DNA of 31,879 bases from a virus: positions 1 to 31,879 of the IMG/VR virus record IMGVR_UViG_3300042860_002328; one strand, given 5' to 3'. Below are positions 1-31,879 of the stretch, piece after piece. Made by a program: the position numbers and the translations under genes. The notes beneath the pieces were generated by a model. It ran no database searches, had not been told where the DNA came from, and was given only the letters and a program-made list of their open reading frames with translations. Position 1 is the first letter of the stretch; each line of letters begins with the position of its first letter.

Positions 1-1
1 A

Positions 2-175
2 ATAGTTATTGATCTTAATCAGATGAAGTCTGATGAGTCTGAGGGTTTTTATATTAAGTATGATAGAAATCAAGACTATTCTAAAGATGACAACTATTTG
101 GTAGTGGGAAATGTTACTCAGGCAGATTGGGATGAACTCAATCTGGATATGGATTTTATTGAAGGATTAGCATAA
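2..175 (+). CDS. C-terminal end of a hypothetical protein (5' end outside window)
   Basis: An open frame enters from the left edge and stops at TAA 173-175; 57 codons are visible. The fragment is acidic and rich in Asp, Asn and Tyr, ending in a D/E-rich segment and IEGLA. Its stop overlaps the start of the next gene (TAATG), the usual translational coupling in this genome. No domain is recognisable in the part that is present. Confidence 0.6.
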   Translation: MVIDLNQMKSDESEGFYIKYDRNQDYSKDDNYLVVGNVTQADWDELNLDMDFIEGLA

Positions 176-264
176 TGCTCGCATTAGTTCTATTTATGTT
201 TTTGGGATATTTTGCCAGTATCAGAATTTATGATTGGTGGAATGGTTATGGTGATCTTTTTTAG
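175..264 (+). CDS. 29-residue putative membrane micro-protein
   Basis: Starts on the ATG that overlaps the preceding TAA. Residues 1-18 are strongly hydrophobic (Leu, Phe, Val, Ala), then come Arg and a WW-containing polar tail, as in a single-pass membrane peptide. No family is recognised. Support is the tight stop-start overlap and the hydrophobic pattern; the short length keeps confidence modest. Confidence 0.4.
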   Translation: MLALVLFMFLGYFASIRIYDWWNGYGDLF

Positions 265-272
265 ATAAAACT

Positions 273-548
273 ATGACCAAATCAGAATATAAACAGCGTC
301 ACTTGAAAGTAGTTGAATATATCCATAGAGAGTATGGGAAAGACTTTCACTTTAACAAGACCAAAAGTGGGTCTTTGCTTATTCAATTGGCCCCTATTGA
401 TAAACACTATTTTCATTTGTTAATTACAACTTTTGCAAGTCAAACATCAGATAGCATAGGTAATATTTCTCGTATGGTGGTAAATGCCATGTATGATAGT
501 TTGTATAATATTACTAAAGATGAGTGGAATCTAAAATTTGGAGAATAA
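273..548 (+). CDS. hypothetical phage protein, 91 aa
   Basis: Not recognised. Soluble, basic in the first half (many His and Lys), with a likely helical second half around residues 55-80 (Ser/Met/Val/Tyr). Residues 14-21 (VEYIHREY) loosely recall the Y-I-x-M-E-Y segment of the genes at 3063 and 7316, but the rest does not align convincingly. The Shine-Dalgarno sequence is weak. Its end carries the GGAG that serves the next gene. Confidence 0.65.
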   Translation: MTKSEYKQRHLKVVEYIHREYGKDFHFNKTKSGSLLIQLAPIDKHYFHLLITTFASQTSDSIGNISRMVVNAMYDSLYNITKDEWNLKFGE

Positions 549-551
549 AAA

Positions 552-830
552 ATGACAGAGTGGGCTGCTAAGTATATTTATGATAGTTCTATTAGTTTTG
601 GCTATTATAATGTTTATGCTTGTTATGATTCTGTAGAGGATTATGACCAACGAAAAGTATCCTTTTATGATATTTATGATAGTGAGGGGAATTGTATCAA
701 TGAGGGTGATCCTTTTTATACTTTTCCAACATGGAATGAAATCTACGATATTTATTGGCTTCCTACTGTAAGAGAAGCGTCCCAAACTTTGTCAAGAGAT
801 TTGCAAAAGGCTACCAATGACGAATATTAA
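552..830 (+). CDS. hypothetical acidic, Tyr-rich protein, 92 aa
   Basis: Starts 3 nt after the previous stop, with GGAG about 8 nt upstream. The protein is strikingly rich in Tyr, Asp and aromatic residues throughout and has no hydrophobic segment, so it is probably a small soluble protein. No domain is recognised. The next small gene begins inside its last five codons. Confidence 0.65.
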   Translation: MTEWAAKYIYDSSISFGYYNVYACYDSVEDYDQRKVSFYDIYDSEGNCINEGDPFYTFPTWNEIYDIYWLPTVREASQTLSRDLQKATNDEY

Positions 831-987
831 TAATGAATTTGATATTGTGGATGTTTTTATTAGGGACGCTGATAAATACGGTCTTGTTTCAGAGGTTGTA
901 TTATTTGCTCTAAAATACATGAAGAATAATCCCGATAAGACTATTGAGGATGCTATGAATTATGGCTATGACGAATGGGTTAAGTAG
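817..987 (+). CDS. hypothetical protein, 56 aa
   Basis: ATG at 817 lies inside the 3' end of the previous gene (14-nt overlap, different frame), and the frame runs cleanly to TAG at 985-987. It looks like a compact helical, acidic protein containing an IEDAMNYGYDEW stretch near the C-terminus. A strong promoter begins 4 nt after the stop, so this gene closes its transcription unit. No family is recognised. Confidence 0.6.
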   Translation: MTNINNEFDIVDVFIRDADKYGLVSEVVLFALKYMKNNPDKTIEDAMNYGYDEWVK

Positions 988-990
988 CAT

Positions 991-1019
991 TTGACAAATG
1001 CCGATAAGTGTTGTATACT
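991..1019 (+). promoter_or_regulatory. sigma70-type promoter with CCGATA box
   Basis: TTGACA at 991-996, a 17-nt spacer and TATACT at 1014-1019. CCGATA lies 4 nt after the -35, as in other promoters of this window. The downstream gene has GGAGG at 1031-1035. Confidence 0.85.
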
Positions 1020-1039
1020 GGTAGCACAACGGAGGAAAA

Positions 1040-1210
1040 ATGAATTACTATATTGAAAAACATGATATGGAAATGATTTTGGACGCTCTTGAATGTTTGG
1101 GTGAACATATCAAGCATTATGAAGATAATAGTCCTAATTATCCTTGGACTTTGGATCAAGTTGATGGTCTTTTCCAGAGTTTTGATAATAGTTTTGTGGA
1201 GAATTCATAA
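1040..1210 (+). CDS. hypothetical protein, 56 aa, promoter-proximal
   Basis: First gene after the promoter at 991-1019, with a strong GGAGG Shine-Dalgarno. It is a small acidic protein; the N-terminal half looks helical and the C-terminal half is rich in Asp, Asn and Ser. The TAA stop overlaps the ATG of the next gene. Not recognised. Its leading position suggests relatively high expression. Confidence 0.7.
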   Translation: MNYYIEKHDMEMILDALECLGEHIKHYEDNSPNYPWTLDQVDGLFQSFDNSFVENS

Positions 1211-1368
1211 TGAAAGTTTTTGTAGTATTTGATTTTCCAGAAATTAAAGACGCCAATAGTCCAGAAGCAGACTTTGCTATTGATAGTCTTAGTAGTGATC
1301 TAAAAGGATTTGCTAGAGATGGTGAATATGATTGGTATATTGATGATGCAGAAGGAGAGATTGAATGA
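1210..1368 (+). CDS. hypothetical acidic protein, 52 aa
   Basis: TAATG coupling with the gene before and ATGA coupling with the gene after. A beta-strand-like start (MKVFVVFDF) is followed by an acidic segment that ends in several Asp/Glu residues. No motif is identified. Confidence rests on the uninterrupted coupling within a four-gene micro-operon (1040-1672). Confidence 0.6.
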   Translation: MKVFVVFDFPEIKDANSPEADFAIDSLSSDLKGFARDGEYDWYIDDAEGEIE

Positions 1369-1490
1369 TTTATCTTTATCTTAATGAAACCCAAAGGTTG
1401 GCTGAAATTGTGGCCGAACTTGTTAAGTTGAATATGGGTGTTGTTGCTGAACTTCATGGTGACAGATGGCATATTGAGGTAACTAAATGA
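1365..1490 (+). CDS. hypothetical micro-protein, 41 aa
   Basis: ATGA overlap at both ends. The short sequence is amphipathic helical (LAEIVAELVKL) followed by a strand-like GDRWHIEV ending. It could be a small regulatory or partner peptide, but nothing in the sequence says which. Not recognised. Confidence 0.5.
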   Translation: MIYLYLNETQRLAEIVAELVKLNMGVVAELHGDRWHIEVTK

Positions 1491-1672
1491 ACGATATTAT
1501 TCTAAAAGACTTTTATAAAGCCGATGTTTTTCGATTTGATCTTGAAAAGCAAAATCATGTTGTTGAAATGGTAATTAGTAATAGTATTTCATGGGATAGT
1601 ATGAAGTTTAGATTTACCAGAGAAGAATTAAGTGGTTTGGCTGATTTTATTACTAAATTTTTGGAAAACTAA
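1487..1672 (+). CDS. hypothetical protein, 61 aa
   Basis: Coupled by ATGA to the preceding micro-gene. Mixed alpha/beta-looking protein with an amphipathic C-terminal helix (REELSGLADFITKFL). The shape resembles small phage proteins with beta strands then a terminal helix. No catalytic motif or known domain is recognised. Confidence 0.65.
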   Translation: MNDIILKDFYKADVFRFDLEKQNHVVEMVISNSISWDSMKFRFTREELSGLADFITKFLEN

Positions 1673-1673
1673 T

Positions 1674-1913
1674 ATGAAGTATATATTTGTTATTCTATTG
1701 TCTATTTTTACTTTTGGTTGTGAGACTAATAGTAGTATTGATAAAATTCTTGTGGCTAAAGCAAGAGTACGAAATATGGTAAATTATCCAGATACTCTTA
1801 GTTTTCATGAATTTGATACCAATGTATCTGGAAATACTGTGACTCTAAAGTTTAGTTGTAAAAATGGATTTGGAGTTTCAGAAACTCATACCATGAATAT
1901 TATAGTTGATTAA
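1674..1913 (+). CDS. putative small lipoprotein, 79 aa
   Basis: Start chosen at ATG 1674, directly after the previous stop; an upstream in-frame codon at 1632 would bury the signal sequence. Residues 1-16 form a hydrophobic signal (KYIFVILLSIFTFGC) with Cys16 placed like a lipobox, although the -3 residue is Thr, so lipidation is uncertain. The remainder (PDTLSFHEF, later KNGFG) resembles small phage and bacterial lipoproteins with a PDSaxF...KNxFG pattern. The last 14 nt overlap the convergent HNH gene. Confidence 0.6.
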   Translation: MKYIFVILLSIFTFGCETNSSIDKILVAKARVRNMVNYPDTLSFHEFDTNVSGNTVTLKFSCKNGFGVSETHTMNIIVD

Positions 1914-2487
1914 TAATTTTATTACCTTTTTGAAAATTATCTTTTGCCCATAATGGTTGTAAATTTGTATAATGAAAACAAATTTTTTGTTGGGAGGGAT
2001 CGGTTAGATCAAAACTATCGCAAGGAATAATGTGATCTATATGCCATCCATAAAAACCATAGTTATCCCAAGTCATACCGTCAGTAAATTTTTTTTCTAA
2101 ATAAGTTTTTAATTGATCTGGCGAACAACCTACTAAGTCCATAGTTTTCTGATTTTTAGAACCGTGTTTTAGTTTAAGACAATTCCAAACTCTATGTCTT
2201 AAATTTTCTGTTAACTTATAGTATATATCGGTTTTTCTTCTATCTTTTTTATATTTATTTGCTTGTTTTCGGGCTTTATTTCTAATAACGGCTTTATTGA
2301 CTTGATGATATTGTTTTTGATATGTTTTAATTTTTTCTTTATTTTTAACATAATATTTTTTACAAGTTTTATCAGAACATATTTTACAAGAACTGCTTTT
2401 ACCAAATACATTCATTTTATCATTATAAAAACTATCTAATATTTTATGTTCTTGACATTTTGAACATTTTTTGACTATAATAATCAT
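1900..2487 (-). CDS. HNH homing-type endonuclease
   Basis: This is the only minus-strand gene. The N-terminus has two CxxC pairs (Cys8/11 and Cys34/37), a likely zinc finger. A long Lys-rich linker follows, then an HNH nuclease core: H149-I-D-H152, then N175-L-Q-P-L-W and a terminal N...K.N. This is the usual ββα-metal arrangement of phage HNH homing endonucleases. On the minus strand AGGATAG lies just before the ATG, supporting the start. Its orientation, self-contained size and position between unrelated genes point to a mobile, selfish gene. The target site and activity are unknown. Confidence 0.85.
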   Translation of the reverse strand: MIIIVKKCSKCQEHKILDSFYNDKMNVFGKSSSCKICSDKTCKKYYVKNKEKIKTYQKQYHQVNKAVIRNKARKQANKYKKDRRKTDIYYKLTENLRHRVWNCLKLKHGSKNQKTMDLVGCSPDQLKTYLEKKFTDGMTWDNYGFYGWHIDHIIPCDSFDLTDPSQQKICFHYTNLQPLWAKDNFQKGNKIINQL

Positions 2488-2504
2488 AGAACTATCCTAA
2501 AAAA

Positions 2505-2555
2505 CAGAAAGCCCATAGGAATGTCAGTCGTAGTTGACAAACCCACAGGCTTCTG
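2505..2555 (+). promoter_or_regulatory. nested inverted repeats around a promoter (possible operator)
   Basis: 2505-2513 (CAGAAAGCC) pairs with 2548-2555 (GGCTTCTG) with one bulged A. Inside, TGTCA 2522-2526 mirrors TGACA 2535-2539, the latter being most of the -35. The dyads span the -35 and spacer, where a repressor could act. This is suggestive only. Confidence 0.3.
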
Positions 2556-2562
2556 GTATAAT
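2534..2562 (+). promoter_or_regulatory. sigma70-type promoter without CGATA box
   Basis: TTGACA 2534-2539, 17-nt spacer, TATAAT 2557-2562: an essentially perfect consensus. Unlike most promoters here it lacks the CGATA box. It lies inside inverted repeats (see 2505-2555). Confidence 0.8.
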
Positions 2563-2576
2563 GCGATTGGTTATAA

Positions 2577-3026
2577 ATGCTCTACGACAAACATTTACTC
2601 GATATAAAATACACCGAAATGACATTTAAGGCCGGTTTAAATATTCAGATTCCTTGGTCAACTCTTTTAATTAATGGCGATAAAAGTGTTGAAACACGCT
2701 CGTATCCGCTTCCTAAAAAGTATGAGGGGGTTGAACTAGCACTGATTGAAACGCCGGGAAAATATGGCCGATTCAAATCTCATATTATAGGAACAATTAC
2801 TTTTAGTCACAGTTTTCAGTATCCAGACAAACAATCTTGGATAGATGATTATAATAGACATAAAGTAGAAGAACTAGATGAATTTTATAGTTGGAATCCA
2901 GATAAACCCAAATATGGATGGGTAGTAAGCGATATTAAAAAATTTGATCATCATATTCCAGCCCCAAAGAAAAAAGGAATTGTATTTACCAAAAACTGCA
3001 AAGTACCTCTTGACAAGTGCCGATAA
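2577..3026 (+). CDS. ASCH-domain protein
   Basis: Resembles phage ASCH/PUA-like domain proteins, a beta-barrel fold thought to bind RNA or modified nucleotides. After a short leader come PWSTLLINGDKSVETR (substrate-pocket-like K/E/R pattern), PLPKKYEGVELAL, then HIIGTITFSHSFQY, in the order usual for the family. The 3' half is Trp/Lys/Pro rich. With the 2577 start the promoter leaves only about 8 nt of leader. ATG 2619 (MTFKAG...) keeps the whole domain and would allow a longer leader, though neither start has a clear Shine-Dalgarno. The substrate is not inferable. Confidence 0.7.
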   Translation: MLYDKHLLDIKYTEMTFKAGLNIQIPWSTLLINGDKSVETRSYPLPKKYEGVELALIETPGKYGRFKSHIIGTITFSHSFQYPDKQSWIDDYNRHKVEELDEFYSWNPDKPKYGWVVSDIKKFDHHIPAPKKKGIVFTKNCKVPLDKCR

Positions 3027-3037
3027 CATGGTAGAAT
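3010..3037 (+). promoter_or_regulatory. sigma70-type promoter with CCGATA box
   Basis: TTGACA 3010-3015, 16-nt spacer containing CCGATA 4 nt after the -35, and TAGAAT 3032-3037. It overlaps the last codons of the ASCH gene and drives the genes from 3063. Confidence 0.75.
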
Positions 3038-3062
3038 ACAACCGTATCACCAAGGATTCGTT

Positions 3063-3302
3063 ATGAGTAATCAATCACGATATTCGTCTTTTCAGGAATA
3101 TCTCTATGCTGTTGCTGATTATATTAGCATGGAATATGGAGATATTGAAAGCGACCAACAATTAAGTGATGATGAGAAATGGACTATTAAAACCATTTCC
3201 AACGCTCATTATGAAATGGGTGACAATGCTTCTAATGCGGCAAATTATATTATGAACTTTCTTAACTCTAACAGAAATTGGAAAAAGGAGAATATTCAGT
3301 GA
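3063..3302 (+). CDS. hypothetical protein, 79 aa; paralogue of the gene at 7316
   Basis: First gene after the promoter at 3010, with AAGGA upstream. Two segments match the 72-aa product at 7316: Y-I-x-M-E-Y in the N-terminal third, and Y-x-M-G-x-N-x4-A-x-Y-I/V in the C-terminal third. The pair therefore looks like a small phage-specific family. Mostly helical and acidic; function unknown. The ATG of this gene is well supported, and its end carries the AGGAG for the next gene. Confidence 0.7.
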   Translation: MSNQSRYSSFQEYLYAVADYISMEYGDIESDQQLSDDEKWTIKTISNAHYEMGDNASNAANYIMNFLNSNRNWKKENIQ

Positions 3303-3595
3303 ATACTGTTACTGTTCCATCGTCTACACTTATTAGTTATAGTCGAGATAAGAAGGGGAATCCCCGTGGAGTTTTGGTTGCCGTAAAGGTTGGCGACAGA
3401 GGGGATTTTAATATCGGATATGCTCAATGTCGTAAAGAAGATAAGTTTAGTAAAAATATGGGTCTGAAGATTGCTCTTGGACGAGCAACATTTGACACAG
3501 ACTATCATTCTCTTGATAATATTCCTCATAATTTGCGTAAAATGCTTCCATCTTTTATTAGTCGCTGTGAGCGTTACTATAAGGTGGCAGTATGA
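3299..3595 (+). CDS. hypothetical protein, 98 aa, GTG start
   Basis: Start assigned to GTG 3299 because AGGAG lies 8 nt upstream inside the previous gene and GTGA gives the usual 4-nt overlap; an upstream TTG at 3278 lacks this context. The protein is basic with a central strand-rich part (GVLVAVKVGDRGDFNIGYAQC) and a Leu/Arg helix at the end. It resembles conserved small phage proteins of unknown role; no catalytic motif is seen. Confidence 0.7.
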   Translation: MNTVTVPSSTLISYSRDKKGNPRGVLVAVKVGDRGDFNIGYAQCRKEDKFSKNMGLKIALGRATFDTDYHSLDNIPHNLRKMLPSFISRCERYYKVAV

Positions 3596-3804
3596 AAATT
3601 GTAGACTACCCTTCTGCTGCAACAGAATGTGCAAGGTATATTTTTGATAGCGACTCTGAACAGATTAGTTATCAAGAATTTATCCAAGATGGTAACGATC
3701 CCAGGGATCATATCCTGTACCATGCTGCTGTAGTTTTGGGCGAGACTGATGATTTTCAAATTGATATTGATGAATACCTTACCTTTACTCATGGAGAATA
3801 TTAA
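3592..3804 (+). CDS. hypothetical acidic protein, 70 aa
   Basis: ATGA overlap with the gene before and a 1-nt overlap (TAATG) with the gene after. Acidic, probably helical, with a FQIDIDEYLTF C-terminal segment. No domain recognised; supported by operon position and coding-like composition. Confidence 0.65.
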   Translation: MKIVDYPSAATECARYIFDSDSEQISYQEFIQDGNDPRDHILYHAAVVLGETDDFQIDIDEYLTFTHGEY

Positions 3805-3992
3805 TGACTAAGATTTATGATGTTGTGCAGAAGAATAGCAAGTTTATTGTAACCAAGAATGGCGAGCCTATTTTGCTGCCTAAGAGTGATGGTCAGGCTA
3901 TTGTGACACAGTTTGATAGTAAGGAAGATGCTCAAAAGTATTTGAGTATTCTTGAGAGTCTTGTTAAGCGACGAGTTAAAACTCATTCTTAA
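3804..3992 (+). CDS. hypothetical protein, 62 aa
   Basis: A small basic protein: a strand-like N-terminus (IYDVVQKNSKFIVTKNGEPILL), then FDSKEDAQKYLSILESLVK, a helix that resembles the C-terminal helix of small DUF-type phage proteins. GGAG for the following gene lies just after its stop. Not assigned to a family. Confidence 0.65.
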   Translation: MTKIYDVVQKNSKFIVTKNGEPILLPKSDGQAIVTQFDSKEDAQKYLSILESLVKRRVKTHS

Positions 3993-4009
3993 TATTTGGA
4001 GAATAAACT

Positions 4010-4492
4010 ATGGGCATGGGTAGTTTTGCTGTTGGGAGTTTTGTTATTGAATATAAGAACTTGAAGAAAATTTGTCCTAATGAAATTAAATCTATTGAAC
4101 AAGCCAAGTATTTTAAGAATGTTGGTTGGGGGAGTGTTGGTCAATGGTTGGCATGGGATGACCCTGACCAAATTAAAGATGCTTTGTTTGACGCTGTGCT
4201 TGATGATAAGTCTAAGCCTGTTATTAGACTTGGATTGATGGCAGAAGAAATTGTTGAGGATATTTTTCAAGAATATGAAAAACTTGTGATTAATCTGAAG
4301 AATTCCTTTAACAAAAACACTGGATTGACTCTTTATTTTGACCACTATAACGAAGAAGATGGCGATAGGTATGATAACCCCGGCGACAAGGATGGTTGTA
4401 TCTTTTGTGTTGATGGTATGGTACAATTAACTCCTGCTGGGGAAAAGTTTAAGGATATTATCAGTGAAAGAAAGTGGACACAGTATGGGTGA
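4010..4492 (+). CDS. hypothetical protein, 160 aa
   Basis: GGAG at 3998-4001 gives a good start. A soluble protein with a Gly/Ser N-terminus, a helical middle (EEIVEDIFQEYEKLVINLKNS split by charged residues) and a DG-rich beta-like region before a basic tail. No catalytic signature is visible. Its size is above average for this cluster. Its 3' end overlaps the next gene by 8 nt. Confidence 0.7.
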   Translation: MGMGSFAVGSFVIEYKNLKKICPNEIKSIEQAKYFKNVGWGSVGQWLAWDDPDQIKDALFDAVLDDKSKPVIRLGLMAEEIVEDIFQEYEKLVINLKNSFNKNTGLTLYFDHYNEEDGDRYDNPGDKDGCIFCVDGMVQLTPAGEKFKDIISERKWTQYG

Positions 4493-4703
4493 GTATAACT
4501 GGATTAAAAATACTTTAGGTAGTATTGGTTGGTTTGTGGAAAGTTTTGGATATTCTGAAACTAAACTTCCATCTGATGCTTATCTAATTCCAGAAATGAG
4601 AATCAATAATATGTATCCATATACTTTTGAAAAAACTGTTCGTGTTACTCATTATAACAAACCAAAAAGGCGTGATCCTGCCAGAAAGGTTAATAGACGA
4701 TGA
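4485..4703 (+). CDS. hypothetical basic protein, 72 aa
   Basis: ATG 4485 is preferred over an in-frame GTG at 4464, since it gives a normal short overlap with the preceding stop. Trp/Phe-rich N-terminal half; the C-terminus is strongly basic (KPKRRDPARKVNRR), as in nucleic-acid-binding tails. Function unknown. Confidence 0.6.
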   Translation: MGEYNWIKNTLGSIGWFVESFGYSETKLPSDAYLIPEMRINNMYPYTFEKTVRVTHYNKPKRRDPARKVNRR

Positions 4704-5113
4704 TTAAACATTTTCCAGTTACTAATACGGATAAAGTTATTGAGCATTATTCAGAGAAGGACAATGTTCCTATCAGTTATGTTTGTACAACAGACTATAA
4801 TGCTAGTGATCGTCCTGTGGATATTTTCTATAGGAACTCTCCTCATCCAACATTTGGTAACAGATATTTTGGCATAGCGGTTAATTATGAAGATGGTTCT
4901 TATATTATTTTTAACGCTGATGGTATAGAAGATTTCTCTTTTGGGTTGGTAGAAGATGATGATGGAAATCTACAGTATAGTCAATATCATCACGATTATA
5001 AAAGTTTCGATAATGGTAATATGATTGATGGTGGACGAGACTATATCAGGCATGGTGGAAATGTAACAGTTTATACTATTCGTAATGGACAAATGGTGAA
5101 AGATGTATCGTAG
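4700..5113 (+). CDS. hypothetical acidic protein, 137 aa
   Basis: Coupled by ATGA to the gene before. Rich in Asp, Tyr, Asn and Gly with repeated strand-like segments (YFGIAVNYEDGSYIIFNADG), suggesting an all-beta soluble protein. No conserved catalytic residues recognised. The next gene starts within its last four codons. Confidence 0.65.
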   Translation: MIKHFPVTNTDKVIEHYSEKDNVPISYVCTTDYNASDRPVDIFYRNSPHPTFGNRYFGIAVNYEDGSYIIFNADGIEDFSFGLVEDDDGNLQYSQYHHDYKSFDNGNMIDGGRDYIRHGGNVTVYTIRNGQMVKDVS

Positions 5114-5822
5114 CAGATGGAATCATTGGAATTCTTCTAAAGTTGCTGATATTATTCGTGGCAGCAAAAAGCCCTTTGCTTTGGGGTGGAAAGAATGGGA
5201 CGTTTGGCACGAAGATGCTAAAAGAAAGCATCCATTGAGATATTATCTGGCGGAAAATGGATTGAAAACTCTACAAAATATTGCGTATTTTCCATATGAT
5301 GTTTATCATAATATTGAAGTTTATGTACGAAATCGTTGGATAGATAAGACTCATCTTATTAAGACCGGACTTAAACCGGGTCACTATTATGAGTTTGATA
5401 CCAAAATTCTTCATGGTCTTTTTAATGAACTTGTCGATTATGTTGAGACTGAAATCTCCCATACCATGAAGGATTATAAGGATAGAGACTACAAGTTTAA
5501 AAATGGTCGCTGTAAGCAAGCCGGATTAGATCATCTTGATTGGGCTATTGGGTTGACTTTTGGAAGTGACTATGGTATAAATGAGGACGATCCTGACTAC
5601 AACAAACCAACCCCACAAGCCATTACCGCTATGACTATTAAAGAGTTGTATTTGTGGTGGACAGAAACTCGCCCCAATCGACTTGACCCTCACTCTTTGT
5701 ATGACGAGCATAATAGAGCCGAAACTTTCGATAAAATTGATGAACTAGAAACAAAATATCATCAAGAAGATACTGATATGCTTATTAAACTTATTACAAT
5801 CAGACAAGATATATGGTGCTAA
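5103..5822 (+). CDS. conserved phage protein of unknown function, 239 aa
   Basis: I recall similar proteins in environmental and cyanophage-type genomes, typically with an ILHGLFNELVDYVE-like helix near the middle followed by a WA/GL and a TETRP..DP segment; both are present (about residues 101-114 and 198-206). Trp-, Tyr- and His-rich and soluble. The conserved Glu/Asp/His residues could be catalytic, but no named enzyme family fits. The gene ends directly against the next start. Confidence 0.7.
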   Translation: MYRSRWNHWNSSKVADIIRGSKKPFALGWKEWDVWHEDAKRKHPLRYYLAENGLKTLQNIAYFPYDVYHNIEVYVRNRWIDKTHLIKTGLKPGHYYEFDTKILHGLFNELVDYVETEISHTMKDYKDRDYKFKNGRCKQAGLDHLDWAIGLTFGSDYGINEDDPDYNKPTPQAITAMTIKELYLWWTETRPNRLDPHSLYDEHNRAETFDKIDELETKYHQEDTDMLIKLITIRQDIWC

Positions 5823-6272
5823 ATGGATCAAGAACTTCAAGATAAACTATTTGAAAAATATCCACAAATATTTATTAATAGGACTAAATCTCCTATGGAA
5901 TCGTGCATGAGTTGGGGATGCGAGGTCGGAAATGGCTGGTATGAATTGTTGTCCTCCCTTTGCTGGCGTATATTTCAACACGAAAAAAATATAGAGGACA
6001 AAAAAAGAATTTTAGCGGATCAACCAGAAAGAATCAAAGAAGAACTAGAGTATTTCCCTGTCAAGTTTGATCAAGTTAAAGAAAAGTATGGTGGATTACG
6101 AGTCTACTTTACTGGTGGCGATAATTATGTAGAAGGTGTTATTGGTATGGCAGAAGAATATAGTTACAAAGTTTGTGAAGTTTGTGGTAACTCTGGTAAA
6201 CCAAATAAAGGTGGATGGATAACTACTCTTTGTGATAGTTGTAGGAATAAAAGTGATGGAAGCAATTCTTAA
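5823..6272 (+). CDS. conserved phage zinc-ribbon protein, 149 aa
   Basis: The ATG follows the previous TAA without a gap. Matches a widespread phage hypothetical with three parts: MSWGCEVGNGWYEL near residue 28, a helical linker, then VKEKYGGLRVYFTGGD, and a terminal CEVCG...LCDSC pair (two CxxC-type knuckles) that probably binds zinc. The role is unknown in any phage I can name. The next gene begins inside its 3' end. Confidence 0.75.
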   Translation: MDQELQDKLFEKYPQIFINRTKSPMESCMSWGCEVGNGWYELLSSLCWRIFQHEKNIEDKKRILADQPERIKEELEYFPVKFDQVKEKYGGLRVYFTGGDNYVEGVIGMAEEYSYKVCEVCGNSGKPNKGGWITTLCDSCRNKSDGSNS

Positions 6273-6486
6273 ATTTAATCTTGATGAACCAGAAGATGTT
6301 ACATCTTTTGCTAGAGCAACTAAAGGTCAAGATTATTTTCTGGCTCTTTGGGATATTGGTGAACAATTGAGAAGTTGGGATAAGCATGGTCATTCTTTTA
6401 AGGATGCTGATGATGCTTTATCTCAAATACGAGAAGATTTTTACAGAGTTATGAACCATTTCAATATTAATTTAGATGAATCGTAA
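6256..6486 (+). CDS. conserved small phage protein, 76 aa
   Basis: Start at ATG 6256, with TAGGAA upstream, rather than an in-frame GTG at 6232. The sequence follows a very common small phage family: a short strand, F-N-L-D-E-P-E-D, then LALWDIGEQLRSWDKHG and a helix ending in a short acidic tail. Probably helical, soluble, function unknown. Overlaps its neighbours at both ends. Confidence 0.75.
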   Translation: MEAILKFNLDEPEDVTSFARATKGQDYFLALWDIGEQLRSWDKHGHSFKDADDALSQIREDFYRVMNHFNINLDES

Positions 6487-6724
6487 ACTATATATCAATA
6501 TGAATACATTATATTTTATAGCCCGATGCCTTTTAAGTGGCGGATTGTCTTGCATAACATCTATAGCGTGTTCACTAACTATTTTAGCACTATTAGCATC
6601 CTTAGTAGATGCTTTTAGATTAAATTACAAAGGAGATACTTATTGGGCTTTAAATGTTGCGTTGATTGGTTTGGTTATTAGTTGGATATTTAGTTTCGTT
6701 TCCTTTATGAGCATAATAAAATGA
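6476..6724 (+). CDS. small integral membrane protein, 82 aa
   Basis: Two to three predicted membrane spans: roughly residues 10-45 (a long Leu/Ile/Ala/Ser stretch, possibly two helices) and 58-80 (LNVALIGLVISWIFSFVSF). A short loop with charged residues lies between them. Not recognisable as a holin on sequence alone. A host-envelope role is possible but not shown. Confidence 0.65.
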   Translation: MNRKLYINMNTLYFIARCLLSGGLSCITSIACSLTILALLASLVDAFRLNYKGDTYWALNVALIGLVISWIFSFVSFMSIIK

Positions 6725-6912
6725 AAAAGAAAAGCAAAAAGAAATCTAAGCAAAAGATTGATGTTGTACTAGCATCACTACTTAATCTTGAACAAAAGAT
6801 GCGAGAACTAATTAAAACCGTAGAAAAACTACAACCTGATAAGGCACCAGAAAAGAAATACTGGCCGGTTGATTACCCAAAACCATTTTTTATCAAACAT
6901 GATAGTAACTAA
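6721..6912 (+). CDS. Lys-rich small coiled-coil protein, 63 aa
   Basis: ATGA overlap with the membrane-protein gene. Extremely basic first 12 residues, then a helical, Leu-heptad-like segment (residues 15-38) and a Pro-rich tail. It could bind nucleic acid or a membrane surface through the Lys run; no family is recognised. Confidence 0.6.
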   Translation: MKKKSKKKSKQKIDVVLASLLNLEQKMRELIKTVEKLQPDKAPEKKYWPVDYPKPFFIKHDSN

Positions 6913-7111
6913 ATTTTTCCATCCGTTTAATTTTGTGGGAATAAAAAAACCTAAACTGGATACAGAATGGCATCCAACAGATGATATTTATCATTATGGT
7001 TTTAGTTTGGACTTGACCACAGAAACTTATTACTATACATATGATTGGGGAATTGGATTCTCTTTTAGATTACTAGGATTCGGATTTGAGATAACAAAGG
7101 TGGGAATATGA
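6899..7111 (+). CDS. hypothetical aromatic-rich protein, 70 aa
   Basis: Start taken as ATG 6899 (14-nt overlap); an upstream non-ATG start at 6869 is less likely. Very rich in Phe, Tyr and Trp with repeated strand-like stretches (YYYTYDWGIGFSFRLLGFGFEI). This type of small beta protein recurs in phage genomes with no known role. Confidence 0.6.
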   Translation: MIVTKFFHPFNFVGIKKPKLDTEWHPTDDIYHYGFSLDLTTETYYYTYDWGIGFSFRLLGFGFEITKVGI

Positions 7112-7335
7112 AAAACAGATTTCATCTGGAAGAAGAAATTAATCATTTATATACTTTTTGTGATAATATGGAGAATCTAAGTGAAGGTATCTTAGAGCAA
7201 GGTTTAGATAAAGATGGTATTGTAAATGCTATCAATGGTTTAAAGGTATTATTGGCTATACAAACTTCTAAACTACAAGATACACTCAGTCAATGTTTTA
7301 AACTGGATCAATACAATGACAACGAAATTATATAA
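7108..7335 (+). CDS. hypothetical helical protein, 75 aa
   Basis: ATGA coupling. Almost entirely amphipathic helix, Leu/Ile/Asn rich, with two short Gly breaks. Likely oligomeric. No motif recognised. The paralogue-family gene at 7316 begins inside its 3' end. Confidence 0.6.
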   Translation: MKNRFHLEEEINHLYTFCDNMENLSEGILEQGLDKDGIVNAINGLKVLLAIQTSKLQDTLSQCFKLDQYNDNEII

Positions 7336-7534
7336 TCAAATTATGGATTTTGGAAATAGTGTGGGTGAGTATATTCGTATGGAGTACGAACCCATTTACT
7401 ATGAAGAATTCAATACTAAAAATCTGAATATGTTTGATTTTATTGGTAGTTATTATATGGGAGGTAGTAACGTACCAGATACGGCACGATATGTTGTTGA
7501 ACTTATTAAGATGAATAATAGAACAGAACATTAA
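7316..7534 (+). CDS. hypothetical protein, 72 aa; paralogue of the gene at 3063
   Basis: Shares with the product of 3063 the spaced segments Y-I-x-M-E-Y (residues 18-23) and Y-x-M-G-x-N-x4-A-x-Y-V, at similar relative positions. The middle of the protein differs. Two such copies 4 kb apart suggest duplication and divergence. Function unknown. Confidence 0.65.
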   Translation: MTTKLYNQIMDFGNSVGEYIRMEYEPIYYEEFNTKNLNMFDFIGSYYMGGSNVPDTARYVVELIKMNNRTEH

Positions 7535-7557
7535 TTACTTTATTTAAGGAGATAACT

Positions 7558-7848
7558 ATGAAAAATATAGCACGATGCTTGTTAGTAATATCAATGACAA
7601 TTGTATGTGGTAATATTTATGCTCAAGAGTGGATACCATATCAACTACAAAATCACGTTGTTCAAACTGCTGTAACTCAACAATCCTATGTTTATCAACC
7701 TCAACCAGTAGTTGTTTATCAATATGTTCCTTATGTTGTTAATCAACCAGTAGTTGTAGAACACAGATGTTTGCTTTATAGAACACAAAGAGTAGTATAT
7801 GTTCCTCAGACCCAATACTTTTATCAACCAGTAGTAGTATACCGATGA
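7558..7848 (+). CDS. secreted Tyr/Val/Pro/Gln-repeat protein, 96 aa
   Basis: AAGGAG 7 nt upstream fixes the start. Residues 1-22 are a classical signal peptide (Arg, hydrophobic core, small residues to NIYA) with likely cleavage before QEW. The mature part is low complexity: QPVVVYQ, NQPVVVEH and YQPVVVYR repeats separated by YVP/YV stretches and one Cys. Such repeats are frequent in secreted Planctomycetes proteins, so the gene may be host-derived, but this is recollection only. It may act in the periplasm or at the cell surface. Confidence 0.7.
   Translation: MKNIARCLLVISMTIVCGNIYAQEWIPYQLQNHVVQTAVTQQSYVYQPQPVVVYQYVPYVVNQPVVVEHRCLLYRTQRVVYVPQTQYFYQPVVVYR
7702..7837 (+). repeat. three short direct repeats encoding QPVVV
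   Basis: CAACCAGTAGT begins at 7702, 7744 and 7825 inside the secreted-protein gene, spaced 42 and 81 nt (both multiples of three). Each encodes Q-P-V-V/V. They look like internal coding repeats that can expand or contract in frame. Confidence 0.7.
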
Positions 7849-8165
7849 AACCAGACCTAGAACAAGATTTATTTGCTAATTCAACCATAAAAGATAAGTG
7901 TAAATATAGCAAAGTTTATAGCCAAAATTTATATGCGGCTATGTGTAATAATCGTTTTTTTTATGGTGAAAACGAATGGACTTGTTCGTGGAGAATGAGT
8001 GGTGAAATAGTAGCAGACCTTAGAGATTGTGGGGAGGATTATCTGAACTACTACTGTTCTGGTATGATTAATCTTGATGGTTCTGTTAGTGAAAGTGTTG
8101 TAACAGATGAAATAGCATTAGACTTAGCCAAAATAGGGTGGATCGTTAAACCTTATGAAAAATAA
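7845..8165 (+). CDS. conserved small phage protein, 106 aa
   Basis: ATGA overlap with the secreted-protein gene. Matches a common environmental-phage family: an N-terminal D/K region, then YAAMCNN..F......W.CSWR.SG.IVADLR..GEDYLNYYCSG, and a C-terminal VTDEI..DL.KIGW. The conserved Cys/Trp residues suggest a compact fold, possibly metal-binding. Function unknown. Confidence 0.75.
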   Translation: MKPDLEQDLFANSTIKDKCKYSKVYSQNLYAAMCNNRFFYGENEWTCSWRMSGEIVADLRDCGEDYLNYYCSGMINLDGSVSESVVTDEIALDLAKIGWIVKPYEK

Positions 8166-8271
8166 TGAAACAACTCCACCAATTTTAGGATCAGTTATTA
8201 ATGATGGTGAAAATGCTCCATTTGCCGATTTATATTATGATACTTTTCCAGAATGGTACGATGTAGAATGA
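8155..8271 (+). CDS. hypothetical micro-protein, 38 aa
   Basis: ATG 8155 lies in the end of the previous gene and the frame runs to TGA 8269-8271, where it overlaps the next ATG (ATGA). Acidic, with Pro and Tyr residues and an FPEWYDVE ending. Support is the double overlap; no family recognised. Confidence 0.5.
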   Translation: MKNNETTPPILGSVINDGENAPFADLYYDTFPEWYDVE

Positions 8272-8471
8272 CATTTGAAGAATTTTTAAAGTTGGTTGAT
8301 CAAACATATAATACTTTTAACTGGCGTTATGGTCAGTGTGTGATGAATGTTTTACACTCTGTTGATAAAATTAAATATGAAAATCTACTAGCCACAGAAA
8401 ACGATTGCTACTATGATGATAGTATGGTACGCATCACTCTAGATAAATTAAAAACAGAATGGAAAACTTAG
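8268..8471 (+). CDS. conserved small phage protein, 67 aa
   Basis: Start at ATG 8268 (ATGA overlap), not the in-frame codon at 8253. Matches a recurrent phage family: MTFEEFLKLVD, then WRYGQCVMNVLH, and a DCYYDD segment near residue 50. Likely a small helical protein. Role unknown. Confidence 0.75.
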   Translation: MTFEEFLKLVDQTYNTFNWRYGQCVMNVLHSVDKIKYENLLATENDCYYDDSMVRITLDKLKTEWKT

Positions 8472-8968
8472 GTTTAAAGTTTTTTGATAACTATATATCA
8501 GAAAATGAAGAACAACTTATAATATCTGATATTGAAAATTTTCGACAAAATAATCCAAAGTTAGTTGCTAACTATGGCAGTAGTAACTTTGATAGTATAT
8601 ATTTTGGGGACAGATATAAAAAGGGTATAGACGATGTACCATCAAGTATTGTAAATATCTACAAAAAACTTATTAGTGATGATTTAATCATTGATATACC
8701 TTTCGGCATAGCAATTAACAAGTACCAAAAAGGACAAAAAATAGCAGCACATATTGATAAACCGATAAGTGGGCCAATCGTTAGCATATTAAGTTTAGGT
8801 TATTCATCAACAATGGTATTTAAGAAAAAAAACTCAGACGATATAGTTCAGGAATTATATCCAAAAAGTTTAGTACAAATGAAAGACGAAATAAGAAATG
8901 AATGGACTCATGAAATTCTGCCAGTTAAAAATTTAAGATATTCTATAGTATTTAGATCATTACAATGA
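8459..8968 (+). CDS. AlkB-like 2-oxoglutarate/Fe(II) dioxygenase
   Basis: Shows the complete AlkB-family signature: H98-x-D100 for iron (AAHIDKP), a beta-barrel segment GPIVSILSLGYSSTMVF, H151 as third iron ligand, and R160-x5-R166 for 2-oxoglutarate. The length of 169 aa is that of compact phage and plant-virus AlkB domains. AlkB enzymes remove alkyl groups from DNA or RNA bases by oxidative demethylation. Substrate choice (DNA or RNA, and which lesion) cannot be read here. It starts inside the previous gene and ends coupled by ATGATG to the next. Confidence 0.85.
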   Translation: MENLGLKFFDNYISENEEQLIISDIENFRQNNPKLVANYGSSNFDSIYFGDRYKKGIDDVPSSIVNIYKKLISDDLIIDIPFGIAINKYQKGQKIAAHIDKPISGPIVSILSLGYSSTMVFKKKNSDDIVQELYPKSLVQMKDEIRNEWTHEILPVKNLRYSIVFRSLQ

Positions 8969-9162
8969 TGGATATAGATGATTATATCAATAAATTGAAT
9001 ATCGAAATTGAACACCTAAAAAGTGTTAATAAATCATTGCGTAATGAAATACGAATTCAAAGGTACGAAATAGCAGAATATAAAGACACAATCAATACTC
9101 TTTTAAATTGGGATAAACCACCAGAACACAATAAAGAAATGGATTTAAATGATAACAATTAA
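8965..9162 (+). CDS. small coiled-coil protein, 65 aa
   Basis: Starts on the ATG overlapping the AlkB-like gene stop. Residues 5-48 form a continuous charged heptad pattern (Ile/Leu at a/d positions), so a coiled-coil dimer is likely; the tail is Asp/Asn-rich. Many phages carry such short coiled-coil proteins before larger enzymes. Function unknown. Confidence 0.6.
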   Translation: MMDIDDYINKLNIEIEHLKSVNKSLRNEIRIQRYEIAEYKDTINTLLNWDKPPEHNKEMDLNDNN

Positions 9163-9769
9163 ACCACAACCATACAATAGCGTTTGGGTTAGTGCTGATT
9201 CTCAAGAAGAATTAGGATTAACATTTATGCGTTTTCAAGAATACTACGAAAGCACCAATCCAAATTTTCGTAATAATATTTTTACGGTTGGACAACTTAG
9301 ACATTGGTATAGTGAAACATACGGAGCAAATAATTATCAATCGACATGGATTGGTTTTAACTTCCCTAGTAAAGTATTGATTCCTTTCAAAGAAGGGCTA
9401 TTCGATCCACTAACAATAGAGGAAAGTAGACTATTGGATCTTTTACGATACAGACAAGATGACTTCTATATTATAGGTGCTCAAACAAAAAGCACATTAC
9501 GTCATGAGTTATCTCATGCTCTATATGCTAGTAATGCTAAATATAGAAAAGAAATTGATAATTTTGTTACCAAACATAAAAAGAAATTACAAAAAACTAT
9601 ACAATATATGATAGAAAAGGGCTATCATAAAGATGTTATTAATGATGAATTACAAGCATATATAACAGATAATGATGATACAGATATTATCAATAATACT
9701 TGTCCTTTCGTGATCGCTGGTATCAATCAAATCTTCAATAAATATAATGAGGCTAAGATTAAGAAATGA
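9149..9769 (+). CDS. putative zinc metallopeptidase-like protein (HExxH)
   Basis: Contains H119-E-L-S-H123 inside a helix (STLRHELSHALY), the zincin zinc-binding and catalytic motif, and an acidic E167 (NDELQAYI) about 44 residues on that could be the third ligand, as in gluzincins. The N-terminal 100 residues (WYSETYG, GFNFPSKVLIPF) look like a phage-specific domain. No signal peptide is present, so it probably acts in the cytoplasm. Similar phage proteins are usually annotated only as hypothetical, and proteolytic activity is inferred from the motif alone. Confidence 0.65.
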   Translation: MITIKPQPYNSVWVSADSQEELGLTFMRFQEYYESTNPNFRNNIFTVGQLRHWYSETYGANNYQSTWIGFNFPSKVLIPFKEGLFDPLTIEESRLLDLLRYRQDDFYIIGAQTKSTLRHELSHALYASNAKYRKEIDNFVTKHKKKLQKTIQYMIEKGYHKDVINDELQAYITDNDDTDIINNTCPFVIAGINQIFNKYNEAKIKK

Positions 9770-9948
9770 ACGATCAAGATTTATGTGATGAGGAAAAAAG
9801 TTACCATGAGTGGGTAGCAAAAAACATTCCATTTATCAGAAATAACAAGGATTGCGTCAAAGTAATGCAACAACTTTATGTTGCTGGATTTGCTGCTGGG
9901 TTTGTTCATAGAGATAAAATTAATGCGGAGGAACAATTACAAAAATGA
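9766..9948 (+). CDS. hypothetical protein, 60 aa
   Basis: ATGA-coupled to the metallopeptidase-like gene. Acidic N-terminus then a helical segment (VMQQLYVAGFAAGFVHRDK) with an A/G-rich centre; a common small-phage-protein appearance. GCGGAGG near its end serves the next gene. Not recognised further. Confidence 0.65.
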   Translation: MNDQDLCDEEKSYHEWVAKNIPFIRNNKDCVKVMQQLYVAGFAAGFVHRDKINAEEQLQK

Positions 9949-10211
9949 GTTGGGATGGTAATTTTAAATATGAGCCTATGCGACCAGCAAAAGTTCAACA
10001 AATAATGGAAGCGTATAAAAACGAACAAGTATATGATTATATCATGGAATTATATGAATTAATCAACTATCAAAAGCAAATAATTAATGAGCAACGAGTA
10101 GAGATTATAGGTTTGAAACATAAAGAAGCATGGAAAAGATATGATTTGCCAGAACAATCATTTAAGGTTGACATTGACAAACCGCCGAAATCTGGTAATA
10201 TGAGTTGCTAG
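9945..10211 (+). CDS. hypothetical protein, 88 aa
   Basis: ATGA overlap. The middle (residues 20-60) is a long amphipathic helix, likely a coiled coil; the C-terminus is Pro/Lys-rich and ends in Cys. The start has GGAGG about 13 nt upstream. No family recognised. Confidence 0.6.
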   Translation: MSWDGNFKYEPMRPAKVQQIMEAYKNEQVYDYIMELYELINYQKQIINEQRVEIIGLKHKEAWKRYDLPEQSFKVDIDKPPKSGNMSC

Positions 10212-10220
10212 GAGGATACT

Positions 10221-10451
10221 ATGCTTTGGAGTGAAGTTAAAAGATGGGCTAAAGATAAAGGCTATGAAACCATTAAAGATAAGGGAGATGAAGAAAATGG
10301 TGATAAAGTCCAATATTATTGGAGCAAAATAGATAATCCATCTTCTAGTGGCGTTAGTTCTAGCGTTAGTAAACTCGCTAGAGATATTTATAATGACATT
10401 ACTAATGGAGAATGGATAGAATATCAAACATCATATAAGGAATCACACTAG
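10221..10451 (+). CDS. conserved small phage protein, 76 aa
   Basis: Strong AGGAGG Shine-Dalgarno 7 nt upstream. Belongs to a recurrent environmental-phage family: MLWSEVKRWAKDKGYE, then YYWSKIDNP, then GVSSSVSKLARDIYNDITNG.WIEYQ. Predicted small alpha/beta fold. Function unknown. It immediately precedes thyX, with no gap between stop and start. Confidence 0.75.
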   Translation: MLWSEVKRWAKDKGYETIKDKGDEENGDKVQYYWSKIDNPSSSGVSSSVSKLARDIYNDITNGEWIEYQTSYKESH

Positions 10452-11108
10452 ATGAATGTAAAATTAATTAGCGTAACTCCAGAAGCAGAAAAAACTATAG
10501 CGTATTGTGCTAGAGTGTCCAACCCAAACAATCAAGATCAAGATAATTACGCGAGACTACTCAAATATTGCATTGAACACAAACATTGGAGTATTTTTGA
10601 GCATGGTTTTATGACTCTGGAAATCAATACAACAAGAGGACTTGCTGCTCAAATACTAAGACATAGAAGTTTTACTTTTCAAGAATTTAGTCAGCGTTAT
10701 GCAGACACGACTCTTTTAGCAGAAGAAATTCCCATATTTGAACTGCGGCGTCAAGATACTAAAAATAGACAAAATAGTATAGATGATATAGATCAAGAAA
10801 TAGTTTTTAAATGGAATAGTAAACTACGCGAACATTTTGCCAAAAGTAAGGCCATTTACGATGGTATGATAAAAGATGGAATAGCAAAAGAATGTGCTAG
10901 ATTTGTATTGCCACTAGCAACACCAACAAGACTTTATATGAGCGGTAATATACGGAATTGGATTCATTATATAGAATTGCGTTCTTCAAATGGTACACAA
11001 AAAGAACATATGAGCATAGCCAACAATTGTAAAGAAATTTTTATTGAACAGTTTCCTATTATTAGTGAGGCTTTAGCATGGGAAAACAAACCAAAGTTCA
11101 AAAATTAA
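10452..11108 (+). CDS. thyX: flavin-dependent thymidylate synthase ThyX
   Basis: Carries the ThyX signature RHR-x7-S exactly (R70-H71-R72 to S80, followed by QRY). At 218 aa it is normal for the family. ThyX makes dTMP from dUMP using methylene-tetrahydrofolate and FAD/NADPH, unlike the host ThyA-type enzyme, and commonly supplies thymidine for phage replication. Later conserved parts are present: ARFVLPLATPT, MSGNIRNWIHYIELR and HMSIA. Tightly coupled to neighbours with no promoter of its own; the next gene starts inside its 3' end. Confidence 0.93.
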   Translation: MNVKLISVTPEAEKTIAYCARVSNPNNQDQDNYARLLKYCIEHKHWSIFEHGFMTLEINTTRGLAAQILRHRSFTFQEFSQRYADTTLLAEEIPIFELRRQDTKNRQNSIDDIDQEIVFKWNSKLREHFAKSKAIYDGMIKDGIAKECARFVLPLATPTRLYMSGNIRNWIHYIELRSSNGTQKEHMSIANNCKEIFIEQFPIISEALAWENKPKFKN

Positions 11109-11470
11109 ATTCTTGGGAAAAGGCAAAAGAACTGAATATTATAAGAAGTTCTCCTTGCGGTTTATATTGTAATGAAATATTAGACAAAGGAGTAAATTAT
11201 TTTATACTTGCTTTAGAGTATATGGGTTGTATTACACAATATAGTTGTGAAGGACATTTTGGACAAAAAAATAAAGTACCACAATTTTACATATCTTTTA
11301 AAGTGCCAAACAGAAACATTATTAAACAGTTACGAGACATATTAACGCCACAGTGTCAATTAGAATACGATAAACACAATGAGTATGTTTTAAGAATTGA
11401 TTTTCAAAACCAAAAACAAAAAATAAAAATTTTATCAGAATTATCAGCGAGGTTCGATAATATATTATGA
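11078..11470 (+). CDS. conserved phage protein with CEGHF motif, 130 aa
   Basis: Starts inside the thyX 3' end (31-nt overlap) after GTGAGG. It has a G-C-I-T-x-Y-S-C-E-G-H-F stretch around residues 50-61, seen in a set of uncharacterised phage proteins. The Cys/His residues could bind metal or a cofactor. The C-terminus is helical. Function unknown. Confidence 0.7.
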   Translation: MGKQTKVQKLNSWEKAKELNIIRSSPCGLYCNEILDKGVNYFILALEYMGCITQYSCEGHFGQKNKVPQFYISFKVPNRNIIKQLRDILTPQCQLEYDKHNEYVLRIDFQNQKQKIKILSELSARFDNIL

Positions 11471-11652
11471 ATAAGCAGTTTAATATAACCGCTCAAATTT
11501 ATGAGATATCAGATCCTACCAAACAAACCATACTTATCAATGATCTGGTTTTTGCTCAATCAGAAGAAAAAGCCTTAATTGATTTTTATAATGGCATAAA
11601 TCCAAATTATACTGTTATGAAAATATATTCAGTTGAAGAAATTAATATTTAA
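11467..11652 (+). CDS. hypothetical protein, 61 aa
   Basis: ATGA-coupled. A small soluble protein with two strand-like stretches, QTILINDLVFAQS and YTVMKIYSVEEI. Comparable to many short phage ORFs lacking known function. The Shine-Dalgarno of the next gene (AAAGGAAA) follows its stop. Confidence 0.6.
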   Translation: MNKQFNITAQIYEISDPTKQTILINDLVFAQSEEKALIDFYNGINPNYTVMKIYSVEEINI

Positions 11653-11674
11653 TCATTAATCAAAGGAAATTACT

Positions 11675-12154
11675 ATGAACACACCAACAGAAGAAGAAAA
11701 TAAACTTTATGAATCCGCTTTATCTGATTTAGAAAAAAAACAAAAAGATAAAGAACTTGCATTTATGAATGGCAAACAAGTAGAGATCGACTATTTTCAT
11801 ACGCTTGAGACTTCTAAATCTAGTAATAAAAATATCTTCTTGTTATTTTATATGGATGGTTGTCCCGGTTGTACAGTCATCAAGTATCTAATCAACTATA
11901 ATTCAGAGATACAAGAAATTTTGAAGGATTATGAAGTTTTACTTATTAATATGAGCAAAACTGTTACACAATTATCCAATAAATACAATATATATACTTA
12001 TCCATCCTACTTCATTATAGATGGATCAGAAAATATATTAAAGAAAAATACTGGCTGTTTTACCAAGGGTGGTGCAGATAATAACCTAATAAACTGGTTT
12101 AAATTAAAAATTAACCCGCCCCAGCCTCAAACAAAAAGTTCATGCAGCACTTGA
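11675..12154 (+). CDS. thioredoxin-like protein, 159 aa
   Basis: Contains C63-P-G-C66 in a FYMDGCPGC context after a hydrophobic strand, and a cis-Pro segment Y-T-Y-P110-S-Y-F, both hallmarks of the thioredoxin fold. The N-terminal 45 residues are a charged helix, and the C-terminus ends in SSCST. It could reduce disulfides or supply electrons, for instance to a phage ribonucleotide reductase outside the window. CPGC is not the thioredoxin CGPC, so the redox partner is uncertain. The downstream promoter overlaps its last codons. Confidence 0.8.
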   Translation: MNTPTEEENKLYESALSDLEKKQKDKELAFMNGKQVEIDYFHTLETSKSSNKNIFLLFYMDGCPGCTVIKYLINYNSEIQEILKDYEVLLINMSKTVTQLSNKYNIYTYPSYFIIDGSENILKKNTGCFTKGGADNNLINWFKLKINPPQPQTKSSCST

Positions 12155-12178
12155 CAAAAACCGATAGTATGATATACT
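12151..12178 (+). promoter_or_regulatory. sigma70-type promoter with CCGATA box
   Basis: TTGACA 12151-12156, 16-nt spacer with CCGATA beginning 4 nt after the -35, TATACT 12173-12178. Overlaps the stop of the thioredoxin-like gene. GGAGG of uvsE follows at 12186-12190. Confidence 0.85.
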
Positions 12179-12194
12179 CTCAGTTGGAGGTCAT

Positions 12195-13109
12195 ATGAAC
12201 AGATTCGGTCTTTGTTGTATTTCTCTTAAACTTAAAGATCAAGGTATTTGTCATAAAACCATGACCTTTAAAAGATTTAATTCTTTACCAAGAGAAGAAG
12301 CATTGGCTATTCTTGGAGAAAGAATTCTTAATAATCTTGTAACAACAAATGAAACAATCAAATTTTGCGGTAGTAATAACTATACTTATAGAGTTAGTAG
12401 TGATATTTTTCCTCTCATTACTTATGACGAGGCTAATGTCTCATTAGAGGATTTACCCAATCATGAAGATATTCAAGATGAGTTTGATAATATCGCACAA
12501 ACTATTTCCACTACTGGCGTTCGTGTTAGTTGTCATCCTAGCGAGTTTAATTCGCTATCAAGTCTCTCCGATAAGGTGGTCGAGAAAACAATCACAGAAC
12601 TCAACTTCTACAGTAGTTTCTTCGACAGAATTGGATTACCGGCAGATACTAATTCGCCCATGAATCTTCATGTTCATAATAATAATGGAACCAGAGAAGA
12701 AATCTCTCATAGATTTTACTCAAACTTCATTCGGTTAGATGAAAATTGTCAGAAGCGTATGACTATCGAGAACGATGATAAACTAAATTGCTGGAGCGTG
12801 AAAGAACTGGTTGATATTTTTCATCCTATTACCCGCATACCAATCTGTTTTGATTATCTGCATCACAAGTGCCATTCTAATAATCTCACAGAACGTGAAG
12901 CGATTAATATGTGTTATGATACATGGCAAACTAAACCATTATTTCATTATAGTGAAAGTCGAGAGGGTAATAATCCTCGTGCTCATGCTGAGTATGCTTA
13001 TAATAAGTTTGAGACTTATGGTTTAGAATTTGACATAGATATGGAACTTAAAGGTAAAGATTTGGCTATCGAAAAATATGAACAAATTATCAGTGGGGTA
13101 TTGGTATGA
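12195..13109 (+). CDS. uvsE: UV damage endonuclease UvsE/UVDE
   Basis: TIM-barrel metal-dependent endonuclease that nicks DNA 5' of cyclobutane dimers and 6-4 photoproducts. The family order is visible: N-terminal RFGLCCIS, then VRVSCHPSEF (H114), MNLHVH (H159, H161), TIENDD (E192), CFDYLHH (D220, H223/H224) and LFHYSES (a further His). These are the family's metal ligands. At 304 aa it is a full-length bacterial/phage-type UVDE. It has its own promoter and a strong GGAGG, so it is probably well expressed. A role in sunlight survival is an inference. Confidence 0.92.
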   Translation: MNRFGLCCISLKLKDQGICHKTMTFKRFNSLPREEALAILGERILNNLVTTNETIKFCGSNNYTYRVSSDIFPLITYDEANVSLEDLPNHEDIQDEFDNIAQTISTTGVRVSCHPSEFNSLSSLSDKVVEKTITELNFYSSFFDRIGLPADTNSPMNLHVHNNNGTREEISHRFYSNFIRLDENCQKRMTIENDDKLNCWSVKELVDIFHPITRIPICFDYLHHKCHSNNLTEREAINMCYDTWQTKPLFHYSESREGNNPRAHAEYAYNKFETYGLEFDIDMELKGKDLAIEKYEQIISGVLV

Positions 13110-13252
13110 GTTCTTGGCTTATAGCATTAACAGGGCTAGTGTATCTTTATGTAGCGTTAGAACAAGGCTATAAAGGTAATATTGGTATGCTCATAGCATA
13201 TACTGGTTATGCTTTTGCTAATATTGGATTATATATGTTAGCAACAAAATAG
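13106..13252 (+). CDS. small membrane protein, 48 aa
   Basis: ATGA-coupled to uvsE. Two hydrophobic segments (residues 3-17 and 27-45) separated by a charged EQGYKGN turn: a two-span hairpin typical of small inner-membrane proteins such as those in uncharacterised phage operons. No known family; function unknown. Confidence 0.6.
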   Translation: MSSWLIALTGLVYLYVALEQGYKGNIGMLIAYTGYAFANIGLYMLATK

Positions 13253-13259
13253 GTGATCC

Positions 13260-13445
13260 ATGAAAGAACCACAAAAAATACCATTAACCAATAATCCAAG
13301 ACACAAAGAACCAAAAAGAATACCATTAAAAGCACTCCAACATTACGATATTGAAATAACAAATAATATTTTGGATCAAAATGAAAATTATTCAGAAAAC
13401 AATTCGGAAAGCATACCAGAATTGGAATCCTACGAAACAGATTAG
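13260..13445 (+). CDS. hypothetical Lys/Pro-rich protein, 61 aa
   Basis: AGGTGAT precedes the ATG. The N-terminal half has a repeated pattern (KEPQKIPL and KEPKRIPLK) separated by NNPRH; the tail is Asn/Glu-rich. Probably unstructured. Its last 65 nt overlap the start of the deaminase-like gene in another frame, which weakens the case for this ORF somewhat. Confidence 0.5.
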   Translation: MKEPQKIPLTNNPRHKEPKRIPLKALQHYDIEITNNILDQNENYSENNSESIPELESYETD

Positions 13446-13839
13446 ATGTTATCATTATTGTGCGGCGTTTGCTGGCACCAAACTAATTTCTTTTACTCAA
13501 AATAATCCAATCAAAACCCATACTGGTGCTTATAGAATAGGTGAGGATTTTAATCTTCCAAAATATAAGGAGTTTCCATATTATCATTCTGAATCTCGTC
13601 TTATTTCTCAATTACTTGATCGCTATAATACCATTGATCCTAATTGGACAATATGTGTGCTTAGAATTAACCGAAAAGGATTGATTCTTGGAAGTAAGCC
13701 TTGTGAAAATTGTAGTAAACTATTGAGTGCTGTTGGATTAAACAATATTTATTACAGCACAGATGATGGAAATTTTAGTGATAGTATTGGAAATTTGATT
13801 ACAGTAAGCGAGTTGACAATGCCGATGGTTATGGTATAA
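13381..13839 (+). CDS. cytidine-deaminase-fold protein
   Basis: Zn-dependent deaminase signature: H69-S-E71 (H/C-x-E) and P107-C108-E-N-C111 (PCxxC), in the right order and about 38 residues apart. The first pair would hold zinc and the proton shuttle; the Cys pair completes the site. At 152 aa this is the normal length of dCMP/cytidine-type deaminases. Substrate cannot be fixed: dCMP would complement ThyX, since both feed dTMP supply, but base-modification or RNA-editing enzymes use the same fold. The start overlaps the previous small ORF. A promoter lies in its last codons. Confidence 0.75.
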   Translation: MKIIQKTIRKAYQNWNPTKQIRCYHYCAAFAGTKLISFTQNNPIKTHTGAYRIGEDFNLPKYKEFPYYHSESRLISQLLDRYNTIDPNWTICVLRINRKGLILGSKPCENCSKLLSAVGLNNIYYSTDDGNFSDSIGNLITVSELTMPMVMV

Positions 13840-13840
13840 T
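13813..13840 (+). promoter_or_regulatory. sigma70-type promoter with CCGAT box
   Basis: TTGACA 13813-13818, 16-nt spacer with CCGATG after 3 nt, TATAAT 13835-13840. The -10 abuts the deaminase stop codon. A short CCGT/ACGG dyad at 13841-13851 precedes the GGAGG of the next gene. Confidence 0.8.
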
Positions 13841-13859
13841 CCGTTTTACGGAGGCAACC

Positions 13860-14078
13860 ATGAACTGCATTTACTGTAAAAATGATGTTGGCATTGATCG
13901 TTATGAGTTTCTCGTTGAAACCGGGCGTAAAATTATCTGTAAAGATTGTAGCGTAGAAAATCGTGCCGTAGGTTTTATGGATTGGGGACACAAAACGGCA
14001 CCTAGTTTAGTGTTGGTTCCATCTAATGCTACTGAAACTATTCGTAAACTTGATAGAGCAAACCGAAGGGCTAGATAA
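13860..14078 (+). CDS. conserved small phage zinc-finger protein, 72 aa
   Basis: Two CxxC knuckles (C3/C6 and C27/C30) should bind one zinc. The following segment (AVGFMDWGHKTAPSLVLVP) is diagnostic of a small phage family with a basic, Arg-rich C-terminal helix, a nucleic-acid-binding look. It has its own promoter and a GGAGG, so it is probably strongly expressed. It resembles a transcription-affecting zinc-ribbon only in layout; the target is unknown. Confidence 0.8.
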   Translation: MNCIYCKNDVGIDRYEFLVETGRKIICKDCSVENRAVGFMDWGHKTAPSLVLVPSNATETIRKLDRANRRAR

Positions 14079-14282
14079 ATGACTTGGCTTAAACTTTACA
14101 ATTATTTATACGAAAGAGCAAATGACATTAAAAATCCTGGGACTTTTCCTTGGCAAGAAGAAGTTTCCGTATTTGATTTTGAAAGATTAGAATATTATCC
14201 TATAGATTTTATAGAAATGCCAGATGGAAAAATTAGTTTTGAAATAGACACATATCAACCGGAGACTAACAATGGATCTTGA
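14079..14282 (+). CDS. hypothetical protein, 67 aa
   Basis: The ATG follows the preceding TAA without a gap. Trp/Tyr/Phe-rich, acidic, with PWQEEV and PIDFIEMPDGKISF segments suggesting a small beta-sheet protein. Function unknown. The next gene begins 11 nt before its stop codon ends. Confidence 0.65.
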   Translation: MTWLKLYNYLYERANDIKNPGTFPWQEEVSVFDFERLEYYPIDFIEMPDGKISFEIDTYQPETNNGS

Positions 14283-14511
14283 AATTGAAAGTTTGCTTTT
14301 TCAACAGGTTGAGAAGCCTAAGCATTATCTTATGACTCGTATTATTAATGTATGGGAAAATCGCTATCGTATTAATGTATATATCGAAATTGAAGAAGAT
14401 AATTTAATCAAGAAACGTATTCACAGTAGTTATTTTTGTCACTACAATCCTGGTAAACTTACTATCTTTCCAGATCAAGACAAAACTAGCGAAAAAAATA
14501 AAAAATTCTAA
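14272..14511 (+). CDS. hypothetical basic protein, 79 aa
   Basis: Overlaps the previous gene by 11 nt. A strand-rich middle (TRIINVWENRYRINVYIEIEED, broken here by motif boundaries) is followed by an IHSSYFCHYNPGK segment and a Lys/Asn-rich tail. No named family; not predicted to be membrane-bound. Confidence 0.65.
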   Translation: MDLEIESLLFQQVEKPKHYLMTRIINVWENRYRINVYIEIEEDNLIKKRIHSSYFCHYNPGKLTIFPDQDKTSEKNKKF

Positions 14512-14521
14512 AGAAGTACAC

Positions 14522-14549
14522 TTGACAAGACCGATTACTGTTGTATACT
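14522..14549 (+). promoter_or_regulatory. sigma70-type promoter with CCGAT box
   Basis: TTGACA 14522-14527, 16-nt spacer with CCGATT after 3 nt, TATACT 14544-14549. The transcript has ACGCTAA (14559-14565), shared with the promoters at 19462 and 25757, then CGGAG. Confidence 0.85.
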
Positions 14550-14580
14550 TAGGCTATAACGCTAACAACGGAGATTACTG

Positions 14581-14988
14581 ATGGCTAAAGGTAGAAAAAC
14601 TTGTGATAAGTGTGGAACACAAACCGGCCCCCGTGCCTATATGTGTAAGAATTGCAATACTCCTTTTATGTTCAAGAATAAGAGCAGAGAGGACAGGAAT
14701 ACGAAAATTATTCGTAATATCAACTGGAGAGAACTCCAAAAGGGAGACAAGATCAAGGTCGCTGGTGGCCCATATTTTGTGCATCATGGTGATTTTATCC
14801 CAATGGGTTATCGTGGTAAGTTTCTTGTGGAAAGAGTAGATGAAAATGGCATCCTAGCATGGGGGCTGGATAAAAATGCTGGGTTCTGTCATATTTGGAT
14901 GAATGGAGATATTCAGAATAAAGAAACAGGAGTTTGGAAAACTCCGCACAAAATTCTTAAACTCAAACAAAAACTTGTTCTTGTATGA
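14581..14988 (+). CDS. conserved phage zinc-ribbon protein, 135 aa
   Basis: An N-terminal zinc ribbon (CDKCG then CKNC, residues 8-26) joins a basic linker and a conserved C-terminal part: NWRELQKGDKIKV.GGPYF, IPMGYRGKFLVERV, then GFCHIWM. I recognise this as a common environmental-phage hypothetical of unknown role. Own promoter, strong GGAG and CGT/GGT-rich codon use imply high expression. Possibly a nucleic-acid-binding or transcription-linked protein. Confidence 0.75.
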   Translation: MAKGRKTCDKCGTQTGPRAYMCKNCNTPFMFKNKSREDRNTKIIRNINWRELQKGDKIKVAGGPYFVHHGDFIPMGYRGKFLVERVDENGILAWGLDKNAGFCHIWMNGDIQNKETGVWKTPHKILKLKQKLVLV

Positions 14989-15269
14989 ACGAATCACAAG
15001 ATAAAAAAGAAGCATTGAATAAACTCTACGAATGTAGAGAAAATATAGAAAAATATTTGGCCGAAATAGAAACTATTATTAGTGTCAATTTCACAGATAA
15101 ATATGCTATCGCTTATCAGCATTGGATACCTCAAATCAAAACAGCACTCAGAAATAATACTAAGTGGCTATCAAGAGGAGAATATTCTATGGATGATTTA
15201 ATTGTTAATATTGAAGATAATATGAAAGAAAATATTCATAACAAAGGTGTATCTAAATATATCAACTAA
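14985..15269 (+). CDS. hypothetical helical protein, 94 aa
   Basis: ATGA-coupled to the zinc-ribbon gene. Two-part helical protein: an acidic N-terminal helix (KKEALNKLYECRENIEKYL) and a segment YAIAYQHWIPQIKTALR followed by RGEYSMDDLI. No recognised domain. GGAG for the next gene lies after its stop. Confidence 0.65.
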   Translation: MNESQDKKEALNKLYECRENIEKYLAEIETIISVNFTDKYAIAYQHWIPQIKTALRNNTKWLSRGEYSMDDLIVNIEDNMKENIHNKGVSKYIN

Positions 15270-15282
15270 AATTGGAGAAACA

Positions 15283-15675
15283 ATGTCAGAATTTTATGCC
15301 ATTACAGATTTGGTCGGATACGCTACTCAAATGAGAGATGCCGCGTCCAAATCTATTTGTGGATCTAGTCAAGATAATTTAGATGAATATATTACTATTT
15401 CACAGATGATTACCTTGGTTAAAGAACAGTGTAATGGTTTTGACGATGAAGATAGACCACTATTAGATGAAGATACCAACGAAAATATTTTTGAAGATAC
15501 TGTTCTTTGGATTCATGAAGTTGGTTTGGCTAAACTCGCTGCTCAAAATTTGATAGAGTGTGCTTGGGATGACAAAACTAACACAATGATATTCTGGAAA
15601 GACGATAATGATGTACGAACCAAAAACTCCACAGGAAAAAATAAAAAAACTAAAGGATCAGATAGCGGACTGTAG
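15283..15675 (+). CDS. hypothetical acidic protein, 130 aa
   Basis: Start at ATG 15283 (GGAG 8 nt upstream); an in-frame non-ATG start at 15247 overlaps the previous gene more. Acidic, helical, with a DDEDRPLLDEDTNENIFED loop, and a Lys/Thr-rich tail. That last 65 nt overlaps the next gene in another frame. Similar small acidic proteins recur in phages without known role. Confidence 0.6.
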   Translation: MSEFYAITDLVGYATQMRDAASKSICGSSQDNLDEYITISQMITLVKEQCNGFDDEDRPLLDEDTNENIFEDTVLWIHEVGLAKLAAQNLIECAWDDKTNTMIFWKDDNDVRTKNSTGKNKKTKGSDSGL

Positions 15676-15787
15676 AGACTATATTTCTTCTGACTTTTGC
15701 ATGAATTGTCAGACAATGTATAATAAAATCAGTAAATATGAAGAAGAAATTTTAGAACTAGAAAAAATAATTAACAATGCTAAATAA
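15611..15787 (+). CDS. small coiled-coil protein with CMNC knuckle, 58 aa
   Basis: ATG 15611 (or the adjacent ATG 15608) opens a frame to TAA 15785-15787. Coiled-coil-like helices at residues 8-22 and 38-57 flank SDFCMNC, a single Cys pair that could join another to hold zinc in a dimer. It overlaps both neighbours (65 and 11 nt) in different frames. Compact codon-like composition supports it, but the long overlap leaves doubt. Confidence 0.55.
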   Translation: MYEPKTPQEKIKKLKDQIADCRDYISSDFCMNCQTMYNKISKYEEEILELEKIINNAK

Positions 15788-16205
15788 GTTATTATATTAT
15801 TGGAAACCAAGACCAAAGTATAATAATAAATCCATAAATATATTCTGTGCTATACAAAAATATCTAAATGATAGTACAAGTATTATACAGTCTAAGATAG
15901 CGAGAGTGTGTTATAAATTATGTCTCAAGATACTGAATCATCAATATAGATACCACATAAAACAATTAAATAAAAAGTGGGGTGAAATAGATACCATTCT
16001 GGTATCATCACCGTGCGTTAAAGATAAAATTCAAACAGATACACAATATAATAAACTACAAAATAATGATCTAAAATTTTTGTATGAATTGGAACTTATA
16101 GCAGCATTAGAAATGGACGAAAAGCATAAACAACGAGATATTAATCTATTATTTAGTATGCTTGCTAAGTATCATGAAATTTTAAGTAAAAGTAACACAC
16201 AATGA
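15777..16205 (+). CDS. hypothetical basic helical protein, 142 aa
   Basis: Starts inside the end of the previous small gene. Basic, Lys/Asn/Leu-rich and essentially all-helical, with Cys residues scattered (CYKLCLK). It uses ATA/AGA/TTA codons freely, unlike promoter-proximal genes. Function unknown. It ends ATGA-coupled to the SpoU-type gene, so the two may be cotranslated. Confidence 0.65.
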   Translation: MLNKLLYYWKPRPKYNNKSINIFCAIQKYLNDSTSIIQSKIARVCYKLCLKILNHQYRYHIKQLNKKWGEIDTILVSSPCVKDKIQTDTQYNKLQNNDLKFLYELELIAALEMDEKHKQRDINLLFSMLAKYHEILSKSNTQ

Positions 16206-16747
16206 ATGTTATTGATAGTCTGAAAAATTTAAGTGTTCCCGAAATCGGAAACTATTGCTACAAGAATAGTATAGCAGCAAGTGTTGCTATGATTAATATT
16301 GGTGGTGATTTTAATCTTAGCACTATGGTTCGTAATGCAAACTTTTTTGGATTTCGTAGTGTGCATTATGTTGGCAAAAAGAAATGGGATAAAAGAGGTA
16401 GCGTTGGAACCCATCACTATACTTCAATGTATTATCATAAAACTGAAGAAGATTTTATTAAATCACATTCATCGAGTGGTCGTACATTAATTGCTATTGA
16501 AAATAATATTCCAGCATACAAAGATATTACTTTTGATCCTTTTAGTTTTGATTTTTCTAATATTGATGAACCAATTTTTATTTTTGGAGAAGAAAATGCT
16601 GGTCTATCAGAAACAATTCTTATGGCTTGTGCTTGTGTTCTAACTATTCCGACTTATGGTAGTGTACGGTCTTTAAATGTTGGAACAACTAGTGGTATTA
16701 TTATGAGTATTTATCGCAACTATTACGAAAAATACCTCAAGAGTTGA
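16202..16747 (+). CDS. SpoU/TrmH-family (SPOUT) RNA 2'-O-methyltransferase
   Basis: All three SpoU motifs are present: motif 1 NLSTMVRNANFFG (residues 38-50, with N46 and R44), motif 2 PIFIFGEENAGLS (124-136) and motif 3 IPTYGSVRSLNVGTTSGI (149-166), which forms the trefoil-knot SAM pocket. At 181 aa it is the catalytic domain alone, without the extra N-terminal RNA-binding domain of RlmB. Such enzymes put a 2'-O-methyl on tRNA or rRNA ribose, for example at the wobble base (TrmL) or G18 (TrmH). It directly precedes the phage tRNA-Ile and tmRNA. The length and motif spacing favour a TrmL/TrmH-like tRNA enzyme, but the target is not proven. Confidence 0.88.
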   Translation: MNVIDSLKNLSVPEIGNYCYKNSIAASVAMINIGGDFNLSTMVRNANFFGFRSVHYVGKKKWDKRGSVGTHHYTSMYYHKTEEDFIKSHSSSGRTLIAIENNIPAYKDITFDPFSFDFSNIDEPIFIFGEENAGLSETILMACACVLTIPTYGSVRSLNVGTTSGIIMSIYRNYYEKYLKS

Positions 16748-16771
16748 CAGGGATCGACCGATAGGTATAAT
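16744..16771 (+). promoter_or_regulatory. sigma70-type promoter for tRNA-Ile/tmRNA unit
   Basis: TTGACA 16744-16749, 16-nt spacer with CCGATA (here late in the spacer, 2 nt before the -10), and TATAAT 16766-16771. The -35 overlaps the stop region of the SpoU-type gene. The expected start (6-9 nt after the -10) falls at or within 2 nt of the mature tRNA 5' end at 16780. Confidence 0.85.
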
Positions 16772-16779
16772 AGAAATAT

Positions 16780-16853
16780 GGGGCGTTGCCGCCGGTAGTG
16801 GCACACACTCTTATAAGGTGTTCAAAAGGTAGGTTCGACTCCTACACGCCCTA
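16780..16853 (+). tRNA. tRNA-Ile (anticodon UAU)
   Basis: Cloverleaf of 74 nt. Acceptor GGGGCGT (16780-16786) pairs with ACGCCCT (16846-16852) with a G-U at pair 1; D arm GCC/GGC; anticodon stem 16805-16809/16817-16821 with loop CTTATAA, anticodon TAT at 16812-16814; T arm GTAGG-TTCGACT-CCTAC. Discriminator A16853; CCA is not encoded. UAU reads AUA, an isoleucine codon frequent in the weakly biased genes here and often rare in hosts. The variable loop is slightly long (7 nt). Confidence 0.85.
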
Positions 16854-16882
16854 TTGGTTTAATTTTTTAAATAAGGAGATTT

Positions 16883-17119
16883 ATGACTAATCGTTCAAAT
16901 CATTTGGCAAGTTATACTTTCTTGGTTGGATTACTGATCTTATCTTTTTCTTTTAATGTTCATTTATACAACAGGCTACGGAAATTAGAATTTGATTCTG
17001 TTCTTTGGCGTTGTGGAACTAGTCAAATTGAATTTCAACAAATTCAAAATGAGATTGACAGATTAGAAAATAATCCATTTTTTAATGCTTGTGATCCTCC
17101 CAGTGTATTAAAGAAATAA
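16883..17119 (+). CDS. single-pass membrane protein, 78 aa
   Basis: AAGGAG 8 nt upstream. A short polar N-terminus is followed by a hydrophobic helix at residues 9-28 (LASYTFLVGLLILSFSFNVHL), then a charged, helical region with two Cys. This is a type II-like layout with a soluble helical tail. It sits between tRNA-Ile and tmRNA, and its stop codon abuts the tmRNA 5' end. Role unknown. Confidence 0.65.
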   Translation: MTNRSNHLASYTFLVGLLILSFSFNVHLYNRLRKLEFDSVLWRCGTSQIEFQQIQNEIDRLENNPFFNACDPPSVLKK

Positions 17120-17474
17120 GGGGGCGTAAAGGTTTCGACTACATAAAGACGATTATATTGGCAAGTAGTGGTTGGTGGAAAGGCCACTCTAAAAATCTAC
17201 CAAATGCTTTAACTGGCACAAATCAGTTAGCCCTTGCTGCCTAATAAAAAACGGCAGTAACAGACTGCGATACCGAATGAGGGTAGGGATCAAAAGTCTG
17301 TCGTTAAATCCCTCTGCACTTACAATATCCAACGGGTTGTAGGTTAAGAGCAGTTGGTAAGATAGGATTAGTCTTGTTTATTCTGTACTCCTATTTAACT
17401 CATGAATAAAATAAACTTGTAGATAATGTAATTTGAAGTATGATAGGACGGGGATTCGACTTCCCCCGCCTCCA
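17120..17474 (+). ncRNA. ssrA: transfer-messenger RNA (tmRNA)
   Basis: One-piece tmRNA of about 355 nt. The tRNA-like domain is closed by 17120-17126 (GGGGGCG) with 17467-17473 (CGCCTCC); T arm GGGGA-TTCGACT-TCCCC at 17450-17466; discriminator A17474. CCA is not encoded. The tag reading frame ends GCC CTT GCT GCC TAA TAA (17230-17247), i.e. A-L-A-A, the ending seen by host ClpXP. Upstream codons give ALTGTNQL. The resume codon is either GCT 17206 (tag ALTGTNQLALAA) or AAT 17203 (one Asn longer). Canonical double stop. No own promoter is seen; it is likely processed from the tRNA-Ile transcript. It needs SmpB, not seen here. Confidence 0.92.
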
Positions 17475-17481
17475 CTTTATC

Positions 17482-17509
17482 TTGCCCATCTCCATTTTTG
17501 GTGTATAAT
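17482..17509 (+). promoter_or_regulatory. promoter for the HNH gene after tmRNA
   Basis: TTGCCC 17482-17487, 16-nt spacer, TATAAT 17504-17509. Weaker -35 and no CGATA box, unlike the other promoters. It starts 8 nt after the tmRNA end. Confidence 0.55.
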
Positions 17510-17534
17510 AGATTAACTAAGAATGGAGGTGGTT

Positions 17535-18077
17535 ATGATAAGTACCACAGAAATAATTTGTGCTGTTTGTGGCAAGTGCTGTATAAAAAAATTAGCCGAA
17601 ATTAATAGACAAAAGAAAAAAGGTAGAAATAAATTTTATTGTGGTCGTAATTGTGCAGGAAAAGATGGGGTTGGTCATCTCAAAAAATATGCTGGAAAAT
17701 TTAATCAAAATTTAATTCCATCAAATAGATACGATGAACATACTAATTTTAGATGGTATATCAAAAATATTATTAAGAATTCTAAAAAACGTAAACAAAA
17801 TTATGATATAGATCTGGGATATCTTAATGAGTTATGGGAACAACAAAAAGGAATTTGCCCATTTACTAAACAGAAATTAGAATTGAGAACACATAACTAT
17901 GCGTTAATTGAGAACAGACCATATCAAGCGTCTTTAGATAGAATAGATAATAATATAGGGTACATTAAAGGAAATATTAGGTTTGTTGCTTTGATTTTTA
18001 ATTATGCCAGAAATAATTTTTCTGATGAACAAGTTATAGATTTTTGTAAAAACGTTAGTCAATCAATAAAGGTATAA
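17535..18077 (+). CDS. HNH-type homing endonuclease
   Basis: Start at ATG 17535, after GGAGGTGG; the upstream ATG at 17523 would include that Shine-Dalgarno. Zinc-finger-like N-terminus (CxxC at C9/C12, then C36/C40), a basic linker, and a catalytic core of the variant found in phage HNH proteins: a CPFT segment, S133-L-D-R-I-D138, then GYIKGNIRFV (146-150). A C-terminal helical part follows. Its placement right after the tmRNA, with its own promoter, suggests a mobile gene using the RNA gene as a landing place. Confidence 0.8.
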   Translation: MISTTEIICAVCGKCCIKKLAEINRQKKKGRNKFYCGRNCAGKDGVGHLKKYAGKFNQNLIPSNRYDEHTNFRWYIKNIIKNSKKRKQNYDIDLGYLNELWEQQKGICPFTKQKLELRTHNYALIENRPYQASLDRIDNNIGYIKGNIRFVALIFNYARNNFSDEQVIDFCKNVSQSIKV

Positions 18078-18078
18078 T

Positions 18079-18198
18079 ATGAGTTTCTGGAAAAAGATAT
18101 ACAAAAAATTGCGTAAAAAAGAACAGAAAGACCCTAAAAAGTTGGCAGAAGATAAGTATCTTAAAAAACTAAAGAAGCAACTAAAGAAACACAAATAA
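18079..18198 (+). CDS. Lys-rich small protein, 39 aa
   Basis: AAAGG upstream, starting 1 nt after the endonuclease stop. About half the residues are Lys; probably a helical, highly basic peptide that binds nucleic acid or acidic surfaces. No family recognised. The size and low complexity limit confidence. Confidence 0.45.
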   Translation: MSFWKKIYKKLRKKEQKDPKKLAEDKYLKKLKKQLKKHK

Positions 18199-18200
18199 TT

Positions 18201-18902
18201 ATGTCATATTTAAATACTCCAATTCCGGTTATCGGTGGTTATGTTCGTGGAAATTTTTTACGAAATCAAGAAGATTCTTTCGACAAAAAGTTTCCATGCT
18301 ATATTTTTGGTATGACTTCTATCCCAGCACAAGCCCCACTATTTCATTTTATTATGGAAGATGGTGGATTATGGTGGAGGATGCCTATTCATGCTTTTTG
18401 TTGGAAAGAAGATAGTCCACAACAAGAACTAGATGAATTAGTTTTATGGGATTCTTTCTCATACCATGTTTCTGTAACATCATATCCAGTATTGAGAAAT
18501 CATACTTGCAAATTTATTTCCAGAAGGCGAACTGAATATACTGGCAGATATTTGTTCACACTAGATTGGGCAGGCTCTACTGATAGTGGTGATACAGATT
18601 TTACTCTTAGTGAGTTCCCATCACAACATAAATGTGGACATTTTATTAAAATGGATAATGGCAATTTTGCTATTCAACCTAACAATAGATTAGTAATGCA
18701 CGATCCATCCTTTACTATTAAGAATGAATTAGTTATACATCGTAAATATAATGAAACTCTTTGGACAGCAGAAAGAAATATGCGTTGGGTAACTCCCGAT
18801 ACAGATATTATGGATTATGATCATACTGATTTAGGATCAGGCGAATCTAATCAAGAACGATCAGATATGTATAATAAATTAGATAAAAATACTGATGACT
18901 AG
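18201..18902 (+). CDS. conserved phage protein of unknown function, 233 aa
   Basis: Soluble, rich in aromatic residues, His and Asp. Recognisable order: PVIGGYVRGNFL, FGMTSIPAQAPLFHF, LWWRMPIHAFCWK, a VTSYPVLRNHTCKFISR segment, and a C-terminal E/D/N-rich tail. I recall similar proteins in environmental phages without function. It probably has a beta-rich fold. Start follows the small Lys-rich gene by 3 nt and ends overlapped by endonuclease VII. Confidence 0.7.
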   Translation: MSYLNTPIPVIGGYVRGNFLRNQEDSFDKKFPCYIFGMTSIPAQAPLFHFIMEDGGLWWRMPIHAFCWKEDSPQQELDELVLWDSFSYHVSVTSYPVLRNHTCKFISRRRTEYTGRYLFTLDWAGSTDSGDTDFTLSEFPSQHKCGHFIKMDNGNFAIQPNNRLVMHDPSFTIKNELVIHRKYNETLWTAERNMRWVTPDTDIMDYDHTDLGSGESNQERSDMYNKLDKNTDD

Positions 18903-19287
18903 AAAAATTTGTTCATATTGTGGCAAAAGGAAAAATAAAGCAAGTTTTCCTAAACATAGTATGTACAAAGATAATCTTGATACACGATGTAAAAAGTGTG
19001 TTAAGAAACATAGCAAAGTGAGAAGCGGTTTACATAAAATTGCTCCCCCCAAACCGGAGTTATGTGAATGTTGTGGTAAAATACCAATTAAATGGGTTTT
19101 AGATCACGATCATAGTGATGATAGTTTTAGAGGTTGGATCTGTGATCGCTGCAATACTGGTATAGGAAAATTAGGAGATTCTTTAGACGGTGTAATAAAA
19201 GCTGTAAACTATTTAATCATGTCTAAAAATAGAGTACGGCAAAATGAATCTCAAACAAAGATGGATCAAACACCTTCAAGAAAATAA
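18895..19287 (+). CDS. recombination endonuclease VII (HNH/His-Me finger)
   Basis: Matches phage endonuclease VII-like proteins: an N-terminal CxxC zinc site (C6/C9 with C32/C35), a core LDHDH (D70-H-D-H73) and FRGWICDRCNTGIGKLGD (79-95). In T4 the enzyme resolves branched DNA (Holliday junctions) during packaging. Here only the catalytic half is certain, and at 130 aa it is shorter than T4 gp49 (157 aa), so the dimerisation region may be reduced. It overlaps both neighbours. Confidence 0.85.
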   Translation: MTRKICSYCGKRKNKASFPKHSMYKDNLDTRCKKCVKKHSKVRSGLHKIAPPKPELCECCGKIPIKWVLDHDHSDDSFRGWICDRCNTGIGKLGDSLDGVIKAVNYLIMSKNRVRQNESQTKMDQTPSRK

Positions 19288-19450
19288 CATGACATATCTT
19301 GAGCATCTAATTTTTGCTCTGTTTTATGGATCTTGTTGTTTATTGGCGGGATTACTATTGATTATTCATTCGGTTTTGCCATGTTTTTTTCCAACAGCAG
19401 GAAGTGATTTGGTTACAAAATTAAGTAAAAGATTCAATAAAAGACGCTAG
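19244..19450 (+). CDS. small membrane protein, DUF6356-like
   Basis: The pattern [polar]-H-x4-MTYLEHLIFAL, a hydrophobic span and a HSVLPCFFP..GSD.V.KL segment recalls a family I know as DUF6356. The long start (ATG 19244, 68 aa) keeps a K-H-L-Q upstream part seen in that family; ATG 19289 (53 aa) gives a smaller overlap with endonuclease VII. One or two membrane helices around residues 21-43. Function unknown. Confidence 0.6.
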   Translation: MNLKQRWIKHLQENNMTYLEHLIFALFYGSCCLLAGLLLIIHSVLPCFFPTAGSDLVTKLSKRFNKRR

Positions 19451-19461
19451 ACTGTCGATAC

Positions 19462-19490
19462 TTGACAACAGAACTAGCGTATGGTATACT
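19462..19490 (+). promoter_or_regulatory. sigma70-type promoter for the ligase gene
   Basis: TTGACA 19462-19467, 17-nt spacer, TATACT 19485-19490. CGATA is upstream of the -35 (19456-19460) rather than in the spacer. It shares GTATGGTAT and ACGCTAA with the promoter at 25757. Confidence 0.85.
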
Positions 19491-19496
19491 ACGCTA
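19475..19496 (+). promoter_or_regulatory. inverted repeat spanning the -10 (candidate operator)
   Basis: TAGCGTA 19475-19481 and TACGCTA 19490-19496 are a perfect 7-bp inverted repeat, 8 nt apart, centred on the -10. A repressor or activator dimer would compete with RNA polymerase here. The right half (ACGCTAA) recurs at two other promoters, so it may be a half-site. Confidence 0.5.
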
Positions 19497-19515
19497 AACA
19501 CAGGAGACTATTTGG

Positions 19516-20829
19516 ATGATTCACGATTTTAATTATGTTATGGGAATGGTTCGTGATCTTCGTGCCACTAGCAGCACTAAAGATAAAGAAGGAATTATTC
19601 TGGATTATTGTGGACACAATAGTGCCGCAGCATCTTTCACCAAGAATATTTTGCTTTATACCTATCATCCGTTGTGGCAATACAATGTCACTAGTGATAA
19701 TCTCAAGAAGAAGAATCATCTTGTAGCCAGAAAGAACGAATACAAAAATTTCTTTGATCTGCTTGACGCTCTAAAGAGTCGCAAGATTACTGGACATGAT
19801 GCTATTGCTACTGTGAATAGTTTTATTGAACACTATTCTGAATACGAGGAACTTATCCATTGTATTATTGATAAAGACTTGAAAACCCGTGCTGGTGATA
19901 AGATTATCAATAAGGCTATTCCTGACCATATTCCAGAGTTTAGTGTTGCTCTGGCAGATAAGTACGAGCCTAAACTTGTAGATTGGAAGGATGGTTGGTA
20001 TGTTAGCAGAAAAATTGACGGTGCTAGATGTATTGGGATTGTTGATAGTGATGGTAATACTACCTTCTATTCCCGCACGGGAAAGGAGTTTGATACTCTT
20101 GGCATCGTCAGGGATGGTATTAAGGCTCTTGGCGTTACTGATGTAGTATTTGATGGCGAACTTTGTCTTGTAGACGATGAAGGTAATGAGGACTTTCAGG
20201 GGGTGATGAAACAACTCAAGAAGAAGGATCATACTATTCCTAATCCATCATTTAAGATTTTTGATATTCTAACCCATGATGAATTTTATAGTAAGAAGGG
20301 AGAAAAGAACCGTCCATATTCTATTCGCTATAATAATCTACGAGAAGTAATGAAGAATAACTCTTGTACCTGTCTTAGTGTGCTTGGTCAAGAACTCATT
20401 AAAGATGATGATCATTTTGCTGAATGGACAAAAAGAGGTAATGACTATGGTTGGGAAGGAGTTATGCTACGAGCAGATGAACCATATAAAGGTAAGCGTA
20501 GCAAAGACCTTCTGAAAGTTAAGAAGTTTTTTGATGACGAATATGAAGTTATTGATGTTGAAATGGGGCCATTTCGTTATGTATTAAATGGTAGAGAACA
20601 TGAAGAAACTATGCTTTCTTGTGTAATGATTAAGCATAAGGATCATATTGTCAGGGTTGGTAGTGGTTTCGCTATTGACCAAAGACAAGAATTTTATCAG
20701 AACCCTAGAAAGATTCTTGGACAAATTATTACTGTTCAATATTTTGAAGAAACCAAAAACCAAGAAGGCGGAATTAGTTTACGTTTTCCAACATTTAAAA
20801 TTTTACATGGTGAATATAGAACAGTATAG
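19516..20829 (+). CDS. ATP-dependent DNA ligase
   Basis: Nucleotidyltransferase motifs in order: I, K166-I-D-G169 (adenylated Lys in SRKIDGAR); III, FDGEL (212-216); IV, EGVMLRA (314-320); V, LLKVKKF (332-338). An OB-fold-like C-terminus follows. The N-terminal 150 residues are helical, of the kind placed before the catalytic domain in phage ligases. The 437-aa length fits T4-like ligases (T4: 487). Strong promoter, AGGAG Shine-Dalgarno and host-like codon use imply high expression. It seals nicks in replication and repair, and would complete excision started by UvsE or glycosylases. Confidence 0.93.
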   Translation: MIHDFNYVMGMVRDLRATSSTKDKEGIILDYCGHNSAAASFTKNILLYTYHPLWQYNVTSDNLKKKNHLVARKNEYKNFFDLLDALKSRKITGHDAIATVNSFIEHYSEYEELIHCIIDKDLKTRAGDKIINKAIPDHIPEFSVALADKYEPKLVDWKDGWYVSRKIDGARCIGIVDSDGNTTFYSRTGKEFDTLGIVRDGIKALGVTDVVFDGELCLVDDEGNEDFQGVMKQLKKKDHTIPNPSFKIFDILTHDEFYSKKGEKNRPYSIRYNNLREVMKNNSCTCLSVLGQELIKDDDHFAEWTKRGNDYGWEGVMLRADEPYKGKRSKDLLKVKKFFDDEYEVIDVEMGPFRYVLNGREHEETMLSCVMIKHKDHIVRVGSGFAIDQRQEFYQNPRKILGQIITVQYFEETKNQEGGISLRFPTFKILHGEYRTV

Positions 20830-20831
20830 TT

Positions 20832-21488
20832 ATGCTACAATTAATTAGAGATAAATCCTATAGGGTAGATAATTTTACTATCTTGGGAGAAAGACATTCC
20901 GGTACAAATTTTTTACAAAAATTAATTACACAAAATCTTCAAATAGATGTTACATGGCATTGTGGATGGAAACATTTTTTCGGATTTAATGCACCATGTA
21001 TGATAAAATCCAAAAATACTTTATTCGTAGGCATAATAAGAAATCCATACGATTGGATTATGGCTATGCGAAAAAAGCCTCACCATGTACATCCAGATAA
21101 TTTATCTTCCATTGAATCTTTTTTATTCAATGAATGGTCATCAATATACCATATGTATAAAGAGATTACTGAAGATCGCAATATTATTACGGGTTTAAAA
21201 TACAATAATATATTTGAATTAAGACAAACTAAAGCAGAATATTTGTATTTCAAAGCACCACTTATGTGTAGTAACTATATCTTTATAAGATATGAGGATC
21301 TATTATATTCAGCAAGATCAATTTTAAATTTGATTAGTTGCAAATTTCATATACCATTTAAACCCACAGGTAAAATAAAGGTTATAGATAAAAAACCATA
21401 CGTTATCGATCCTTCAACTAAACTTCTAATAGATAATAATCTGCATTGGGATATAGAAAATTTACTTGGATATTTTCTGAATAAATAA
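20832..21488 (+). CDS. sulfotransferase-fold protein
   Basis: Resembles PAPS-dependent sulfotransferases: a P-loop-like ILGERHSGTNFL (G19 to N26; 5'-phosphosulfate loop) followed about 45 residues later by RNPYDW (R70-W75; 3'-phosphate site) and FIRYEDL (291-type E-D-L here at about 150). The 218 aa are enough for the core. No signal or membrane anchor is present, so it would act in the cytoplasm, possibly on sugars, proteins or a phage-specific acceptor. The gene is AT-rich with many ATA/TTA/AGA codons, unlike the ligase before it, a sign of a different expression class or recent gain. Confidence 0.75.
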   Translation: MLQLIRDKSYRVDNFTILGERHSGTNFLQKLITQNLQIDVTWHCGWKHFFGFNAPCMIKSKNTLFVGIIRNPYDWIMAMRKKPHHVHPDNLSSIESFLFNEWSSIYHMYKEITEDRNIITGLKYNNIFELRQTKAEYLYFKAPLMCSNYIFIRYEDLLYSARSILNLISCKFHIPFKPTGKIKVIDKKPYVIDPSTKLLIDNNLHWDIENLLGYFLNK

Positions 21489-21530
21489 AAATATCAAATT
21501 GGTTGAGAACTAACACTAAAGAGATCGCTC

Positions 21531-21559
21531 TTGACAAGACGATACCAGTAGTGTAAAAT
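21531..21559 (+). promoter_or_regulatory. sigma70-type promoter with ACGATA box
   Basis: TTGACA 21531-21536, 17-nt spacer with CGATA after 4 nt, TAAAAT 21554-21559. GGAG of the next gene follows at 21574. Confidence 0.75.
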
Positions 21560-21584
21560 CACAGCATACCCATTGGAGAAAACC

Positions 21585-22289
21585 ATGATTGTTCTGAACA
21601 CTGTTTCCGAAAATAATACTGTTGAAATGAGCAAGAGTAAAGCCGATATTTTCTTCTCTACATTTCCAAAAGATAAGGTTGTAGCATATAAGGAATATTG
21701 GGAAAGTGTTCGTCCTCAGAATGTTGAAGATATTTTTCGTCGCTATCTTTTTGCATATTGCAGTGTTCATACTACATGGAAGGGTAATTGTGCAGGATAT
21801 AACGCTATTAAAAACTTTGATGAGTGGATTGATGACGAGAATGTTCTGAGAGAAAAACTCCATAAGAGCGGTGTTGGTCTACATAATAATCGCACCAAAT
21901 ATATTTGGGACTTTGCTACAAAGTTTTGGACTAATCCCAAAGATTTCTATTTTACCACGAAAAAGGGTCATGTTAAGAAGCGTGATTCTATTGTGAATAA
22001 AATTAGTGGTATTGGATTGGCTAAAGTTAGTTTTGCTTTGGAAATGATTCATCCTAATGAGGCCAGAGTATTGTGTGGCGATGTTCATCAACTCAGGCTT
22101 TACGATATGGAAACACTCAAGTATAATAAAAGCAAGACAGGTACGAACCTTTATAAAAAGATGGAGCGTCATTGGATGGTCAATTGTGGTAAGCACAAAA
22201 TTCCATCATATATTGCTCGTTGCTTGTACTGGGATAACTTGCAAAAGAAAGAAGATAGTAGATACTGGAGTTTTGTTCTGGAGAATTAA
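21585..22289 (+). CDS. HhH-GPD-like (base-excision) DNA-binding protein
   Basis: Start ATG 21585, with GGAGAA upstream. A helix-hairpin-helix at residues 142-150 (G-I-G-x-A-K-V) is followed after about 15 residues by an acidic loop C-G-D166-V-H168, which has the order of the hairpin and catalytic Asp region of HhH-GPD glycosylases (G-V/I-G...D-T-H). The hairpin Lys sits one position off the endonuclease III pattern and no Fe-S Cys cluster is seen. It may be a lesion-recognition protein or a divergent glycosylase. Strong own promoter. 234 aa. Confidence 0.6.
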   Translation: MIVLNTVSENNTVEMSKSKADIFFSTFPKDKVVAYKEYWESVRPQNVEDIFRRYLFAYCSVHTTWKGNCAGYNAIKNFDEWIDDENVLREKLHKSGVGLHNNRTKYIWDFATKFWTNPKDFYFTTKKGHVKKRDSIVNKISGIGLAKVSFALEMIHPNEARVLCGDVHQLRLYDMETLKYNKSKTGTNLYKKMERHWMVNCGKHKIPSYIARCLYWDNLQKKEDSRYWSFVLEN

Positions 22290-22400
22290 ATGAGTCAAAA
22301 CGGTAAAGGTTCAAAACAAAGACCCAAAAGCGTAGACCAAAAAACATGGGATAAAAACTATGAGCGAATCTTTGGTAAAAAAAGACCAAAAACTAAATAA
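22290..22400 (+). CDS. conserved small phage protein, 36 aa
   Basis: Starts directly after the HhH-GPD-like stop codon. Follows a widespread micro-protein pattern: MSxNGKGSxxRP.SV, then a helix and a terminal IFGKK. Basic, probably unstructured at the start. Function unknown. The next gene begins 41 nt before its end. Confidence 0.65.
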   Translation: MSQNGKGSKQRPKSVDQKTWDKNYERIFGKKRPKTK

Positions 22401-22641
22401 TTATCGTACTTTATTCATACGTTGTGATTGTCATAGTGAAGTTTTGGTTATTGATTACGATGCCATATTTCAAATGATCGAACTATCAGTATTTAGTTCA
22501 TTGGTCACATCAAGAATGTCATTATGGCAAAAATTCAGATATATTTATCAAATACTTAAATATGGTAAACCATATACTGATCAAATTATTTTACATAGAA
22601 CACAAATAGATGAATTAAAAGCGTTTATCAATAGTTTATGA
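22360..22641 (+). CDS. conserved phage protein, 93 aa
   Basis: Starts inside the preceding gene. Recognisable phage family: an RCDCHSEVLVIDYD segment (single C-x-C-H), then MSLWQKFRYIYQILKYGKPYTDQIIL, and a helix. Small alpha/beta protein; the Cys/His might bind a metal. Function unknown. Confidence 0.7.
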   Translation: MSESLVKKDQKLNNYRTLFIRCDCHSEVLVIDYDAIFQMIELSVFSSLVTSRMSLWQKFRYIYQILKYGKPYTDQIILHRTQIDELKAFINSL

Positions 22642-22940
22642 CAGAATCAGATAAAGAATTTCTATTGTGGATAGCCAAAAGACTAGTATATAAGTATGGG
22701 GAAAAACCAGATATTATTACTCAAGTTATGGGGCTTTTAAATAGAGACAGAACAGAAAAAAATGCTTATCAAGAAAACGTACAAAATACATTACTATTTA
22801 TATCCACTACAATAGACTCATTAACAAATATGCAAAAAATATGTACGAATTTAAGTATTAATAATGTAACTAAAAGTACAGAAAATAATAATTTATCTCT
22901 AGATAATATTGATATGGATAATTTTATTAGGGGTATATAA
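22638..22940 (+). CDS. hypothetical protein, 100 aa
   Basis: ATGA-coupled to the gene before. Helical N-terminal half (LLWIAKRLVYKYGEKPDIITQVMGLL) then Thr/Asn/Asp-rich. ATA/TTA-rich codon use as in other distal genes. Function unknown. Confidence 0.6.
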   Translation: MTESDKEFLLWIAKRLVYKYGEKPDIITQVMGLLNRDRTEKNAYQENVQNTLLFISTTIDSLTNMQKICTNLSINNVTKSTENNNLSLDNIDMDNFIRGI

Positions 22941-22973
22941 TATTATATCCTACTAATTTAGTGGAGAATTATT

Positions 22974-23141
22974 ATGATAATGAAAAATTATATTTCAGAA
23001 GAATTATATAACAAGGTATATCATCTCAGTCAACAACTAAAAGAAGCAGTAGATACTATTGATATCTTAGAAAAAGAAAATCAAGTACTTAAAGAAAAAA
23101 TAGACAAGGTAGAACATAGAGAAGAATATATCGTATATTAA
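22974..23141 (+). CDS. small coiled-coil protein, 55 aa
   Basis: GTGGAG upstream of the ATG. Residues 8-45 are a charged heptad repeat, probably a dimeric coiled coil, ending in a short EEYIVY tail. Stops before the promoter at 23175. Not recognised as a known family. Confidence 0.6.
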   Translation: MIMKNYISEELYNKVYHLSQQLKEAVDTIDILEKENQVLKEKIDKVEHREEYIVY

Positions 23142-23174
23142 ATTCTAAGGAAACGAAAAATAAAGTTCAGCGTG

Positions 23175-23202
23175 TTGACAAGACGATAACGTAGTGTACA
23201 AT
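23175..23202 (+). promoter_or_regulatory. sigma70-type promoter with ACGATA box
   Basis: TTGACA 23175-23180, 16-nt spacer with CGATA beginning 4 nt in, TACAAT 23197-23202. A folded leader follows. Confidence 0.8.
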
Positions 23203-23204
23203 GG

Positions 23205-23240
23205 ATTGTGTTGTGGGATCGGTCGCTTGACTGACACAAT
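23205..23240 (+). promoter_or_regulatory. leader hairpin before the HTH-like gene
   Basis: ATTGTGTTG 23205-23213 pairs with TGACACAAT 23232-23240 (7 Watson-Crick pairs plus two G-U), closing a loop of 18 nt. Transcription is expected to begin near 23209, so the hairpin would be at or near the 5' end of the mRNA. It may stabilise the message. Inference only. Confidence 0.4.
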
Positions 23241-23275
23241 ACAAATTGGTTAGTTTAATAAATTGGAGGTTGATT

Positions 23276-23557
23276 ATGACTGATGTTAATGTTGTTGAGA
23301 AGCAGAAGCGTATTCGTTGTTCTGATGAGGCTTTTCTTGAGGCGGTTTTTTCCAGCAAGACTTATGCTGAAATCGCACAAAAGACGGGCCAAAAGATTGC
23401 GAGTACAGTTGCTCGTTACGCTCGTACCAAGGCTGCTCTCGCTAAGAAGGGAGAGGAATTGCCTGCTATGGAACGTGCAAAGCCCGTTAAGACTGTTGAT
23501 AATGTTGAGGCTATGGCAGAAGTTGTTCGTCGCCTAAAGGCTCACAACAACGGTTGA
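23276..23557 (+). CDS. small DNA-binding-like (HTH) protein, 93 aa
   Basis: Start ATG 23276, with GGAGG upstream. Residues 14-55 (CSDEAFLEAVFSSKTYAEIA..TG...ASTVARYART, split by weaker positions) look like a helix-turn-helix: short helix, T/Q turn, then an S/A-rich recognition helix. Basic Lys/Arg stretch before and after. This is a recurrent small phage protein. Its strong promoter and codon bias suggest an early, abundant regulator, but DNA binding is not shown. Confidence 0.65.
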   Translation: MTDVNVVEKQKRIRCSDEAFLEAVFSSKTYAEIAQKTGQKIASTVARYARTKAALAKKGEELPAMERAKPVKTVDNVEAMAEVVRRLKAHNNG

Positions 23558-23581
23558 CATATTTAAAGAACCGGCTATAAG
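23554..23581 (+). promoter_or_regulatory. candidate promoter upstream of tRNA-Leu
   Basis: TTGACA 23554-23559 overlaps the stop of the HTH-like gene; a 16-nt spacer and TATAAG 23576-23581 follow. It fits the window's promoter style without the CGATA box. The -10 lies within the 5' arm of the long inverted repeat that follows, which is unusual. Confidence 0.45.
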
Positions 23582-23643
23582 AATCTAAGTGACAGAGGCA
23601 CACGAAATAATCAACCTCAAGTCAGCGATTTTTATAGTCGGTT
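23569..23643 (+). ncRNA. strongly folded inverted-repeat element, 75 nt
   Basis: A 17-bp helix (23569-23585 with 23627-23643; two G-U pairs, otherwise Watson-Crick) encloses a second stem: TGAC 23590-23593 with GTCA 23621-23624, and GAGG 23595-23598 with CCTC 23615-23618, leaving a 16-nt loop. It has no downstream T-run, so it is not a standard terminator. It sits between the HTH-like gene and tRNA-Leu. Possible roles: RNase III-type processing site, noncoding RNA, or DNA operator. Confidence 0.55.
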
Positions 23644-23653
23644 ACTTTATTAT

Positions 23654-23726
23654 GGGAGCGTAGTCCAATGGCAGAGACAACGGACTTAAAATCCGTACAG
23701 TGTGGGTTCGACTCCCACCGCTCCTA
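23654..23726 (+). tRNA. tRNA-Leu (anticodon UAA), class I shape
   Basis: 73-nt cloverleaf. Acceptor GGGAGCG 23654-23660 pairs with CGCTCCT 23719-23725 (first pair G-U); D stem GTC/GAC; anticodon stem ACGGA/TCCGT with loop CTTAAAA, anticodon TAA at 23687-23689; T arm GTGGG-TTCGACT-CCCAC. Discriminator A, no encoded CCA. UAA reads UUA (Leu). The variable region is only 5 nt, unlike normal bacterial Leu tRNAs, which have a long variable arm. Confidence 0.85.
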
Positions 23727-23743
23727 CTATATTAGGTATAATG

Positions 23744-24040
23744 ATGAATAAACATTCCGATCCTCTGGATTATGTATTATCTTGTTGCGAACAAGGATTA
23801 CTGCCAGAATTATTTTGCGTTCAAAACGCCAAAGACGAATTACAAAAACTTCGTAAAGAAATAAATTCTTTTAAGATTGTGGCATACGGTCGAGTTAATG
23901 ATAGGTTAGATTTATATGGCGTAAATATTAATCATAACCCTTACTTAAATCAAGATACTATTGTACCACTATATTCTAATAAACAAGAATTCTTAAAAGA
24001 AGATTGGAAAGGATACAGTTATGGTCTCTCTGCCAAATAA
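23744..24040 (+). CDS. hypothetical protein, 98 aa
   Basis: ATG 23744 (or adjacent 23741) follows AGGT; upstream in-frame codons lie inside the tRNA and are rejected. Helical N-terminal half with a DPLDYVLSCCEQGLLPE segment, then a strand-rich half with a VAYGRVNDRLDLYGV stretch. It resembles small conserved phage proteins; no catalytic motif. Confidence 0.65.
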   Translation: MNKHSDPLDYVLSCCEQGLLPELFCVQNAKDELQKLRKEINSFKIVAYGRVNDRLDLYGVNINHNPYLNQDTIVPLYSNKQEFLKEDWKGYSYGLSAK

Positions 24041-24347
24041 ATTTTATCGCGGGGTAGTTCACAGTCCAAAGAATCCTAAACACCCTAATTTTAGATTTTT
24101 GATTGTGGATACTGTTTATGAAAAACAGGACGAAAACGGAGAATGGTATACGGACTCATTCAATAGTTATGAAGATTTTCTTTTTCATAATCCAGACAAA
24201 GGCGATTCTTTTTATGGAGTATACGGATCTTATTGGATAGATATTCCACGAAATACTCTGAAGATTAGTGAAACATTTAATCTTAAAGAAGCAATATTCA
24301 TTGCCGAATCTATTATGGGTAATTCTATTATAGAAACGACAGAGTAA
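24021..24347 (+). CDS. conserved phage protein, 108 aa
   Basis: Starts in the last codons of the previous gene. Beta-rich start (FYRGVVHSPKNP.HPNFRFLIVDTVYE), then YEDFLFHNPDK.DSFYGVYG.YWID and a helical end. I recall similar small phage proteins without function. No membrane segment. Confidence 0.65.
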   Translation: MVSLPNKFYRGVVHSPKNPKHPNFRFLIVDTVYEKQDENGEWYTDSFNSYEDFLFHNPDKGDSFYGVYGSYWIDIPRNTLKISETFNLKEAIFIAESIMGNSIIETTE

Positions 24348-24348
24348 A

Positions 24349-24876
24349 ATGATCAATACTGAATTTGAAATTGATTATAGTGATTGGTTTGATGAAGGAG
24401 GATGCTGTCAAGTATACCCTATTAAAAATCACAAAGGTTCAGTATTCAAAGAGTTTAGAAATAAAAAGAAAGCCAGTGAAGCATATTCTATTCAAAAAAA
24501 GTTAGCCAAATTCGATCTTGCTCCAAAAATACTTAGCAAAGTTTGTAAATTAAATTTTGCAGAAGAAGAGGGTGTTACATTTTATGAGAGCAGTGATTGG
24601 GGTTTTATAACAGAATACGCAAAAACCTGTAAAGCAAACAGTGTTATCAAAATGTATCATATTCAAGAATTAGTAAACGAAATTCAAGAAAAAACAGGTT
24701 TAAAATTTTGGGATTGTCATTGGTATAATGTTGGCTTAGTTAAAAGAGGACGATCTAAAAAATTGGTTTGTATTGATACGGGGAAAGAGAGTTTTGATGG
24801 TAATGCTAATGCTTGGGGAAATGTTGATCCTGGGCCAAAATGTAGTTACTGTTATAAATATGATTGTAAATGCTAG
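24349..24876 (+). CDS. protein-kinase-like fold protein, 175 aa
   Basis: Layout resembles a small protein kinase. K34 in VFKEF could be the ATP-binding Lys, GFITEYAK (85-92) looks like a hinge, then D122-C-H-W-Y-N127 corresponds to the catalytic D-x4-N loop, and CIDTG (141-145) to the metal-binding DFG segment. No glycine-rich loop is clear, and the usual length (250 aa) is cut, so it may be a minimal or inactive kinase. A C-terminal GPKCSYCYKYDCKC cluster could bind zinc. Close relatives occur as hypotheticals in environmental phages. Confidence 0.6.
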   Translation: MINTEFEIDYSDWFDEGGCCQVYPIKNHKGSVFKEFRNKKKASEAYSIQKKLAKFDLAPKILSKVCKLNFAEEEGVTFYESSDWGFITEYAKTCKANSVIKMYHIQELVNEIQEKTGLKFWDCHWYNVGLVKRGRSKKLVCIDTGKESFDGNANAWGNVDPGPKCSYCYKYDCKC

Positions 24877-24885
24877 GAGAATATT

Positions 24886-25197
24886 ATGCCATATGTAAGC
24901 GAAGATGATAGATCAGAATTAGATGATTGTATTGACCGATTAACGGTTTGTATTCGTGATATTAAACATTCACTCAAAAATCCTCATGATTTTAGTATTT
25001 ATTTAGGCAGAATAAATTACTGTTTTTCTCGCATAATATCGGGACTAATGGAACAACCATCCTATAATAAGATTGCTATGATTACTGGTGTATTAGAAAA
25101 TATAAAACAAGAATTCTATAGAAGAATTGCTGCTCCATATGAAGATACTAAAATTATCCAAAATGGCGACATAAAAGAGTACAAAAAACTAAAATAA
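24886..25197 (+). CDS. conserved protein, 103 aa, DUF6899-like
   Basis: AGGAG upstream of the ATG. The pattern MPYV..DDR..LD..ID.L, INYCFSRII, then ITGVLENIKQEFYRR.AAPYED.KI..NGD matches a family I recall as DUF6899, found in phages and some bacteria. Helical, acidic, soluble. Function unknown. Confidence 0.75.
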   Translation: MPYVSEDDRSELDDCIDRLTVCIRDIKHSLKNPHDFSIYLGRINYCFSRIISGLMEQPSYNKIAMITGVLENIKQEFYRRIAAPYEDTKIIQNGDIKEYKKLK

Positions 25198-25207
25198 GGA
25201 GTCTATT

Positions 25208-25519
25208 ATGTCACGAGACTTTGATGATATCTACAAAAAAATTGATCAATCTCATAAGGATCTTTATAAGCAAGATACAGAAAACGCTAAAGATATTTGT
25301 ATCTTAAAAAAAGATCAGGATAAATTACTCAAAGATATTAATGAGATTAAAAAAGAAGTTAGAGATATCAGTTATAAAGTTGATGTGATGCTAGAAATTC
25401 TTAATAGTTTTACTATCATGTTAGAAGAGGAAGAAGAATTTGATGAGGATTACGATACTGATCAAACATGGGTGCCAGATGAAGATGACGAATGGAGTAA
25501 TAAGGAAGATGAAAGTTGA
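25208..25519 (+). CDS. coiled-coil protein with acidic tail, 103 aa
   Basis: AAGGAG upstream. A long helix with heptad pattern (residues 8-75), then a very acidic tail (E/D-rich, with one TWVPDEDDEW stretch). It resembles small phage scaffold-like or anti-restriction-like acidic proteins only in composition. No specific family is claimed. Confidence 0.6.
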   Translation: MSRDFDDIYKKIDQSHKDLYKQDTENAKDICILKKDQDKLLKDINEIKKEVRDISYKVDVMLEILNSFTIMLEEEEEFDEDYDTDQTWVPDEDDEWSNKEDES

Positions 25520-25770
25520 TGGCTAGTTTAGCATTATTAGTTACAATAATATTTTTGGGTATGATTTTATTTGGCCCACTATTACTAATAATAAATAAAC
25601 TAAATATTTTTCCAAAGATCATAATTCAATTATTATCTGTATTTTGTGCTATTTATGGATTATGGTGGATATTAACTCTTATTACGCCTATTCGCTGGCT
25701 AGGATTATTGCCCATATATTGTGCGTACCTTGCAACAAAATCTAAAGACGCGAGGCTTGACAACCGATAA
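25519..25770 (+). CDS. integral membrane protein, 83 aa
   Basis: Start at ATG 25519 (overlapping the prior TGA); an in-frame TTG at 25516 adds one residue. Two to three membrane helices (about residues 2-28, 35-55 and 60-76) with short basic loops. A phage envelope-associated role is possible. No holin or antiholin motif is distinctive. A promoter overlaps its 3' end. Confidence 0.65.
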   Translation: MASLALLVTIIFLGMILFGPLLLIINKLNIFPKIIIQLLSVFCAIYGLWWILTLITPIRWLGLLPIYCAYLATKSKDARLDNR

Positions 25771-25784
25771 CAGTATGGTATGAT
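25757..25784 (+). promoter_or_regulatory. sigma70-type promoter for rIIA/rIIB
   Basis: TTGACA 25757-25762, 16-nt spacer with CCGATA 2 nt after the -35, TATGAT 25779-25784. It shares GTATGGTAT and ACGCTAA (25785-25791) with the ligase promoter at 19462. Confidence 0.85.
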
Positions 25785-25826
25785 ACGCTAATCACAGGTC
25801 GATAACGAAACATATTGGAGAAGAAA

Positions 25827-28496
25827 ATGAAGTTGGCAGACAGGACGGTTGAGACTCATAGTGCTGGTGTTAAGAGCGAAGCAGGATTCACTATCGCCCA
25901 AACCAGTAAAATGTTTAAGATTTTGTCAGACTCTCTTTATTCTGACAAGGTGATGGCAGTTGTTCGTGAATTGTCCACCAATGCTTATGATAGTCATATT
26001 GCTGCTGGCAATAAGAATCCTTTTAAGGTGGTGTTGCCTAGTGCTGGTAATCCTAATTTTGTAGTGCGTGATTATGGTACTGGTCTTAGTCAGACCGATA
26101 TGGAGAACCTGTATACAACTTATGGTGCTAGTAACAAGAATACTAGTAACGATTTTGTTGGTTGTCTTGGTCTAGGTTCTAAGAGTCCGTTTGCATATAC
26201 CAAGAGTTTTACTACCAGTTCTTATTATAACGGACAAAAGTATACTTATGTTGCCGCTATTGATGATAGTGGTGTTCCTACTCTGAATCTTTTTAGTGTC
26301 AGCGAAACCGACGAGCCTAATGGTCTTGAGATTAGTTTTGCTGTAAAGCAGTATGACTTTGCTGAATTTAGCAGCAAGTCTATGCGTATTTTCCACTATT
26401 TTAAGATGAAGCCCATTATCGAAGGTGGTGTTCTAACTAATCTAAAAGATCATAAATATAGCAACAAGAATATCGTCTTGAGCGGTGATGGCTGGAGAGT
26501 TTGTCGCCTGAACAATGATACTAATTATTATCCTAATGTTCATCATCATATTGATAGTGGCATTGTTGCATTGATGGGTAATATCGCATATCCTGTTAAG
26601 ACTAGTCAGATTATTGGTGATGAAAAGCAAACAACTAATGATGCTATTCAGCGTTGGAATCGTGCTTTTCAAAAAGCCGATATTGATAGTTGGAAAAGTT
26701 TTGTTGTTGAAATCATTAATCAAAACCTTTACCTTGAACTTGATTTTGGTATTGGCGAATTGGAAATGGATGTTTCCAGAGAAGGTTTGCAGTATACCAA
26801 AGATGTAATCAGAACCTTGCGTGAAAAGACTCAAGAGATTTATCTTGAGATGAAGGAAGAATTTAGCAAGAAAATCGCTGCCGCAAAAACCAAGGTAGAA
26901 GCAATTACGCTTTATTATACCCTTAACGATCTTGCTGGTGGTTGGGGAGTTGGTGCTGAATGGACTGATAGCAAGGGTAAGAAGCACAATATTAATTCTG
27001 GACAGGATCTAGAATATAAGATTCCTGCCGGAAAGAGTATGTACGTTTTTAATTATCGTACTGCTGGCTATCGTTCTCGTCGCATGGTTTATCAGACAAA
27101 TAGTATTCATCATAATACTCTTACTGGTCAAGGCGAATATTATTGGAATAATCAGAAAAAGACAGGAGAACTGTCATTCTTTGTTTGCGATATTAAAACA
27201 GAAGAAACAGCAAAGAAGATCGTTACTAGATATTGCAATGATAATAATTGCTTTGCATACCTAATGATTGATACTAAGGATCATACCAAAGCAGATGAAG
27301 GTTTTGATAGTCTAATTGCTGATGTTGGTGCTGACAAAATCAAGAAGGTTTCTGACTACAAAGATTTGATTAAGAGTAATAATCCTCGTAAGCAAAGTAG
27401 TCGATCCTCTAATGGTGCTGTTAGCGACCAAGATGTATTTTTCATCTATGGAGAATCTAAGGATAGCGGTAAAATTAGCAATCCTTATAACGACGCTCCT
27501 TGTCTCAGGGTTTTGACAGAAGATGAATTGGAGGCTTTTGAAGATAGTGATGAGATTATTTATGTTCCAATCATTCGCTATGCTAGTGCTTCTAATGAAT
27601 ATCCGTCAATTTCTGATTTGAACCTAATGATAAACGATGTTACTGCAACATCACTAGTCAAGGATTTGTTTGGATCTAATAAGATTTATGCTATCAAAAG
27701 TGCTTTTGTCGATAAACTCAAGAAACAGGGTTATACTCTGATCGACTTTAATACTTTCTTCAAGAAACAACTCAAAAGAGTTGCCAAAGATAGTCTGAGC
27801 AAGTTGTCAGAATACAATGGTATTGTTGAATTTAGCAGAACTCAGGACAATTATTCTGCTAAGAATAGCGACACTTACTATGGATATGGCACTCTGGAAA
27901 AGCAATTTACTTTTCATATGCTTAATATTTTTGGTTTGGACTATGAGAAACATATTAGTAATAAGAAACTGGTTGATGCTATCAATTATTGTCTAATTAT
28001 TGAGTTCTTTGTTGATACTGTTCATCGTCCTTCTTTTGATATTAAGCGATTCAAGGCGGCCGATTATTTTGGTCATATGACCAGACTATTAAGTGATATT
28101 GGGATCAATGGTCTTGATAGTCAGAAGGTTCGTAATAGTAATATTGCGTACAATTCTTTAGTATCTTATATTCAGAGTAGAATGTATATTCACAATGAAG
28201 ATATGATGAAGGAGTGTATTGCTATTATTAAGCCAGATGTTTCAAAGAAATATAATCTTGCCAAAATGGAAGATGTTAGAAAAGATATTAAAGCCGAACT
28301 TGACAACAATCCCGTTTTGAAGTATATTGTTGGTAGTCGTGCCGTGTCTGGCGAACTAAGAGAACTATCTGGTTCAAATGAACCGATTAAACAACTTGAT
28401 GACAGGCATTACTACAGCGGTAATACTAAAACATGGTTAACAAGTCTAAATGATGTGGAAGCATTTAGAAAGCAAATTGGTAGTTTGGTTAAGTAA
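25827..28496 (+). CDS. rIIA: rIIA-like protein with GHKL ATPase domain
   Basis: Start ATG 25827, with GGAGAA upstream; a TTG at 25815 is less likely. The N-terminal 200 residues have the GHKL/HATPase motifs: E48-L-S-T-N52-A-Y-D, RDYGTGL (D82, G84, G86), then GCLGLGSKSPFAYTKSF. That is the order of phage rIIA proteins, which protect against lambda-prophage exclusion and affect lysis timing in T4. At 889 aa it is longer than T4 rIIA (725). Its strong promoter and host-like codon use imply abundant expression. It is followed by rIIB, which shares the transcript. Biochemical role unknown. Confidence 0.9.
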   Translation: MKLADRTVETHSAGVKSEAGFTIAQTSKMFKILSDSLYSDKVMAVVRELSTNAYDSHIAAGNKNPFKVVLPSAGNPNFVVRDYGTGLSQTDMENLYTTYGASNKNTSNDFVGCLGLGSKSPFAYTKSFTTSSYYNGQKYTYVAAIDDSGVPTLNLFSVSETDEPNGLEISFAVKQYDFAEFSSKSMRIFHYFKMKPIIEGGVLTNLKDHKYSNKNIVLSGDGWRVCRLNNDTNYYPNVHHHIDSGIVALMGNIAYPVKTSQIIGDEKQTTNDAIQRWNRAFQKADIDSWKSFVVEIINQNLYLELDFGIGELEMDVSREGLQYTKDVIRTLREKTQEIYLEMKEEFSKKIAAAKTKVEAITLYYTLNDLAGGWGVGAEWTDSKGKKHNINSGQDLEYKIPAGKSMYVFNYRTAGYRSRRMVYQTNSIHHNTLTGQGEYYWNNQKKTGELSFFVCDIKTEETAKKIVTRYCNDNNCFAYLMIDTKDHTKADEGFDSLIADVGADKIKKVSDYKDLIKSNNPRKQSSRSSNGAVSDQDVFFIYGESKDSGKISNPYNDAPCLRVLTEDELEAFEDSDEIIYVPIIRYASASNEYPSISDLNLMINDVTATSLVKDLFGSNKIYAIKSAFVDKLKKQGYTLIDFNTFFKKQLKRVAKDSLSKLSEYNGIVEFSRTQDNYSAKNSDTYYGYGTLEKQFTFHMLNIFGLDYEKHISNKKLVDAINYCLIIEFFVDTVHRPSFDIKRFKAADYFGHMTRLLSDIGINGLDSQKVRNSNIAYNSLVSYIQSRMYIHNEDMMKECIAIIKPDVSKKYNLAKMEDVRKDIKAELDNNPVLKYIVGSRAVSGELRELSGSNEPIKQLDDRHYYSGNTKTWLTSLNDVEAFRKQIGSLVK

Positions 28497-28522
28497 TCAC
28501 AGGTAACAATAGGAGTTTTACA

Positions 28523-29395
28523 ATGGCTGTTCCGTTTATGTTTGTTGATGGTAATTTGACGCTGGTTCTTAATAACCAGAGTTATCAGGTTTTGCCGGAT
28601 CATATTAATTACAAGATGATTCTTGAGCGTTTGCCAACAGCGACCGCTGATGAATTGCTTGAGATTGTTGATATTCAAAAGGCAGTCGCAGTATTTAGCG
28701 ATGGTCTTGTGGATATTAAGGAAGGTAAGGTATTCTATGATGGCGACGAAGTTCATGGTAGTATCAGTAAAAGAATTCTTGAGTTTATGAGCAAGGGTCT
28801 GCCATTTCAGCCTCTCGTTAACTTCCTGAATAATCTTATGGATAATCCTAGTATGCAGAGTCAGCAGGAACTTTATGATTTCCTTGAGCATGAACATCTG
28901 CCAATTACTGAGGATGGATGCTTTCTAGCATATAAGGCTGTTCGTAGTGATTATATGGATAAGTATGCTGGAAAGTTTCGTAACAAGGTTGGTGATATTT
29001 GTAAGATGACCCGATCAAAGGTTGATGATAATCGTGGTCGCGGTTGTTCTCAGGGACTTCATGCTGGTGCATTAAATTATGTTGCTGGTTACGGCAGCGT
29101 TGATGCTGGTGATCGTATCGTTATTGTGAAGATTAATCCTTGTGACGTTGTTAGCGTTCCTAGTGATTGTAATTGTGAGAAACTTCGTACTTGCCAATAT
29201 GAAGTTGTTGGAGAGTATCAAGGCGAACTTCTCAAGCCGCTTTATTCGTCTAACTTTGCTGAAGATGACTATAATGATGATGAGGACGATTATGATCATG
29301 AGTATAGTTGGGCATGGAATGATGACGAAGAAGATGTAGATGAAGATTACTATGCTGATGATGAAGATGAGGATGATTACGACGATCAGTATTGA
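28523..29395 (+). CDS. rIIB: rIIB-like protein
   Basis: 26 nt after rIIA, with AGGAG and no promoter: a two-gene operon, as in T4. The C-terminal half carries the rIIB-type block: FLEHEHLPITEDGCFLAYK (residues 121-139), RNKVGDICKM, RGCSQGLHAGALNYVAGYG, then VVSVPSDCNCEKLR and YEVVGEY. At 290 aa it is near T4 rIIB (312 aa). The C-terminal 45 residues are almost entirely Asp/Glu/Tyr. It probably acts with rIIA in exclusion resistance and lysis control. An 8-bp stem-loop overlaps the stop codon. Confidence 0.9.
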   Translation: MAVPFMFVDGNLTLVLNNQSYQVLPDHINYKMILERLPTATADELLEIVDIQKAVAVFSDGLVDIKEGKVFYDGDEVHGSISKRILEFMSKGLPFQPLVNFLNNLMDNPSMQSQQELYDFLEHEHLPITEDGCFLAYKAVRSDYMDKYAGKFRNKVGDICKMTRSKVDDNRGRGCSQGLHAGALNYVAGYGSVDAGDRIVIVKINPCDVVSVPSDCNCEKLRTCQYEVVGEYQGELLKPLYSSNFAEDDYNDDEDDYDHEYSWAWNDDEEDVDEDYYADDEDEDDYDDQY

Positions 29396-29400
29396 TCGTT
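29381..29400 (+). other. stem-loop at the rIIB stop codon
   Basis: ACGATCA 29382-29388 and TGATCGT 29393-29399 pair around a 4-nt loop (plus a G-U at the base). It lies 6 nt before the tRNA-like RNA. It is not followed by a T-run, so a processing or boundary role is more likely than termination. Confidence 0.4.
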
Positions 29401-29406
29401 AAAAGA

Positions 29407-29494
29407 AAAGTAGAGTCTGGTGACTAAGATAATAGCCTCTGGTTGGGAAACTCGACAAACGCTATTTGAGAGGGTTCGACTCCCTCCTACTTTC
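29407..29494 (+). ncRNA. tRNA-like RNA with an abnormal anticodon arm
   Basis: Acceptor AAAGTAG (29407-29413) pairs with CTACTTT (29487-29493), and a perfect T arm GAGGG-TTCGACT-CCCTC abuts it (29470-29486); these are canonical. A short D-like stem (416-418/427-429) is possible. Where the anticodon arm should be, AATAGC 29431-29436 pairs with GCTATT 29461-29466 around a 24-nt loop that itself holds GTTG/CGAC (29442-29456). No anticodon can be assigned. It could be a tRNA with an insertion or a tRNA-mimic. Found in the gap between rIIB and the primase-like gene. Confidence 0.6.
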
Positions 29495-29563
29495 TGGATA
29501 TTGCTAATGATGGTAATGTTTGCTGTTCCAATATCAATTCACAGGATAATGTAAGGAAGTTGT

Positions 29564-30688
29564 ATGTTTAATGATAATATTGGTTTTAACCCTTTTGATA
29601 AGAATAATAGCGTTAATGCTAATGGATACGCTTCTAAAAGAGTTAAGTTTTTGAGTTCTTTTAACCAACAGCATATCTATGTTTATAATGGTAATCCTCG
29701 TAAAAAGATTAGTAGCATGAATCATACTACTGATATTGGTGAGGTAATCAGTGCCAACATAAACAACGATTCTGACGCTTACTTTTATATTAATGGTGGT
29801 CGTAAAATTTATGCAATCAAACAGTTTACTTGTTGCTTTTGCGATATGGATGCTGGTCGTGATGAGCAGGGCAAATACTTTAAGCCTAGCATTGTTATGA
29901 ATAAGAAAAAGCAGTTCCTAAAGAAGATCAACGAGTTCCCTGTTAAACCTAGTTGGGTAGTAGATACTCGTAATGGTTATCAGTGCTACTGGATTTTTGA
30001 TAATGCTAGTCGTAAAATGATTGGGTCTAACAAAACCTTCTGGAGCGGTCTGCAAAAGAAGTTAGTCAATTATTTTGGTGGAGATCCAAGAGCAATTAAA
30101 CCTAATCAGATTTATAGAATTCCTTATACTTGGTGGCGTAAAGGATGGGAAAAGAAGCAACCATACTTTACCAGTTTGCTGCCCGGTAGTGATGGTGCTA
30201 CAGTTAATGTTGCAGATTTAAAGTCCGCTCTTACTGGTCAACCAGCAAACCTACAAATAGTTCCAGAAAAATGCAGCGACGAATGGTATAAGGGATATGC
30301 TAAGGCTTATAAGCAGTCTGATGAAAGCGGCATCCCAGTATCATCAAATGTTGCATCAGAAATACTGAATGACATTCAAGAAAAAAAGAAATGGTCTAAT
30401 CTAAGTAAGTGTTCAACTATTCTCAATGATATCTATGATGATAACGACGAGAATGTTGAGGTTGCTCATGGTGAACCCATGCCAGTGTCGAAGGGTTGCT
30501 GTAACGCTACTGTTGACTCTGGTGACGAGGATATAAACCTTGATGGGTCGCAGACCAAACTTTTAAAAACCGTTGTGGAGTTCCTTAATCAAGTCAGCAC
30601 CCCGCTGTATTTTAGTAACAATAGATTCCTATCTAGTGCTGCTAAAGACTTGGCAAATCAACTCAGTGACAAATTTTGCATTGGATAA
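29564..30688 (+). CDS. archaeo-eukaryotic primase (AEP)-like protein, 374 aa
   Basis: AAGGAAG upstream. Motif order resembles RepB/PrimPol-type AEP domains: I, C-D94-M-D96-A-G; II, SWVVDTRNGYQCYWIFD (130-146; N-G-Y-Q-x-Y-W); III, GGDPRAIKPNQIYRIPYTWWRKG (172-194; R-I-P, K). These are the metal-binding Asp pair, the substrate loop and the conserved basic region. The C-terminal 150 residues are a helical/charged extension, with no helicase P-loop seen. If active it would make primers for phage DNA replication. Enzyme class is confident, activity not tested. Confidence 0.7.
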   Translation: MFNDNIGFNPFDKNNSVNANGYASKRVKFLSSFNQQHIYVYNGNPRKKISSMNHTTDIGEVISANINNDSDAYFYINGGRKIYAIKQFTCCFCDMDAGRDEQGKYFKPSIVMNKKKQFLKKINEFPVKPSWVVDTRNGYQCYWIFDNASRKMIGSNKTFWSGLQKKLVNYFGGDPRAIKPNQIYRIPYTWWRKGWEKKQPYFTSLLPGSDGATVNVADLKSALTGQPANLQIVPEKCSDEWYKGYAKAYKQSDESGIPVSSNVASEILNDIQEKKKWSNLSKCSTILNDIYDDNDENVEVAHGEPMPVSKGCCNATVDSGDEDINLDGSQTKLLKTVVEFLNQVSTPLYFSNNRFLSSAAKDLANQLSDKFCIG

Positions 30689-30690
30689 AA

Positions 30691-31110
30691 ATGCACGAAG
30701 ATTATGATGATAATGAATATGATGAAGATGATTATGACTATGATCATCCATCCTTAGATCCTTATCATTATTACTTTAAATTTGATGTGTCGGCCGATAG
30801 TCCACTGTCAAAATGGTTAACAGATATGTTTAATGATATAGATTGGAATCAAATACCGTCAATACCATTAAATAATGTTCCCGGCTTTCCGTTTGTTTCG
30901 TTACCTGTGAATAGTTGGAATCCCGATACTGGCAAGGGTAACTCCTTCCAGTATTTGGGATCCAATTATGCCGGTAGTCCAATATGGAAAAAACAATATT
31001 TTGTAATTGACAAAATAAATAATGAGTATAAACTACACCTACAGTCTCACGCTAAACATTTTGTGAGTCAACCGACGCACTATAAGGGATTGTTCGATAT
31101 TCTGAACTAA
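30691..31110 (+). CDS. hypothetical acidic protein, 139 aa
   Basis: ATG 30691 is 3 nt after the previous stop; upstream TTG 30676 is rejected. The first 30 residues are a run of Asp/Glu/Tyr (acidic, probably disordered) before a region of aromatic, Asn and Pro residues with many Trp/Tyr. Possibly DNA-mimic-like in charge, but no such claim is supported by structure. Not recognised. Confidence 0.65.
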   Translation: MHEDYDDNEYDEDDYDYDHPSLDPYHYYFKFDVSADSPLSKWLTDMFNDIDWNQIPSIPLNNVPGFPFVSLPVNSWNPDTGKGNSFQYLGSNYAGSPIWKKQYFVIDKINNEYKLHLQSHAKHFVSQPTHYKGLFDILN

Positions 31111-31122
31111 GGATATGATTAA

Positions 31123-31563
31123 ATGAAAAAAGAATGGTATATAATAAATGATTTAGAGCAGTTTATTAATTCTGTCAGATCATTAGTTTATGGCGGTTTT
31201 GGTAAAACACTAGCAGAATCCAAAGAAGATTTTATGGATATGATGGACAAGATAAACGATCCTGTTTTTGAAAAAGAACTAGATTCCTTTTTATCTTATA
31301 ATGAATCTTTAGTTCTTATTAAAGAATCTTTACGTCAACAAACAAATAAAAAAAATGGATCAAAAAGATATCTTATAACAGATGAATTATTCTATCATGT
31401 TATTGAAACACTAAACGCAAGATTGGTCGCTAATATTTTATCTAGTTTAGTTAAAAAAGGATATCTAGAATCTGCATTTGATACAGAAGAAAACGATTTC
31501 ATATTTTGGGTAAAAGAAGAACCGCCAAATGAAAACAGTAAAGAAGAACCAAAAACCGATTGA
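31123..31563 (+). CDS. conserved phage protein, 146 aa
   Basis: AAGGAT upstream. Pattern IINDLEQFINSVRSLVYGGFGKTL.ESKEDFMDMMDKI followed by a long helical part that ends in an HVIETLNARLVANILSSLVKKG helix and an acidic tail. Recurrent in environmental phage genomes with no known role; the helices suggest a winged-helix-like or oligomeric protein. Confidence 0.65.
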   Translation: MKKEWYIINDLEQFINSVRSLVYGGFGKTLAESKEDFMDMMDKINDPVFEKELDSFLSYNESLVLIKESLRQQTNKKNGSKRYLITDELFYHVIETLNARLVANILSSLVKKGYLESAFDTEENDFIFWVKEEPPNENSKEEPKTD

Positions 31564-31879
31564 TATTGATGCGTATTTCAAATATAGATGTCCTAATCCA
31601 GATTGTGGTCAAGAAAAATGGATCAATCTATCAGAAGCAAAAACAAAAAATTTCAAGATAGTTTGTTATTGTGGATTAATAATACGACCAAAACTAATAG
31701 AAAATATACAAATAACTTACAAAGAAATAGAAAATAATATACCAGAAATAAATACTGCCGACATAGTAGTGCCATCTATAATACTAGATAAGTGTGTTTA
31801 TGTTCTTAAAAGTTATGGTTTTACTAATGACGAAGCCAATGAATTGGTTTCATTGTCATACAGAAAAACCAAATCAGAT
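31529..31879 (+). CDS. partial gene: zinc-ribbon protein with RuvA-like C-terminal helix bundle
   Basis: Starts at ATG 31529, inside the previous gene, and remains open to the window end (117 codons). The N-terminus has YRCPNPDCGQE...WINL and VCYCG, which suit a zinc ribbon. Near the end, CVYVLKSYGFTNDEANELVSLSY resembles the C-terminal (domain III) helices of Holliday-junction proteins such as RuvA. I have seen similar phage proteins annotated this way, but the stop and full domain are outside the window. Confidence 0.6.
   Translation, partial: MKTVKKNQKPIDIDAYFKYRCPNPDCGQEKWINLSEAKTKNFKIVCYCGLIIRPKLIENIQITYKEIENNIPEINTADIVVPSIILDKCVYVLKSYGFTNDEANELVSLSYRKTKSD

Follow-up and report, generated by a model that had tools for sequence, protein, structure and literature searches.

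The window, the whole 31,879-nucleotide stretch of viral DNA analysed here (IMG/VR record IMGVR_UViG_3300042860_002328), carries a conserved tRNA-like element at positions 29407–29494, on the coding strand and directly downstream of the phage gene rIIB. Comparison with related phages confirms that the element is real, and we propose, with a probability of roughly 0.6, that it is a cis-acting tRNA mimic that acts as a cut site separating the rIIB mRNA from the message of the next gene. The element keeps the features that tRNA-processing enzymes need, while the features needed for translation are lost. The coordinates of its parts and of the neighbouring features are collected in Table 1.

Table 1. 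Features of the window at and around the tRNA-like element, and its tmRNA.
Feature	Position	Strand	Description
rIIA gene	25815–28496		Encoded in the window
rIIB gene	28523–29395	+	ORF; stop TGA at 29393–29395; PHROG 609 RIIB, E 2.7e-71
Acceptor stem, 5′ strand	29407–29413	+	AAAGTAG; from fold; pairs with CTACTTT at 29487–29493 (7 bp); double changes at 7/7 pairs
D-like hairpin	29414–29425	+	AGTC-TGGT-GACT; 4-bp stem, loop UGGU; minimum-energy fold and comparative
Arm at anticodon position	29431–29466	+	Stem 29431–29436/29461–29466; loop 29437–29460 with inner hairpin
T arm	29470–29486	+	GAGGG-TTCGACT-CCCTC; 5-bp stem, loop TTCGACT; Rfam, fold and covariation
Acceptor stem, 3′ strand, and discriminator position	29487–29494	+	CTACTTT, then C 29494 at the discriminator position; CCA not encoded
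Hairpin RNA H2	29497–29535	+	Second conserved hairpin; precedes the 374-aa gene and occurs where this gene comes next
Downstream gene	29564–30688	+	374 aa; same orientation as rIIB; absent here in many relatives
tmRNA	17120–17475		True phage tmRNA; tag GTNQLALAA; separate from the element

The element begins 11 bases past the rIIB stop codon and is composed of an 87-nt structure followed by a single C. The minimum-energy fold of 29407–29494 is exactly the structure in Table 1, in which the acceptor stem and T arm are those that the initial annotation had described as normal, and in which the arm it had placed at the anticodon position is also present, with a 6-bp stem (AATAGC/GCTATT) closing a 24-nt loop that contains a small hairpin. 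The D-like hairpin had not been spelled out in that annotation. The 7-bp acceptor, the 5-bp T stem and the TTCRA T loop are those of a tRNA, whereas the 24-nt loop takes the place of the 5-bp anticodon stem, 7-nt loop and assignable, conserved anticodon that a tRNA would have. The earlier statement that no anticodon can be assigned also stands, since ARAGORN calls no tRNA at the rIIB-downstream site in the window or in its relatives and the anticodon region is not conserved among them; no overlooked standard cloverleaf with a 7-nt loop was found. Applied to the short stretch, the Rfam tRNA model (RF00005) matches 29407–29494 with 30.7 bits against a gathering threshold of 29, and the alignment has 20 nt inserted where the anticodon would be. 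The element was not listed in an Rfam scan of the whole window at the gathering threshold with fast filters, the filters being the probable cause, and a BLAST search of the element against cultured phages gave no match. The folding energy is unremarkable (z of −1.21, with 23 of 200 shuffles equally good; mean z of −1.5 over 50 variants) and was dropped as a proof of structure. Several candidate assignments were also discarded: the D stem GUCU/AGAU given by cmscan, because only AGUC/GACU covaries (to CCGC/GCGG); the anticodons AAA and CUG forced within the 24-nt loop, which are not conserved; and CCTCT as a partner of the T-stem strand AGAGG, a pairing lost where the T stem becomes GAAGG.

A search of the viral collection with the window's rIIB gave 378 relatives, of which the best 80 were fetched. 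Three of these 80 contigs do not extend past the stop codon and were left out; in all 77 loci of this set that extend past the stop, a tRNA-like element lies 3′ of rIIB. When these rIIB relatives were pooled with loci from a pattern search, 109 loci, some of them sharing contigs, gave 50 distinct elements. The distance from stop codon to element in the relatives is usually 3–30 nt and the total element length 47–89 nt. The T stems are paired at every position in 50 of 50 variants, and acceptor positions 4–6 are likewise paired in all 50, with up to five pair types and with no conserved identity pair in the acceptor stem. The chosen acceptor strand directly abuts the D hairpin in 45 of the 50, and the acceptor and T stems add up to exactly 7 + 5 = 12 layers in 38 of the 50. 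The T-loop motif TTCGA and the D-loop motif UGG are invariant in the parsed family, an invariance that is partly by construction because the parser sought both motifs.

Covariation was measured in an alignment of 27 cores (A1) from which the variable region had been taken out. In the stems, 96.5% of cells are paired against 72.0 ± 1.4% after shuffling, the raw pairing values being somewhat inflated because the parser took the best-pairing acceptor; cells with double changes number 98 against 31.8, and the covariation score is 0.66 against 0.195, with 0 of 500 shuffles reaching the observed value in each case. As a slid control, moving the partners by 1–3 columns left only 40–56% pairing. Compensated D stems include AGTC/GACT, CCGC/GCGG and GTT/AAC. 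The initial annotation had held that its reading would fall if related phages did not conserve the pairs; the acceptor, D and T pairs are all kept through compensatory changes. This covariation, together with a position that stays the same across about 100 related contigs, is the evidence against a chance structure. In one relative (L102), rIIB and the element are separated by a gene that has CxxC/HNH-like motifs, and one genome-collection match is a Chitinophagia MAG contig, possibly a binned viral contig, which was not adopted as indicating the host.

The anticodon region spans 4–44 nt among the variants and is unrelated in sequence between relatives, being formed by a 40–44 nt arm, by short hairpins (L053, L064, L125) or by only 4–6 nt (L060, L063, L076). 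Within the subfamily of 21 variants that have the window's type of arm, the 6-bp arm covaries (AATAGC/GCTATT, CATAGC/GCTATG, AATAGT/ACTATT), and the inner hairpin of the 24-nt loop is replaced wholesale. A region that ranges so widely, from 44 nt down to hardly any sequence, makes decoding an unlikely function, and equally unlikely are two of the three explanations offered initially, a mini-intron and a decoy for anticodon nucleases. An intron would be flanked by exons of a normal anticodon loop, but in relatives the place is taken by a 24-nt loop or a short hairpin, or the arm is missing altogether (L063, L060), and the swapped inserts lack common splice-like borders; the Rfam scan of the element stretch also gave no match to group I or other intron families. 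The nuclease decoy is disfavoured because the loop that would be the target is dispensable in relatives. The length of 88 nt does equal that of a class II tRNA, as had been pointed out, but the agreement is coincidental given the range of lengths in the relatives.

A processing signal in the rIIB transcript, the third of the initial explanations, is the best fit, with cleavage itself predicted from the fold and its position. Farther out, in 33 rIIB loci that are 32–61% identical, the same spot is mostly occupied by a hairpin and a T run, with terminator-like hairpins, judged by eye, in ~21 of the 33 and likewise in L139; four further loci of this search carry a tRNA-like element. The sequences at this spot suggest a shared role in 3′-end formation. 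Relatives without the 374-aa gene have the next start codon 5–28 nt past the element, a spacing seen in about half of the variants (5 nt in L025, L027, L031 and L045; 8 nt in L035, L039 and L069). A separate promoter would thus find hardly any space in the gap, or none, and the folded element would crowd initiation at the next gene. A processing signal would fit an element that sits where 3′ ends are formed in relatives and yet must be transcribed through for the next gene to be expressed, two properties that a terminator would not reconcile. Hairpin H2 has a 7-bp outer stem, a bulge with ATGA, an inner hairpin and CCC, and its outer stem varies with compensation (ATTG/CAAT, GCCG/CGGC, ATCG/CGAT).

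The proposed mechanism predicts that a read-through transcript runs from rIIB into the next gene and carries the tRNA mimic at the border between the two. The mimic would offer RNase P and RNase Z what they measure, the stack of acceptor and T arm together with the D/T elbow. Host tRNA-processing enzymes (RNase P and/or RNase Z) would then cleave the message next to the element, on one side or on both, which would free the 3′ end of the rIIAB mRNA about 10 nt past the stop codon and give the message of the next gene a new 5′ end; the structure of the element, its conservation, its position and its strand are observed, whereas the cleavage, the enzyme responsible and the effect on expression are inferred. 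RNase P has been shown to measure the acceptor/T-stem stack from the elbow and to accept any RNA presenting that stack (PMC4919913), which the 12 layers of 38 of the 50 variants reproduce, and its non-tRNA substrates include tRNA-like RNAs, phage RNAs and mRNAs (PMC11143913). Counted against a processing signal are several weak variants: the additional elements in L019 and L093, each with a single T-stem mismatch, and the D hairpins of L076 and L060, which are atypical or tiny. The lack of an encoded CCA, which aids bacterial RNase P, also counts against it, as does the unexplained restriction of the element to rIIB in this clade. The element is generally single copy per genome there, and a T-arm search of the contigs of 20 relatives, for which most of the matching places were inspected, gave mainly true tRNAs and tmRNAs as its other matches. 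In one genome (that of L020; L193, 395–481) a second tRNA-like element lies between two genes, directly followed by a U run and ATG.

The search for the D/T pattern also matched elements in other phages, usually without an anticodon arm. One uncultured 31.7-kb virus (L082/L181) has about 12 minimal elements preceding successive genes; those of L181 span 704–12900, are mostly 43–49 nt long, and are composed of an acceptor, a TGGT or GTGGC D segment and a T arm. Every one of them has a short hairpin behind it, after which ATG usually comes next. In L082 an HNH-like gene lies between two elements. A relative of Streptomyces phages (L183) has nine elements between consecutive genes, Streptomyces phages (L183, L188, L189) carry about ten minimal elements per genome, and in the stretches examined of the cultured Streptomyces phages Sitrop and Caliburn, 19 of 19 such T arms are intergenic and on the coding strand. 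The 5-bp acceptors of Sitrop and Caliburn are mostly compensated (GGGTG/CACCC, GGGAG/CTCCC, GCGTG/CACGC, GCCTG/CAGGC). The minimal elements of L183, L189 and L181 matched no Rfam family at E 0.1. Three T arms combined in one tandem or nested tRNA-like element were additionally observed at L118 (about 145–285), L130 and L131, in a phage tRNA cluster or alone.

The rIIB elements and those of other phages are likely convergent. We give about even odds to the wider proposal that unrelated phages have repeatedly evolved a general punctuation of their long mRNAs from the top half of a tRNA, cut by host RNase P or RNase Z, with rIIB as the single-copy case. If true, tRNA mimics without a decoding part would offer phages a simple route for shaping polycistronic mRNA, and dsDNA phages would have a gene-expression strategy paralleling mitochondrial tRNA punctuation. 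It would likewise account for odd tRNA annotations in some phages, among them the tRNA-Arg of Sitrop, which overlaps one minimal element, and with about ten copies each the cultured Streptomyces phages make the proposal directly testable.

Mitochondrial tRNA punctuation is textbook knowledge, and individual instances of RNase P cleavage are known from mRNAs of bacteria and phages. A literature search of partial coverage returned no report of tRNA-like punctuation in phages, and the concept appears to be a variant of t-elements and tRNA punctuation that is new in phages. The tRNA-like domain of tmRNA has an acceptor, a T arm, UGG in the D region and another structure in place of the anticodon arm; unlike tmRNA, the element has neither a peptide reading frame nor a conserved alanine identity pair. 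Plant mitochondrial t-elements are tRNA-like structures at mRNA borders that serve as endonuclease-recognised intergenic cleavage sites (PMC8003010). The element resembles these, and mitochondrial tRNA punctuation, in that a tRNA-like fold occupies an mRNA junction and lies on the coding strand, but t-elements are found in organelles, whereas the element belongs to dsDNA phages and combines a strict pair of D hairpin and T loop with a free anticodon region. Bacterial RNase P substrates such as tmRNA, 4.5S RNA, phage M3 and C4 RNAs, T4 gene 32 mRNA and polycistronic mRNAs likewise share the acceptor/T-stem stack or a tRNA-like fold (PMC4919913, PMC11143913); these are individual cases, whereas the element is a conserved family at one gene junction, with predicted cleavage. 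The bacterial Y RNA YrlA does not decode either and likewise has a D, a T and an acceptor arm, but it is a free RNA that tethers Rsr and PNPase and whose own 5′ and 3′ ends form a large stem (PMC8394870). The element has no such Rsr-binding stem of paired ends; its ends pair into an acceptor stem of tRNA type that adjoins the T arm, and it sits at an mRNA junction.

The main rival explanation is that the element remains on the message as a lasting tRNA-like tail, formed by an RNase Z cut and CCA addition, that blocks 3′ exonucleases. Plant-virus tRNA-like structures shield RNA from such exonucleases, and a protective role would suit the position directly past the stop codon, the terminator-like hairpins at the same place in distant relatives, the retention of elbow and acceptor with a free anticodon region, and the phage's own tRNAs, which likewise lack CCA. 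We regard a protective tail, with its presumed CCA addition, as unlikely, since the arrays put elements between many genes, where a cut would be needed anyway. It is quite unlikely that the element is an intrinsic terminator whose hairpin resembles a T arm by chance: the window has only TTT followed by CTGG, termination would not conserve the D hairpin and T-loop sequence, and the close spacing of the next genes in many relatives leaves no room for a promoter, even though a terminator-like pattern is called at 29470–29486, T runs follow the acceptor in many relatives and distant rIIB phages have terminator-like hairpins here. The elements of Sitrop and Caliburn are mostly followed by A-C-Y and not by a U run, and are therefore not intrinsic terminators. 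A trans-acting decoy or sponge, which would bind a tRNA-targeting host defence or a tRNA enzyme through elbow and acceptor, is very unlikely given the fixed cis position after rIIB, the generally single copy per genome in this clade and the placement of each element at a gene junction in the arrays elsewhere; the invariant elbow features would suit such a role, and competitive inhibition has been proposed for the tRNA-like domain of YrlA (PMC7790460). The last reading, that a tRNA gene has decayed here or that a host tRNA was copied into an attP, recalls the tRNA-like gene of halovirus HF2, which is interpreted as an attP (PMC8707807). It is exceedingly improbable, given that each stem shows compensation on both of its strands, that one locus is conserved in about 100 contigs and that no integrase was found among the ten window proteins scanned.

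Additional features were observed elsewhere in the window and in its relatives. A ferredoxin-like phage gene (18201–18902, PHROG 3704) lies near the tmRNA. A tRNA-Ile(UAU) at 16779–16854, conserved in relatives, has an unusual D arm and is called by ARAGORN and not by Rfam at the gathering threshold. In two relatives (L191, 316–507; L192, 712–907) a group I intron (RF00028) is positioned in the anticodon loop of tRNA-Leu(UAA), presumably at the site known from cyanobacteria.
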